Shown here piece by piece: positions 1 through 64,000 of a stretch of DNA of 64,000 nucleotides; the stretch's first letter is position 1, and each line of letters opens with the position of its first letter. The notes beneath the pieces were generated by a model. The model had not been told where the DNA came from. It searched no databases and saw nothing but the letters and a program-made list of their open reading frames with translations. The position numbers were made by a program, and so were the translations under genes. This DNA comes from Sediminibacterium ginsengisoli (lineage in GTDB: Bacteria > Bacteroidota > Bacteroidia > Chitinophagales > Chitinophagaceae): contig CAMDLR010000002.1 in assembly GCA_945901845.1 (NCBI GenBank), positions 62,001-126,000 of the forward strand, read 5' to 3'.

Positions 1-1299
1 AGCAAATGAAACAGTCGTTTTTACTTTTGCTAGACCTGCTGTAAAACCAGCAGCATCATGCCAAGAATATGCAGGATTTGCGCCTACTAAAATTAAAGTA
101 CCAACGCTACCTGCGTTCATGTCTTTAACCAATTGAACAAAATTTGCATCAACACCAGCGCGGGTATTGTTGCGTGCAGCCCAGTTAATGGTAGAACCGC
201 CAGCACCAACTGCGTTGTTAATTGCGTTTACAATGATTTGAATATTCACATCATTGCTTCCAGCTACTACAAGTGCAGCGCCTTTGTTTTCTAATAAAGT
301 TTTTGCTGCATTTTGGATACCAGCTTTAAGGGTAGCATCGTTAATACCTGTAACACCACCACCATTAACAGCGGTTAATAAAGCAGCTGCAATAGCACCT
401 ATTTCTGAAGGACGGTGTAAATATTTTTCATCCGCATTTGAACCTGTAAGACTCGCTACACTTTCGAAGTGTATGTGCTTACTCATGCTCGGATTTTTTT
501 CGTTGATTTTTTTACCCGTTGCGTATTGCTTAGAAAAAGCAACAGGGCTTAACCAGGTACCTAAAAAATCGGCGCCTAAACTAACAATGGCTTTTGCATT
601 TTCGAAATGGTAATCAGCAATAGCAGCTACACCATTTGTTGCAGCGTTTGCTTCTATTAAAGCACTGTAAGAAACAGCATCATAAGTAACATGTTTGCTA
701 CCTGGATACTTTGCTAGAAATTGCGCAATCACTTCTTTGCTTGTAGGAGAAGTAATGGTACTTGAGACCACCACAATATTACCACCCATAGCAGCAGCAA
801 CCGCTTTATCAGCTGCTTCAAAAGTTACTTCTTTACCGCCAATTGTTGGGAAACGTAAACGTGCAGTATCATATAAATCTAATACAGACGCTTGCACACG
901 TGCAGACGTACCGCCTTTTGTTACCAAGCTTAAATCGTTACCCTCAATTTTAATAGGACGACCATCACGCACTTTAGCTACAACGCTCACAACGTCACCG
1001 TCTTGCACATATGTAGTTGCATAATAATTAGCAATACCTGGAACAATATCTTCAGGTTTGTTTGCAAACGGAATGGCTTTTTTGATAGGCATTTCACAGC
1101 TTGCTGCAACAGCTGCTGCTGCAGTGCTAAAACCTACATATTTTAAAAAGTCTCTGCGAGGTGCAGCAGTTTCGAGAAAACCTTTGCTTTCGTCTTCAAC
1201 AAAAGGAAGCGCTTCTTTGAACTCATCTTTCACTTCTTGAATGTAAGCAGCAGACTGATTCTTTTCTCCAAAACTTTGCCAGTACTTTTTTTGCTCCAT
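1..1299 (-). CDS. actB: Alternative complex III molybdopterin-oxidoreductase/Fe-S subunit (ActB-like), N-terminal part; runs off the left edge
   Basis: Minus-strand translation from ATG at 1299 is open to position 1: MEQKKYWQSFGEKNQSAAYIQEVKDEFKEALPF...APRRDFLKYVGFSTAAAAVAASCEMPIKKAIPFANKPEDIVPGIANYYATTYVQDGDVVSVVAKVRDGRPIKIEGN... It has a Tat-like RRDFLK motif and an MoCo-oxidoreductase-like start, and lies next to the multiheme gene. Missing from the ORF track because it has no stop in the window. Confidence 0.85.
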   Translation of the reverse strand, partial: MEQKKYWQSFGEKNQSAAYIQEVKDEFKEALPFVEDESKGFLETAAPRRDFLKYVGFSTAAAAVAASCEMPIKKAIPFANKPEDIVPGIANYYATTYVQDGDVVSVVAKVRDGRPIKIEGNDLSLVTKGGTSARVQASVLDLYDTARLRFPTIGGKEVTFEAADKAVAAAMGGNIVVVSSTITSPTSKEVIAQFLAKYPGSKHVTYDAVSYSALIEANAATNGVAAIADYHFENAKAIVSLGADFLGTWLSPVAFSKQYATGKKINEKNPSMSKHIHFESVASLTGSNADEKYLHRPSEIGAIAAALLTAVNGGGVTGINDATLKAGIQNAAKTLLENKGAALVVAGSNDVNIQIIVNAINNAVGAGGSTINWAARNNTRAGVDANFVQLVKDMNAGSVGTLILVGANPAYSWHDAAGFTAGLAKVKTTVSFA

Positions 1300-1330
1300 G
1301 ATATATTTATTATCGGGTATAATGTTGTTA

Positions 1331-2599
1331 TTAATAGTGACACTTTTGACACTCAGTACCACCAATACTTTCTACTGTAACACCTTTGGTACTATCCATT
1401 TTTCCAGATTTTAAATCTTGGTGGTATTTTTCGTAGATGCTGTAAAAACCATTGTCTTTAAATTGGACCTTTGTTTCGCGGTGACAATTAATACACCAGC
1501 CCATGCTAAGGTCATTTTGTTGTTTTACTTCACCCATTTTTTGGATTTCACCATGACATGTTTGACAAGCCACTTGACCTGTTTTCACGTGCTGTGCGTG
1601 GTTGAAATAAACGTGATCCGGTAAATTGTGGATACGCACCCACTCAATTGGTTTTGCTTTAGAAGGATCCCAAGGTTTACCTGGTTCGAAACCTGCGTAT
1701 TTGTATAATTTTTCAATTTCTTGTGTACCGTTTACTTCTTCACCATCTTCTGTAAACATTTTTTCTCCCTTGTATTCGTTGATGGCCAAGTGGCAGTTCA
1801 TACAAACGTTTAAAGAAGGGATGGTTGCTTGTTTACCTTGGTAAGCGCCGGTATGACAATATTGACAGTTAATTTGGTTGATACCAGCGTGCACTTTGTG
1901 AGAATAGTAGATAGGTTGTACCGGTTGGTAGTCTTTACTTCTGCCTAAGCCCATTGCGCTTTTTGAAACCTGATAACCACCCACTATAAAAAATACAACC
2001 GCTAAAAACGCTAGGTATCTTTTGTTTCTAAAAAATGGTACAGGCACTTCTGGCGCATGTCCTTCACGGGCATCTGATAGTTTTTTTAATCCTGCATTTA
2101 CTTGAAGTAGAATAACGGCAACCACTGCTAAAACCAACGATAAAATTCCAAACAACAATGAGTTATCATCTTCGGCTGGCGCACCTGCGGCTGCAGCACC
2201 TGGCACAGCAGTACCTGGGGCAGGAACAGAAGCTACATACTTAAGTATGGCATCAATTTCCTCATTTTTTAAATTTGGAAATTGGTTCATTGCGGTTTTG
2301 TTATACTCGAGGTATAATTTGTTCGCATATGCATCACCTGTTTTTAAAAAGGCAGCGCTATTCTTGATCCAAGAATATAGCTTTTCTTTTGTTTCCCAAC
2401 GGCCTTCAACCCCAGCAAGCGCAGGGCCTGTAGAGTTTTTATGCACCTGATGACAGGAAGCACAATTGGTATTAAACAAGGTTTTTCCGTCTTGGGCAGT
2501 AACGGTATTTGTAACTAAAAGGCCCAACAAGAAAACTGCGCTAAATAAGCAGTTCTTGACGATGCGACTTGTGTTGCGTCTAAAAGATGTCATATACAC
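1331..2599 (-). CDS. actA: Multiheme cytochrome c: N-terminal monoheme domain fused to pentaheme ActA-like domain (alternative complex III)
   Basis: Six CxxCH motifs (CASCH, CQYCH, CMNCH, CQTCH, CINCH, CQKCH); signal peptide; TM segments between the monoheme and pentaheme parts; adjacent to actB. Confidence 0.85.
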   Translation of the reverse strand: MYMTSFRRNTSRIVKNCLFSAVFLLGLLVTNTVTAQDGKTLFNTNCASCHQVHKNSTGPALAGVEGRWETKEKLYSWIKNSAAFLKTGDAYANKLYLEYNKTAMNQFPNLKNEEIDAILKYVASVPAPGTAVPGAAAAGAPAEDDNSLLFGILSLVLAVVAVILLQVNAGLKKLSDAREGHAPEVPVPFFRNKRYLAFLAVVFFIVGGYQVSKSAMGLGRSKDYQPVQPIYYSHKVHAGINQINCQYCHTGAYQGKQATIPSLNVCMNCHLAINEYKGEKMFTEDGEEVNGTQEIEKLYKYAGFEPGKPWDPSKAKPIEWVRIHNLPDHVYFNHAQHVKTGQVACQTCHGEIQKMGEVKQQNDLSMGWCINCHRETKVQFKDNGFYSIYEKYHQDLKSGKMDSTKGVTVESIGGTECQKCHY

Positions 2600-2747
2600 A
2601 AACGAATTCTATAGGTGGAAAAATATCCTTAATTGCGCGCAAAAATACTATAGGAACCTGACAATTTCGAATAGTAAGCGACTTTTTTTTGTTCAAAACA
2701 ATATTGAGTTTCAAGTATTTGTCGGGTTTTTTATGCAATTTTGACCT

Positions 2748-3641
2748 ATGTTTAAGCGATTGAAGGAAAAATGGAAAATTAGTTGGACTTCTTTTGTACT
2801 CGTATTTAGCACATTTGCCATTGGTGGTAGTAGTTGCGGGTACCTAGGCAGAAAGCTTCTAACGCTTACTGGGATTGATTCAGGACTGCTTTATTATACG
2901 CTATATATTGTTTTAATGTGTTTATTATGGCCCCTATGTGTCATCGTTGTAAGTATTCCGATGGGGCAATTTGGATTTTTTAGAAATTACCTCCGAAAAA
3001 TGAGTCAAACCATTTTTGGGGTATCAAGTAAGGCACCAAAACCGCAAAATGGGAGTTTTAGCATCAAAAAGCGCAATTTGGCCGTTTTTGCCTCGGGTGC
3101 GGGCTCTAACGCACAAAAAATCATAGAACATTTTAAGGGTCATCCTTCTATCAGGGTATCGCTCATTGTATGCAACAAGCCTGGCGCTGGTGTAATACAA
3201 ATAGCTGCTGATTTTGGCGTGCCTGTTCTTATGATTGAAAAGAAAGACTTTGAACATGGCAATATGTATGTGAAAGAACTTTCAAAATATGAAATTGACT
3301 ATATCATACTTGCTGGATTTTTATGGAAAATGCCTGAAGCTTTTTTAAACGCATTTCCAAGACACATGATTAATATTCACCCATCATTACTACCAAAATA
3401 TGGTGGCAAAGGCATGTATGGATCACGTGTTCATGAAGCAGTGATTGCTGCAGGTGAAAAGGAATCTGGCATTACCGTTCATTATGTAAATGGACACTAT
3501 GACGAAGGCGAACATCTGTTTCAAGCTCCTTGCGCAGTTGATGCGAATGATACGCCGGATACACTTGCTACCAAAATACATGCACTAGAACATTTGCATT
3601 TTGCACGCGTGATAGAAGATGTGATTGAAGGAAAACTATAA
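2748..3641 (+). CDS. purN: Membrane-domain (DUF6787-like) :: phosphoribosylglycinamide formyltransferase (PurN) fusion
   Basis: N-terminal ~90 aa has hydrophobic segments (MFKRLKEKWKISWTSFVLVFSTFAIGGSSCGYLGRKLL...); C-terminal part is PurN-like (LAVFASGAGSNAQKIIEHF..., INIHPSLLPKYGGKGMYG, GITVHYVN...DEGEHLFQ). Confidence 0.85.
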   Translation: MFKRLKEKWKISWTSFVLVFSTFAIGGSSCGYLGRKLLTLTGIDSGLLYYTLYIVLMCLLWPLCVIVVSIPMGQFGFFRNYLRKMSQTIFGVSSKAPKPQNGSFSIKKRNLAVFASGAGSNAQKIIEHFKGHPSIRVSLIVCNKPGAGVIQIAADFGVPVLMIEKKDFEHGNMYVKELSKYEIDYIILAGFLWKMPEAFLNAFPRHMINIHPSLLPKYGGKGMYGSRVHEAVIAAGEKESGITVHYVNGHYDEGEHLFQAPCAVDANDTPDTLATKIHALEHLHFARVIEDVIEGKL

Positions 3642-3655
3642 ATAACGCCCCGTTT

Positions 3656-4141
3656 TTAGCGCAGCTCTTTTTGCATATACACCACACCCGGAAGTGGATT
3701 ATCGTAGTAGGCATTAACTGTTTCGAAACCAAATTTTTGATAGAGTTTTATAGCGGCTTGTAGCCTCTCTAATGTATCCAATTTCATGAGGGTATAGTCC
3801 AGTTTTTTTGCTTCTTCTAATAGCACTTTTACAAGTGCGTCACCTATTTTTAAACTTCGATACTCGGGCTTTACATACAACCTTTTCATTTCACAAGTTT
3901 GCGCTTCTTGCAAGGGCTGTAATGCAATGCAGCCAACAGGTGTAGCGTTATAGTATGCAATAAAAAGCGCGCCTACCGGCGCGCTGTATTTATACAAAGG
4001 ATTGTCGATTTCGCTATCAAAAGATTGAAAACAAAGGTCTTCATTGAGCTCTTGTAAATACGCTTTAAATAGCGTTTTGATACTTTCTAATGCAGGACCT
4101 TGCGTACTAACTTTTTGAATGTCTAACATACGTGATGACAT
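3656..4141 (-). CDS. GNAT family N-acetyltransferase
   Basis: GNAT-like core: CEMKRLYVKPEYRSLKIGDALVKVLLEEAKKLDYTLMKLDTLERLQAAIKLYQKFGFE. Confidence 0.85.
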   Translation of the reverse strand: MSSRMLDIQKVSTQGPALESIKTLFKAYLQELNEDLCFQSFDSEIDNPLYKYSAPVGALFIAYYNATPVGCIALQPLQEAQTCEMKRLYVKPEYRSLKIGDALVKVLLEEAKKLDYTLMKLDTLERLQAAIKLYQKFGFETVNAYYDNPLPGVVYMQKELR

Positions 4142-4147
4142 TAAAAA

Positions 4148-4801
4148 TTAACCAGGCATTCTTGAAATATACTTTTCAATTTCTTTTACCTGATCTAGCA
4201 CTTGTTTTGTAGTTGGCTTACAAGCTTTTGCTTTTCTAAAAAAATCTTTAGCAGCTCTAAACTCACGCTTATTGATAAAAATTTGACACATGGTTAAATA
4301 AGCAACCGCTTCACTTTCTTTGTCAGGAATGCCAAGTCTGATGGCAGCTCTGATATAAGATTCACCTTGCTTAAGATCACCTTTTTGCATCGACATCATT
4401 CCAAGCTGTAATTTATTAGCACCTTCTGCCTCTGGCATGGGCGAACCTAATGCGTTACTCATTTTTAGGTGCTTTTCGGCACTATCAAAATCTTGCGTCA
4501 TCATGGCAAGGTTTCCTTTAATGGTATAAAAGGTAGAACGTACCGGCTTATAGAGTAAGCCCGGAAACCATACAGATTTTAATATTTTTTCTACCTCTTC
4601 CACATTACCCTGCTCCATAGGTTCTTGAATCAAACGAAGTGGGCCAATAAAAAAATGGCTCAATATACCAATGATAAAAACAAGGTATATTGGGAATGTT
4701 GGCCAAAAACCAGTGCCGGTAAAATTTAACGCAAGACCTAGCAACAACAGCAATAAGCTGAGCCAGAAACGGTATTTGATAACGATATTGTAGAATTGCA
4801 T
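4148..4801 (-). CDS. Membrane-anchored tetratricopeptide-repeat-like protein
   Basis: N-terminal TM segments followed by TPR-like helical repeats (AEKHLKMSNALGSPMPEAEGANKLQLGMMSMQKGDLKQGESYIRAAIRLG). Confidence 0.6.
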   Translation of the reverse strand: MQFYNIVIKYRFWLSLLLLLLGLALNFTGTGFWPTFPIYLVFIIGILSHFFIGPLRLIQEPMEQGNVEEVEKILKSVWFPGLLYKPVRSTFYTIKGNLAMMTQDFDSAEKHLKMSNALGSPMPEAEGANKLQLGMMSMQKGDLKQGESYIRAAIRLGIPDKESEAVAYLTMCQIFINKREFRAAKDFFRKAKACKPTTKQVLDQVKEIEKYISRMPG

Positions 4802-4863
4802 CCCTTTAAATTTGAGCAGCTAAGATACATTGGTTTTATTAAAAGCGGCCAACCCACAAGCAT

Positions 4864-4896
4864 TTTGTGGCGGTACGGGATTATCTATTATTTTTG
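4864..4896 (+). promoter_or_regulatory. Bacteroidota-type promoter for tRNA-Arg (TTTG -33 / TANNTTTG -7)
   Basis: TTTG at 4864-4867 and TATTTTTG at 4889-4896, 21-bp spacer, just upstream of the tRNA. Confidence 0.65.
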
Positions 4897-4912
4897 CAAC
4901 CCTTTTAGGGAT

Positions 4913-4984
4913 GGTCCCGTAGTTCAATGGATAGAATAGAAGTTTCCTAAACTTTAGATCCAGGTTCGATTCCTGGCGGGACCA
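4913..4984 (+). tRNA. tRNA-Arg (anticodon CCT)
   Basis: Cloverleaf read by hand: acceptor GGTCCCG/CGGGACC, anticodon stem GAAGT/ACTTT with loop TTCCTAA, T-arm CCAGG-TTCGATT-CCTGG. CCA is not fully encoded. Confidence 0.93.
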
Positions 4985-4986
4985 CA

Positions 4987-5012
4987 AAGCCTCAACACAC
5001 GTGTTGGGGCTT
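4987..5012 (+). terminator. Hairpin just downstream of tRNA-Arg, likely terminator
   Basis: aagcctcaacac-ac-gtgttggggctt: 12-bp arms with one G.T wobble, followed by T-rich cttcatttt. Confidence 0.6.
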
Positions 5013-5031
5013 CTTCATTTTGAGACAATGT

Positions 5032-5211
5032 CGAAAGCTTGCTTTCGTAAGTTGGTGAGAAATGAAGAAGCTAAACTATCCCGCTTCGCGTGATAGTTTA
5101 AAAGGTTTTGGGTTAGTTCAATGCGGCAGGAAGTTAGCCGAAGGCTAACAGTCCTGGCGAAAGACAAGGCTAACAGTCCTGGCGAAAGACAAGGCTAACA
5201 GTTCTGGCGAA
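5032..5211. repeat. Hairpin cluster plus 25-bp tandem repeat (about 3 copies)
   Basis: Hairpins cgaaagc-tt-gctttcg (5032-5047), taaactatcc-cgcttcgcg-tgatagttta (5072-5100), gttagcc-gaa-ggctaac (about 5133-5149); tandem unit aaggctaacagtcctggcgaaagac at 5141-5165 and 5166-5190, partial third copy at 5191-5211. Confidence 0.85.
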
Positions 5212-5279
5212 TCTTACTTTAAGTTTCGCTCAATTTTTGTAATTTTCAGTAAATATTATAAAACAATACAAATTTAGGA

Positions 5280-5582
5280 ATGGGACAAAATCAGGACGGA
5301 ACAGTAAAAGAAATTACTTCATATTTTCTAAAATGGATTGGCATTGTAGTGTGTGTTTTATGTGCAGTAAGTTTTTTTATTAATTCTGAATGGGCTGCAA
5401 AACAAATATTAGAAACCCAAATGAACTACTCAAATGATGACTCTGAAGCCGCAAACTTGCTTTATAAAATAGAGGTATTTATGATCGATACAGCGATTTG
5501 GTTGAAAAAACTTCCAATCAGTTTAAAAATAACTGGATTAGTGCTTGGAGGGTTGTTGTGGTTTTCGAATTCAGACGATTAA
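5280..5582 (+). CDS. Small hypothetical membrane protein
   Basis: 100-aa ORF with two hydrophobic segments; no recognisable family. Confidence 0.5.
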   Translation: MGQNQDGTVKEITSYFLKWIGIVVCVLCAVSFFINSEWAAKQILETQMNYSNDDSEAANLLYKIEVFMIDTAIWLKKLPISLKITGLVLGGLLWFSNSDD

Positions 5583-5665
5583 GCCATTTTGCAATGAAAA
5601 ATAATTAATTTTTTGTGCTATTTAAATAACACCTTACTTTTCATAATTAAATACAAAACGATCAT

Positions 5666-6463
5666 ATGTCAATTACAAATTCAAATAGCTTTTTCAAAAG
5701 CGTTATTTTATTTATCTCTCTTTGTCTTCTCATATTTACAACCGCATCAAGCCAAACATCACAATGCATACTAAATGTAAAAAACGACAGGGCTTTTTTT
5801 CATGATCGCACAGCATTAAATGGCAAAGTTAGCTTTACACAGAGAAAAGCTTTTTTAGTTTTGGGAGATCAGGTTGCTATCAATTGCCAAGACAAAAATG
5901 AAAACTGGATCTATATTTCTTATAAAAACTCAAAAGGAACCATTACACGGGGATATATAAAAAAAGCAGATCTTGAAAATGTTCAGTCAAACAACCTTTC
6001 AACAAAAGAGATTTTAAGCAAGCTGGTTGGAGAACACTACCTCGAATCTATTTCTGGGTTTGCTGGGGCAAATGCATTATATGACTACGAGAAAAAAAAC
6101 GGAAAATGGACAGCCTCAGGTTCTTCTATTAACGGAGGAATGAGAGAAGGATATAAGATTACAATTTCAGCCCAAGATTTATCTCGTTTAAATACTATGA
6201 AATTGATTCTACATCCAGATTTATCCCTACAACTTTACGTAGGAAATAAATTAATTATAACAGCACCTTTTTCAGATAATGATGTTGACAATAAAGCGAT
6301 AATTTTACTAGAGAGAGCGTTAAAAGAATCCGAATTAGGCTTTACTGTGGGCGACTACATTGATGAAGAAGAGAATACTATTTTGCTAACGTATGATATC
6401 GAGAAGCGCGTTTTTTCTTTATTCGTTTCAGGTTTTAGTAAAGCAGATTATACATTTAAATAA
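5666..6463 (+). CDS. Hypothetical secreted protein with SH3-like N-terminal domain
   Basis: Signal peptide; CILNVKNDRAFFHDRTALNGKVSFTQRKAFLVLGDQVAINCQDKNENWIYISYKNSKGTITRGYIKKADL resembles bacterial SH3 (variant SH3b) domains. Confidence 0.6.
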   Translation: MSITNSNSFFKSVILFISLCLLIFTTASSQTSQCILNVKNDRAFFHDRTALNGKVSFTQRKAFLVLGDQVAINCQDKNENWIYISYKNSKGTITRGYIKKADLENVQSNNLSTKEILSKLVGEHYLESISGFAGANALYDYEKKNGKWTASGSSINGGMREGYKITISAQDLSRLNTMKLILHPDLSLQLYVGNKLIITAPFSDNDVDNKAIILLERALKESELGFTVGDYIDEEENTILLTYDIEKRVFSLFVSGFSKADYTFK

Positions 6464-6488
6464 AACGCTTGCACCAAATAATTATAAA

Positions 6489-6878
6489 ATGAAAGCTGTC
6501 TTTTTAATTCTTTTTTCAACTTTGCTTAGTTCTAATTTGATGGCGCAAACTTTTGTCAAAAAAGGAGAAAGTTTATCCGCAGCAAAAGTTGTAATTAAGT
6601 ACTTCGAAAATAAAGGTGGCAATCGACCATCTTTAAGTATAGCGTATAAAGATGGATTTTCGATGTTCAGCCATGTGATGCCGGTATGTGGCGGTGATTA
6701 TGGCTGGTGTTTGAGAAATGACGAATTCGAAGATATTGCCTATTTAAAAATTGACTTTTATTCAAATAAGTTAATTGCAAAAATTAAAATAGATGCTTAT
6801 TTGTCTAAGCAAAAGAATTATGATAAAATAAAAAAGCACATAGACCTTATTGCAGGTGAATATGTCAGATTTAAATAA
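6489..6878 (+). CDS. Hypothetical secreted protein
   Basis: ORF 6393-6878; the in-frame ATG at 6489 gives a clear signal peptide (MKAVFLILFSTLLSSNLMAQ) and avoids overlap with the upstream gene. Confidence 0.5.
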   Translation: MKAVFLILFSTLLSSNLMAQTFVKKGESLSAAKVVIKYFENKGGNRPSLSIAYKDGFSMFSHVMPVCGGDYGWCLRNDEFEDIAYLKIDFYSNKLIAKIKIDAYLSKQKNYDKIKKHIDLIAGEYVRFK

Positions 6879-6890
6879 AACTAGAAAACA

Positions 6891-7295
6891 TCACAACAAC
6901 AAAATATAAGCAGCTGCAGCAAATGCACAAGCACCTCCCCCGCTTTGCGTAACGGCCACAGGGCTTCCAGAAGCATAACGGCCTTGATAAATTTTATTCC
7001 CTTCAATCACGCCAACAGGACTACCTGACGCATACCTTCCTTTGTAAATTTTATTCCCTTCAACTACGCCCACAGGACTTCCAGAAGCATACCTACCTCT
7101 ATAAATTTTATTTCCTTCTATTACTGCAATAGGGCTTCCTGATGCATACCTACCCTGGTATATTTTTCCATTTTGAAAAACAGCTACCGGACTTCCTGAC
7201 GCATATCTTCCCTGATATATTTTACACTGTGCATGAGAAACAGTTACAATTAAAAAGGAAACAAAGAGAAAGCTTATAATTTTCTTTGAAAACAT
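6891..7295 (-). CDS. Secreted protein with five tandem 19-aa repeats (KIYQGRYASGSPVAVxxGN); possible beta-flower-type fold
   Basis: Signal peptide, then 5 x KIY[QRK]GRYASGSP[VI][AG]V..., then hydrophobic tail CAFAAAAYILLL. Confidence 0.75.
   Translation of the reverse strand: MFSKKIISFLFVSFLIVTVSHAQCKIYQGRYASGSPVAVFQNGKIYQGRYASGSPIAVIEGNKIYRGRYASGSPVGVVEGNKIYKGRYASGSPVGVIEGNKIYQGRYASGSPVAVTQSGGGACAFAAAAYILLL
6939..7223 (-). repeat. 57-bp coding tandem repeat x5 within CDS 6891-7295
   Basis: Residues 25-119 are exactly five 19-aa units. Confidence 0.9.
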
Positions 7296-7451
7296 ACGTA
7301 ATACTTTATTCCCCTAAAATACAATAAGGCAGGGCAAAAAAAAACACCACGCTCTAAATCAATAACTTCTCCCCCCAGATTAGTCCGATTTATAACGTAG
7401 TGTCTAACATAAATATAGCACAATCACTTAAAAATTAAACAATTAATCATT

Positions 7452-8540
7452 ATGTTTGCAATTAAATTGCAACCTATGAATCAACTGGAAAGGCTTCATT
7501 TTATATACCAACTTCTAGAAATTGAACCGCGCACGGTACAGGACATTTGCAAAGAACTCGCTACGAAAGGTTTTACAACTGCTAGTAGACAAATCTACAA
7601 CGACCTAGTGCAACTCGAAAAAAACTATTTACGAAAAAATCAACAACTCCAAATTACAACCGGTCAATACAATCAAAAAACCTACAGGCTCCTATACACA
7701 GACATCACAATACCAGTTACAGGATTTGACGTAAACTCTTATCAATTGAGTAGACTTTCCATGACTACTTATATTACAGAAGTGCGTGGCGAATCAATCA
7801 ATAAATTTAGAGATATCGTAGCAAAAAAAATTATGCACTTAAGCAAAACCAAATATGCTGCTTTACCAATTGAACAAAATTTTAATTCACACTTTTTTGA
7901 AAGAAAATATACCACCGCGTTTAATCAAATGTCAGAAGATATCATTTGGTCGATTGCAAACAATAAAATTATCGAGATTATTAATATATATGGAGACGCA
8001 ACCAATGTATCATCAGATATCACTTACCCCTTTAAATTAAAGCCACTGCTACTCGTTTACCACAATGGCGCCTATTACATGGCAGGGTTTATTGTAAAGA
8101 AAAACATATTTATCACCATTGACCTCTCAAAAATTGTTGCCTATAATATTACCAATCAAACCTTTGCATATAAAGAATCACTTCCACTTGCAAAAGCCGA
8201 ATTACAAAAAAGATTTGGCTTAACCGCAAATATTGACAATGAAATCTATGAAATAGAATTAGAATTTGCAAGCATCACCGGCGAATTTATCAGTCATTAC
8301 AATTGGCATATAACACAAACCTTTACAACATTAAAAAACGGAAACTACCGTATGAAAATGCATTGCGGAATCAATAGAGAATTATTTGGCTGGATATTTA
8401 GATGGATGGGAAATGTAAAAATTGTAGGGCCCAAAAAACTAAAAGATTTATATCTACAACAGCTCGAAATTATTAATAAAAATTATAGTAGCGAGCAGCG
8501 CCTAAACTATTCTAATATTTTTAAACCTGCAGAAAAGTAA
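7452..8540 (+). CDS. HTH/WYL-domain transcriptional regulator
   Basis: N-terminal HTH (ERLHFIYQLLEIEPRTVQDICKELATKGFTTASRQIYNDLVQLEKNYL), then WYL-type core (FKLKPLLLVYHNGAYYMAGF) and C-terminal extension. Start may be the ATG at 7476. Confidence 0.8.
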   Translation: MFAIKLQPMNQLERLHFIYQLLEIEPRTVQDICKELATKGFTTASRQIYNDLVQLEKNYLRKNQQLQITTGQYNQKTYRLLYTDITIPVTGFDVNSYQLSRLSMTTYITEVRGESINKFRDIVAKKIMHLSKTKYAALPIEQNFNSHFFERKYTTAFNQMSEDIIWSIANNKIIEIINIYGDATNVSSDITYPFKLKPLLLVYHNGAYYMAGFIVKKNIFITIDLSKIVAYNITNQTFAYKESLPLAKAELQKRFGLTANIDNEIYEIELEFASITGEFISHYNWHITQTFTTLKNGNYRMKMHCGINRELFGWIFRWMGNVKIVGPKKLKDLYLQQLEIINKNYSSEQRLNYSNIFKPAEK

Positions 8541-8541
8541 T

Positions 8542-9327
8542 TTAATACCGCAGCATTTTTGTTCCACCCCCTTCACCAAATAAAAAAGTATAATCTACCC
8601 AAGTGCCATCAATTTTAACTTTTTTAGCAATGAGCCTTATACCATGGCTGTAATCGACATACCAGTTTACATGCCCTGCATATACAGGCTGAATAGGCTT
8701 TCCATCAAGTAAATGCCATCCATAAATAGCAACCCTATTGGATTTTTCGTGCTCCAGCACTTTATTACTTAAAACAACATCTTTTTTGATTCCACTAATA
8801 AGGCCTTTTTTGTTTTTTCGTTGTCCCTCTATCATTAAATGATGCTGCCACATCGTAATAGAACTATCCCGATATGCATACATAGGTACAGGTGCTAATT
8901 TTACGACACTGGCTTTATAGATCGCATCAACCATTAACGGTGTAGGCAAAAAACATCCATACGCATCCGCAATTTTTTGCGCAGCCATAGGTGTGATGGG
9001 AACCCGGGCCCAATTACTACTATTACCCACCATAAAATAATCGGGGGCTACATACAAAGTAACTTTGAGCTTTTTGCCATCTGGCATTGTAAAAGGCATA
9101 GTAACAGGTACAAAATGAAAATAAAAATCAGGCACTTGTCCGGCTTTTGCATATTCAAGGGCTAAAGAATCACGCTGTGCCCAATTATAACTTACGGCTT
9201 GTTTAAAAAAAGCTTCGCCGGTACGTGCATCGTTATCTACTGCATGCTGTACCCCTGCTGGTCGCATGTTTTTTATTGAAGCGCAAGCACAAAAAAACAA
9301 TCCAATAAGCAAGCAACTATTTTTCAA
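8542..9327 (-). CDS. Conserved hypothetical secreted (lipo)protein
   Basis: Lipoprotein-like signal MKNSCLLIGLFFCACAS; overlaps the upstream gene by 11 bp. Confidence 0.55.
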   Translation of the reverse strand: MKNSCLLIGLFFCACASIKNMRPAGVQHAVDNDARTGEAFFKQAVSYNWAQRDSLALEYAKAGQVPDFYFHFVPVTMPFTMPDGKKLKVTLYVAPDYFMVGNSSNWARVPITPMAAQKIADAYGCFLPTPLMVDAIYKASVVKLAPVPMYAYRDSSITMWQHHLMIEGQRKNKKGLISGIKKDVVLSNKVLEHEKSNRVAIYGWHLLDGKPIQPVYAGHVNWYVDYSHGIRLIAKKVKIDGTWVDYTFLFGEGGGTKMLRY

Positions 9328-10390
9328 TGGATCTAATTTTTTGTTCGATGGCCAATGTAATTCTATAAAATCCTAAATCGGTCATATGGGCGCCATCAAC
9401 GGTGGCTTCACCATCTTGCCCAATCAAATTTGTGGTTTCTAAATAATGCAAATGATGCATCCCTTCTTTTTTTAATAGCGCGTATGCATGCTTAAATATC
9501 TGGTTGACTTCATTAATTTTTTGCCTGGTTACCAAATTAAATTTAGCAGTGGGGTACAAAATATTTTCGACGAGTAAAATGGGTATGCTTGGTTGTAATG
9601 CATGTAGTTGGCGCAAAAAGGGAACCGTTTTCTCCAGGGCCATAGCAGGGGTTAAATTAGGCCCACAATCAATCACATACATAGAAGCATCGATGCCCGA
9701 CATAATAACAGCAAGCATAGAATCGAGTTGTCCATTTCCGCTAAAACCTAAATTAATGGTTTCACGTTTTAACCGGCGTTCTAGCTGTGCTGGATAGGCC
9801 ATACCTGGGCGCATTGCAGATGCACCTTGCACAATGGATGTCCCGTATACAACCAGCGGCTTTTGGCCCTCAAAATAATTTTGTTGTGGTGTATGAATAG
9901 TAGCGCCTTCTTCTATGCCAATAAACAGTGAATCGCAGGTTTCATAATCAGGAAGGTAAAGCAGGTATTGGCGTGTTTGGCCATCCATGTCTTTTACTAA
10001 ATTGGCTTCTTGGTATACCGGGCCATTTGGTTTTCCTACACCCGCAAAAAACCAAGTGCCATTATCAAGTCCATACAAATCGAGTCCTTTAACAAGCGTA
10101 CCCGCCACGTGCTGAAAAACAACCGAAGATCCGGTTTTCCATTTGGCAGAAATTTGCTTAGCATTGGTTTCAAAATACACGGCAAACCCTGTTGGATTTT
10201 TACTCAAATCCCAAACAGGTTTACGAAGTAACTTTTGTAAAGATTCCGGAAATCGTTGATACACCGTTGCATTTGGCATAGGCCTTCCTAACAAGGTAAA
10301 TTCCTGCATATCGTGATACACCGTTTTTGTTTGTGCACCAGCACTAAACGCCATAAAAACAATACACAAAAGGGTCAAGCAGTTTTTCAT
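9317..10390 (-). CDS. SGNH/GDSL-type hydrolase, secreted
   Basis: Signal peptide; block I-like VVYGTSIVQGASAMRPGMAYPAQLERRL, NLGFSGNGQLD, DGAHMTDLGFYR. Confidence 0.75.
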   Translation of the reverse strand: MKNCLTLLCIVFMAFSAGAQTKTVYHDMQEFTLLGRPMPNATVYQRFPESLQKLLRKPVWDLSKNPTGFAVYFETNAKQISAKWKTGSSVVFQHVAGTLVKGLDLYGLDNGTWFFAGVGKPNGPVYQEANLVKDMDGQTRQYLLYLPDYETCDSLFIGIEEGATIHTPQQNYFEGQKPLVVYGTSIVQGASAMRPGMAYPAQLERRLKRETINLGFSGNGQLDSMLAVIMSGIDASMYVIDCGPNLTPAMALEKTVPFLRQLHALQPSIPILLVENILYPTAKFNLVTRQKINEVNQIFKHAYALLKKEGMHHLHYLETTNLIGQDGEATVDGAHMTDLGFYRITLAIEQKIRSIEK

Positions 10391-10436
10391 GCTTCAATTT
10401 AATCCTTTTTCGTAAAAACCATGTACGATAGCGCCT

Positions 10437-10444
10437 TACCTTTG
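10437..10444 (+). promoter_or_regulatory. -7 element TACCTTTG upstream of the TonB-dependent receptor gene
   Basis: Exact TANNTTTG match about 16 bp before ATG 10460; suggests the annotated ATG at 10421 is too far upstream. Confidence 0.5.
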
Positions 10445-10459
10445 CAAAAAACACCCCCA

Positions 10460-12358
10460 ATGATGCGTTTGCTGCTAGCAAGTTTATTATGTAGTTTGAG
10501 CATATCCGTTTTGGCTCAAAATACCCAACTTTCAGAAGTGGTGGTTACAGCAAGCATGCTACCACAACAAGAAAAAGAAACTGGGCGCAATATTGTGAGC
10601 ATCAAAGGTTCCAGCTTACAAAACTTACCCATTAGTAGCATAGACGAACTACTTAAATATTTACCCGGTATTGAAACCCAGCAACGTGGACCAGCTGGCA
10701 CGCAAAGCAATATTATCATTAGAGGGGGCACCTTTCAGCAAGTACTCGTAATTATTGACGGCATTAGAATTAACGATCCGCTCACGGGTCACTTTAATAG
10801 TTATATACCGCTTCACCCAGAAGATATCAATAGAATTGAAATTATTAAAGGAGCTGCTTCTGCTATTTATGGTTCTGATGCCATTGGAGGCGTTGTAAAC
10901 ATTATCACCAATGGGCTACAACAAAAAAACAACCACAAATTGAGTGTTGGGAGTAAATGGGGCAGTTACAATTCGCGTTCCAATAATGTATGGTGGGGCA
11001 TACAAAAAGAGAAATGGAAACTCAGTGTTTCGTCACAGCAAAATAAAGCAGATGGACAAAATTTAAGAGGCACAACAGGCTATTATAATAATTCATTTTA
11101 CGCTGCTAATTTTAATTACACGTTTACATCTGATTGGAAACTTCACATTTTATTCGCAAATGATAGCAGGGATTTTAATGCGCAAAATTTTTATACGACT
11201 TTTAAAAGTGACACTGCTTCTGAAATTGTAAAAAGCAATTGGACGCAAATGGGTTTGTCAAAACAGTACACCCATAAAATAGTAAAATTTGATGTGGCCT
11301 ATAAAAACTTATCTGACCGTTTTAGATTTAATCCGGCCGGTAGTTTTAACGAAAACAAAACCTCACTTTTTGTTGCGCAGGGTTCAGTTCAATTTACACG
11401 CAACCCCAATCATCAAATTGTTACAGGTGCACAGTGGATCCATAAAAAAATTAGATCCAACGATAGAGGCAATCATGAGCTGGCACACGGGGCTGCGTTT
11501 TTGATAGCTACCCATAAACTTCATAAAAATATATTCATCAACGAAAGCCTACGCATTGATTGGGACCAAAGCTATGGCTGGATTATTATCCCGCAGCTAA
11601 ACGGATCATGGGTAAATGGGAATCTTACCACGCGTGCATCGATTGGCAAAGGAGTTCGTGACGCCGATTTTACAGAGCGTTACAACAATTATAATAAAAG
11701 CATAGTAACTGGGGGCAGCATGGGTAATCCTTATTTACAAGCAGAAAAATCTTGGAGTTATGAACTCGGTGCCGATTATAGAATCGGATCCAATTTTAAA
11801 TGGGGTGCTACCGTATTTTTAAGAGACCAAAATAACTTAATTGATTGGACCCCTACACCGTATCCCATGATGCCGCGCCAATCAAATTTAGTGATAACAG
11901 GCAATTACTCTTTGGCTACCAATGTATCATCAGTAAAAACAAAAGGAATAGAAACAGATCTAACCTACAACAAAAAATGGGGAGAAGATTACGAATTAAA
12001 CCTCAGTACAGGCTTAGTATGGCTTTCTTCTAATAGCCCAAATAAAACACCATCTTTTTATATTTCATCGCATGCCAAGTTTTTATGGAATGAGCAAATT
12101 GTTTTTAGAGCGCGCCAGTTACAGCTATCGGTAAACAGTGTCTATAAAATTAGAAATGCACAAACTGCATCTGCCATTAATGCGGCACTTTCAGAAAGTT
12201 ATTTTTTAGTGAATAGTAAATTTTCTTACCTTACAACGAAGCGTAAAGGAACTATTTTTGTGGAAGTGAGTAACCTTACAAATACAAAATACTCCGATTT
12301 ACTGGGTGCCATTATGCCTGGCAGGTGGATTTGCGCTGGATTTCAACTAAATCTATAA
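10460..12358 (+). CDS. TonB-dependent outer-membrane receptor (BtuB/FepA-like)
   Basis: ORF 10421-12358; plug (LSEVVVTASMLPQQEKETGRNIVSIKG...IDELLKYLPGIETQQRGPAGTQSNIIIRGGTFQQVLVIIDGIRINDP) and C-terminal beta-barrel. ATG 10460 gives a proper signal peptide. Confidence 0.88.
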   Translation: MMRLLLASLLCSLSISVLAQNTQLSEVVVTASMLPQQEKETGRNIVSIKGSSLQNLPISSIDELLKYLPGIETQQRGPAGTQSNIIIRGGTFQQVLVIIDGIRINDPLTGHFNSYIPLHPEDINRIEIIKGAASAIYGSDAIGGVVNIITNGLQQKNNHKLSVGSKWGSYNSRSNNVWWGIQKEKWKLSVSSQQNKADGQNLRGTTGYYNNSFYAANFNYTFTSDWKLHILFANDSRDFNAQNFYTTFKSDTASEIVKSNWTQMGLSKQYTHKIVKFDVAYKNLSDRFRFNPAGSFNENKTSLFVAQGSVQFTRNPNHQIVTGAQWIHKKIRSNDRGNHELAHGAAFLIATHKLHKNIFINESLRIDWDQSYGWIIIPQLNGSWVNGNLTTRASIGKGVRDADFTERYNNYNKSIVTGGSMGNPYLQAEKSWSYELGADYRIGSNFKWGATVFLRDQNNLIDWTPTPYPMMPRQSNLVITGNYSLATNVSSVKTKGIETDLTYNKKWGEDYELNLSTGLVWLSSNSPNKTPSFYISSHAKFLWNEQIVFRARQLQLSVNSVYKIRNAQTASAINAALSESYFLVNSKFSYLTTKRKGTIFVEVSNLTNTKYSDLLGAIMPGRWICAGFQLNL

Positions 12359-12361
12359 CAC

Positions 12362-12859
12362 ATGAATAAAATTTTATGTACGCTTGTACTAAGCCTTGGC
12401 ATAACAGTTGTTGCTGCGCAAGACATGAAAGCATTTAATTTGTACAATCCCTACCAAAATGTAGATTCGGCACTACAAGTAGTATATAAAAAAGCTACTG
12501 CACAAAACAAACATGTATTTATTCAGATTGGTGGGAACTGGTGTGTATGGTGTGCTCGTTACAACGAATTTGTAACCAAAGACACTCAAATAGATTCACT
12601 CGTTAATGCCAATTACATTGTCTATCACCTGAACTACAGCTCCGAAAATAAAAATAGTAAAACACTAGCCAAGCTAGGGTATCCGCAAAGATTTGGCTTT
12701 CCTGTATTTATTATACTAGATGCTAAAGGCAACCGTTTACACACACAAAACAGTGCTTACTTAGAAAAAGACAAAGGCTACAATAAAGCACTTGTGATGG
12801 AGTTTTATAAGCACTGGACTAAAACAGCATTAGATCCAGCGCAGTATAAAAATTACTAG
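12362..12859 (+). CDS. Thioredoxin-like family protein
   Basis: Signal peptide; GGNWCVWCARYNEF CxxC motif; GFPVFIILDAKGNRLHTQ. Confidence 0.8.
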   Translation: MNKILCTLVLSLGITVVAAQDMKAFNLYNPYQNVDSALQVVYKKATAQNKHVFIQIGGNWCVWCARYNEFVTKDTQIDSLVNANYIVYHLNYSSENKNSKTLAKLGYPQRFGFPVFIILDAKGNRLHTQNSAYLEKDKGYNKALVMEFYKHWTKTALDPAQYKNY

Positions 12860-12863
12860 TCTC

Positions 12864-14303
12864 CTAAATTTGCTTTAATAAAGCAGACTTTTCTTGATGT
12901 AATTTGTAAATCAGTTCACCAAACAAAGTGTTGGCCCAAGCAAACCATTTACGGGTAAACTTGGTAGCATCATCTTTATGAAATGATTCGTGCATAAATC
13001 CAGTGCCCGCATGCGTTTGCATTAGATTTCTAACGCAGTGTGTAATTTCTTTATCATCAACACTTGTTATCGCGCGTAAAATAATACTCATTGGCCAAAT
13101 AGTATCGGCACCTGTGTGCGGACCTCCAATGCCTTCGCCAGCTTTCCCTTTGTAAAAGAAGGGATTGTTTTCTGATAGTACTAATTTACGCGTATTTAAA
13201 TAGAGCGGATTGTTAGGCTCAATAGCACCAAGGTACGGAAGCGATAATAATGAAGGAACATTAGCATCATCCATCATATGAAAACTACCATAACCATTTA
13301 CTTCAAAACCAATAATTTTTCCATACTGCTGGTGTTGTATAATGCCATGTTGTTTAAATGCAGCTTCTACCTGCGCTTTTAATGCTAGTGCTCTTTTAGC
13401 AAGCGCTGGCTCATTAACAGTAGGGAGTTGTAATAGCTCCGACATTTTTCCTAAAATATTAATCGCAAACATATTGCTAGGCACCAGGTAAGGAAGTAAG
13501 GTACAATCGTCACTAGGTCTAAACGTAGAAACAATTAAACCACATGGTTTTACTGGATAGCCATAACCACTTAATGGCACACCATCTGTGGCCCAAGCGG
13601 TGGTTCGCTGAAAAGTATAAGGTCCATTTCCATTAAAGCGCTGTTGCTCGATAAAAGTATCTAGTATTAATTTTTGAGCCGCTTTCCAATCGGCATCAAA
13701 TACAGAAGTGTCCCCCGTTTGCTTATAATAGCCATGGGCTAATCTAACTGGATAACATAAACTGTCAATCTCCCACTTACGTTCATGAATTCCAGGTTGC
13801 ATTTTTGTAAGATCATCTTTCCACTCACTTACTTTATTGACGTCTTTATAAAATGCATTGGCGTATGGATCGAGTAAAATACATTTTGTTTGTCTATTGA
13901 TAACACCTGCAATGAGTGTTTGCAGTGGCTTATCAGATTTAGTAAGTGGTAAATAAGGCCAAACCTGCGCCGTACTGTCTCGGAGCCACATGGCGTCAAT
14001 ATCACCAGTAATTACATAGGTATCTGGCTTACCATTCACCATTTCAAAATCGACTGTGGTGTCTAATGTATTAGGAAAGCAGTTTTCAAACAACCAACCA
14101 AGCTCTTTATTGGGTAGGTCTTTTTTAACTTGCTCAATCACCGCCTCTACAGCTGCACTTTTAAAATTTCTGTCAGCTACGGCAGGTCTATTACTGGTAA
14201 AGTTTTGTGTAAGCGGCGGCATTGCAAAGCCTGTGGCTTTTTGAAGTAAAAAACCCATGCCTAGTAGTGAAGATTTTTGTACAAATTGACGACGGTTGGT
14301 CAT
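12864..14303 (-). CDS. Glycoside hydrolase family 125 (exo-alpha-1,6-mannosidase-like)
   Basis: Tat-like signal MTNRRQFVQKSSLLG; GH125-like LFENCFPNTLDTTVDF, TYVITGDIDAMWLRDSTAQVWPYL, HESFHKDDATKFTRKWFAWANTLFGELI. Confidence 0.85.
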   Translation of the reverse strand: MTNRRQFVQKSSLLGMGFLLQKATGFAMPPLTQNFTSNRPAVADRNFKSAAVEAVIEQVKKDLPNKELGWLFENCFPNTLDTTVDFEMVNGKPDTYVITGDIDAMWLRDSTAQVWPYLPLTKSDKPLQTLIAGVINRQTKCILLDPYANAFYKDVNKVSEWKDDLTKMQPGIHERKWEIDSLCYPVRLAHGYYKQTGDTSVFDADWKAAQKLILDTFIEQQRFNGNGPYTFQRTTAWATDGVPLSGYGYPVKPCGLIVSTFRPSDDCTLLPYLVPSNMFAINILGKMSELLQLPTVNEPALAKRALALKAQVEAAFKQHGIIQHQQYGKIIGFEVNGYGSFHMMDDANVPSLLSLPYLGAIEPNNPLYLNTRKLVLSENNPFFYKGKAGEGIGGPHTGADTIWPMSIILRAITSVDDKEITHCVRNLMQTHAGTGFMHESFHKDDATKFTRKWFAWANTLFGELIYKLHQEKSALLKQI

Positions 14304-14319
14304 ATAAATAGTATTTAAA

Positions 14320-16632
14320 TTATTTTAATTGAAAAGAAACTGAATTTTCAACTGCGGCATTCGTGCCAACATAAACTTGAAAACTTCCTTTCTCACTTAT
14401 TTGCTTTAAATCTGCGTTGTAAAAGCGCAATAACTTTTCATCGATTGTAAATGTTACGGTTTTACTTTCTCCTTTTTTCAAAAATACTTTTTGAAAACCT
14501 TTCAGTTCTTTTAAGGGTCTTGTAATACTTGCCACATCGTCTTTAATATATAATTGTACAACTTCTTCACCATCATAATTACCAGTATTGGTAAGGGTTA
14601 CAGAAACTGTAATTACTTTTGCAGCAGTAAGGGTTGGAGCAGACAAAACCGGTTTGCCATAACTAAATGTAGTATAGCTTAATCCATATCCAAAAGGTAA
14701 TAAGGGTGAATTTTCTACGTCTAAATAATTGGATTTGTATTTTCCAAAAACATCGCCACCATTGGGTCTGCCCGTATTGCGAACACTATAGTAAATAGGT
14801 ATTTGTCCCACATTACGCGGAAAACTCATGGTTAATTTACCGGCCGGATTGTAATCACCATATAATACAGCGGCTACCGCGTTACCTGCTTCGGTGCCAG
14901 CATGCCAAACATCAAGTACAGCCGTCGCGGATTTTAATTCATTGGCAATGGTTAGTGGTCTGCCATTCATGAGCACGAGCACGAGTGGCTTACCGGTTTT
15001 AGATAAGGCCTCAATTAATTTTTGCTGACTTGTAGGAATATCTAAACTTGTTCTACTTGCTGCTTCACCACTCATTTCACTTGCTTCTCCCACTACGGCA
15101 ACAATAATATCTGATGCAGCAGCTACAGTAAGCGCTTCTGCAAGTAATTCCTGAGAACTTCTGGTATCAATTGAAATTTTTTCACCAAACACATTGATTT
15201 TTGCTGCAAAAACAGGATCGTCAGAAATATTAGCCCCCTTTGCATACAATATTTTTGAACCAATACCTGGTCTATTGTTAAGCCCTTCCAATACAGAAAT
15301 AGCCTGTTTAGCATCGGCATTAATCGACCATGTACCTGGCATATTGGAACGGTCATTGGCTAGTGGCCCAATGAGTGCAATTTTTTGATTTGACTTTAGC
15401 GGTAACACTTGATTGTCATTTTTTAAAAGCACAAATGAACGCATCGCCGCTTCTTTTGCAAAGGCACGTTTGTCTGCACTTAAAACCTCCGAAGCTCTTT
15501 CTTGTTTGCAATATTTAAATGGATCTTCAAATAAACCCAAATCATATTTTGCTTCTAAAATTCTTTTGCAAGCTGCATCAATAGAAGCCATTGAGACTTT
15601 ACCAGTTTGTAAAGATTTTTGTAACGTATTTAAAAAACCTTCACTCACCATATCCATATCAAGTCCGGCATTTAGTGAAAGTACTGATACCGCAGCTGTA
15701 TCGCCCATGCCATGATTGATCATTTCAGTAACAGAGGTATAATCAGAAACAACAAAACCTTTAAAGTCCCACTGATTTCTTAAAACATTTGTAAGTAACC
15801 ATTTATTGCCTGAAGCAGGAACACCATCTACATCATTAAAAGAAGTCATGATAGAACCAGCGCCTGCATCCACTGCCGCTTTATATGGCGGAAAATAATC
15901 GTTGTACATTTTGAGCTTACTCATATCAACAGTATTGTAATCTCTACCTCCTTCTGGCGCACCATACAGCGCAAAATGTTTAACACAAGAAAGAAGTGAA
16001 TAACCGCTAGCGAGATTTGCATTACCTACACCACCTTGATACCCCATTACCATGGCTTTTGCAATAGCACTTCCTAAAAAAGGATCTTCTCCGGCTCCTT
16101 CTGCAACCCTTCCCCAACGTGGATCACGAGCAATATCCACCATGGGAGAAAATGTCCAGTTTAAACCATCGGCAGTAGCTTCTAGTGCAGCCATTTGAGC
16201 CGATTTTTGAATGAGTGGCAAATCCCAACTAGCAGACAATGCGAGTGGAATGGGAAAAGCAGTTTTATACCCATGAATAATATCGGAACCAAATAACATC
16301 GGAATATGGAGCCTCGATTCACGTACTGCTAGCTCTTGCACTTTTTTAATTTTTTCTAGACCGGCAATACCAAACATGCCACCCACTAAACCTCGTTTTA
16401 TTTTTCCCTCAACATCGCTACTTACAACGGTACCTGTTACAGACCCATCACCCGGGATAATTAAATTAAGTTGACCCAGTTTTTCTTGTAGGGTCATTTT
16501 TGTCATTAGAGAACCAATGAACTGTGCTTTTGTTTGTTTTTGCGCAAAGCAAGGTGTAGCAGCTACCAAAAAAATGAAAAGCGAAAACTTTTGTATAGAA
16601 ATGAAACGCATAAAGTGATTATTATGTAACAA
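14320..16632 (-). CDS. bglX: Glycoside hydrolase family 3 beta-glucosidase (BglX-like)
   Basis: GH3 N-domain (LGQLNLIIPG...), KHFALYGAPEGGRDYN, GFVVSDYTSV nucleophile region, C-terminal FnIII-like domain. Confidence 0.9.
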   Translation of the reverse strand: MLHNNHFMRFISIQKFSLFIFLVAATPCFAQKQTKAQFIGSLMTKMTLQEKLGQLNLIIPGDGSVTGTVVSSDVEGKIKRGLVGGMFGIAGLEKIKKVQELAVRESRLHIPMLFGSDIIHGYKTAFPIPLALSASWDLPLIQKSAQMAALEATADGLNWTFSPMVDIARDPRWGRVAEGAGEDPFLGSAIAKAMVMGYQGGVGNANLASGYSLLSCVKHFALYGAPEGGRDYNTVDMSKLKMYNDYFPPYKAAVDAGAGSIMTSFNDVDGVPASGNKWLLTNVLRNQWDFKGFVVSDYTSVTEMINHGMGDTAAVSVLSLNAGLDMDMVSEGFLNTLQKSLQTGKVSMASIDAACKRILEAKYDLGLFEDPFKYCKQERASEVLSADKRAFAKEAAMRSFVLLKNDNQVLPLKSNQKIALIGPLANDRSNMPGTWSINADAKQAISVLEGLNNRPGIGSKILYAKGANISDDPVFAAKINVFGEKISIDTRSSQELLAEALTVAAASDIIVAVVGEASEMSGEAASRTSLDIPTSQQKLIEALSKTGKPLVLVLMNGRPLTIANELKSATAVLDVWHAGTEAGNAVAAVLYGDYNPAGKLTMSFPRNVGQIPIYYSVRNTGRPNGGDVFGKYKSNYLDVENSPLLPFGYGLSYTTFSYGKPVLSAPTLTAAKVITVSVTLTNTGNYDGEEVVQLYIKDDVASITRPLKELKGFQKVFLKKGESKTVTFTIDEKLLRFYNADLKQISEKGSFQVYVGTNAAVENSVSFQLK

Positions 16633-16694
16633 TATTAAGCACCTTTGATGATAATTAAGTCAAATACCCGCTTAACTTTACGCAAAACACAGGA

Positions 16695-17579
16695 ATGAAA
16701 TTTTTTTTAATATCTCTGTTCTATTTTATCTTTTTGCTTACGCATGTTAAGGGTCAAACTTCTGCTGCATATACCGCTTCGATTAAGCATTTTGATAGTT
16801 TACGTGTCAAAGCTTTAACGGAACAAAATGGATGGCTCAATTTAGCAGGCCTTTACTGGCTAAAGCCAGGTGACAATACGTTTGGAAGTGCCGCAAACAA
16901 CACACTCGTATTTAAGCATAAAAATATGCCAGCATCACTTGGAAAGTTTAAAGTAGTAGGAAGCAGGGTTAGTTTTGAATTTGACAAAGCGGTTAGTAAA
17001 TTCCCAAGCGATTACTCCGGAGAACTAGTACTTTTTGATCCGAGCAATAAAACGGATACGAGTATTTATTTTAAGCAGTTTGTATGGAGTGTTATTATTC
17101 GGGAAGATAAAATTGGTGTTCGTTTTAGAGATTTAAAAAATCCAGCACTTACGGCCTTTAAAGGAAACAAAAGATTCGCCATTCATGAAAAATGGAATTT
17201 GCCAGCAAAATTATTGCCGCCTAACACAAGTGGACTTTTTATCACCAATGTTTTAGGTCAGACAACCGCACAAGATTATGCGGGTAAAATAAGTTTTGAG
17301 TACCAAGGAAAAAATTATGTACTAGACGCCATTAGCGAAGGCCCCGGCGATTTATTTGTAGTTTTTGGCGATGCTACTAACGGCATTAACACCTACCATA
17401 CTGGAAGATTTATGTATGTGCCAAGGCCAGATAGTAATGGTAATACCTTTATTGATTTTAATAAAGCATTTAATCCACCCTGTGCTTATACCGCTTTTGC
17501 AACATGCCCCATTCCACCAAAGCAAAACATTTTACCATTTAAGATTACGTCAGGCGAGCTATCAGATAACCATAAATAA
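16695..17579 (+). CDS. DUF1684 domain-containing secreted protein
   Basis: Signal peptide; DSLRVKALTEQNGWLNLAGLYWLKPGDNTFGSA..., RFMYVPRPDSNGNTFIDFNKAFNPPCAYTAFATCPIPPKQNILPFKI, typical of DUF1684. Confidence 0.85.
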   Translation: MKFFLISLFYFIFLLTHVKGQTSAAYTASIKHFDSLRVKALTEQNGWLNLAGLYWLKPGDNTFGSAANNTLVFKHKNMPASLGKFKVVGSRVSFEFDKAVSKFPSDYSGELVLFDPSNKTDTSIYFKQFVWSVIIREDKIGVRFRDLKNPALTAFKGNKRFAIHEKWNLPAKLLPPNTSGLFITNVLGQTTAQDYAGKISFEYQGKNYVLDAISEGPGDLFVVFGDATNGINTYHTGRFMYVPRPDSNGNTFIDFNKAFNPPCAYTAFATCPIPPKQNILPFKITSGELSDNHK

Positions 17580-17598
17580 CGCTTTCATATACATGCAT

Positions 17599-17631
17599 AA
17601 AAAAAGGGCGAACCGTGGTTCGCCCTTTTTT
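17599..17631. terminator. Bidirectional rho-independent terminator
   Basis: aaaaaGGGCGAACCgtGGTTCGCCCttttt between convergent genes. Confidence 0.9.
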
Positions 17632-17646
17632 ACAAAATCTATGGTA

Positions 17647-19026
17647 TTACTTTTTAGTAAATGAATACGTATAGTATCCACCATTAGAAAGGTTAAGTAC
17701 TACATCATAGTTACCAGCTTTCATAGCAAGGTTATCGCCATTGAATTCAAGTACACCATCTCCACCACTATCACCTAGGTTTACATCCCAAGAGCTATTG
17801 AATCTAAACTTAAGTTCAGAATCTGAAGCAAGTGTGAAAGTTGTTTTCCAAACTTTGTTACCGCTATCATATGTTAGTGTAACGTCTGGATTACCACCCC
17901 AACCTGTAAATCCACCAACAATACCAACACCAGTTACTAAGTAGTTAGACCAAGTACTGTTTTTAGTATTGGCTCGTACTAAATAGTAACCACCTGCAGC
18001 AACACTTAAGTTACCACCGCTTGTGCTAATGGTTGTAGCTGTTCCACCATAGTTGTTACCATTCCAGTCTGGTTGGCTTGTCAATTTAAATTCAGAACCA
18101 GAAGTGCCAAAGTCTACAAAACCGTGGAAGTCTTCGTCATTTTTAATTGAACCAAGTGAAGGTGCTTTGTCTGGAGACCAACCTTGATAGCCACCTGCTA
18201 CAAACATCATTCCGAAAGGAACAGCAGTAACGGTAAATTTACCACGTTGGAAATCAAAACGAATTTTATACATACCTGTCTTTGAAGGACCAGGGAAGTT
18301 ATCGTTGAAATTAAAACCAAAATCACCACCTACATTTAAATCAGTTACTGAGTTATTTGCAACAGCATATTTATTACCCCAATCTCCATTGACTGGAAGT
18401 GCTAAATACTGCTGACCGCCTTTTAAGTAAAAAGTACCCTCGTAGGTTACAGAGTCTACTCTTTTAAATTCTTGAGTAGGCACAGGTACTGGATTATTCC
18501 ATCCACCAATGGTTGCAGCACCCACTAAAAATAATTTTTTAGAAGTAGGTGGTTGCACTTTTGGAGGAATTACGTACGGAGTTGCAGTTAGCGTTAACAC
18601 ATTTGATGTTAATTGCTCGTTGTTATTTCCATAAGAAGAAATAATACGCGCATCAATTTTGTAGGCAACGTTATAGCTAAAGCCAAACCCAAGTAATACG
18701 GCGTTTAGTTCTCTACCAGTAAATGCATAACTCATTCTACCATTTAATACCATTGAAGCTGCTTTTGAAAAGTTTCTTCCTGCAGAATCGATTTGTAAAA
18801 CGTATTTTACCGTATTATCACTTGTAGCATATTGTGGGTTGGTCCAAGAGAACAACACCGCAGTACTTAATGAATCTGCCGTTTTGGTTGCGATGGTTGT
18901 TGCAGAAGCTTGTAATACAACACTCTTTCCTGGCTCGTACACGGTAAGAGGTGCCACTTTTTCACAAGACCAAAGTGCAACTGCAAATGTGGTCGTGAAA
19001 AGCAATGTTTTTAAAATTTGTTTCAT
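17647..19026 (-). CDS. SusE/SusF-like outer-membrane glycan-binding lipoprotein
   Basis: Lipoprotein signal; SusE N-domain; tandem SusF/CBM-like modules (LFLVGAATIGGWNNPVPVP..., MFVAGGYQGWSPDKAPSLG..., YLVTGVGIVGGFTGWGGNPDVTLTYD...). Confidence 0.85.
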   Translation of the reverse strand: MKQILKTLLFTTTFAVALWSCEKVAPLTVYEPGKSVVLQASATTIATKTADSLSTAVLFSWTNPQYATSDNTVKYVLQIDSAGRNFSKAASMVLNGRMSYAFTGRELNAVLLGFGFSYNVAYKIDARIISSYGNNNEQLTSNVLTLTATPYVIPPKVQPPTSKKLFLVGAATIGGWNNPVPVPTQEFKRVDSVTYEGTFYLKGGQQYLALPVNGDWGNKYAVANNSVTDLNVGGDFGFNFNDNFPGPSKTGMYKIRFDFQRGKFTVTAVPFGMMFVAGGYQGWSPDKAPSLGSIKNDEDFHGFVDFGTSGSEFKLTSQPDWNGNNYGGTATTISTSGGNLSVAAGGYYLVRANTKNSTWSNYLVTGVGIVGGFTGWGGNPDVTLTYDSGNKVWKTTFTLASDSELKFRFNSSWDVNLGDSGGDGVLEFNGDNLAMKAGNYDVVLNLSNGGYYTYSFTKK

Positions 19027-19050
19027 TGTTTACTATTTTAGTTGTTGTTC

Positions 19051-19881
19051 TTATTGTTTAGTTACAGTATAGGTTCCTGCTTGGAAATCAACTGAAATTT
19101 TATAATTACCCGCAACAGCTGGACCATCAAATCCTGGATCCGCATCTTTCTTTTCTAAAGTACCTGCAAACGCATCGCCAACTACTTTTTTGTACTGTGT
19201 GCCCCAAACGCCGTTTTCTTGGATCATCTTGTAATTTCCACCACCTACAAAAGCAACAACGCCTTCATATAGTGTTTCAGTTACTTTAGCCAAACGCTGT
19301 GAAGTAACAAATGGAGAACCAAGTGGATTAGACCAGCCAGATGCAAAAGCATTACCAGTTACCCATAATGTTCCTGCAGTTGGTACTGGAACTTTTGGTG
19401 GTGGTGCATATGGTAGTACTCTAAATGCTAATACATTTGAAATTAACTCAGTTACAGATGCGCCTAAAGTAGCGATAATACGTACTTCAAGTCTTGCAAC
19501 TCTTCCTGGCTTCACATTCAAATCAGAAATAGCAATATTAAATGCCTTTTGCGTATAGGATACAGATAAGTCTTTGCTAATAGATATCGACTTTTTCTTA
19601 GCCCCTTTAAAATTAGCACCAGCGGTGTCAATTTCTAAAGTGTAATTAACGTTTTGAGAACTTCCACCAGAAGCAAATTTATAATTAGGGTTGGTCCAAT
19701 TAAAGGTTACACCTAAATTATCTTCTGTTAAAAAGTTTAGTGCAATGCTATCTTTCGAAGTAGCCGAAAGCACAGGAGCCGTACCGTTGATATACGTATC
19801 TTTTGCCTCGTCTTTTTCACAAGCAGCAAAGAATACGATCGCAAGGCTCACGTAAACTAGTGATTGAATTATTTTTTTCAT
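19051..19881 (-). CDS. SusE domain-containing lipoprotein
   Basis: ORF 19051-19908; ATG 19881 gives MKKIIQSLVYVSLAIVFFAACEKD lipobox; SusE-type Ig domain followed by LWVTGNAFASGWSNPLG. Confidence 0.8.
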   Translation of the reverse strand: MKKIIQSLVYVSLAIVFFAACEKDEAKDTYINGTAPVLSATSKDSIALNFLTEDNLGVTFNWTNPNYKFASGGSSQNVNYTLEIDTAGANFKGAKKKSISISKDLSVSYTQKAFNIAISDLNVKPGRVARLEVRIIATLGASVTELISNVLAFRVLPYAPPPKVPVPTAGTLWVTGNAFASGWSNPLGSPFVTSQRLAKVTETLYEGVVAFVGGGNYKMIQENGVWGTQYKKVVGDAFAGTLEKKDADPGFDGPAVAGNYKISVDFQAGTYTVTKQ

Positions 19882-19910
19882 ACAATTTATTTTAAATGTT
19901 TCAGACAAGA

Positions 19911-21488
19911 TTAATAACCTGCGTTTTGAACTAGATTAGGATTAGATGAAATGTCTGCAGAAGGTAGCGGATACAATCTTCTAAATGCATCTACATTGGT
20001 TCCACCTCTTACACCACCTTTCCATGGCCATAGATAAGTTGATTCTACAAATCTATTGTAACGGATAAGGTCTGTTCTTCTAAATCCTTCCCAATATAAT
20101 TCTCTTGCACGCTCATCTAAAATAAAATCTACATTTAATTGAGATGAAGTAATGGCGCTTGCTCCTGCTCTTGTTCTCAAAGCGTTTACATAGGTTAATG
20201 CTGTAGCAGCATCACCAGTTCCACCTCTTAAAACAGCTTCGGCATATACCAAGTTCATTTCTGCAGAACGGAAAATTGGGAAATCGATATCAACCCAAGT
20301 TAAATTTTTACCTGGGGTACCATTCATATTGATGTTTCTAAATTTAGTGATCGCATAGCCATCTGTAAATTTAGTTAAGTCACCAATATCTGCAGATTGA
20401 CCAGCGGTATAAAACTGTGAACGCTTGTCGGCAGTACCTGTTAAGTCAGGAAACTTACTTGATAAGCCAGTAGTTGTTCTTAAGCCACCCCATCCACCAT
20501 CAACACCAAATTGAGCAGCAACCATGCTACCACCAACAGGTGCGTGTGTTAAGAATGTAGTACCACCCCAGTTTTGTGTTTTTAAACCATCATAGTTAAT
20601 GGTTAAAATAAATTCAGAAGTATTTACATTGTTATCTGCACGCATTATTTTAGTGTAGTCGCTAATTAATGAGTAACCAGCGTCTAATACTCTTTTCGCG
20701 TAAGTAGCAGCATCTGTATTTCTAGCAGTTCCTGTGTATACTTGTGCATTTAAATATAAACGAGCAAGGAGCGCCCATGCTGCAGCTTTATCTGCACGTC
20801 CATATTCATTTTTACGCGCATCTACTAAACTAGCGTCGATAGCCTTAAGTTCTGTTTCGATATAAGAAAATATTTCTCCGCGCGTTCTTTGCTTTGGCAT
20901 TACAGAGCCTAACGCTTCTGCTTCCGTTACAAAAGGAATGTTACCAAACAAATCCATTAAAATAGAATATTGGTAAGCACGCAAAAATCTTGCTTCTGCT
21001 CTGTATTTTTTAATCGCTTCAGCATCCACACCCGTAATTCCTTTAGACGCAACAGTTGCATCAGCAGATTGACGAATGAAATCGTTTGCTAAAGTAATTT
21101 GATAGTAACAACGGTAGTAAAGACCTGTAAGCATTGGATTGCTTGCAGACCAATTCATGTTGTGGAAGTCTTGAATACCTGGATCTCCCCAAGAAACAAC
21201 AGCTTCGTCAGTACTTAATTCTTGTGCTTTCCACCATAGGCGTAAGAAATCAGAAGTACCTTCATCGATACCTTGAATATCTCCGTTACCTGCAGGTCCA
21301 GCATTACCTGTTAAAGCATAGCTCGCATATACTTTTGCAAAAGCTTGCTTATAACCATTTGCGTCGGCGTATACGGTTGCTGATGTAACATCATTGGTAG
21401 GCAACAAGTCTAAGGTCTTGTTACAAGATGCCAATACAACAATCGCTCCAACTGTGGTTATGATTTGTTTGTATAGATTATTTTTCAT
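19911..21488 (-). CDS. RagB/SusD family nutrient uptake outer-membrane protein
   Basis: SusD-like lipoprotein, C-terminal LDERARELYWEGFRRTDLIRYNRF...LYPLPSADISSNPNLVQNAGY. Confidence 0.93.
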   Translation of the reverse strand: MKNNLYKQIITTVGAIVVLASCNKTLDLLPTNDVTSATVYADANGYKQAFAKVYASYALTGNAGPAGNGDIQGIDEGTSDFLRLWWKAQELSTDEAVVSWGDPGIQDFHNMNWSASNPMLTGLYYRCYYQITLANDFIRQSADATVASKGITGVDAEAIKKYRAEARFLRAYQYSILMDLFGNIPFVTEAEALGSVMPKQRTRGEIFSYIETELKAIDASLVDARKNEYGRADKAAAWALLARLYLNAQVYTGTARNTDAATYAKRVLDAGYSLISDYTKIMRADNNVNTSEFILTINYDGLKTQNWGGTTFLTHAPVGGSMVAAQFGVDGGWGGLRTTTGLSSKFPDLTGTADKRSQFYTAGQSADIGDLTKFTDGYAITKFRNINMNGTPGKNLTWVDIDFPIFRSAEMNLVYAEAVLRGGTGDAATALTYVNALRTRAGASAITSSQLNVDFILDERARELYWEGFRRTDLIRYNRFVESTYLWPWKGGVRGGTNVDAFRRLYPLPSADISSNPNLVQNAGY

Positions 21489-21517
21489 TGTTATATTTTT
21501 TTGTACAATTGATTGAA

Positions 21518-24505
21518 TTAGAAATCAAGATTTATACCCAATACAATAGTTCTTGGACGAGGATAAAAATTATTATCAATACCACCGTTCATTTCAGGAT
21601 CTAAACCAGTATACTTAGTAATTGTTAATACATTTTGTACAGTTGCATTAATACGTAAAGACGCTTTATCGCTAAATACTTTACCAACATTATAACCCAA
21701 GTTAATATTGTCAATACGTAAGAAAGAGGCATTTTGTACATAGTAATCAGACAAGTAATAGTTAGAACCATTACCACTAAATCCTGATTTCAAATAATCT
21801 CTAGAACCGTTATTGATATAACCAATTGGGTTTAAGATATTTCGTAAAGTACCAGAGCTAGCCGCAATGCTGTTGTAGAGGTAGTTGCCAATATTAGCAC
21901 GCATAACAATACCCGCATTCCACTTCTTGTGTGTAACACTTGAACTTAAACCAAAAAACATTTGAGGATCTATACCTTTGTATTGATACAAATCTTGTTC
22001 GTTAATGTTACCATCTCTGTTTAAGTCTGCATATAAACCATCGATAGGCTTATCGTTTGCATCATACACTTGCTTGTATACAAAGAAAGAACCTCTTTGT
22101 TTACCTACAGAGTGAATTAAGATGGTGTTACCTGTACCACCACTAATGCCACCAAAACGAGCACCTGCATAAGCTGGATCATCAGAGATGGTTAATTTAG
22201 TGATTCTGTTTTGGTTGTATGTTGCGTTGAACGCGATATCCCAAGTTGTATTTTTGTTACGGATAGGTTGGATATTTAAAGTAAATTCAATACCCTTGTT
22301 TTCCATCGTACCTACGTTTGCAACAATCTTATTGCTAAAATTAGTACCAGCTGGCTGGTTTACTTCATTTAACAAATCAGAAGTTTCTCTTTTGTAGGCT
22401 TCAATGGTACCCGTAATTCTATTATCAGCAAATCCAAAATCTAACGCTAAGTTAGTAGTTGCTGTTTGCTCCCATTTACGGTTAAAATAATAACCGTTAG
22501 GACGAGAAATTGGCGTGAACGTATTACCAAACTGATACTGTGCTGTATTTGAACCTAGGTTGTAATAAGAGATATAGTCATAATAACCAATACCATCTTG
22601 TTGACCTGTTACACCATAGCTCGCACGTAATTTAAGTTCTGTTAAAGATTTCATGTTCTTGAATAAACCTTCTTCTTTTAATTTCCAAGCTACAGCTCCT
22701 GAAGGGAAAACCGCAAAACGGTTGTCTGGATTAAATTTAGAAGATCCGTCTTGACGTACAGAAGCCGTAAATAAATATTTCCCTTTTACAGAAATATTCA
22801 TTCTACCTAAATAAGAACTTAAACGGAATTCAGGTTTATCGAATGCAAAATTTGGTGTATTTACAACCGTACCATTAAAGGTTTGATCGTTAAAGTTGTA
22901 ATTCGTAGTCAAATAATTTTGATACTCATAACCACCCGTAAATTCTACTCTTGTAGATAAGTAAGGAATTTCCTTAGCATAATTTAAATACGCATTTAAA
23001 TACGTATTGTTTCTAGTTTGACGGTACTCATTGTTTACACCACTATGAAACTTACCTGCTGCATCTTTAAAGCGCATATACGAAGTTGCTGCTTGCTCAT
23101 TAACAACATTTGTACCTGTACCTTCAGCAACATCCATACCTGTGTTTACAACAACGTGTAAATCAGGGATAAAATGCACTTTATAGTCTACTACTGCATT
23201 TGCAATATGTCTAGTAACATTACTTTGATTGTTTCTATCGAGCAATATACCAAGAGGGTTTCTTGGTGCTAATGCACGAAGACCATTTGATGATGTAGCA
23301 TCTAACCAATTCCAAAATCCATTGTACGCCTGTGTGCCAGAATAAACGGGCTTGGTAGGATCAAAATATGCGGCTGCGCCAATGGCACCTTGATCTGCAA
23401 AGTTTGATTTGCTTGCTGCTAATTTATAGTTGATATTAACGGTAAGGTGATTGTCGAAAAGTGTAGGACTTACGTTAACACCAACCGTTGTTCTGTTTAG
23501 TTTATCAGATCTTAAAATACCTGACTGCATTAAATTACCCAATGAAAAACGGTAAGGCAATTTTTTGAATGCACCAGATACAGAAATATTATTGTCTGTA
23601 GTAAGCGCTGTTTGATAAATTTCATCCTGCCAATCAGTAGAAGCAGTACCTAACAAAGAGGTATAATTAGGACCTTTTGTTTTTACAATATCTCTAATTT
23701 CATCGGCCGAAAAAACATCTGCTTTTTTGGTAATATTTGAAACACTGAATTGAGAGCTAAATGCATACTTTGGTGCACCAGACTTACCTTTTTTGGTCGT
23801 AATAATGATTACACCATTCGATGCTCTTGCACCATAAATGGCAGTTGCTGATGCATCTTTTAAAATAGAGAAAGATTCGATGTCGTTAGGGTTAATGAGG
23901 GCAAGCGCATTTGCTTGACCAGAAATACCACCACCATCGATAGGCATACCATCCACTACAATCAGTGGATCGTTACTTGCATTTAAAGATGCACCACCTC
24001 TAATACGAATCGTACTTCCTGAACCAGGAGCACCATTGTTACTTGTGATTTGCACACCGGCTACTTTACCTTGAATGAGTTGCTCCGGTGTTGAAATAAC
24101 ACCTTTGTTGAAGTCTTTAGAAGACACATTCACAACAGATCCAGTTAAGTCCTTTTTACGAACGCTACCATAACCAATGACCACTACATCACTAAGCTGA
24201 TCAACAGCAGGTGAAAGTGCAACTGTTACGGTGTTACCGTTTAAGGTTACTTCTTTGGTTTCAAAATTTAAAGATGATACAACTAGTGTAGTTGCCTTAG
24301 CAGGAACTTTCAAACTAAATGACCCATCGGCATTTGTTTGTGCTCCAGCACCAGATCCTTTTACAAGGACACTGGCAGCCGCTAACGGCGAACCATCTTT
24401 TGCATTGGTTACTTTACCCGTAACCGTACGGTCTTGTGCAATGGATGGCAAACAGAATACTGTTAGCATCATCAGCATTGCAACAAGTGCTTTTTTAATG
24501 TTCAT
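21518..24505 (-). CDS. SusC/RagA family TonB-linked outer-membrane protein
   Basis: CarboxypepD_reg-like domain, SDVVVIGYGSVRKKDLTGSV, plug, barrel, FYPRPRTIVLGINLDF terminus. Confidence 0.95.
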   Translation of the reverse strand: MNIKKALVAMLMMLTVFCLPSIAQDRTVTGKVTNAKDGSPLAAASVLVKGSGAGAQTNADGSFSLKVPAKATTLVVSSLNFETKEVTLNGNTVTVALSPAVDQLSDVVVIGYGSVRKKDLTGSVVNVSSKDFNKGVISTPEQLIQGKVAGVQITSNNGAPGSGSTIRIRGGASLNASNDPLIVVDGMPIDGGGISGQANALALINPNDIESFSILKDASATAIYGARASNGVIIITTKKGKSGAPKYAFSSQFSVSNITKKADVFSADEIRDIVKTKGPNYTSLLGTASTDWQDEIYQTALTTDNNISVSGAFKKLPYRFSLGNLMQSGILRSDKLNRTTVGVNVSPTLFDNHLTVNINYKLAASKSNFADQGAIGAAAYFDPTKPVYSGTQAYNGFWNWLDATSSNGLRALAPRNPLGILLDRNNQSNVTRHIANAVVDYKVHFIPDLHVVVNTGMDVAEGTGTNVVNEQAATSYMRFKDAAGKFHSGVNNEYRQTRNNTYLNAYLNYAKEIPYLSTRVEFTGGYEYQNYLTTNYNFNDQTFNGTVVNTPNFAFDKPEFRLSSYLGRMNISVKGKYLFTASVRQDGSSKFNPDNRFAVFPSGAVAWKLKEEGLFKNMKSLTELKLRASYGVTGQQDGIGYYDYISYYNLGSNTAQYQFGNTFTPISRPNGYYFNRKWEQTATTNLALDFGFADNRITGTIEAYKRETSDLLNEVNQPAGTNFSNKIVANVGTMENKGIEFTLNIQPIRNKNTTWDIAFNATYNQNRITKLTISDDPAYAGARFGGISGGTGNTILIHSVGKQRGSFFVYKQVYDANDKPIDGLYADLNRDGNINEQDLYQYKGIDPQMFFGLSSSVTHKKWNAGIVMRANIGNYLYNSIAASSGTLRNILNPIGYINNGSRDYLKSGFSGNGSNYYLSDYYVQNASFLRIDNINLGYNVGKVFSDKASLRINATVQNVLTITKYTGLDPEMNGGIDNNFYPRPRTIVLGINLDF

Positions 24506-24533
24506 AGAATTACAATTTCAATTTGAATAAATA

Positions 24534-27395
24534 CTAATTAGTGATTAAAAATGTTTGTGTTTTTTGTTTTTGATTTGATTGAATAGATATGTGATAAACG
24601 CCCGGAGGGAGTCCTTTCTTATTGATAATGAGTTGTTGCTGTCCTTTATATTGCCATCCATTAAATATTCCGTCTACTACAACGCCGGTCTGACTTAAAA
24701 GTTTAACTTGAACCTTTCCTGATTCAGGCAATTGATACTTAACAATCGCTGCTTGCGATAACGGATTAGGGGATACACTTATTGTTGTATTTAATATGGG
24801 TAAGCTGATATTTGGTGTAGAAGTAACTACCGCATTGTTGAGGTTTTTATTTGAATACACAAAGTACTCGCCTGGCTGTAAGGATACACTTGCAGACCCA
24901 CCAGAAACCAGCTGATACTTGTTAGAATATAAACTATACCAAAAACCATCTGTTGGAAAACTAACGGTAGCTGTTTGCGGCGTAACATCAAAATTACCAA
25001 CAACTACTAATTTGATAGAATCGCCATTAAGTTGCATTGACTTAATAGAACCTGAAGTATTCACAGTGTACTTATTAGATCCAAAATCGTTTGTATAAGC
25101 AGGGGTTGCGCGTAGTTTTAAAAATTTAGCATAGGCATCATACAAAGCTTTACGATTGGCATCTTGTAGATAATCCCATTTAATAGGCTTTTCTGCAAGG
25201 CGGCAATTGTTGGCATCCACCGTTAAGTTGGTACAAGTATTGATACTAAAATCATATCCAAGTTCACCAAACTGCCACATTAGTTTAGGCCCCGGTGTAA
25301 GTGCCCAAAAAGCAGCCGCCATTTCATTTCTTTTTAAACCGGTTGCCGGATTTTTTGTGCTATAACTACCAGAAACGTTACCGAAATTTACATTTTTATA
25401 TTGAATCCTTTCCTCATCATGACTTTCCATATAGGTAACCAAATGCTGCTGTGCAAAATTTCGCGCATTCGAAAAACTAGTTCCAAAATTTGAGGTAGAT
25501 GTATAACCCATGGTTGCTTCTGCAAAACTATAATTAGCATTACCCCATAATAGCATACCATAGTCTGCTAATTCTTTTTCTTCCGAATTATCGGCAAAAT
25601 GCTCCAGCATACAATAGCTACCGGCACTGGCCAGCTGCATGGTATCGTAAATCGCTTTCCATATTTTGATACGGGAAGCGTCATAATTACCCCATGCGCC
25701 AACATTGGTTGGATTGTTCACCTGCGTAAATCCTTTTGACAAATCCCATCTGTAACCATCTATGTGAAATTCTTGAAGCCAATATTTAGTAACCCTATTT
25801 ACAAGCTCTTTGGTTGCTAATGATTCATGGTTAAAATCGTTACCCACATTAAAAGGATGTTTGGCATCTGGGTTTAACCAAGGATTGTTTGCAGCAGGTT
25901 TGTTATTTGTACCATCCCAATACATTTTAGCAAGTGGCGAAGAACCAAATACATGGTTGAGCACCATATCCATAATTACAGCAATACCTTGTTGGTGAGC
26001 GGCATCAATAAACGATTTGATGGCCTCGGGTGTACCATAGTATTTATCGGTCGCAAAAAAGAAATTAGGATTGTATCCCCAACTACTATTGCCTTCAAAT
26101 TCAGAAAATGGCATTAACTCTATAGCATTGATGCCTAATTTTTTTAAATACGGCAAGGTGTCTTTCAGTGTTTTAAAATCATGCGTGGCCACAAAGTCAC
26201 GGAGCAAAAGCTCATACACTACAAGATTCTTTTTGTTGGGACGTACAAAGTTTGCATCGTTCCATGTATATTTTGCCTGTGCAGTTTGCAAGACACCCAC
26301 AATTTCGGTGGTTTTACCTGTTGGGTAAGGTTTCAAGTTTGGAAAGGTAGACGCAGCAATAAATGGATCATTCCAAGGATCCAATACTTTGGTTGCATTA
26401 TAATCTGCTACTTTTAAAGCACCGTCAATAATGTACTGATACGCATATTCTACACCAGGCGTTAAGCCTGTTAATCGAACCCAAAAACGCAAACTATCAG
26501 GCGTCATTTTCATGACATGCGAAAGTCCAGGGGTCCAATTATTAAAATCACCAGCTACGGTGATAGAGGATTTTTTAGGCGCAAACAAAACTAGCGTTAC
26601 TGAAGTATCACCTGGTTCGTAATTAATGCCATCTTTAACGCCAGCAGGTAAGCCAACTAAACTTGTTGAACCTGTTACCAAAAATGAAATAGAATCTTTA
26701 CGTGTTACAGAACCACTCACACCTTGCAACATAATTTTTTGAGTGCCTACTTTTTGTACAATAAATTTTTGTGCAATGCTCGTTCCAGTTGTTGTAGCAA
26801 TGAGTGAATCATTAACAAAAAGTGACAAAGCAGCTGAACTACTTGCAGCACCTGCTATTGAAATGGTATCACCAACAGCCTTTGAAATAGGCTCCAATAC
26901 CGGCACATACAAAGGTTGTGTTAGAGGAGAATCGATACGAACAGCTAAATTATTTTCATACACCGGAATATACATATCGGAAGCATCTGCATTGCGCAGC
27001 ACTTGTGAACCGGTAGCATCTCTAAATAAAATAGCGATTTTTTGGATGGTTTCTGAGGCATTCGTCATACCAAAAAAATTACGAAGACCACCACTAATTG
27101 TAAACGACCAAACATTATTTGTAAGCTTGGTACATTTTACTTTATTATCTGCCACACCCCAAGCAACAGGAACATATCTCCAATTGCTACTTGATGTACT
27201 TAGTGAAGTGATGGCACCAATATGTACAAAAATATCACCGGTAAAATTTAAGATACCTTTATTTCCTTTTGTAGCATCCGCAAAAATAGTGATGGAAGAA
27301 CTTGTCTCTGTAGTAAACACAGGTGTTGTACGCAACAATTGTGCATGTGCCGACAAAGCAGCTAACAAACAGCATAGCAGTACAAAAATTCTCAT
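24534..27395 (-). CDS. GH13 alpha-amylase-family enzyme with N-terminal CBM/E-set modules and T9SS C-terminal sorting domain
   Basis: GH13 regions AVIMDMVLNHVFG, DGYRWDLSKGF, EHFADNSEE, YMESHDEER; T9SS type A-like tail (ISVSPNPLSQAAIVKYQLPESGKVQVKLLSQTG...GVYHISIQSNQKQKTQTFLITN). The ORF track starts at TTG 27401; ATG 27395 is preferred. Confidence 0.9.
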   Translation of the reverse strand: MRIFVLLCCLLAALSAHAQLLRTTPVFTTETSSSITIFADATKGNKGILNFTGDIFVHIGAITSLSTSSSNWRYVPVAWGVADNKVKCTKLTNNVWSFTISGGLRNFFGMTNASETIQKIAILFRDATGSQVLRNADASDMYIPVYENNLAVRIDSPLTQPLYVPVLEPISKAVGDTISIAGAASSSAALSLFVNDSLIATTTGTSIAQKFIVQKVGTQKIMLQGVSGSVTRKDSISFLVTGSTSLVGLPAGVKDGINYEPGDTSVTLVLFAPKKSSITVAGDFNNWTPGLSHVMKMTPDSLRFWVRLTGLTPGVEYAYQYIIDGALKVADYNATKVLDPWNDPFIAASTFPNLKPYPTGKTTEIVGVLQTAQAKYTWNDANFVRPNKKNLVVYELLLRDFVATHDFKTLKDTLPYLKKLGINAIELMPFSEFEGNSSWGYNPNFFFATDKYYGTPEAIKSFIDAAHQQGIAVIMDMVLNHVFGSSPLAKMYWDGTNNKPAANNPWLNPDAKHPFNVGNDFNHESLATKELVNRVTKYWLQEFHIDGYRWDLSKGFTQVNNPTNVGAWGNYDASRIKIWKAIYDTMQLASAGSYCMLEHFADNSEEKELADYGMLLWGNANYSFAEATMGYTSTSNFGTSFSNARNFAQQHLVTYMESHDEERIQYKNVNFGNVSGSYSTKNPATGLKRNEMAAAFWALTPGPKLMWQFGELGYDFSINTCTNLTVDANNCRLAEKPIKWDYLQDANRKALYDAYAKFLKLRATPAYTNDFGSNKYTVNTSGSIKSMQLNGDSIKLVVVGNFDVTPQTATVSFPTDGFWYSLYSNKYQLVSGGSASVSLQPGEYFVYSNKNLNNAVVTSTPNISLPILNTTISVSPNPLSQAAIVKYQLPESGKVQVKLLSQTGVVVDGIFNGWQYKGQQQLIINKKGLPPGVYHISIQSNQKQKTQTFLITN

Positions 27396-27408
27396 AAACA
27401 AGCGTTAG

Positions 27409-27443
27409 TTTGGTATCGTACACCAAATGTGTAATAATTACAC
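27409..27443. promoter_or_regulatory. Two adjacent inverted repeats upstream of the GH13/alpha-glucan PUL (candidate operator)
   Basis: TTTGGT-atcgtac-ACCAAA (27409-27427) then the perfect palindrome GTGTAATAATTACAC (27429-27443). Confidence 0.5.
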
Positions 27444-27551
27444 GAAGTAAATTTAACTCATTTTCGTTTATGTAGAAACGAGGAGCAATCCTATTTATTT
27501 ATTTTTAATATGTTTTTGGTTGATTTTTAATAGAAAAATTCTTTTACTACA

Positions 27552-27579
27552 TAAAAAATGCCGGATAATTATCCGGCAT
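27552..27579 (-). terminator. Rho-independent terminator of the GH16 (beta-glucan) operon
   Basis: Perfect 22-bp palindrome ATGCCGGATAATTATCCGGCAT, followed on the minus strand by a T-run. Confidence 0.85.
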
Positions 27580-27621
27580 TAACCAAAAACAGACCTAAAC
27601 AAATCTGTGGGGGTATATCAT

Positions 27622-28431
27622 CTATTGAAATATTTTCAGCCAGTCTACCTTCAATTGTGCCGGAAAAATGGCATCGTCTATTCCAAACTTGCCGCCTAGA
27701 TTTCCGCCAACAGCAATATTTAAAATCAAATGAAAGCTTTGATCAAATGGCCAAGCACCTGAACCATTATGCTCGTTTTTGAAAGTGTTGTATAATTTGT
27801 TGTCAATGTAAAAATCAATTTTTTCGGGGGTCCACTCAATTTCATAATCATGAAACTGCGTTGATAAATTTGGAACAATTAATGATGCTGTCCGTTGTGT
27901 TCCTATCATACCATTGTACCGCTCTGTGTGCACACTACCAAATGCGGAGTCTGGCGCAAAACCAACTGCTTCTAAAATATCTACCTCGCCACTTTTAGGC
28001 CACTCACCATACACTTTATTGGTTGGCAAAATCCATCCAGCAGGCCACAACCCTTTACCAGTAGGTACTTGAGCCCTTATCACCATACGACCGTACTTCC
28101 AATCACCTTTGTTTTTTGTAACAAGTCTAGCAGAGGTATAATTCGAGCCTTCAAATTTTTCTTTGCGTGCTTCGATAATTAAATATCCATTTTCTACGCG
28201 CGCATTTTCTTTGCGTGCATTCGTATAATATTGAGCCTCATTATTTCCCCATCCACAAATTCTGGGACAACCTGTGCCAATATCATAATTCCATTTTGTA
28301 GAATCCGGCAAACCATTTACCAAAAAATTGTCTTGCCATACTAACTTGGTATATGTTCTTTTTTGCGCTTGAGTTGAAAAAGCAACAATCGCCAAAATTA
28401 AAATCAACCCTATATTTCGAAACGTACGCAT
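27622..28431 (-). CDS. GH16 family endo-beta-glucanase (laminarinase-like)
   Basis: KSGEVDILEAVG (ExDxxE-type), WNYDIGTGCPRICGWGNNEAQYYT, LNIAVGGNLGGKFG. Confidence 0.92.
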   Translation of the reverse strand: MRTFRNIGLILILAIVAFSTQAQKRTYTKLVWQDNFLVNGLPDSTKWNYDIGTGCPRICGWGNNEAQYYTNARKENARVENGYLIIEARKEKFEGSNYTSARLVTKNKGDWKYGRMVIRAQVPTGKGLWPAGWILPTNKVYGEWPKSGEVDILEAVGFAPDSAFGSVHTERYNGMIGTQRTASLIVPNLSTQFHDYEIEWTPEKIDFYIDNKLYNTFKNEHNGSGAWPFDQSFHLILNIAVGGNLGGKFGIDDAIFPAQLKVDWLKIFQ

Positions 28432-28451
28432 AAATTAATTGTATTAAAGTT

Positions 28452-29477
28452 CTACTGATACACCCGCACATAATCCACCTCGTAGGTGGTAGTGGTAAAG
28501 CCAGCATCGACAGGCCCTCCAAAGTTTCCACCCATGGCTAAATTTAAAAGCACAAAAAAGTTCTGATTAAAAGGCAAGGTATTGTTGTTGGCAAAAGAAT
28601 AAAAAAGGACGTCATCAATATAGAATTTGATAGAAACGGCGGTCCATTCACAAGTATACACATGAAATTCAGTGGTTGCGCCCGTAATAACTTTGGTTCC
28701 TCCTACTGCATTGCCACCAAAATTACCTGGATAATGCAGGGTTCCGTATATTTTATTGACGTCGCTTCCTTTGTGTTCCATGATATCAATTTCACCACAG
28801 TTTGGCCAGTTTACCGTATTAATATTAGCGCCTAACATCCATGCAGCGGGCCAGGTTCCAACACCAACTGGTAATTTTGCACGCACTTCAACTTTTCCGT
28901 ACTTAAATGAAAATTTATCTTTTGTTAGAAGCCTAGCAGAAGTGTAAGCACTTCCACTATAATTCTCTTTTTTAGCAATGATTTTTAAAGTGCCATTGGA
29001 TACAATGGCGTTATCGGTTCTGTTGGTATAATACTGTAACTCTGCATTACCCCATCCACCTGCACCAAGGTCATAATTCCATTTTGCAGGATTAGGAGCA
29101 CCTGGGGCATCAAATTCATCAGACCAAATTAATGACTGCGCCACTGTTACAGAAACATCAACTGATTTAGATATCGTTTGTCCCGCAGTACTTTTTGCAA
29201 TAACGTTGACTTTATAATTTCCGGATGCCGGATATTTATACATAACAGTGCCTGATGGAACCGTTTGAAAAATACCGTTTCCAAAATCATACTCATAGGT
29301 TGCTGCATTTGTAGCAGACGCTACAAAATTTACATTCCCACTATTGTCAGCATTAATAGTTGCCGTTACTGTTAAATTAGTAGGCGCAGGATTTACAACA
29401 GGTGTATCACCTTTTGAGCAGGACCCAAAAAATGATACACCTATTAATAAAATCCACAATAAAGAAGATAAACGCAC
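28452..29477 (-). CDS. PKD-domain + GH16 beta-glucanase lipoprotein
   Basis: Lipobox FFGSCSKG; PKD-like YEYDFGNGIFQTVPSGTVMYKYPASGNYKVNVIAKSTAG; GH16 NCGEIDIMEHKG; LNLAMGGNFGG. Confidence 0.92.
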   Translation of the reverse strand: MRLSSLLWILLIGVSFFGSCSKGDTPVVNPAPTNLTVTATINADNSGNVNFVASATNAATYEYDFGNGIFQTVPSGTVMYKYPASGNYKVNVIAKSTAGQTISKSVDVSVTVAQSLIWSDEFDAPGAPNPAKWNYDLGAGGWGNAELQYYTNRTDNAIVSNGTLKIIAKKENYSGSAYTSARLLTKDKFSFKYGKVEVRAKLPVGVGTWPAAWMLGANINTVNWPNCGEIDIMEHKGSDVNKIYGTLHYPGNFGGNAVGGTKVITGATTEFHVYTCEWTAVSIKFYIDDVLFYSFANNNTLPFNQNFFVLLNLAMGGNFGGPVDAGFTTTTYEVDYVRVYQ

Positions 29478-29486
29478 TTTAAAAAT

Positions 29487-30383
29487 TTATTTTGCTTTCA
29501 ACTTTTGATACCAAGAGTTACCATCGGCACCAATATTTCTTAAATGAATACTTGTAGCTGTTGCACCCAAAATTTCATACGTAGTACCGCCAGTTCCAAA
29601 GTTGATAATACCATTACCTGGAACCATAAATTGAATTCTAGTAGATACAGCAGGTGTAGAAGTAGAAGTAGCATCCATAAATGCTAATTTTTTAGTGCCT
29701 GTCGTAACAATGTTAAAACATGCATCACCACCGCTAAATCCATAAAATGCACTAGCAGCACCAATAGAAAATGACTGACCTTTATTATTGATTGTCATTG
29801 AAATATTGTTGAGCGCATCTTTAGAAAAAGTGATCTCGTCATCATAGGCACAAGCTTCTCTAGAATTAGGTGTTGCTGCATACCAAATAGGCCCAAAACC
29901 ATCAGCAGGTCCTACACCAAAATGACCAGGCGCTTCTTTATCTGTGATCCAAGTACGAGAACCTGTTCCAGTAAGTGCATCTAAAATTGCTTGCGGAATA
30001 GTAAAGGCAACAAATACGGTTACTTTTTTACTAATTACAGAAATAGCACCACCCGTACCAACGGCACGAACGGTAATGGTGTAGTCATTAACGCCTGGTG
30101 TTGGATACTTGTAAGTAATGGCACCAGAAGGAACCACTTGTGTTTTGCCGTCACCGAAATCAATATTGTACGTTAAAGCATCTGTTGCTTTTGTTGTAAT
30201 AGTAACAGTTCCTGTACCATTACCATTTGGATTTGCTACATCTTGGCCTGCTACTGCAGTAGTGAGTGTTAGGCCTGTTGGCGTTTTAACATTACCAAAA
30301 CTATATTCGGTTTTTTTACAAGAAATAAACCCAATGGTTGTGATAAACAAAACCGCAACAATATATTTTAAATTATTTTTCAT
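29487..30383 (-). CDS. PKD-domain surface lipoprotein (glycan-binding candidate)
   Basis: ORF 29487-30401; ATG 30383 gives a lipoprotein signal; PKD-like YNIDFGDGKTQVVPSGAITYKYPTPGVNDYTITVRAVG. Confidence 0.75.
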   Translation of the reverse strand: MKNNLKYIVAVLFITTIGFISCKKTEYSFGNVKTPTGLTLTTAVAGQDVANPNGNGTGTVTITTKATDALTYNIDFGDGKTQVVPSGAITYKYPTPGVNDYTITVRAVGTGGAISVISKKVTVFVAFTIPQAILDALTGTGSRTWITDKEAPGHFGVGPADGFGPIWYAATPNSREACAYDDEITFSKDALNNISMTINNKGQSFSIGAASAFYGFSGGDACFNIVTTGTKKLAFMDATSTSTPAVSTRIQFMVPGNGIINFGTGGTTYEILGATATSIHLRNIGADGNSWYQKLKAK

Positions 30384-30402
30384 AATTGTAGGTTTTATCA
30401 AA

Positions 30403-32481
30403 TTAATTTAAGGTGATATCATCAAATAAGAAAGTAAAGTTTGCAGAGCCATCACCAACTGTTCCTAAATCAAAAATCAAAACAATTTTTTGGTAGGTTC
30501 TAGCAGTATTGATAGCGCTATAGTCAAACGTTAATGTTTCCCAAGCACCGGCAACGGTAGTTGTTACTTCTTTCTCAAAACTAATGCCACCATCATTTTG
30601 GTTTTCAACTTTTAATAAAAGCTTAGCCCCCACTCTTGGAGAAAATACTTTTACTTTAAATGTTTTTGAAGTTGAGAAATCAATTGGAGCTGCTAAACCA
30701 ATCCAGCTTCCGCCCCAAATTTGACCTGCATTTTTAACCATCCTGCCCACTTTAGCACTTGTGTTACTACCGCCAGATTGAGGATTGTTAATAACTGTTG
30801 CAACACCACCATCAAAATCATTGAAAGTGTATGATAGTGAACTAGATTCAAATGTTAAAGGAAGACTTACCGTTTCTACAAAATTAGTTGCTAATTTTTT
30901 AACATCATCCCAATAAAAAACTTTACCGTTTCCGCTATTTCCAAAATCAAAGAATATTGACGCCATCGTAAAGGTATAGGTTGCATTAAATGCAGCAGTA
31001 CCAGGCGCTTGGTTGTTAAAATCAAAAATCAATGTTTCCCAAGCACCCGCAACAGTTGTTGTTGCAAATGTTTCTACAGAACGAGTAGGGTTGGTATGGT
31101 CTTCTACTTTTAATAAAACTTTAAGGCCCGCCGCTGGAGAATAAACGCGTACGCTCATTTGAGAAGCAGCAGCTGTTAAAGGAATGGCCGTTGCAAAACC
31201 AGTATTGGTTCCAATGGTCGTACCCGCCCAAGTTTCTGCACCATTAACTTTGGTTGTTTTTTTAACATTATTATTTGGATTGGTAGGATCTACCGCATCT
31301 ACTGTTTGGTTGTTACCAAAATCAGTTACCGTATAATTAACACCAGCCACATCAAATGTTACAGGTAAATCAATTCTAGAATTTGGCATTGCATCTGTAA
31401 GTCTAAAATCATCCATGTAAAAAGTGAAATTAGCAGAGCCATCACCAGGTGTGCCATTATCAAAAATTACAACGATGTTGTGGTACGCATTAGAGGTATT
31501 AATGGTTCTATAATCGAACGCTAAATCTTCCCATGCATTAGCAACTGTTGTTACTACTTCTTTTTCAAAAGCAATTGATCCGTTACCTGCATTTTCAACC
31601 TTGAGCAATACTTTAGCACCCACTCTTGGAGAAAATACTTTCATACGAAACACTTTATTGGCAGAAAAGTCGATAGGTCCACCAAGGCCAATCCAGCTTC
31701 CACCCCATGGATCACCTGCATTTTTTACCATTTTAGCCACTTTAGTAGATGCATTTGCAGCATTGCTATGTGGATTTGCAACAACTGTTACATTTCCACC
31801 ACTAAAATCATTCCAAGCATAATTGATTGAAGTAGACTCAAAAGTAATAGGTAATACAACAGGGTCTACAATCGTAATCACTTTTGTAAAAGTTGTTGTT
31901 GCAGCGCCACCACTTAATGCTACCACTCTAACCGTGTAAGCACCTGTTTTTGCATATACTTTAGAAATCGTTTGTCCTTCTAAAAAATTAGTTGGGACTT
32001 CATTCGCAACATCTCCAAAATAAACCTGAAAGAAAGTTTCATACAAAGCTTTTGCAGAAACATTTACTTTGTATTTATTAGCAGGATCAATAACTGCTGT
32101 TACCTCTAAATTTTCAGGGGCTTTAAAAGTTACGGTTAACTTTTGAGTTACAGTTGTAGAAACACCTGCAACGTTAGTGCCGGTAATTTTTACATCATAC
32201 ACGCCTTCTGGATATACTTTTGAAGTACTGCCACCAGGTAATACCTTAACGGGTCCAGCAGTTCCATGACCGTAAGCAATTTCAAAGCTCGCAACCCCTT
32301 CGCCGTTTGGTGTAATGGTTACAAGTCCTGTATTGTCTTGGGTGATGCTAAACATAGCGCCCAATTTTGCAGATGCTGCAGTCGTTTGAACGAAAGCTAC
32401 ATCATCATTGATTTCTTTTTTACATCCTGAGAATGTAGCAATGAGTATCAAGCAACTCAATAAATATTTTAATGTTTTCAT
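30403..32481 (-). CDS. Surface glycan-binding lipoprotein: two PKD-like domains + three tandem ~155-aa CBM-like domains
   Basis: Lipobox TFSGCKKE; three repeats beginning LPITFESTSINYAWNDF / LPVTFDVAGVNYTVTDF / LPLTFESSSLSYTFNDF. Confidence 0.8.
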   Translation of the reverse strand: MKTLKYLLSCLILIATFSGCKKEINDDVAFVQTTAASAKLGAMFSITQDNTGLVTITPNGEGVASFEIAYGHGTAGPVKVLPGGSTSKVYPEGVYDVKITGTNVAGVSTTVTQKLTVTFKAPENLEVTAVIDPANKYKVNVSAKALYETFFQVYFGDVANEVPTNFLEGQTISKVYAKTGAYTVRVVALSGGAATTTFTKVITIVDPVVLPITFESTSINYAWNDFSGGNVTVVANPHSNAANASTKVAKMVKNAGDPWGGSWIGLGGPIDFSANKVFRMKVFSPRVGAKVLLKVENAGNGSIAFEKEVVTTVANAWEDLAFDYRTINTSNAYHNIVVIFDNGTPGDGSANFTFYMDDFRLTDAMPNSRIDLPVTFDVAGVNYTVTDFGNNQTVDAVDPTNPNNNVKKTTKVNGAETWAGTTIGTNTGFATAIPLTAAASQMSVRVYSPAAGLKVLLKVEDHTNPTRSVETFATTTVAGAWETLIFDFNNQAPGTAAFNATYTFTMASIFFDFGNSGNGKVFYWDDVKKLATNFVETVSLPLTFESSSLSYTFNDFDGGVATVINNPQSGGSNTSAKVGRMVKNAGQIWGGSWIGLAAPIDFSTSKTFKVKVFSPRVGAKLLLKVENQNDGGISFEKEVTTTVAGAWETLTFDYSAINTARTYQKIVLIFDLGTVGDGSANFTFLFDDITLN

Positions 32482-32512
32482 ACTATTTAATTCAATAGAT
32501 TATACAATGAGG

Positions 32513-34024
32513 TTAATATCCAGCATTTTGGGTTAAACCAGAAATATCAACCTCTTGTTGAGGTATTGGGAACACTTCATGTTTATTAACTTTAAAGCCA
32601 GTAATTTTTGAAGCAGCAAGTCCAGTTCTAACAAGGTCAAAGAAACGATCTCCTTCCATTGCAAGTTCTAGTCGACGCTCATCCCAAATTGCTTGACGAA
32701 GTGCGGTTCCGGTTGCAGTAATATTATTAGAAGCATTACCAAATGCTCTTTGTCTTACTTGATTTAAATAACCTTGCGCTTTAGCATCATTAGGTGCAGT
32801 GGCTCTATTAAAGGCTTCTGCCGCCATTAATAAAACATCCGAGTAACGAATGATTCTGAAATTGTTGAGGTAGTTTAATTCTACTTGACCAGAAGTTTCT
32901 CCTTTACGTGGTAAATACTTTTGATTGTATAACCCGGTATTTTTAAATGGAGCCACTTGATAGGTAATATTAAGTGATGGATTTGCTGCTTTATAAGCTT
33001 CAATATCTAATACCGTTACGGTTTTACGCTTATCACCCGCAGCATAAGCAGCTGCTAAATTTTGCGTAGGTAAATTGGTACTCCAACCTGCCGCATAAGG
33101 CATTTGAGCAGAACCATTTAAGCCTCTAATACCACACTGTTGAATGGCATAGTTACCTTGGCCACGTGTTGCTCCACCCCAGTTATAGTATGGAGATACA
33201 TTAGAATATTGAATTTCAAAAACAGATTCAGATCCGTTTTCACCGCTTGCTAAATACATAGCACCAAAATCAGAAACGAGTGTAAATGCGTTTGCAGTGA
33301 TAACACTCTCTAACGCAGTTGCAGCTGCATCAAATTTATTTTGATAGAGGTATACTTTTCCAAGTAAGGCTTGTGCAGCGTACTTTGTAATTCTACCTTT
33401 TTGAACTTGAACTGCCGGAAGTGCTGTAACAGCAGCGGTTAAATCCGCTTCAATTTGCTTGTATACATCCGCTTTAGGAGAACGCTTTAAGCTTTTTGAT
33501 TGTGCAAGACTTAAACGCTTGTCTGTGAAAAGAGGTACATCACCAAACATACGTACAAGTGTAAAGTAGTAGTAGGCGCGTAAGAAATGAACTTCGCCAT
33601 ACAATGCTTCTTTACCAGCAAACTCAATTTTTTCACCCGCTAAATTAGCCGCTTTATTCTGCGTCATATAGTTGGCACGGTTAACACCTTCGTATGCAGA
33701 AACCCAGATTTCTTGTAGGGTTCCGTTTACAGGTGTGTGCGTATAATCGTCAATTTGTTGTAACGATAAAACGTCGGAAGCATTTTCTCCACCAGACACT
33801 GCATTATCAGATGCAATATCACCAATAGGCACTACTTGGTTAATCCATTGTAGTGGCGTGTATACGCTAACCAACATATTTCTGTAATCAGATGCTGACT
33901 TTAAATAGTCTTGCTCTGTGATCACAAAATCTTCGTGAGGATTGTAATCGACCCACTTTGTACAAGATATAAGCGTGGTAATAACTAAAACCAGGCCTAC
34001 TATTTTTATTGAATTGATCTTCAT
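32513..34024 (-). CDS. RagB/SusD family nutrient uptake outer-membrane protein
   Basis: SusD-like; C-terminal WDERRLELAMEGDRFFDLVRTG...HEVFPIPQQEVDISGLTQNAGY. Confidence 0.93.
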   Translation of the reverse strand: MKINSIKIVGLVLVITTLISCTKWVDYNPHEDFVITEQDYLKSASDYRNMLVSVYTPLQWINQVVPIGDIASDNAVSGGENASDVLSLQQIDDYTHTPVNGTLQEIWVSAYEGVNRANYMTQNKAANLAGEKIEFAGKEALYGEVHFLRAYYYFTLVRMFGDVPLFTDKRLSLAQSKSLKRSPKADVYKQIEADLTAAVTALPAVQVQKGRITKYAAQALLGKVYLYQNKFDAAATALESVITANAFTLVSDFGAMYLASGENGSESVFEIQYSNVSPYYNWGGATRGQGNYAIQQCGIRGLNGSAQMPYAAGWSTNLPTQNLAAAYAAGDKRKTVTVLDIEAYKAANPSLNITYQVAPFKNTGLYNQKYLPRKGETSGQVELNYLNNFRIIRYSDVLLMAAEAFNRATAPNDAKAQGYLNQVRQRAFGNASNNITATGTALRQAIWDERRLELAMEGDRFFDLVRTGLAASKITGFKVNKHEVFPIPQQEVDISGLTQNAGY

Positions 34025-34048
34025 AATTGTATATTTAAGTAGTGAAGA

Positions 34049-37000
34049 TTATAGTTTAATATCAAAGCCAAATGCAAATGTTCTGGCTTGAGGATATGCA
34101 CCACGATCGATACCTGTATCTAAAATGCCACCCGCAATTTCTGGATCAAATCCAGTATATTTTGTAAATACAAAAGCATTTTTTACTTGTGCATATACGC
34201 GAATACTGTTGAACCACTTTTTAGAAGCTGGCGTATTAAAGGTGTAACCGAGTTGAATATTCTTAATTTTCAAGAAAGAACCATCTTCGACATATCTGTC
34301 TGATACTCTAATATTACTATTTGCATCCACAAAAGAATATCTTGGTAAGCGTGCATCGTTTGTTGTACCCTCACCAGTCCAACGACCTAGTACAGAACGG
34401 TCTTTATTAGAGAAGTTAGCATTACGCTCATATGCTCGATAAATATCGTTACCTACAGAAGCATATAAGAATGTATTGAAATCGAAATTCTTGTAGCTCA
34501 AATTAAAGCTCCAACCCATTGTAAACTTAGGGAATGGATTACCAATATTTGTTTGGTCTGATGCATTGATAACACCATCACCATTCATATCTACATACTT
34601 GATGTCACCAGGTTGCGCACCTGCTTGTTTAGGTGAAGCTGCAACGTCTGCGGCGTTTTGGAAAAGACCTGCTGTTTTGTAGCCATAAAAATAACCTGGT
34701 GCAAATCCTTTTTCAAATACAGTAACACTTTGTGATTGACCATTAAAGTAAAACCCACCTAAGATTTTAGCAGTACCATTATCGTTGGTTGCAGTTACTA
34801 AATTAGTTGCAGTTGTGAAAGTCAATGCTGTATTGAATTTCAAATTTTTACCAATAGATTCGTTGTAATTTAAAGTGAAGTCAAAACCACTTGTTTTAGT
34901 AGCACCAATATTTGCAATTGGACTAGGAACTGTTCCTAAATACAATGAAGCAGCTGGGGTAAATAATAAACCATCCACTGTTTTTTGGAAATAGTCAGCG
35001 TTTAAAGAAACCTTATTATTAAGCACAACTAAATCAAAACCAATGTTTGATTGAATTTGCTTTTCCCATCTCAACGTAGTATTTGCAGAAGAACCTACTG
35101 TAGAACCTGGATAGAAAACATCATTAAATGTATATCCATTACTATTTGCAGTAGATCCGTAGCTTGGTCCACCAGTAACAATGCTCACAAATTGTGGGTT
35201 AACATTTTCGTTACCAATACTACCATAACTACCTCTAATTTTTAGTTGATCTACCCAGTTTGCCTTAAAGAATTTTTCTTTAGAAACAACCCATCCAAGA
35301 GATCCAGAATAGAAGTTACCAAATTTATTATCTACACCAAATGCATATGACCCGTCTCTACGTGCACTAAATGAAGCTAAATATTTGTCTTGGTAATCGT
35401 AGTTGATACGAGAAAAATAAGAGAGGTTTCTTCTAAAATATTGATAGTAGTACCCAGCTAAAGCATTGGTATTAGTAGCGATATTATTCCCTGTGGCAGC
35501 CGTAAAGTCTGCAAATTCCCAACTATTAAATGGAACATCTTGACGAGTAGCACCAGCCGCATTACCACTCACTTTTGCTAAAGAAAAACCAAGCACGGTT
35601 TCAAAATTATGATCCTGCTTTAATTTAAAATTATAGTTTGCAAAAGACTCCCAAGTATAATTGAAGTTGCTCACTTTTTCGTGTGCAACACTATTAAATC
35701 TACCCACAACTGTTGAACCATCTGCGTTCATTGAATTGTCTACGTTTAATGGGCCGTAAAATACAAGCGGGTTAAAACTTTTAGCATTACCATCATATTT
35801 TGTATAACCAAAACGTGAAGACAATGTAAGGTTGTTTAAAACCTTGTATTGTAACTCAAATTTTCCGTAGATTTTAGACCCTACATTTGAATTATAGGTA
35901 TTCTCTAATTTTGTAAGTGGGTTAAAAATTTCAGACAATAATAAATTACTGAATCCATATTTACCCGCTGTGTTAGGCACATTATTTAATACGCTAACAG
36001 TTGGATCAAAATTAATCGCACTTCCAATAACACTATTAAATGAATTCTCTTGGATTCCTTTAGAGTTCAAAGTAACGCCTGTAGTATTTAATAAGAACTT
36101 TAGTTTCTTAGAAATATCAAAAGTTAGGTTGGCAGAAAAGTTGCCTCTATCAAAACGAGATTTATCATTTCCTCCTACAATACCACCTTGGGTTAAATAA
36201 CCCGCAGATAAAAAGTAGGTCATATTTTCACTACCGCCTTGAGCTGCAATCGTATGAGATTGCAAAGCAGCTCTTTTAAATATTTGGTCTTGCCAATTGG
36301 TACCTACACCTAATAAAGATAGGTTTGGAAACACAATAGGGCCACCTGCAGTAGTACTACCTTCATTAATCATGGCACCATACTCTGTTGCATTTAATAC
36401 ACCTAGGGTATTCATGACTTCTTGTACACCATAGTTACTATTAATAGTAATAGCTGCTTTTTGGTTTTTTCTACCGCCTTTGGTGGTAACCACAATGACA
36501 CCATTACCACCTTTAACTCCAAATATGGCCGTGGTAGCAGCATCTTTTAATACGTTAATTGACTCAATGTCTGCTGCGTTGATTGCATTAAGATCAGTGA
36601 GTGTTTGAGGCACACCATCAATAATTACAACTGGATCGGTACCAGAAAAAGAAGGAATACCTCTAATTAATACAGTTGGCTTAGAACCAGGTGATCCAGA
36701 TTGGATAACGTTAACACCAGACGCCTTACCCTGTAAAGCCTCTTCCGTTCTTACGGGTTTTAGTTTTTCAATATCACTTGACTTTACTGTTGAAATAGCA
36801 CCAGATATTTTGGTCACCTTTTGGGTACCATAACCTACTACTACTACATCACCAAGTGTGTTTGCAGGATTTTGCTCTAAAGAAACCGCAACTTCACCTG
36901 CTTTTACTACCGTAACCTTGGAAGTAATTAAGCCTGTGTAAGTAATTTCTAGAACAGAACCTACAGCTGTGTTAAGTGAAAACCGGCCATTGGCATCGGT

Positions 37001-37165
37001 GAGGGCAAGTGATTTGCCCTTAATAGAAACAGAAGCGCCTACTAGCAATTCGCCAGTATTTTTGTTTTTGACACTACCGGTAACGGCAATTGATTGAGCG
37101 TAAAGCGTTTGTACGCCGAGCCCGAGCATCAAAACAAGGCACATAAGAATAAATCTTATTTTCAT
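34049..37165 (-). CDS. SusC/RagA family TonB-linked outer-membrane protein
   Basis: CarboxypepD_reg-like domain, LGDVVVVGYGTQKVTKISGAIS, plug, barrel, GAYPQARTFAFGFDIKL terminus. Confidence 0.95.
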   Translation of the reverse strand: MKIRFILMCLVLMLGLGVQTLYAQSIAVTGSVKNKNTGELLVGASVSIKGKSLALTDANGRFSLNTAVGSVLEITYTGLITSKVTVVKAGEVAVSLEQNPANTLGDVVVVGYGTQKVTKISGAISTVKSSDIEKLKPVRTEEALQGKASGVNVIQSGSPGSKPTVLIRGIPSFSGTDPVVIIDGVPQTLTDLNAINAADIESINVLKDAATTAIFGVKGGNGVIVVTTKGGRKNQKAAITINSNYGVQEVMNTLGVLNATEYGAMINEGSTTAGGPIVFPNLSLLGVGTNWQDQIFKRAALQSHTIAAQGGSENMTYFLSAGYLTQGGIVGGNDKSRFDRGNFSANLTFDISKKLKFLLNTTGVTLNSKGIQENSFNSVIGSAINFDPTVSVLNNVPNTAGKYGFSNLLLSEIFNPLTKLENTYNSNVGSKIYGKFELQYKVLNNLTLSSRFGYTKYDGNAKSFNPLVFYGPLNVDNSMNADGSTVVGRFNSVAHEKVSNFNYTWESFANYNFKLKQDHNFETVLGFSLAKVSGNAAGATRQDVPFNSWEFADFTAATGNNIATNTNALAGYYYQYFRRNLSYFSRINYDYQDKYLASFSARRDGSYAFGVDNKFGNFYSGSLGWVVSKEKFFKANWVDQLKIRGSYGSIGNENVNPQFVSIVTGGPSYGSTANSNGYTFNDVFYPGSTVGSSANTTLRWEKQIQSNIGFDLVVLNNKVSLNADYFQKTVDGLLFTPAASLYLGTVPSPIANIGATKTSGFDFTLNYNESIGKNLKFNTALTFTTATNLVTATNDNGTAKILGGFYFNGQSQSVTVFEKGFAPGYFYGYKTAGLFQNAADVAASPKQAGAQPGDIKYVDMNGDGVINASDQTNIGNPFPKFTMGWSFNLSYKNFDFNTFLYASVGNDIYRAYERNANFSNKDRSVLGRWTGEGTTNDARLPRYSFVDANSNIRVSDRYVEDGSFLKIKNIQLGYTFNTPASKKWFNSIRVYAQVKNAFVFTKYTGFDPEIAGGILDTGIDRGAYPQARTFAFGFDIKL

Positions 37166-37204
37166 AATGCAATCGTTTATGTGAAAGAAAAAAATGAACT
37201 TTTG

Positions 37205-37236
37205 GCAAGGTAAAAGTAGTCACAGATACTACAAAA
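37205..37236 (-). promoter_or_regulatory. Candidate promoter of the beta-glucan PUL (susC)
   Basis: Minus strand: TTTTG (-33, 37232-37236), 19-bp spacer, TACCTTGC (-7-like, 37205-37212; imperfect TANNTTTG); the spacer largely consists of the inverted repeat GTAGT-N7-ACTAC (37216-37232). Confidence 0.5.
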
Positions 37237-37251
37237 TCTTTATTGTTTAAC

Positions 37252-37321
37252 ACTTCAATACTACATCACTATTTTTAACTAATTGATTATCAATAATATA
37301 AATTACTTCAATACTACATCA
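37252..37321. repeat. Direct repeats ACTTCAATACTACATCA x2 (candidate operator) in the susC/regulator intergenic region
   Basis: Exact 17-bp copies at 37252-37268 and 37305-37321 (53-bp offset); an 8-bp core ATACTACA recurs at 37226-37233. Confidence 0.8.
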
Positions 37322-37364
37322 ATGAAGATTTCATATATTTAAGTTTAAATAAAATCTTTGAGCA

Positions 37365-40247
37365 GTGAAAAAAATCCTCTTTTTACTCCTTCTTCCCATT
37401 TTTGTTAGTAGCCAAAACACTATTGGCCTTCCAGATATAATTAATTATTCTAAATTGTCATACAACGCAGGACTACAAAACTGGGATGTTAAACAAGATA
37501 AAAATGGAATTGTTCATTTTGCCAACAATGAAGGCTTATTAAGTTTTGATGGAAAAAATTGGAAACTATACCCATTACCCAATAAAACCATTGTTAGATC
37601 AGTAGCCATTGGAAGCGATAATAAGATATACGTGGGTGGGCAGGACGAACTTGGCTATTTTGCCCCAAATACGAACGGAAATCTAGCTTACTACTCACTA
37701 ACCGCATTAATTCCAGCTAAATACAGATCTTTTGAAGACGTTTGGGACATTGTTTCATTAGGATCGTCCCTATTTTTTAGATCTCCCAAGAAAATCTTTC
37801 AGTACAATAATGGTACGATTACAGTGTTTAAGGCCCCTTCCGAATGGGCCTATTTAACCAGCTGTAATGGCAAATTGTACGCACATGACTACCAAACGGG
37901 CCTTATGGTATTTGAAAATGAGGCTTGGCATGCTGTTGTGTCAAATTATAGTTTTTCAAAAACCGATCCTATCACAGGTATGATTCCTAAGGGAACAGGG
38001 GCCATCATTACCACTTTAAAAAGCGGAATTTTCTATTTTATTAATAATACCATTACACCAATTAAATCGGGAGCTGCCAATTTTATCCAAAATGAGCGGA
38101 TTTATAATGCGATTGCTATCAATCAAGAATGGATCGCAGTTGCTACAAGCAATAGTGGCGTATATATCATTAATGATAAGGCTGAAATCATTCAGAAGTT
38201 TTCAAGTACCGAAGGGCTTCAGAGCAATAATATTTTAAGCATCTTTTTAGACAACAAACAAAATTTATGGCTTGGGTTAAATAATGGACTGGATTTTATC
38301 GCCTACAACAGTGCCATTAAACATATTTCACCCAAATTGTTGGACGAATCAGGTTATACCGCTATGATTCAAAATCAACAACTCTATATAGGCACATCAA
38401 ATGGACTTTATACAATTGCTCTTCAACCCTTACATGATTTAAGTTTTAGTAAAGGTGATTTTTCGTTGGTACAAAATACAAGCGGACAATCATGGGGGCT
38501 TTCACTAATCAATAACAAATTACTGTTAGGCCATCACGAAGGTGCATTTTATGTAAATAATAATACAGCTACTTCCTTTTCGAGTAAACCAGGGTTTTGG
38601 AACTTTACACCAATTGGCAATATGTCGCCTGCAAGCATAGTTGTTGGTGGTACTTATAGAGGTCTCACCATTTTTGATGCAAAAGCCAATCAACTTTTTC
38701 AAACATTAGATATTCCAAACTTTATTGAATCCTCTAGGTATGTAACCATTGATGCTGAAGAAAATATTTGGGTGTCGCATCCTTACCATGGTGTATATAA
38801 AATTGAAAAAACGATTGACGGAAAATATACCACCAAACAATATCAGAAAAAAGAAGGACTACCCGCTTTATTAAACAACCACATCTATAAAATAAAAAAT
38901 AGAATTGTAGTTGGGACAGAAAACGGAGTATATGAATACAATTCCGAAAAAGACAGATTTGAAACCGCCTCTAGCTATACTTCACTTATAGGCAATCAAA
39001 GTATTCGCTATTTGAAAGAAGACAAAGAAGGTAATATTTGGTTTATTCATGAAAAAATATTGGGCGTTATTGACTATACTGGTAATCAACCACAAGTCAT
39101 TTATATCCCTGAACTGAACGCCAAAATGTTAAGTGGCTTTGAATATATATATGCAATAGATGGTAGCAATATTTTTTTAGGTGGCGAAAAAGGATTTTAT
39201 CATATCAATTATGAAAAATATAAAAAATTAGCACCCGTATTAAATGTTCAAATCAGATCAGTACATATTATTGATAACATAGACAGTACCTTATTTGGTG
39301 GTTACTTCAAAAATGTGAATGAAAACCAAGTGCAGGAAGCAAACAATATACCACAGGTTGCTTACCGTTTCAAAACCATGCACTTTGATTTTACGTCGGT
39401 TGCATTTGGCTTTCAAAACAACCTAGAATATAGTTACAGACTCAAAGGCTTTGAAAACAACTGGTCTGCATGGACAAAAAGAACAGAAAAAGAATATACT
39501 AATTTGGTACTAGGCAGTTATACGTTTGAAGTAAAAGTTAGAAATAACCTGGGTAATGAATCAGCTGTATCAAGCTTTCAATTTACTATAAATGCGCCAT
39601 GGTACCGAACACGATTCGCTTATCTCTTATATTTTATTGCCATTGGATTTGGCGTTTATAAGCTTCATATATACCAACGTAAAAAGTTTAAAGCGCAACA
39701 GCAAAAATATGAGCAAGAGCAACAGCGTTTAAGATATATCCACGAACTAGAAATCAATAAATCAGAAACCGATATCGTTACATTGCAAAATGAAAAGCTA
39801 GGAGTAGAAATTGAATATAAGAATTCTGAACTAGCTTCTTCTGCCATGCATATTGTAAAAAAAGGCGAACTGCTTACCAAGGTTAAAAGCGAACTAGGTA
39901 GTATCATAAAAAAAATCGACAATGAATACGCCATTACTGAATTAAAGAAAATGGTAAAGGCACTAAATGAAGATGAAAATTTAGACCAAGAATGGGAGTA
40001 CTTTACCAAACATTTTGACAAAGTGCATTCGGATTTTATTGTCAAACTCAAAGAAAAGCATAGCAATATTAGCAATAACGAATTAAAGCTATGCGCCTAT
40101 TTAAGAATGAATTTATCAACCAAAGAAATTGCTCAACTCATGAATATTTCTGTGCGGGGCGTAGAAATTAGTAGGTATCGACTTCGAAAAAAATTAAACC
40201 TAGCTACCGATATCAACTTATTCGATTACCTCATTAGTATTGGCTAA
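37365..40247 (+). CDS. Membrane-tethered one-component regulator: periplasmic two-component-type propeller + Y_Y_Y domain, TM, coiled coil, LuxR-type HTH
   Basis: Signal peptide, Reg_prop-like repeats (NLWLGLNNGLDFI, ENIWVSHPYHGVYKI, NIWFIHEKILGVI), Y_Y_Y (EYSYRLKGFENNWSAWTKRTEKEYTNLVLGSYTFEVKVRN), TM, C-terminal HTH (LSTKEIAQLMNISVRGVEISRYRLRKKL). GTG start. Confidence 0.88.
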   Translation: MKKILFLLLLPIFVSSQNTIGLPDIINYSKLSYNAGLQNWDVKQDKNGIVHFANNEGLLSFDGKNWKLYPLPNKTIVRSVAIGSDNKIYVGGQDELGYFAPNTNGNLAYYSLTALIPAKYRSFEDVWDIVSLGSSLFFRSPKKIFQYNNGTITVFKAPSEWAYLTSCNGKLYAHDYQTGLMVFENEAWHAVVSNYSFSKTDPITGMIPKGTGAIITTLKSGIFYFINNTITPIKSGAANFIQNERIYNAIAINQEWIAVATSNSGVYIINDKAEIIQKFSSTEGLQSNNILSIFLDNKQNLWLGLNNGLDFIAYNSAIKHISPKLLDESGYTAMIQNQQLYIGTSNGLYTIALQPLHDLSFSKGDFSLVQNTSGQSWGLSLINNKLLLGHHEGAFYVNNNTATSFSSKPGFWNFTPIGNMSPASIVVGGTYRGLTIFDAKANQLFQTLDIPNFIESSRYVTIDAEENIWVSHPYHGVYKIEKTIDGKYTTKQYQKKEGLPALLNNHIYKIKNRIVVGTENGVYEYNSEKDRFETASSYTSLIGNQSIRYLKEDKEGNIWFIHEKILGVIDYTGNQPQVIYIPELNAKMLSGFEYIYAIDGSNIFLGGEKGFYHINYEKYKKLAPVLNVQIRSVHIIDNIDSTLFGGYFKNVNENQVQEANNIPQVAYRFKTMHFDFTSVAFGFQNNLEYSYRLKGFENNWSAWTKRTEKEYTNLVLGSYTFEVKVRNNLGNESAVSSFQFTINAPWYRTRFAYLLYFIAIGFGVYKLHIYQRKKFKAQQQKYEQEQQRLRYIHELEINKSETDIVTLQNEKLGVEIEYKNSELASSAMHIVKKGELLTKVKSELGSIIKKIDNEYAITELKKMVKALNEDENLDQEWEYFTKHFDKVHSDFIVKLKEKHSNISNNELKLCAYLRMNLSTKEIAQLMNISVRGVEISRYRLRKKLNLATDINLFDYLISIG

Positions 40248-41777
40248 AATAGGTATTTCATTGGGCCATGCAATGGTTTTACCAGTTGATAACCACGAAG
40301 GCATAGAAGCGTTTCGTTCCTTTAATTTTTGTGTAAGTAAATGAGCGAGGGTTTTTGTTTTTGCAACTTCTAGGGCAGATAAGTCGTGTAGTTCCTCTAT
40401 GTCTTTTGAAAGATCATATAACTCCAGAATTTGCTGCTTATGAAAATAAATCAGTTTCCAATCTCCTTGCCTAATAGCTGATGCCCATGAAATTCCTTTT
40501 ACATTAACATTCGTCCAGTTGTTGGGATAATGCCACACAAGTGTCTTTTGTCCATCTATACTTTTTTGTTTCCCTTGTAAAACAGGTAAAAAATTGTTGC
40601 CATCTACTACTTGCTTAACTGTTTTTGGGAAAGCATTTGCCATTTGCAAGATGGTGGTAAAATAATCTTCCGAAACAATATATTGTTTAGATACAGAACC
40701 CGGTTTTATTTGAGGTCCAGCAGCAATCATAGGTACGCGAATACCTCCTTCATACAATGACCCCTTCCCTTGCTTGAGTGGCAGGTTTTGCGTATGCGGT
40801 TCACCAGATCTACTTCCCTTTAAACTAAGGCCACCATTGTCTGAAGTAAATAAAATATAGGTGTCCTTATCCAATCCATTTTTTTCTAAATAGTTCATCA
40901 TATCACCTAAACTTTTATCCATGCCTTCCACGAGTGCCGCATATTTAGCTTCTGTATCTGTAAGCCCTGCATCCATATATTTTTGATAAAAGCGAATATC
41001 TTTATCGTAAGGCACATGCACCGCGTAATGCGATAGATATAAAAAGAAAGGTTTATTGCTAACGCGCGCGTCAAGTGTATGAATAGTCTCTCTTGTTATG
41101 GCTTCCGTTAAATAAAGATCTTCGGGTATATATTTTTCAAGCCCTCTAACCGCCCAGCTTGTATCCTTATCGTTTTGACGATAATTTTTTGATGCTAAAA
41201 AGCTACCAGGATGACCCGCTGCACTTCCTCCAATGTTTACATCGAAACCCATATTAATAGGCGATGCGCCTGGCATACCCGAAGATGCAAAATGTGCTTT
41301 ACCTGCAAGTATGGTGTAATAACCTGCCTCCTTTAAAATTTGTGGTAAGGGGGTCGCCACTACCGTATGCTGAAGCGCGTTTGTATAATGGCGCTCCGGT
41401 GTAAGTCCGTTATAATTCCAAGTAGCGGGTTGTAATAAACTGTCTTTAAAATCGGTGGGTGTATTACTATTTACATTGGTCCAATTGGTAACACCATGTC
41501 TTGCAACATTCATACCCGTCATTAAACTTACCCTAGTAGGTGTACAAACTGCATTTGAATAGGCATTTGTGAGCATCATTCCCTTGGCTGCTAAGCGCTC
41601 CATATTAGGTGTATGATACGTGGCATTTAGTTTTGTTGGTTTATCCCAAAAAGGCAAGGAACAATCCTGCCAGCCCATGTCATCAACAAGAAATAAAATG
41701 ATATTGGGTTGTTTAACTTGTGCCCGTATTTGGAAGCACAAAAAAAATACAAACAAAAAAATCAATCCTTTTTTCAT
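40218..41777 (-). CDS. Arylsulfatase-family sulfatase
   Basis: NIILFLVDDMGWQD; formylglycine-type motif CTPTR (AVCTPTRVSLMTG); YILFTSDNGG. 3' end overlaps the convergent regulator by 30 bp. Confidence 0.92.
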   Translation of the reverse strand: MKKGLIFLFVFFLCFQIRAQVKQPNIILFLVDDMGWQDCSLPFWDKPTKLNATYHTPNMERLAAKGMMLTNAYSNAVCTPTRVSLMTGMNVARHGVTNWTNVNSNTPTDFKDSLLQPATWNYNGLTPERHYTNALQHTVVATPLPQILKEAGYYTILAGKAHFASSGMPGASPINMGFDVNIGGSAAGHPGSFLASKNYRQNDKDTSWAVRGLEKYIPEDLYLTEAITRETIHTLDARVSNKPFFLYLSHYAVHVPYDKDIRFYQKYMDAGLTDTEAKYAALVEGMDKSLGDMMNYLEKNGLDKDTYILFTSDNGGLSLKGSRSGEPHTQNLPLKQGKGSLYEGGIRVPMIAAGPQIKPGSVSKQYIVSEDYFTTILQMANAFPKTVKQVVDGNNFLPVLQGKQKSIDGQKTLVWHYPNNWTNVNVKGISWASAIRQGDWKLIYFHKQQILELYDLSKDIEELHDLSALEVAKTKTLAHLLTQKLKERNASMPSWLSTGKTIAWPNEIPILANTNEVIE

Positions 41778-41790
41778 ATTAGAAAAATAC

Positions 41791-41828
41791 TAAAAAAAAT
41801 GGAACCTACATAAACAATGTAGATTCCA
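41791..41828 (-). terminator. Rho-independent terminator downstream of the hmuY-like gene
   Basis: Minus strand: TGGAATCTACAT-tgttt-ATGTAGGTTCCA (one mismatch) followed by TTTTTTTT. Confidence 0.8.
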
Positions 41829-41860
41829 TGTAACAGGGGGCTTATTAAACAAACTAAATA

Positions 41861-42511
41861 TTAGAATGACTTAGTGCCATTAGGCTGGAAACTATATCTA
41901 AAAGTATAGTAACGTTGATCTTTCATTTTAACATTATCAGAAGCTGTTGCAGCAGGTGTTACACCACCTTTGTAATAATTTAAAATTTCAATTTTTGCAA
42001 ATTTTCCAGACGCCGTTCTGATGACTAAAACACGACCCGGAATAGGTGTTACTAAATTTTTTAACCCATCATATACATACCATCCTTTGTTACTACCAAA
42101 TGGAATAGCATAAGAAGTTGGAACATTTTCTGTTCTGAATGTTGAGTCGGAAGGAACTGTTTTTAAATCTTCGAATAGACCTACATAAACAAAACCTCCA
42201 CCAGCGCCCGGTCCACCATTACCACTATTGGTTAATATAGCAGTCCCTCTAAATGCGATATCCCATTTAGTAGTTGCACTATCTGAAGATGGAACTACTG
42301 CGCCTTTTTCAATACTATAAAAAGTATATTTACCAGCGCCATAAGGCATTCCACCAAGTGGCGGCACACCAGGTGTGATACCAATAATGGTATCGGCAGC
42401 TAAATTATTAACTGTCAAGGAAACAACTGGCTCTACCTTAGTCGTATTGTTTTCTTTTGTACAAGCTGCAAATAATAAAAAAGCAAAAAATGTGTAGATG
42501 ATCTTTTTCAT
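41861..42511 (-). CDS. HmuY family (heme-binding-type) lipoprotein
   Basis: Lipobox LFAACTKE; HmuY-like YTFYSIEKGAVVPSSDSATTKWDIAFRGTAILTNSGNGGPGAGG...WYVYDGLKNLVTPIPGRVLVIRTASGKFAKIEILNYYKG. Confidence 0.85.
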   Translation of the reverse strand: MKKIIYTFFAFLLFAACTKENNTTKVEPVVSLTVNNLAADTIIGITPGVPPLGGMPYGAGKYTFYSIEKGAVVPSSDSATTKWDIAFRGTAILTNSGNGGPGAGGGFVYVGLFEDLKTVPSDSTFRTENVPTSYAIPFGSNKGWYVYDGLKNLVTPIPGRVLVIRTASGKFAKIEILNYYKGGVTPAATASDNVKMKDQRYYTFRYSFQPNGTKSF

Positions 42512-42516
42512 AGTGT

Positions 42517-44619
42517 TTATTTTTCGATTGATTGTTTCATTGAATAGTTGATACTTATAAATCCAGTACGACCCATAAAATTGGGCATATTAATAGGGTC
42601 TCTATAATTGAGCACATTATTACACCCTGCTTGCATCGTAATATTTTTAGTAAGCGGTAGCCCAATTGTTGCGTTGAGTTGAATAAACCCGGTAGCCTTG
42701 CTATCATTGGTATTATACAAGCCGTTGCCATCTGTATCTGTTACATACCAGCTGCTTCTGTAAAGCGCGCGCAACGTTGCAAATACCTGCTCTTTTTGAT
42801 ACTGTAATTTTAGATTGAACTGATGTTTACTTCTATTGGGCAAGCCAACATATTCGGAAGCATTTAAAAGCTTGCTGTATCCATTTGCATCACGCGTAAA
42901 CACTTTACCTTGTTCAATTTTATCAAGTTCAGAAGCATCGCCAGATAATAAAAATTGATACCCGCTACTGATTAAATAATGTTTCCCAATTTTATGATTG
43001 ACATTGAGTTCTACCCCTTTTGTGAAAGCAGTTTTTACATTGAGGTAGCTAAATATTTGAGCGCCACCTGGTCTGTATGCCACCAATCTACTGTCAATTA
43101 AATTATTGATGTTATTATAAAAAAATCCTACCGATACATTGTGTTTTTGAGATGGTGCATAATCGAAACTTACATGATAACCTGTAGAAAATTCTGGTTG
43201 TAACGCAGCAAGACTGTAATAATCCTGCTCGATACTTGCAATTTGCCCAAGCCCTTTTAATGCAGTAATAATTTTTTGCGCTTCGATGGCACCAAATACA
43301 CTGTAACCACCAGCAGCCGTATTGGTGAAGTTTAAATAAAGCTGTCTAAAATCGGGCGCTTTAAATCCTCGACCTACACTTGCCTTAAAATTCAATGTAT
43401 TGGTCATTGAATATTTTAAAGCGAGTTTTGGACTAAAGGCTGCTGCAAACAAAGCGTTGTGATCATAGCGTGCGCCGCCAATTATAACAAGCTTTTCAAG
43501 TGGCTTCCACTCTGATTGAAAAAAAGCATAGCCTACCGCATTCTCTTTGGTACTTTCTTTTTTATCATACCTTGTGCTATTAGCTCTGTCTACTAAATAA
43601 CCTGCGCCAACCGAAGTTTCAAGATTTTTTGAAACAGCAATATCTGTTTGTGATTCGAATCTTAAAAAATGTTGTTTAAAATAATCGGTGTAAGGCGCTC
43701 CAGATGTAGTAGCAAGCTCCTGCTCACTCGTAAATGTAGTGGCATACAATTTAGCACTGGTTTTAATGCTGTTGTTAAATCTATGCATTACCGTTGCCGA
43801 AAAATTAGCATCGTCATTTGATTCTTTTCCTTCGGAGTTTACAATAACGCCATTGTTTTCTACTGCAATTTGATTGGTGATGCGCTCTTGATTGAATCTT
43901 ATCAAACCAGAGAGCTTTGTTTTGTCAGAAAGCTGATACCCCAGTTGATGTTGCTGTGTAAACCTGTTAATAGGCGTTACAAAACTGGTTTGACTATTAG
44001 GGCGTAAACTAAAGCCATTGGTGTAGTAATTATTGGTAAACCCTTGGTATGTAAATTTATTTTTCAAAAAATTGAACCTGACATTAACATCAGAAGTATT
44101 AAAACTTCCGTATCTAGCACTCAATGCAAATTCATTTTTTGTAGGGGTTGTTGTAATAATATTTATCACACCAGCCATTGCTTCACTTCCATACAAACTA
44201 GAAGATGGGCCTTTTACAATTTCAATTTGCTTGATATTTCCAACCGTGATTCTATTTAAATCAAGTATGCCAGCGGTTCTTCCTACTAGTGGTTCACCAT
44301 TTAGTAAAATTAATGTGTAGTCGGGATTTAACCCTTGCATTTGAACACCCGCACCAAATCCAGTTGTTATAAATAAACCTGCTTGCTCTTGCAAAATATC
44401 GGCAAGTCTAACAGAACCAGCTTGTGCAATTTGCTGGCTAGAAATAAGTGTTACCGGAACGGCAACATTGCCTAATTTTTTTTCGGTTCTAGTGGCAGTC
44501 ACTACTATTTCATTGGCCGAACCATATAAAGTATCTGCGCGTGATGTTTTGCCCACCTGCGCCATAGCAGTTGTGATACCACCAAAAAATAAACCCACTA
44601 TCAAACCACTAAATCGCAT
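42517..44619 (-). CDS. TonB-dependent receptor (HmuR-like) paired with HmuY
   Basis: ORF 42517-44664; plug ANEIVVTATRTEKKLGNVAVPVTLISSQQIAQAGSVRLADILQEQAG; terminus NVLNYRDPINMPNFMGRTGFISINYSM. ATG 44619 (MRFSGLIVGLFFGG) gives a signal peptide. Confidence 0.88.
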   Translation of the reverse strand: MRFSGLIVGLFFGGITTAMAQVGKTSRADTLYGSANEIVVTATRTEKKLGNVAVPVTLISSQQIAQAGSVRLADILQEQAGLFITTGFGAGVQMQGLNPDYTLILLNGEPLVGRTAGILDLNRITVGNIKQIEIVKGPSSSLYGSEAMAGVINIITTTPTKNEFALSARYGSFNTSDVNVRFNFLKNKFTYQGFTNNYYTNGFSLRPNSQTSFVTPINRFTQQHQLGYQLSDKTKLSGLIRFNQERITNQIAVENNGVIVNSEGKESNDDANFSATVMHRFNNSIKTSAKLYATTFTSEQELATTSGAPYTDYFKQHFLRFESQTDIAVSKNLETSVGAGYLVDRANSTRYDKKESTKENAVGYAFFQSEWKPLEKLVIIGGARYDHNALFAAAFSPKLALKYSMTNTLNFKASVGRGFKAPDFRQLYLNFTNTAAGGYSVFGAIEAQKIITALKGLGQIASIEQDYYSLAALQPEFSTGYHVSFDYAPSQKHNVSVGFFYNNINNLIDSRLVAYRPGGAQIFSYLNVKTAFTKGVELNVNHKIGKHYLISSGYQFLLSGDASELDKIEQGKVFTRDANGYSKLLNASEYVGLPNRSKHQFNLKLQYQKEQVFATLRALYRSSWYVTDTDGNGLYNTNDSKATGFIQLNATIGLPLTKNITMQAGCNNVLNYRDPINMPNFMGRTGFISINYSMKQSIEK

Positions 44620-44763
44620 CTGCATTGATTTCAATTGCAAATGTGGATCATACAGAGAGGTCAATTGTCATAGAATTGTAGAACGGCATGGCGCTGTTCT
44701 TTTATGACTTTTTAATGACAAAAAGCGCTTATTGTATTACAACATAATTCCATTTGTAAGCAT

Positions 44764-45594
44764 TTAGTTTTTAAAATATAAATAACCCCACTTAGTTGGC
44801 AGATGCATATCAATAACGCCAGTTGGATTCCATACCCAATTATGTTCAGAGATAGGGTTGTTATTTTGATTTAATTTTTTTTGGTACGTTTTTCCATCAG
44901 ACTCAAGTGTCCACTGCACACGTGAAAAATTAATGCGCCAAGGATTCAATAATGAAGGAGTAGCGGCGCGCTGTGTTCTTGAAATGGCTTTAAATGGAAT
45001 GGCCATTTCAACCGTCCAACCACTATCAATATCGGAATTATCATTGATGGTTCCATTGGCAATTACCTTAGATAAAATACCAGTTGTATTCCATCCCAAA
45101 TCAAAAGTGCCTCCTTTTTTATAGGGCTTATTCATAAATAAATCCATGATGGTTCCAAGAACATTTATTTCAATTTCAAAATACTGTTCGCCATCACCCA
45201 TGGGATCAATAAAAACTTCGAAATCATGATCGCGATAAATGATATCATCGTATTTTTTTAAAGTGCCCCACAAATGCGGCTCCTCCAAAACAGCGCCAAT
45301 ATATAAATATTGACTGTCCCACATCATTTTAACAGTGGTACTAAAAGTTGGCTTGGGTTTATTCGCACCTTCAATATCTTCAAAATCAGAAATTAATACG
45401 GCTTGTTTCCAACTATGCTCATTTAATTTTCCATCCACTTTAATGGGCTGCTTTGCCATACGGGCTTTGTACTTTTTTTCAGAAGTGGATGCGGAAGAAC
45501 GAATCGTTTGAGCCTTTACAAGCGTGCACAACAACACAAGCATTAGGCCCATTAAAGCACCCATTTTTTGCTGTAAAAACTGTTTTAATTGCAT
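44764..45594 (-). CDS. Carbohydrate-binding family 9-like (CBM9/DOMON-type) secreted protein
   Basis: IKVDGKLNEHSWKQAVLISDFEDIEG...TTVKMMWDSQYLYIGAVLEEPHLWGTLKKYDDIIYRDHDFEVFIDPMGDGEQYFEIEINVLGTIMDL. Confidence 0.85.
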   Translation of the reverse strand: MQLKQFLQQKMGALMGLMLVLLCTLVKAQTIRSSASTSEKKYKARMAKQPIKVDGKLNEHSWKQAVLISDFEDIEGANKPKPTFSTTVKMMWDSQYLYIGAVLEEPHLWGTLKKYDDIIYRDHDFEVFIDPMGDGEQYFEIEINVLGTIMDLFMNKPYKKGGTFDLGWNTTGILSKVIANGTINDNSDIDSGWTVEMAIPFKAISRTQRAATPSLLNPWRINFSRVQWTLESDGKTYQKKLNQNNNPISEHNWVWNPTGVIDMHLPTKWGYLYFKN

Positions 45595-45865
45595 AAACGT
45601 TTCATTCTGCTTAAAATTAAATTAAAAATACGCATAGCGCTTCAACAGAAAAGCCATTTTACACATCAATTTTAACGCAAGCAAAGAGAATAAGTTTTAT
45701 ATAAATCATTCATTATATATCGTTTAAGTATTTATATTTTTTATATTTATAGCAAAAACAGCTCTTATTTAGCCGATTCGTGCACTTTTTTATCTACACG
45801 ATATAATCGCATAGAAATGGCCCGATAAAGATTTATATTTAAAGTACTGATTTACCATCATAAAC

Positions 45866-48196
45866 GTGTTACATATGATTGATAAACGATTGCTCATCCT
45901 AACAGGCGTTTGCCTTGTTGTTGGTGTACTAGCTTACTACTCTTTTCGAACCACTGCTGTGGATGATGTAAGGGTACCTGATGTGGTTAGCTATAATTAT
46001 GATGTAAGACCCATTTTATCAGACAAATGCTTTAGTTGCCATGGACCAGATCCTAAAAAAAGGGAAGCAGGCTTACGCCTTGATATAGAAAGTGAAGCAT
46101 ACAAAGCTTTGCAAGATCATCCAACCAAACGTGGCATTGTTCCAGGTAAACCAGAACTATCAGAAGTATTTCAAAGAATTACAACTACAGATTCTAGCCT
46201 TGTGATGCCCGTGGCATCTAGTAAATTACCAAAGCTCACAGGTAATGAAGTAGCCATTATAAAAAAATGGATTGAGCAAGGTGCGAAATATGAAAAACAT
46301 TGGGCTTTTTCAATTCCACAAAAACAAGCACTACCAAAAGTAGATGACGACAGTTGGCCTAAAAATGAAATCGACTATTTTATTTTAAATAAGATGGAAG
46401 AAAAAGGTTTGACGCCAAACGAAGTTGCAGATAAAGAACGTTTGGTGAAACGCGTATTCATGGATGCAGTGGGCGTATTACCTTCCGAAGTTGAAACAAA
46501 AGCTTTTGTGAATGATAATAGCGCTAATGCTTACGAAAAATTAGTAGACCGTTTGTTAGCCATGCCACAGTATGGTGAGAAAATGGCGATTAGCTGGTTG
46601 GATATTGCCCGCTATGCAGACAGCCATGGTTATCAAGACGATAATTATAGAAGTCAATGGCCTTGGAGAGACTGGGTGATTCATGCATTCAATAAAAATT
46701 TATCGTACAACGAATTTATAACCTGGCAATTAGCCGGCGACTTAATACCTGGTGCCACCAAAGAACAAATTTTAGCAACAGGCTTTAATAGAAATCATAA
46801 AATCACAGAAGAAGGTGGTGTGATTGATGAAGAATACCGAATCGAATACGCATCAGATAGAACCAATACGTTTGGACGATCTGTACTTGCACTCACTGTC
46901 GAATGTGCAAAGTGTCACGACCACAAATACGATCCTATTTCACAAAAAGATTACTATCAACTTTTTGCGTTTTTTAATAACGTTAATGAAGTTGGTTTAG
47001 AATCTACTGTTGGCGGACCTGTTACCTATGCAAAAAATCCACGCATGGACATCACCAACGAAGACGTCAAAGGGATTTTAAAATTCATCAACAAAGTAGA
47101 CACCAATAAACTTGAAGTATCTGTGATGGGTGATTTAGATACCTTGCGTAAAACCTATATTTTAGATAGAGGTAGCTATGCAGCAAAAACAGTTGAAGTA
47201 GAAGCTGGTACACCGGCTGCTGTTTTACAATTTGATGCTTCACTTCCAAAAAATAGACTTGGCTTAGCGAAGTGGTTATTTGACAAAAAAAATAGTTTAA
47301 CAGCACGTGTGTTTGTAAATAGAATGTGGCAAGAATTTTTTGGTAGAGGCCTTGTAAAATCTGCAGCAGACTTTGGTATGCAAGGAAACCTTCCATCACA
47401 TCCTGCATTACTAGATTGGTTATCCGTAGATTTTAGAGATAACGGATGGGATATGAAAAGGCTTGTCAAAAAAATATTGATGTCGGCAACCTACCAGCAA
47501 TCAAGTGAAATTTCTGACAAAAAACAAAGAGTAGATCCTTTAAATACCTATTGGTCATATACACCAAGGGTTCGTTATCCTGCAGAACTTGTAAGAGACA
47601 TGCTATTATCTAGCAGTGGATTACTAAATAAAACAATTGGTGGGCCGAGTGTAAAACCATACCAGCCGCCAGGCTTATGGGAGCTTGCTACTTCTGGTAG
47701 AGGGATATTAAATAAGTACATGCAAGATACCGGGCAAGCACTTTATAGAAGAGGCATGTACACATTTATAAAACGTACCGTACCACCACCATCTATGATG
47801 ATGTTTGACGGAAGCAATAGAGACGAGTGTCAAGTAACAAGGTACCGTACCAACACACCACTGCAGGCACTTATCATGCTCAATGATCCAACCGTATTGG
47901 AAGCATCAAAAGCACTTGCCGATAAATTATTACAACAACAACCTGAAGCCAATAAATTAATCGAAAAAGCTTTTAGATCCATTTTGTGTAGACAAGCAAG
48001 TAGTAAAGAAATTGAAACGCTTGTTGCTTTTTATGAAGAAACAAAAAAAGAATTAGCAAAGGATCAAAAAAAGGCGGCTACGCTCGTTGAGCCAGGTACC
48101 TATAAACCAAGAACAAAACAAATCGTTGATCTCGCTGCAGCTATGGAAACCATTCAGGTTATTTATAACATGCAAGAAGCGATCACAAAAACATAA
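45866..48196 (+). CDS. Planctomycete-type cytochrome c (PSD1) + DUF1549/DUF1553 protein
   Basis: CFSCHGPDPKKREAGLRLD; WPKNEIDYFILNKMEEKGLTPNEVADKERLVKRVFMDAVGVLPSE; CAKCHDHKYDPISQKDYYQLFAFFNN; RVFVNRMWQEFFGRGLVKSAADFGMQG. Confidence 0.92.
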   Translation: MLHMIDKRLLILTGVCLVVGVLAYYSFRTTAVDDVRVPDVVSYNYDVRPILSDKCFSCHGPDPKKREAGLRLDIESEAYKALQDHPTKRGIVPGKPELSEVFQRITTTDSSLVMPVASSKLPKLTGNEVAIIKKWIEQGAKYEKHWAFSIPQKQALPKVDDDSWPKNEIDYFILNKMEEKGLTPNEVADKERLVKRVFMDAVGVLPSEVETKAFVNDNSANAYEKLVDRLLAMPQYGEKMAISWLDIARYADSHGYQDDNYRSQWPWRDWVIHAFNKNLSYNEFITWQLAGDLIPGATKEQILATGFNRNHKITEEGGVIDEEYRIEYASDRTNTFGRSVLALTVECAKCHDHKYDPISQKDYYQLFAFFNNVNEVGLESTVGGPVTYAKNPRMDITNEDVKGILKFINKVDTNKLEVSVMGDLDTLRKTYILDRGSYAAKTVEVEAGTPAAVLQFDASLPKNRLGLAKWLFDKKNSLTARVFVNRMWQEFFGRGLVKSAADFGMQGNLPSHPALLDWLSVDFRDNGWDMKRLVKKILMSATYQQSSEISDKKQRVDPLNTYWSYTPRVRYPAELVRDMLLSSSGLLNKTIGGPSVKPYQPPGLWELATSGRGILNKYMQDTGQALYRRGMYTFIKRTVPPPSMMMFDGSNRDECQVTRYRTNTPLQALIMLNDPTVLEASKALADKLLQQQPEANKLIEKAFRSILCRQASSKEIETLVAFYEETKKELAKDQKKAATLVEPGTYKPRTKQIVDLAAAMETIQVIYNMQEAITKT

Positions 48197-48199
48197 ACC

Positions 48200-49654
48200 A
48201 TGGAAAAAGAATTACTCGAACACGGCCTTAACGCAAATCGAAGAAAATTTATTTCTAGAATGAGCCTTGGATTAGGTAGTGCAGCCCTTGGCTCACTGCT
48301 AATTCCAGATTTATTTGGTGGAAAAGAAAGTGCAGAAGATGCCATCATGAAAGCAGTGCCGCACATTGCACCAAAAGCAAAGCGTGTTATTTATTTGTTT
48401 CAAAATGGAGCACCGTCTCAACTTGAAACATTTGATTACAAACCCATGCTTCGTGAAAGAATGGGTGAAGACTTACCAGAGTCCATTAGAAACGGTCAGC
48501 GTTTAACAGGCATGACAGCGGGTCAAAGTAAATTCCCGCTTATTGGTTCTTACTACGACTTCAAACAATATGGAAAATCAGGCGCTTATGTGAGTGACCT
48601 ATTTCCGCATATGGCATCTGTGGTAGATGATTTATGTATCATTAAATCGATGCACACCGAAGCTATTAACCACGACCCTGCACTTACGTTTTTTCAGTCG
48701 GGTGCACAACAAGGCAATAGACCTAGTATGGGCTCTTGGGTGAGTTATGGACTTGGTACCGAAAACAATAACCTTCCAGCATTTTGTGTGCTTTTATCGA
48801 GAGGTAAAGGAAATGGACAAGGCGTTTATTCTAAATTATGGACCAACGGATTTTTAGATTCGGTGCATCAGGGTGTTCAATTTAGCAGTGGCGATAATCC
48901 AATTTTGTATTTACAAGATCAAGTAGGCATGGACAGAAATGCGCGCCGCAAAATGCTTGATAAAGTAGCAACACTTAATAATTTAGAGTACGAACAATTT
49001 GGTGATCCAGAAATTGCTGCTAAAATTCAGCAGTATGAAATGGCTTATCGTATGCAAACAGCCGTACCTGAAATCATTGACACTTCTAAAGAATCTGATA
49101 GCGTTATTAAAATGTATGGACCAGATTGTTTAGTGCCTGGTACTTACGCAGCCAACTGCTTACTAGCGCGTAAATTATCTGAAAGTGGTGTTCGATTCAT
49201 TCAACTCTATCACCAGGGTTGGGATCAGCACGGAAATTTACCAAACGAAATGCGCGGTCAAGCCAAAGACGTAGACCAACCATCTGCAGCACTTATTAAA
49301 GATTTAAAACAAAGAGGCTTACTCGATGAAACACTAGTTATTTGGGGTGGTGAATTTGGAAGAACCAATTTCTGCCAAGGCCCAATGACCGTGGATAATT
49401 ATGGACGTGACCACCACCCGCGCTGCTTTAGTATTTGGATGGCAGGAGGCGGTGTAAAACCTGGTATTGTGCATGGAGAAACCGACGACTTTGGATACAA
49501 CATTATCAAAGACCCAGTGCACGTGCATGATTTTCAAGCCACTGTTTTAAACTTACTAGGGCTCGAGCATGAACAATTAACTTATAAATTCCAAGGAAGA
49601 AGATACCGTTTAACTGATTTATACGGAAACGTTGTCAATAATATTATCGCATAA
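48200..49654 (+). CDS. DUF1501 domain-containing protein
   Basis: N-terminal RRKFISRMSLGLGSAALGSLL; AKRVIYLFQNGAPSQLETFDYKP; VIWGGEFGRTNFCQG...NYGRDHHPRCFSIWMAGGGVKPGIVHGETDDFG. Confidence 0.93.
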   Translation: MEKELLEHGLNANRRKFISRMSLGLGSAALGSLLIPDLFGGKESAEDAIMKAVPHIAPKAKRVIYLFQNGAPSQLETFDYKPMLRERMGEDLPESIRNGQRLTGMTAGQSKFPLIGSYYDFKQYGKSGAYVSDLFPHMASVVDDLCIIKSMHTEAINHDPALTFFQSGAQQGNRPSMGSWVSYGLGTENNNLPAFCVLLSRGKGNGQGVYSKLWTNGFLDSVHQGVQFSSGDNPILYLQDQVGMDRNARRKMLDKVATLNNLEYEQFGDPEIAAKIQQYEMAYRMQTAVPEIIDTSKESDSVIKMYGPDCLVPGTYAANCLLARKLSESGVRFIQLYHQGWDQHGNLPNEMRGQAKDVDQPSAALIKDLKQRGLLDETLVIWGGEFGRTNFCQGPMTVDNYGRDHHPRCFSIWMAGGGVKPGIVHGETDDFGYNIIKDPVHVHDFQATVLNLLGLEHEQLTYKFQGRRYRLTDLYGNVVNNIIA

Positions 49655-49664
49655 AATTAAACCT

Positions 49665-50690
49665 ATGAACCGCAAAAAATTTATTCAAACTTCTGCTATT
49701 GCAGGTGCTAGTTTTTTTATCACTAAAGATTTATTGGCAAAACCAAAAGGACCTGTTTACGGTCATAACGATAAAAAATATTTTTTGGATACCAAATGGG
49801 GCACTTTAAACACTGATAAAACACCTGTAAATGATTGTCATGAAATGGTACAGGACAGTAAAGGTCATATCGTTCTACTAACCAATGAAACAAAAAACAA
49901 CATCATCATTTACAATAAATCAGGCAAGCTAAAAGGAAGTTGGGGTACCGAGTTTCCAGGTGCACATGGTTTATCGATTCAAAAAACGGGTAAAGAAGAT
50001 TTTTTATTTATTACAGACACCAACAGACACCAGGTATACAAAACAACCATGGACGGTAAAATTTTATTTACCATTGATCCGCCAGCAGAAGTTGGACCCT
50101 ATGCGACTAAAGATAAATTTGTACCAACCGAAACCGCTATTTTAGAAAATGGAGAATTTTATATTGCAGATGGTTATGGTGCACAATACATACTTCACTA
50201 TGACGCTAACGGAAAATTAAAAAATGCATTTGGCGGCAGAGGTGAAGGAGAACAATACCTAGACAACGCTCACGGTATTTGTATCGATTATAGAAATGCA
50301 ACACCTACCCTAATTGTAACAGATCGTAACAGGGCTTGCTTTAAAAGATTTTCTTTGGATGGAAAATTACTAGAAGTAATTCATGTACCAGGTGCTGGCG
50401 TTTGTAGACCCGTTATTAGTGGCGATTATTTATACGCTGCTGTTTTGCGTTCACCAAACATGGGTGTAGAAGCGAGCGGCTTTGTTACTATTTTAAATAA
50501 AGAAAATAAAGTGGTTTCTAATATTGGAGGTTCTGAACCTATTTATACAAATGGAAAATTAAATACCCTACAACAAACCGAAAAAATATTTGCACATCCA
50601 CATGATGTTTGTGTAGATGATGAAGGTAGCCTTTATGTGGCGCAGTGGGCTTCTGGAAAAGTGTATCCGTATAAATTAACACAAGCATAG
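49665..50690 (+). CDS. NHL/6-bladed propeller-type secreted protein
   Basis: ORF 49632-50690; ATG 49665 gives signal MNRKKFIQTSAIAGASFFITKDLLA; NHL-like GAHGLSIQKTGKEDFLFITDTNRHQVYK, HPHDVCVDDEGSLYVAQWASGKVYPYK. Confidence 0.8.
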   Translation: MNRKKFIQTSAIAGASFFITKDLLAKPKGPVYGHNDKKYFLDTKWGTLNTDKTPVNDCHEMVQDSKGHIVLLTNETKNNIIIYNKSGKLKGSWGTEFPGAHGLSIQKTGKEDFLFITDTNRHQVYKTTMDGKILFTIDPPAEVGPYATKDKFVPTETAILENGEFYIADGYGAQYILHYDANGKLKNAFGGRGEGEQYLDNAHGICIDYRNATPTLIVTDRNRACFKRFSLDGKLLEVIHVPGAGVCRPVISGDYLYAAVLRSPNMGVEASGFVTILNKENKVVSNIGGSEPIYTNGKLNTLQQTEKIFAHPHDVCVDDEGSLYVAQWASGKVYPYKLTQA

Positions 50691-50696
50691 TGAACT

Positions 50697-52835
50697 ATGA
50701 AATGGATTGAGAAAGTAGCAAGTTCGCTTGCGTTTGCAGGACTGTTTTTATTAGGTATTATTTTTGTATTTGATGACAAACTTCAAATACCAGTGTGGCT
50801 TCAAGTAGCGGGTAGAATGCATCCACTACTACTCCACTTACCTATCACGCTCTTACTCATTTCCGTTGTTTCTTTTTTTATTCCAAGTAGTTCCTCTACC
50901 AATTCGATTGTTAGCTATGTCAGACTCTTTGGTGCTTTAACGGCCATTTTTACAGCTATTATGGGCATTTTACTTGCCACCGAAGAAGGCACAGAAGGTG
51001 ATACGTTGCAATGGCACAAATGGTCAGGAACAGCAGTAGCCGTGCTAGCATGGATACTCTATAGTTATGCTAGCTTTATTCAATCCAATAAAAAACTTTC
51101 TATTTCAAGTGGTGTAGTTCTGTTTTTTTTAACCATAACAACGGGTCATTTTGGTGCTACCCTAACACATGGCGAAGGATTTTTAACAGCGCCGCTTTAT
51201 AAAAACGAACCAAGTACATTAACGCTAGCAGAAGCGCGGATTTATCCAAATGTGGTAGCCACCATATTTAAAGAAAAATGTAGCACATGCCATAACAACA
51301 GCAATAAAAAAGGTGGATTATCCCTAAGCGATTCGGTAGGCATTATGACGGGTGGAAAATCTGGGAAAGCAGTGGTAGCTGGCGACTTACTTAAAAGTTT
51401 AATCATTACAAGGGCACATCTACCGCTCTCTGATAAAAAACATATGCCGCCCATTGACAAGCCGCAATTAACAACAGCAGAGCTTGCTATTTTAGAAGCT
51501 TGGATTCAAAAAGGAGCACCATTTGATACAAAAATAACAAGTATTAATAGCACGGATACCCTTCGCATATTAGCAGAAGAATATATCAAGCCGTATTTGG
51601 TCAAAGAAGAAAAATATGACTTTGATGCTGCCAGTGAAGCGACTATAGAAAAACTCAAATCAAATTATAGAGTGATTAAGCAGTTGGGCGAAAAGTCTCC
51701 TGCACTCGCTGTTTCTTTTTATGGTCAAACGCAGTATAATTCTAGCAAACTCACAGAACTAGACCCTATCAAGGAACAAATTGTTCATTTATATGCTGCA
51801 AAAATGCCTGTATCTGATGCAGATGTTTCATGGATCAGTAAACTACCTAATCTTAAAAGATTAAACGTAAACTATTCGAATGTTACAGATAAATGCATGG
51901 CAGAAATTGCTTCCATGAAAAAAATAAAGGCTGTTTCTGTTGCTGGAACAGCTATAACGATGCAAGGATTAAAAACATTACTTAGCAATAAAAATATTAC
52001 TGAAATTTTTGTTTGGGATACTAAAATAAAACCTTCAGATATTAAGGCTATTAGCAAGCAGTATACACAAATAAAAATAGACTACGGCTTTGATGGTGCT
52101 GATACACTGATCATAACCCTTAATGATCCGGTTATTTCATTACCAAGTGGGTATTTTAAAGAAAATCAACCTATCCAAATTAAGCATGTCATCAAAGATG
52201 TTACCATCAGATATACACTTGATGGTACAGACCCTGATAGCAGCACCAGTCTTGTCTACAAAAAACCAATTGTGCTTGATAATACCACAACCTTAAGTGT
52301 ACGTGCATTTAAAGCAGGATGGAAAGGAAGTGCTACCGTTAAAAATTTTTATATGAAAGCCGGTTTTCCAATAGCAGGCTATTCATTAACTACACCGCCT
52401 GATGCCAAATACAATATGAATGCGGCTACTGTTTTAACAGATTTAGATTTAGCAGACTTCACCGATTTTTCTAGTAAATGGCTCGGTTATCAAAACAATG
52501 AAGCAACGGTAGTGCTTGATATGGGAAGTAGTATTCAAACTAGCAGGATTATGGTAAATATCCTTCGCGCTACTACATCTTATATATTACCACCTGTAAC
52601 GCTTATGGCATGGGGAAGCAATGACAATAAAACCTGGAAGCCATTAGCAAATATTAAACCTGAAATGCCTACCATGAATGATGCAACATTTGCGCAAATG
52701 CTAGAGTTAAAATACCCAACTGCATCATTTCGATATTTAAAACTAACAGGACAACCTATTAAGAAGCTACCTAGTTGGCACCAAGGAAAAGGTACACCAG
52801 GTTGGTTTTTTATGAGTGAAATAACAGTAAACTAA
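50697..52835 (+). CDS. Mosaic membrane cytochrome: DUF2231-like TM domain + CxxCH + LRR-like + chitobiase C-terminal-type + F5/8-C (discoidin-like) domain
   Basis: N-terminal TMs (RMHPLLLHLPITLLLISVVSFF), CSTCHNNSNKKGGLSLS, LRR-like segment (PNLKRLNVNYSNVTDKCMAEIASMKKIKAVSVAGTAITMQGLKTLLSNKNITEIFV), VTIRYTLDGTDPDSSTSLVYKKPIVLDNTTTLSVRAFKAGWKGS, discoidin-like C-terminus. Confidence 0.85.
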   Translation: MKWIEKVASSLAFAGLFLLGIIFVFDDKLQIPVWLQVAGRMHPLLLHLPITLLLISVVSFFIPSSSSTNSIVSYVRLFGALTAIFTAIMGILLATEEGTEGDTLQWHKWSGTAVAVLAWILYSYASFIQSNKKLSISSGVVLFFLTITTGHFGATLTHGEGFLTAPLYKNEPSTLTLAEARIYPNVVATIFKEKCSTCHNNSNKKGGLSLSDSVGIMTGGKSGKAVVAGDLLKSLIITRAHLPLSDKKHMPPIDKPQLTTAELAILEAWIQKGAPFDTKITSINSTDTLRILAEEYIKPYLVKEEKYDFDAASEATIEKLKSNYRVIKQLGEKSPALAVSFYGQTQYNSSKLTELDPIKEQIVHLYAAKMPVSDADVSWISKLPNLKRLNVNYSNVTDKCMAEIASMKKIKAVSVAGTAITMQGLKTLLSNKNITEIFVWDTKIKPSDIKAISKQYTQIKIDYGFDGADTLIITLNDPVISLPSGYFKENQPIQIKHVIKDVTIRYTLDGTDPDSSTSLVYKKPIVLDNTTTLSVRAFKAGWKGSATVKNFYMKAGFPIAGYSLTTPPDAKYNMNAATVLTDLDLADFTDFSSKWLGYQNNEATVVLDMGSSIQTSRIMVNILRATTSYILPPVTLMAWGSNDNKTWKPLANIKPEMPTMNDATFAQMLELKYPTASFRYLKLTGQPIKKLPSWHQGKGTPGWFFMSEITVN

Positions 52836-52887
52836 AGCTAGAATACCTATAGTTTAAGTAACTTGCACTCGCTTTAATTTTATTTCA

Positions 52888-53676
52888 ATGAGAATATGTT
52901 TGTTTTCAATATTGCTATCATTCTTTGTTTTTTCGTGTCAGACTAGTGAACCAAAAATAAACGAACCGGTAATTATACCAACTAAATCAGTAGTTGAAAA
53001 GAAAAAAGATACAGGTATTATCATTTATCTAACTTTTGACGATGGTCCCTATTTAACAACGCCATCGGTTGATAGCTTATTAAGTAGTTTAAGAATCAAG
53101 GCTAGTTTCTTTATTGTAGGATCGCAAATGGGTGGAACAAAAAAATATGACAGCACTTTTCTAGCAGTAAAAAATAACTCTTTATTTAAATTATACAACC
53201 ACACCTATTCACACGCCATATCAAAGGGAAGAATAAATCGCTATTACGCACATCCTGATAGTGTATGGTCAGACATTGTTCGAAATAAAGAATTTTTGGG
53301 GTTGACATCAAACATTACAAGACTTCCTGGGAGCAACTCTTGGAAAATTGGAAATCATAGAAGAGGCACTAATCTAGTTGCTTACAAAGTTATCAAACTT
53401 ACCGACTCATTAATGCTTCCACAAAGTTTTATTGGATGGGACACTGAGTGGAAAATTAATGCTTCTGAACAAAAAAGAAACGTAGACAGCCTCGTTTTTC
53501 AAACAGGTGAATTGACAATCAAAAAAAGAACAAACCACAAACACGTAGTTGTGCTATTACATGATTTCTTATTTAGAACCGATACTTCTTTAGAACATTT
53601 GACTTACTTTATAGAGCAATTACAAAAAAAATATAATTGCAAATTTGATTGGATTGAGAATTACCCTGGGCTTTGA
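52888..53676 (+). CDS. Polysaccharide deacetylase family (NodB-type) lipoprotein
   Basis: IIYLTFDDGPYLTTPSVDSLLSSLRIKASFFIVGSQ; YNHTYSHA; VVLLHDFLF. Confidence 0.85.
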   Translation: MRICLFSILLSFFVFSCQTSEPKINEPVIIPTKSVVEKKKDTGIIIYLTFDDGPYLTTPSVDSLLSSLRIKASFFIVGSQMGGTKKYDSTFLAVKNNSLFKLYNHTYSHAISKGRINRYYAHPDSVWSDIVRNKEFLGLTSNITRLPGSNSWKIGNHRRGTNLVAYKVIKLTDSLMLPQSFIGWDTEWKINASEQKRNVDSLVFQTGELTIKKRTNHKHVVVLLHDFLFRTDTSLEHLTYFIEQLQKKYNCKFDWIENYPGL

Positions 53677-53681
53677 ATGAA

Positions 53682-54944
53682 TTAAACGAGATAAGCAAAT
53701 ACATTGTCGTTTTTATTGAGGGCTGTATAATTGAGATTATATAATTTCATATTATTAATGAGCACTTGGTAATTCTCTGGGGATTGTAACTCAATAACAA
53801 CAAGGGCGGGCGCACTATCTTTTTTATTTTTTTGCATATACTCGAACCTGGTGATATCATCTGTAGGGCCAAGTACTTGGTTTACAAATTCTTTTAAAGC
53901 GCCAGGCCGTTGTGCAAAGCGAATTAAAAAATAATGTTTGAGACCTTCGAACTGTAAAGATCGTTCTTTAATTTCTTGCATACGTTCAATGTCATTATTA
54001 CTACCGCTTACAACACACACAATCTTTTTCCCTTTTATTTGATCGGCATAATCATCAAGGGCTGCTACAGAAATAGCCCCCGCTGGTTCAACCACAATGG
54101 CTTCTTCGTTGTATAATTTTAAAATTGTAGAACAAATTTTACCTTCTGGTACCAGGTGCATGTCATCAATGACCTGTTTACAAATTATAAATGTTGCATC
54201 ACCTACACGCTTTACGGCGGCTCCGTCAACAAAACTATCAATGTGATCAAGTTTTACTGGCTGTCCGGCTTTTATCGCTGTAAGCATAGAAGGAGCGCCT
54301 TCTGGCTCAACACCAATAATTTTAGTAGCGGGTGCATAGGTTTTAAAATAAGCGCCAACGCCAGCACTTAATCCACCTCCGCCTACTGGTAAAAAAATGA
54401 AATCGATGTTTTGCTGTTCTTCTAAAATTTCTATACCAACTGTAGACTGGCCTTCAATAATTCTGATATTATCAAAAGGTGGAATAAAGGTTAAACCGTG
54501 TTCTTCGGTATATTTTTTTGCAGCTACAGCACAATCATCAAATGTATCACCCACCAATTTTACTTCTACAAAGCCTTCACCAAACATTTTTGTTTGACTC
54601 ACTTTTTGATTGGGCGTAATGATAGGCATAAAAACTACGCCCTGTACATTTAGCTTTTTACAGCTATAGGCAAATCCTTGGGCGTGGTTTCCAGCACTTG
54701 CACATACAACCCCTTTAGCAAGTTGGTTGGCTGGCAAAAGGCTCATCATATTATAAGCACCTCTTAATTTATAAGAGCGAACAATTTGTAAGTCCTCTCT
54801 TTTTAAATACACGTCACAGCCATACTTACGTGACAAATTATGATTGTACGTAAGCGGGGTTTTTTTTACAACATCTTTTAAGCGCGCATAAGCGCCAGAA
54901 AAATCTAATTGAAAAACATTGGTATCGTGCATGAGCGCGTTCAT
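53682..54944 (-). CDS. ilvA: Threonine ammonia-lyase (threonine deaminase)
   Basis: LKREDLQIVRSYKLRGAYNMM PLP-lysine motif; ACT-like regulatory tail; in the ilv operon. Confidence 0.95.
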   Translation of the reverse strand: MNALMHDTNVFQLDFSGAYARLKDVVKKTPLTYNHNLSRKYGCDVYLKREDLQIVRSYKLRGAYNMMSLLPANQLAKGVVCASAGNHAQGFAYSCKKLNVQGVVFMPIITPNQKVSQTKMFGEGFVEVKLVGDTFDDCAVAAKKYTEEHGLTFIPPFDNIRIIEGQSTVGIEILEEQQNIDFIFLPVGGGGLSAGVGAYFKTYAPATKIIGVEPEGAPSMLTAIKAGQPVKLDHIDSFVDGAAVKRVGDATFIICKQVIDDMHLVPEGKICSTILKLYNEEAIVVEPAGAISVAALDDYADQIKGKKIVCVVSGSNNDIERMQEIKERSLQFEGLKHYFLIRFAQRPGALKEFVNQVLGPTDDITRFEYMQKNKKDSAPALVVIELQSPENYQVLINNMKLYNLNYTALNKNDNVFAYLV

Positions 54945-55993
54945 TATTTTTGATTCTCTGGACGTAAACTTCTTACCGTTTTACCAGCTTGCCATAATTC
55001 ACTATCGCGTAGTTCAGCTAATTCAATTTCTAATTTTTCACGGTAATCAGGTTTGCTATTGCTCTCAATAGATTTTGCAGCTTCTTTACCTGCAGCTACG
55101 CTCTCATACAGTTCTGTAAAGACAGGCTTAGTCGCATCTCTAAATTTTTTCCACCAATCTAATGCACCACGCTGTGCAGTAGTAGAACAGTTAGCATACA
55201 TCCAGTCCATTCCGTTCTCTGCTACTAATGGCATTAAAGATTGTGTTAATTCTTCTACGGTTTCATTAAATGCTTCTGATGGGGTATGACCTTTACTACG
55301 GAGTACCTCGTATTGAGCAGCAAAAATACCTTGGATCGCACCCATTAAAGTTCCACGCTCTCCCGTCAAATCTGAAAAAACTTCTTTTTTGAAATCTGTT
55401 TCAAATAAATAACCACTTCCAATGGCAATGCCAAGGGCTACAACACGGTCAAAAGCTTTTCCGGTTGCATCCTGGAAAATGGCATAGCTAGAGTTTAAGC
55501 CACGGCCTTGTAAAAACATGCGGCGAAGTGAAGTTCCAGATCCTTTAGGTGCTACTAAAAATACGTCGACATCTGCTGGCGGTATAATACCTGTTTGCTC
55601 TTTATAGGTAATGCCAAATCCATGAGAAAAGTAAAGTGCTTTACCTGGTGTTAAGTGTTTTTTTACAGTTGGCCACATGGCAATTTGCGCAGCGTCACTT
55701 AATAAATAACATATAATAGTACCGCGTTCTAGCGCTTCTTCTATTTCAAATAAAGTTTGACCCGGAATAAATCCATCAGCTACCGCCTTATCCCAACTTT
55801 TCGAATTTTTGCGCTGACCTACGACCACATTAACGCCATTTTCTTTTTGATTAAGCGCCTGGCCTGGACCTTGAACACCATAGCCAATAACTGCTACGAC
55901 TTCATCTTTTAATACTTCTTGCGCTTTTGCTAATGGAAATTCGTCACGTGTTACCACGTTTTCTTCAACACCTCCAAAATTTAATTTTGCCAT
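54944..55993 (-). CDS. ilvC: Ketol-acid reductoisomerase
   Basis: VAVIGYGVQGPGQALNQKENGVNVVVGQR; FLVAPKGSGTSLRRMF; operon context. Confidence 0.96.
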   Translation of the reverse strand: MAKLNFGGVEENVVTRDEFPLAKAQEVLKDEVVAVIGYGVQGPGQALNQKENGVNVVVGQRKNSKSWDKAVADGFIPGQTLFEIEEALERGTIICYLLSDAAQIAMWPTVKKHLTPGKALYFSHGFGITYKEQTGIIPPADVDVFLVAPKGSGTSLRRMFLQGRGLNSSYAIFQDATGKAFDRVVALGIAIGSGYLFETDFKKEVFSDLTGERGTLMGAIQGIFAAQYEVLRSKGHTPSEAFNETVEELTQSLMPLVAENGMDWMYANCSTTAQRGALDWWKKFRDATKPVFTELYESVAAGKEAAKSIESNSKPDYREKLEIELAELRDSELWQAGKTVRSLRPENQK

Positions 55994-56019
55994 GATTGCT
56001 GTTTTTATTGATTAAAATT

Positions 56020-56607
56020 TTACATCGAGAATACCTCGGCTTGTTTGTTTAAAAATTCGTTTTCAATGAGTTCAGAAGCAGGTTCTACTGCTTCAAATTC
56101 TTTTAGTTTTTCGTGAAAGCCATTACTTGCTTTAATAATGGCAACGCGGGCGCTTCTTACAAATTCAATGAGGCCATACGGCGCTAATACGGCCAATAAC
56201 TTATCTGTTTCTTCACGGTGACCCGTTGTTTCAAAAATGGTGTAGTCTTTTCTAATCACTACAGCGCGGGCACCAAATTCGCGGAGTAGTCTTTCTACTT
56301 GTAATTTTTCGGCGACTTCATCGGTGGGTACTTTATAGAGTGCAAGTTCCTGCCACACAATTTCGTCACCGGTATTAAAGTATGCTTTAAGCACTTCAAC
56401 CTGACGTTCAATTTGTCTACACAGTTTGCGCACCACTTCTTCAAACTCATTGATGACAATGGTAAAACGGTGAATACCTTCTGCTTCGGAAGGAGAAACA
56501 TTTAAACTTTCGATATTAATTTTCCGACGAGAAAAAATAATAGCGATGCGGTTTAATAAACCCACTTGGTTTTCGGTGTAAACGGTGATGGTATATTCCT
56601 GTTTCAT
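56020..56607 (-). CDS. ilvN: Acetolactate synthase small subunit
   Basis: ACT domain YTITVYTENQVGLLNRIAIIFSRRKINIESLNVSPSEAEGIHRFTIV. Confidence 0.95.
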   Translation of the reverse strand: MKQEYTITVYTENQVGLLNRIAIIFSRRKINIESLNVSPSEAEGIHRFTIVINEFEEVVRKLCRQIERQVEVLKAYFNTGDEIVWQELALYKVPTDEVAEKLQVERLLREFGARAVVIRKDYTIFETTGHREETDKLLAVLAPYGLIEFVRSARVAIIKASNGFHEKLKEFEAVEPASELIENEFLNKQAEVFSM

Positions 56608-56612
56608 AATTA

Positions 56613-58352
56613 TTATTTTAACCTAATTTCTGATACGCTACAACCTTGTGGTACCATTGGAAATACATTGTCTTCTTTGCCCACCATGACTTCTAATAAG
56701 TAAGAGTCTTTACAATCCAACATTTGTTGAAGTGCCTCTTTTAAATGTTGACGATCATCCACACTATTACCTTCGATACCATATGCTTTTACGAGCTGCA
56801 CATAATCGGGACTTTGTATATCTACAAATGAATAACGCTTGTCATGAAATAATTGCTGCCACTGGCGCACCATACCTAAAAAACGGTTGTTTAAAATGAG
56901 CATCTTAACAGCTACCTGCGCCTGCATAATGGTACCAAGTTCTTGCAGTGTCATTTGAAATCCACCATCTCCAATAATGGCAACTACTTCACGGTGCGGC
57001 GCACCAAATTTGGCGCCAATAGCTGCGGGTAATGCAAAGCCCATGGTACCAAGCCCACCAGAAGTAATATTACTTTTTGATTCATTGAATTTTGCATACC
57101 TACATGCAACCATTTGATGTTGTCCAACATCTGTTACAATGATGGCGTTGCCATTTGTTAGTTCATTTAACGCTTCCACCACTTCGCCCATGGTTATTTC
57201 ACCACTAGCAGGATGTAGCTCCTGATCAATAACAATTTCCTTTTCTTGTTTCGAATAACCATAAAATGTATTGAGCCAATCGGTGTGTTTTTTTTCATCA
57301 ACAAGTGCGGTTAACATTGGAAGCGTTTCTTTACAATCGCCCCAAACAGGTACTGTAGATTTTACATTCTTATCAATTTCAGCAGGATCAATATCAAGGT
57401 GGATGAGTTTGGCCTGCTTTGCATATTTGTCAAGCCTGCCAGTGACACGGTCATCAAAGCGCATACCAACTGCAATTAACACATCGCACTCGTTGGTTAA
57501 TACATTGGGGCCATAATTACCATGCATACCAAGCATGCCAACATTTTGTGGATGACTAGTCGGTAGTGCACTTAAACCAAGTATTGTCCATGCAGCAGGG
57601 AGTCCTGCTTTTTCTATAAAGGCTTTAAATTCTGCTTCAGCTCTTCCTAAAATAACACCTTGTCCAAAAATTACAAATGGCTTTTTGGCTTCATTAATAA
57701 GTGCAGCTGCTTCTTCGATATAAGACTTTCTTACAATTGGCTTGGGTCTATAACTACGAATATGATCGCATTTTGTATAGCCCGAATAACTAAATTTTTG
57801 TAGCTGTGCATTTTTTGCAATATCAATAAGTACCGGACCAGGCCTACCGGTGCTCGCAATAAAAAATGCTTTTGCTAATACTTGTGGTATTTCTGTGGCG
57901 TCTGTTACTTGATAATTCCATTTAGTAATAGGTGTTGTAATATTTATGATATCTGTTTCTTGAAATGCATCGGTACCTAGTAAATGTGCATATACTTGCC
58001 CTGTAATACAAACAAGGGGCGTACTATCAATGAGTGCATCCGCTAATCCCGTTACTAAATTAGTAGCCCCGGGCCCCGATGTAGCAAATACCACACCTGT
58101 TCTGCCGCTGCTTCTAGCATAGCCTTGACCCGCATGAATGCCTCCTTGCTCATGGCGCACTAATATATGCTTGAGCCGGTCGTGGTAATCATAGAGTGCA
58201 TCATAAATAGGCATAATGGCACCACCTGGATATCCAAAAATTGTATCCACCCCTTCTGCAATAAATGCCTCGAGTACCGCCTGCGATCCTGATATTTCTA
58301 TAGGATGTTCAGGTGTAGCTAAAGATGGTTTTGTTAATTCTGCTTGCATCAT
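56613..58352 (-). CDS. ilvB: Acetolactate synthase large subunit
   Basis: TPP enzyme: GVDTIFGYPGGAIMPIYDALYD...HEQGGIHAGQGYARSSGRTGVVFATSGPGATNLVTGLADA; GDGGFQMTLQELGTI. Confidence 0.97.
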   Translation of the reverse strand: MMQAELTKPSLATPEHPIEISGSQAVLEAFIAEGVDTIFGYPGGAIMPIYDALYDYHDRLKHILVRHEQGGIHAGQGYARSSGRTGVVFATSGPGATNLVTGLADALIDSTPLVCITGQVYAHLLGTDAFQETDIINITTPITKWNYQVTDATEIPQVLAKAFFIASTGRPGPVLIDIAKNAQLQKFSYSGYTKCDHIRSYRPKPIVRKSYIEEAAALINEAKKPFVIFGQGVILGRAEAEFKAFIEKAGLPAAWTILGLSALPTSHPQNVGMLGMHGNYGPNVLTNECDVLIAVGMRFDDRVTGRLDKYAKQAKLIHLDIDPAEIDKNVKSTVPVWGDCKETLPMLTALVDEKKHTDWLNTFYGYSKQEKEIVIDQELHPASGEITMGEVVEALNELTNGNAIIVTDVGQHQMVACRYAKFNESKSNITSGGLGTMGFALPAAIGAKFGAPHREVVAIIGDGGFQMTLQELGTIMQAQVAVKMLILNNRFLGMVRQWQQLFHDKRYSFVDIQSPDYVQLVKAYGIEGNSVDDRQHLKEALQQMLDCKDSYLLEVMVGKEDNVFPMVPQGCSVSEIRLK

Positions 58353-58360
58353 TTTAGTAT

Positions 58361-60052
58361 TTAAAGTTCATCTGTTACACAACCCTGCGAAGCGTCTTTT
58401 ACGCACTGCGCATATTTAAACAACAAACCCTTGGTTACATTTAGCTTGGGTGCTACCCATTTTGCGCGACGCGCAGCAATGGCGTCATCATCTACTTTTA
58501 ATGTCATTTTTTTAGTGGCAATATTTAATTCAATAAGATCATTGTCTTCCACGAGTGCAATTAAACCACCCACAAAAGCTTCCGGTGTAATGTGCCCTAC
58601 CACAAATCCGTGCGTACCCCCACTAAAACGGCCATCCGTAATAAGTGCTACCGATTTTCCCAAGCCCGCACCAATAATAGCAGAAGTAGGTTTTAGCATT
58701 TCAGGCATTCCTGGTGCACCCCTAGGGCCTACTTGTCTTATCACCACTACATCTCCGGATTTTATACGGCCCGAATGAATGCCTGCAATTAAGTCCTCTT
58801 CACCATCAAAAACGCGGGCTGGCCCTTCAAAGAGTTCACCTTCTTTACCACTAATTTTTGCAACAGAACCACCAGTTGCTAAATTGCCGTATAAAATTTG
58901 AAGGTGTCCTGTAGGTTTAATAGGATGCGAAAGCGGTTTGATTATTTTTTGTTCATCAAAATCTAAATCAGGAACAGACGCTAAATTTTGGGCCATTGTT
59001 TTTCCAGTAACGGTTAAACAATCGCCATGTAACAAACCTTGTTGTAATAAATATTTCATCACAGCAGGTACGCCACCATACTGATGTAAATCTTGCATCA
59101 AATATTTTCCACTCGGTTTAAAATCGGCAAGTACCGGTACCTGGTCACTAATGGTTTGAAAATCGTCTTGCGTAACTACCACACCCACACTTTTTGCCAT
59201 CGCAATAATATGTAGTACGGCGTTGGTACTTCCACCAAGTACCAAAATAATCGTAATCGCATTTTCAAATGCCTTACGCGTCATAATATCTGACGGCTTA
59301 ATATCTTTCTCCAATAAATGAAAAATTGCTTTTCCAGCTTCTACACATTCCTGCTTTTTTTCGGCACTTAATGCAGGATTAGAAGAAGAATAGGGAAGAC
59401 TCATACCTAGTGCTTCAATAGCTGAGGCCATGGTATTAGCAGTATACATACCACCGCATGCACCCGCCCCAGGACAAGCGTGTTGAATAATCCCTTTAAA
59501 GTCTGCTTCATCTAATTCGCCGGCTAATTTTTGACCAAGTGCTTCAAATGCAGAAACGATATTTAAATCTTGTCCTTTATAATGACCTGGCGCAATAGTA
59601 CCACCATACACCATAATAGAAGGTCTATTTAAACGACCCATCGCAATTAAGCTTCCTGGCATATTTTTATCACAACCCGGAATCGCAATAACGCCATCAT
59701 AATATTGTGCACCACACACGGCTTCAATAGAATCAGCAATAACATCTCTACTCACTAGTGAATAACGCATACCAGGTGTTCCATTACTCATACCATCACT
59801 TACGCCAATGGTATTAAAAATGAGGCCTACCATATTAGCATCCCACACTCCCTTTTTAACAATCGCCGCTAAATCATTCAGGTGCATGTTACAAGTGTTA
59901 CCGTCATACCCCATACTCGCAATACCTACTTGTGGTTTTGCTAAATCGGCATCTGTTAATCCAATACCGTAATACATGGCCTGCGCAGCTGGTTGCGTTG
60001 CGTCTTGGGTAAGTGTTTTACTATACTTATTTAATTCGATTGCCATATTCAT
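58361..60052 (-). CDS. ilvD: Dihydroxy-acid dehydratase
   Basis: [86 protein letters not shown]. Confidence 0.97.
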
Positions 60053-60094
60053 TAATTTGTACGTATTAATTTTTGATACCCCAATTGTATTTTT

Positions 60095-60199
60095 TTACTC
60101 GCGGTGTCGTCCCAGTTTTTCTTTGGTATTTAGCTTACAACCAGGCACTTGCTCGCCGTCCCGAAGGGTTGTATCAAATATGTGTACTTGTTCAGCCAT
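60095..60199 (-). pseudogene. leuA: leuA (2-isopropylmalate synthase) N-terminal remnant, 34 codons, upstream of ilvD
   Basis: Minus-strand ATG 60199: [34 protein letters not shown]. Residues 5-29 match the LeuA/HMGL-like N-terminal signature ([13 protein letters not shown]), then the homology stops. Confidence 0.85.
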
Positions 60200-60333
60200 G
60201 AAAAGTCTTTTCCGAATTTACCATTACTTAAATGGCCAAAAAGTGCAAAATTGGGCTTATTTTACATTGTATAAGAAGCATTAAATGATATTAAGTAATT
60301 GATTTTCAAATACTTAATAGACCCCTAATTACC

Positions 60334-61881
60334 ATGCCCAACAGGAGTACCGATACGTTATTTCAGCTGATTCAGTCGTTAGAACGCGCCGAAAAGCGTC
60401 ATTTTAAGCTGTTTATGAAAACCGATGCGGTTACTGGTGACCTTAAAGTGGTACAACTCTTTGATGCCCTCGAAAAAATGACCCATTACGACGAAGAGGT
60501 CCTTCTACAAAAAAACGATTTCATCCAAAAAAGCCAGCTTTCCAACCTAAAAGCCAGGCTATACCAAGAAGTACTTGCCAGCTTACGGGATCTTAAAAAA
60601 GACAGCAATATAGATTTACAATTACACGAGCAGTTAGATTTTGCACGTGTACTTTACAATAAGGGCCTCTATTTACAAAGCCTTAAAATATTAGATAAAG
60701 TAAAAGAGCTTGCGAAAGTAAACAACCAAGTTACCTATATATTACAAGTACTTTTTTTAGAAGAGAAAATTGAAGCCCTGCACATTACTAGAAGTATGCA
60801 GGACAGAGCCGATTTATTAACCAGCGAAGTTGATGATGTAAATTTAAAATTGGTTAGCATTGGAAAATTATCAAATATCTCGCTGCAACTTTATAGCTGG
60901 TATATAAAAAATGGGCACGCACGAAATCAAAATGACAAAGCTGCCATAGATATTTTATTCGATCCAGCATTAATGGATGCGGCTAAAGATTGTGAAGGAT
61001 TTTATGAAAAGCTATACAAATACCAGTGTTACTGCTGGTATGCCTTTATTTTACAAGACTTTTTACTCTATTATAGGTACTGTCAAAAATGGGTGGATTT
61101 ATTTGAGACTGAACCAAAAATGATTGAAATTGAAACGGCGCATTATATCAAAGGGATGCACAATTTAATGAGTGCCCACTTTGATTTACGCAACTACCAT
61201 AAATTTAATGATACCATTTGTAGGTTTGAAGCCTTTACACAAACGCCTACGGTACTAGAAAATCAAAACAACAAAATACAAACATTTGTATACCTCAACC
61301 TATCAAAAATTAATCGCCATTTCATGGAAGGTACTTTTGAAGCAGGTATTGCAAGTATTCCATCCATAGAAGAAAAATTATCGGAGTATGAACTCTATTT
61401 AGACAGACACCGTGTGCTTGTATTTTATTACAAATTCGCATCCTTACATTTTGGCGCAGGCAATTATAGCATGAGTATCGACTACTTAAATAAAGTCATC
61501 GATTTAAAAGGTGATTTAAGAACCGATTTACGCTGTTATGCCAGACTATTACATCTTATTGCACATTACGAACTCGGAAACTTTGAAATTTTAGAACACT
61601 TATTAAAATCAGTAACCAGGTTTATGGCTAAAATGGAAAACTTGGGTCTTGCCGAAACCGAAATTTTTAGTTTCTTAAAACGCGCCTTCAGATTACAGCC
61701 AGATGCACTTAAACCTGCTTTTATAAAACTGTTGGAAAACCTTAAAGCAATAGAAAAAGACAAACTAGCTTCTCGTGCATTCATGTACCTCGACGTCATT
61801 TCTTGGTTAGAAAGCAAAATAGAAGGAAAAGAAGTGCAAGATATCATCAGAGATAAATACCTTAGATCTATTAAAGAATAA
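60334..61881 (+). CDS. Conserved hypothetical protein, all-helical TPR-like
   Basis: 515-aa ORF of helical repeats, e.g. LDFARVLYNKGLYLQSLKILDKVKELAKVNN and FGAGNYSMSIDYLNKVIDLKGD. Confidence 0.65.
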   Translation: MPNRSTDTLFQLIQSLERAEKRHFKLFMKTDAVTGDLKVVQLFDALEKMTHYDEEVLLQKNDFIQKSQLSNLKARLYQEVLASLRDLKKDSNIDLQLHEQLDFARVLYNKGLYLQSLKILDKVKELAKVNNQVTYILQVLFLEEKIEALHITRSMQDRADLLTSEVDDVNLKLVSIGKLSNISLQLYSWYIKNGHARNQNDKAAIDILFDPALMDAAKDCEGFYEKLYKYQCYCWYAFILQDFLLYYRYCQKWVDLFETEPKMIEIETAHYIKGMHNLMSAHFDLRNYHKFNDTICRFEAFTQTPTVLENQNNKIQTFVYLNLSKINRHFMEGTFEAGIASIPSIEEKLSEYELYLDRHRVLVFYYKFASLHFGAGNYSMSIDYLNKVIDLKGDLRTDLRCYARLLHLIAHYELGNFEILEHLLKSVTRFMAKMENLGLAETEIFSFLKRAFRLQPDALKPAFIKLLENLKAIEKDKLASRAFMYLDVISWLESKIEGKEVQDIIRDKYLRSIKE

Positions 61882-61884
61882 ATT

Positions 61885-63468
61885 ATGCTTAAAAAATTAA
61901 TGAGCAGCATCCTACTCGTACAAATTTGTTTTGTAGTGGGTGCCCAAATTACAAAAGCGCCACTTGTTAAAGAAGGCGATGGTCCTTACACGCAACTAAT
62001 TATTAGAGGTGTCACACTTATCAATGGTACCGGCGCCCCGCCATTTGGTCCAGTAGATATTGTGATTGAAAAAAATAGAATTGTAAAAATTCAGAACGTT
62101 GGTAGCCCAAGCTTACCCATCAATGCTGCGCGCAGACCTGTCTTAAAAGAAGGTGGTAAAGAAATTAATTGCGATGGTATGTATGCGATGCCAGGTCTTA
62201 TTGATATGCATGGCCATATTGGCGGAAAAGAACAAGGCACTCCGGCAGAATATGTTTTTAAATTGTGGATGGCACATGGTATCACCACTATTAGAGACCC
62301 ATCGGCGGGTAATGGTCTTTCGTGGGTATTAGAACATAAAATAAAATCTTTAGAAAACACCATTACTGCACCACGCATATTTGCTTACACAGCGTTTGGA
62401 CAGGGAAGTAAAACACCTATTACGAATGCAGAAGAAGCCAGAACCTGGGTAAGAGAAAATGCAAAAAATGGTGCGGATGGTATTAAATTTTTTGGTGCAC
62501 CTCCACAAGTAATGGACGCTGCTATCAGAGAAAATAAAGCATTAGGACTCCGATCTACCTGTCACCACGCACAAGTCGATGTAGCAAGATGGAATGTTGT
62601 TAATTCTGCTAAAGCTGGAATGACGAGCATGGAGCACTGGTACGGTTTACCAGAAGCTTTATTTGAAGATAAAACCATTCAAAATTTTCCTGCGGATTAC
62701 AATTACAACAACGAAGAACACCGTTTTGAAGAAGCGGGAAAGTTATGGAAGCAAGCGGCCGCGCCATATACACCACACTGGAATAAAGTAATGAATGATT
62801 TATTAGCTGTAGATTTTACATTAGATCCTACTTTTAATATTTATGATGCGAACCGTGATTTACACCGTGCCCGCAGAGCCGAGTGGCATGAAAATTATAC
62901 GCTTCCATCACTTTGGAAATTTTATGAACCTTCTTTTCAATCACATGGTTCTTATTGGGTTAATTGGGGAACTGAACAAGAAGTAGAATGGAAAAATAAT
63001 TATAGACTATGGATGACTTTTGTAAATGAATACAAAAACAGAGGTGGCCGTGTAACTGCTGGATCTGACAATGGATTTATTTATGAAACCTATGGCTTTG
63101 GTTATATTAGAGAATTAGAACTACTTCGTGAAGCTGGATTTCATCCACTAGAAGTAATCAGATCTGCCACCTTATATGGAGCACAAGCACTGGGTCAAGA
63201 AAAAGATTTAGGAAGTGTAGAGGTAGGTAAGTTAGCAGACATTGTGATTTTGAATGCCAACCCACTTAAAAATTTGCAAGTACTTTACGGAACCGGTGCT
63301 GTGCATTTAACACCTGACAATAAAATTACAAGAATTGGAGGCGTGCAATACACTGTTAAAGACGGTATTGTATATGACGCTAAAAAATTACTACGTGATG
63401 TAAAAAATATGGTTGACGTAGAAAAGAAAAAAACAAACTGGCAGTTAAAACAACCAGGCGTAGAATAA
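61885..63468 (+). CDS. Amidohydrolase family protein, secreted
   Basis: Signal peptide; YAMPGLIDMHGHIGG; GSDNGFIYETYG; ALGQEKDLGSVEVGKLADIVILNANPL. Confidence 0.9.
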   Translation: MLKKLMSSILLVQICFVVGAQITKAPLVKEGDGPYTQLIIRGVTLINGTGAPPFGPVDIVIEKNRIVKIQNVGSPSLPINAARRPVLKEGGKEINCDGMYAMPGLIDMHGHIGGKEQGTPAEYVFKLWMAHGITTIRDPSAGNGLSWVLEHKIKSLENTITAPRIFAYTAFGQGSKTPITNAEEARTWVRENAKNGADGIKFFGAPPQVMDAAIRENKALGLRSTCHHAQVDVARWNVVNSAKAGMTSMEHWYGLPEALFEDKTIQNFPADYNYNNEEHRFEEAGKLWKQAAAPYTPHWNKVMNDLLAVDFTLDPTFNIYDANRDLHRARRAEWHENYTLPSLWKFYEPSFQSHGSYWVNWGTEQEVEWKNNYRLWMTFVNEYKNRGGRVTAGSDNGFIYETYGFGYIRELELLREAGFHPLEVIRSATLYGAQALGQEKDLGSVEVGKLADIVILNANPLKNLQVLYGTGAVHLTPDNKITRIGGVQYTVKDGIVYDAKKLLRDVKNMVDVEKKKTNWQLKQPGVE

Positions 63469-63479
63469 AATAGATTGGA

Positions 63480-63532
63480 GCAGCTATTGAAAGCCTGCCG
63501 TTTTATTCGGCATAAATACTTTCAATAGCTGC
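63480..63532. terminator. Long inverted repeat (14-bp perfect arms plus inner 5-bp arms), bidirectional terminator overlapping the 3' end of the acyl-CoA synthetase CDS
   Basis: GCAGCTATTGAAAG (63480-63493) / CTTTCAATAGCTGC (63519-63532), inner TGCCG/CGGCA. Confidence 0.75.
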
Positions 63533-64000
63533 TTTACAATTTTCCATCACCACTTTTCGCTTAAGGCTTAATTTAGGCGTCATTTCTCCAGACTCTACCG
63601 TCCATTCTTTATCCAGTAACGCAAACTTTTTAACCTGCTCTACGTGGTTAAAAAAAGTATTGTATTCGGCTATAACACTGTTGTATAGTTCAATGACTAC
63701 CGGATGTGCAACAGCAGCTGCGTTTGAAGTGTAGGCAATGCCCTCTTCTTCCATCCAGCTTTTTAGCGTTCCAAAAGAAGGTACAATAAGTGCCCCTACA
63801 AATTTACGATCGGCACCTACCACCATAAACTGCTCAATAAACTGGCTTTCTTTACATTTGTTTTCGATGGGTTGCGGTGCAACATATTTCCCACCACTGG
63901 TTTTAAATAATTCTTTTTTGCGATCGGTAATTTTTAAGAAAATATCGTTTTCAAAAACACCTATATCGCCGGTATGCAGCCATCCATTTATCACGGCTTC
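63503..64000 (-). CDS. AMP-dependent synthetase / long-chain acyl-CoA synthetase, C-terminal part; runs off the right edge
   Basis: GWLHTGDIGVFENDIFLKITDRKKELFKTSGGKYVAPQPIENKCKESQFIEQFMVVGADRKFVGALIVPSF; reading frame stays open to position 64000. Confidence 0.92.
   Translation of the reverse strand, partial: EAVINGWLHTGDIGVFENDIFLKITDRKKELFKTSGGKYVAPQPIENKCKESQFIEQFMVVGADRKFVGALIVPSFGTLKSWMEEEGIAYTSNAAAVAHPVVIELYNSVIAEYNTFFNHVEQVKKFALLDKEWTVESGEMTPKLSLKRKVVMENCKAAIESIYAE

Follow-up and report, generated by a model that had tools for sequence, protein, structure and literature searches.

The hybrid two-component systems (HTCS) of Bacteroides PULs possess a Reg_prop/Y_Y_Y sensor region. MalT of E. 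coli, a cytoplasmic STAND ATPase, is an activator with a GerE-type HTH that acts on direct repeats and is aided by other DNA-binding proteins. For the SusR-like regulators of Bacteroides (SusR BT3705 and SusR2-4), direct repeats with a spacing of 67 or 77 bp have been predicted, a motif that was taken to reflect two monomers on one face of the DNA, separated by six or seven turns; HTCS motif sites are on average 21 bp apart (Ravcheev and Thiele, 2013, PMC3878776). Our search of the literature on the motif, on Y_Y_Y/LuxR PUL regulators and on Bacteroides IHF retrieved nothing closer than this study, and no binding site of such a type for Chitinophagaceae. Little is understood of PUL regulators that lack a kinase; the data presented here supply a defined predicted operator, a promoter geometry and a likely IHF bend.

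The locus lies in a 64,000-nucleotide stretch of Sediminibacterium ginsengisoli DNA, the whole of which is called the window. Its presumed target operon comprises susC, encoding a SusC/RagA TonB-linked outer membrane protein (34049-37165, minus strand), and genes for SusD, two PKD proteins and two GH16 glycosidases (27622-34024, minus strand). Divergent from it is the gene for a sensor-regulator of 960 residues (37365-40247, plus strand), composed of a propeller of Reg_prop repeats, Y_Y_Y and a C-terminal GerE-type HTH with the helix NISVRGVEISRYRLRKK. The GerE assignment is marginal (24.1 bits against a Pfam cut-off of 23.5), and Pfam detected no histidine kinase, receiver or AraC HTH. The sole match of the HTH in a PDB search was 3clo (E = 0.004), and a weak NCBIfam match over the C-terminal part, BT3442_fam, was the only Bacteroides-named one. 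Strong homologues of the regulator are encoded in 47 of 147 genomes of Sediminibacterium and are widespread in Chitinophagaceae. They are usually divergent from susC; other divergent neighbors encode GH16-like enzymes, a PD40 propeller protein, a GH2-like enzyme and secreted repeat proteins. At its 3' end, the regulator gene overlaps a sulfatase gene (40218-41777, minus strand) tail to tail by 30 bp (40218-40247). A starch-type locus (17647-27401) encoding two SusE, SusD, SusC and an alpha-amylase with a T9SS tail follows immediately after the beta-glucan operon and is encoded in the same orientation; the 17-bp repeat described below does not occur in front of it, even with up to three mismatches allowed.

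Two conserved boxes between susC and the regulator gene

The original prediction had pointed to a 17-mer, ACTTCAATACTACATCA, occurring exactly twice with an offset of 53 bp, and both positions were confirmed (37252-37268 and 37305-37321). When up to three mismatches were tolerated, the whole window held just these two sites, compared with 0.31 expected from shuffles, and an exact 17-bp repeat arose in none of 5000 dinucleotide shuffles of the 199-bp intergenic region, the longest being 15. Each copy is itself internally repeated as TACWTCA-N4-TACWTCA with a step of 11 bp, a doublet reading that needs one extra base at the left. Read in this way, the target-proximal box 1 is CACTTCA-ATAC-TACATCA (37251-37268, plus strand), with its half-sites CACTTCA (37251-37257) and TACATCA (37262-37268) 11 bp apart. 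The regulator-proximal box 2, TACTTCA-ATAC-TACATCA (37304-37321, plus strand), starts 53 bp from box 1 and consists of the half-sites TACTTCA (37304-37310) and TACATCA (37315-37321). The four half-sites of the two boxes are thus arranged in steps of 11, 42 and 11 bp.

Other elements of the proposed architecture fared less well. The core ATACTACA is indeed present a third time at 37226, but this copy alone is not significant, because the 8-mer occurs five times in the window, where 2.3 occurrences are expected. Nor did it prove to be a phased site: it corresponds to a weak half-site, TACTACA (37227-37233, plus strand), which is separated from box 1 by 24 bp, or some 2.3 turns, and is found at -24 with at most two mismatches in 22 of 73 loci. 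An inverted repeat, GTAGT-N7-ACTAC, exists at 37216-37232 as described, but is confined to the closest relatives; we rejected it as a LuxR-type site since its conservation ends there.

Comparison of the intergenic region across relatives, which had been suggested as a check, revealed both boxes at fixed spacing. Of 89 upstream regions, sampled so that near-duplicates by k-mer similarity were excluded while close relatives remain, 75 keep the two boxes, at a distance of 51-56 bp with a mean of 53.4 and an SD of 0.87 bp, whereas the distances from the boxes to the genes vary widely on both sides (SD 78 and 24 bp). Where the boxes are exactly 53 bp apart, as at 34 loci, box identity is 0.81-0.86 and that of the diverged spacer 0.46. 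Half-sites on the plus strand number 327, compared with 77 in shuffles. A two-box layout, predicted to occupy one helix face, recurs in dozens of related species.

Among distant homologues, spacings near 32, 42 and 53-55 bp are found, corresponding to about three, four and five turns with a step of about 10.6 bp: 42 bp in L176, 42-43 bp in L281, L285, L291 and L292, and 32-33 bp in L277, L314, L316 and L317. In L115, L116 and L217, the box 2 half-sites are 22 rather than 11 bp apart. The order-wide list also holds distances off the whole-turn series (38-41 and 57-60 bp), some of which come from overlapping registers of one box; whole-turn spacing therefore draws its support from individual examples. 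A box is present on the plus strand in 37 of 59 order-wide upstream regions and on the opposite strand in none of the 59. The remaining 22 homologues have no box within 350 bp upstream; the rule is therefore not universal, or their sites are located elsewhere. The opposite strand and shuffles served as controls here, a reversed pattern being uninformative because reversed TACATCA (ACTACAT) falls inside ACTACATCA.

Neighbors of the boxes and the recognition helix

Which genes stand beside such boxes? A 71-bp two-box pattern, devoid of protein information, was run against 349 family genomes and identified 40 places. Loci were retrieved around 30 of these, and a homologue of the regulator (P0001) was present in 24; four more places adjoin one by coordinates (G000, G502, G212:C181 and G367), so that at least 28 of the 40 lie beside a homologous regulator. 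Five further places, L213-L216 and L227, precede related genes for secreted proteins, presumably targets, but adjoin no regulator gene; their genomes encode a regulator homologue on another contig. In L231, the boxes precede a gene for a secreted T9SS protein, behind which stands a susC that shares 55-58% identity with that of the window, and in L187, where the regulator stands in tandem, they are still in front of susC. Throughout the rearranged loci inspected (L187, L192, L227 and L231), transcription of the target gene runs opposite to the direction of TACATCA. The remaining places comprise three low-complexity repeats in G304, a contig end (L206), G464:C117, a second place in G367 and one in G343. 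A two-box pattern of this kind offers a route to targets whose regulator is encoded elsewhere in the genome.

Several recurrent neighbors of the boxes belong to one family of secreted repeat proteins (L231:5222-7054, L227:928-2877, L192:1-1407, L213:1736-3070 and L123:2-2767), with a motif like VISLxSxAYTNVxGTDWxPxWGQ and in some cases a Por secretion tail. Their repeats matched no Pfam family; perhaps they constitute a beta-glucan-binding module. A degenerate box pair was also seen just past the 3' end of the regulator gene in G367 (L226:3707-3766).

Among order-wide homologues, the variable NN of the half-site TAC-NN-CA tracks residue X of the helix RGVE-X-SRYRLR. Isoleucine goes with TACATCA, alanine or glycine mostly with TACGACA or TACGGCA, and valine or threonine mostly with TACTACA. 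Isoleucine and AT agree in 29 of 34 loci, a level reached by none of 20000 label permutations, which ignore kinship; the loci are related and hence not independent. In a tree of the C-terminal region, changes map to several separate branches, such as L319 (Thr) next to L264 (Ile) and L276 (Val) next to L320. Exceptions are L273, L293, L296 and L301. Within Chitinophagaceae, the helix IKS(A/V)ELSRYR goes with CACATCA half-sites (L151/L060 and L267), and Pedobacter homologues with the helix TIKAVEVGRYRLRKK, which do not adjoin susC, lack the boxes. Upstream of a paralogue with the helix RGVETSRYR (L266, G210:C1), GTGAAGT-type words recur at steps of about 22 bp but are oppositely oriented; they may be an inverted form of the TACNNCA tandem arrangement.

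Because the half-site letters covary with the recognition-helix residue, the regulator itself is the predicted binder, and we regard this covariation as the best evidence pointing to it. It amounts to a putative one-residue specificity rule, setting one amino acid against two base pairs. From a broader perspective, we see about an even chance that GerE-type sensor-regulators across the order share a common grammar: TACNNCA in tandem at 11 bp, two boxes whole turns apart, often around an IHF bend, and an NN largely set by one helix residue (AT for Ile, GA or GG for Ala/Gly, TA for Val/Thr). If so, PUL regulons would be predictable from protein sequence.

Promoter geometry, mechanism and rival explanations

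The conserved -7-like element of the susC promoter (TANNTTTR) is TACTTTTA in the window (37211-37218, minus strand); 53 of 75 loci have an element of this form at a distance of exactly 40 bp from box 1. The original prediction had paired a TTTTG -33 with TACCTTGC as -7; the conservation comparison replaces the latter by TACTTTTA and revealed no good or conserved -33 in front of it. The regulator promoter has a conserved -7-like element of its own, which in the window is TATATTTA (37334-37341, plus strand); in 47 of 75 loci, such an element is placed 29-30 bp from where box 2 starts. With a -7 element taken to extend from about -11 to -4, box 1 would fall at about -44 to -61 relative to susC. 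Box 2 would then cover the -33 region of the regulator promoter, a position that fits repression as well as activation.

Between the boxes, the minus strand carries a perfect match to the IHF consensus WATCARNNNNTTR, namely AATCAATTAGTTA at 37276-37288. Such a match is present on this strand of the spacer in 32 of 75 loci and missing from 43; shuffles give 0.6, the other strand two and the flanks zero to one. In 31 loci it occupies one of two neighboring offsets, +25 or +26 from box 1, and 17 different N4 sequences are represented among the matches. Because the match sits at a fixed place in the spacer, and because the genome encodes two PF00216 proteins, this part of the family, the window included, is likely to have an IHF/HU-type bend between the two boxes.

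How might these elements act together? We envision that the regulator senses a ligand in the periplasm, probably a beta-1,3-glucan oligosaccharide given its GH16 and GH17-like neighbors. Each box (TACWTCA-N4-TACWTCA) would most likely accept two HTH domains in head-to-tail arrangement on a single face of the helix, and the two boxes, five turns apart with the putative IHF/HU-type bend between them, might gather up to four. The ligand-bound regulator would then activate, rather than repress, susC from a promoter with a good -7 and without a good -33, box 1 being situated some 44-61 bp upstream of the start, which is predicted at about 37203-37208. It probably also controls its own gene, because box 2 overlaps the -33 region of that promoter.

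Judged from the DNA and protein sequences, the repeats are very probably the operator of the divergent sensor-regulator. The one-face operator for a LuxR-HTH protein serving susC that had initially been proposed is well supported by conservation, co-occurrence, targets without an adjacent regulator, near-whole-turn spacings and helix covariation. Places found by the DNA pattern alone mostly adjoin a single regulator family, half-site letters covary with the recognition helix of that family, and Pedobacter homologues with a different helix are devoid of boxes. It is therefore improbable that the boxes bind another factor, such as an HTCS or a global regulator, and merely adjoin the regulator gene, even though Reg_prop/Y_Y_Y proteins are often part of HTCS, for which direct repeats are known too. 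A chance repeat or a functionless scar of local duplication would be in keeping with AT-rich intergenic DNA and with the exactness of the copies, but is ruled out by the absence of such a repeat from shuffles and by boxes and a spacing that are fixed across many species while the spacer has diverged.

Alternatively, the main role of the boxes might be autoregulation or repression of the regulator gene, with control of susC secondary or absent. In favor of this, box 2 lies across the -33 region of the regulator promoter at a fixed distance, TACATCA is oriented towards the regulator gene, and half-sites are kept where the regulator diverges from other genes. We nevertheless consider this unlikely, because boxes precede susC or secreted-protein genes that lack an adjacent regulator (L213-L216, L227 and L231), and because in L187 they precede susC in the same orientation to the target despite the tandem regulator. 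The repeats and short inverted repeats of the intergenic region might also suggest an element that works as RNA, for example a leader attenuator. For either gene, however, the two boxes are situated upstream of the conserved -7 element and should not be transcribed from it, which makes a role as RNA highly improbable.

Relation to known regulators

If the boxes are indeed the operator of the sensor-regulator, then its parts resemble those of several known systems. With HTCS it shares the Reg_prop/Y_Y_Y sensor region and a direct-repeat motif, but it has no kinase, receiver or AraC HTH, and its boxes are farther apart than the 21 bp of HTCS sites. Like MalT, it combines a GerE-type HTH with direct repeats as predicted binding sites, but it displays no STAND ATPase features, and its sensor is a propeller with Y_Y_Y. 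Its C-terminal GerE HTH, marginal as the match is, resembles that of NarL/LuxR-type proteins, yet the half-sites are direct and the inverted-repeat site of that type was not found.

The SusR-like regulators appear closest. As with these, the regulator gene adjoins a susC/susD polysaccharide locus, and two direct-repeat sites are separated by a long, unconserved spacer near whole turns (53.4 +/- 0.87 bp; identity 0.46). Differences are evident as well: instead of 67 or 77 bp, the distance is 51-56 bp in Chitinophagaceae and four or three turns in distant relatives; the sites are tandem doublets with an 11-bp step, often with an IHF-type site between them; and the HTH matches, marginally, GerE. 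By its layout and its locus context, we regard the predicted operator as a variant of the SusR-like two-site operator.
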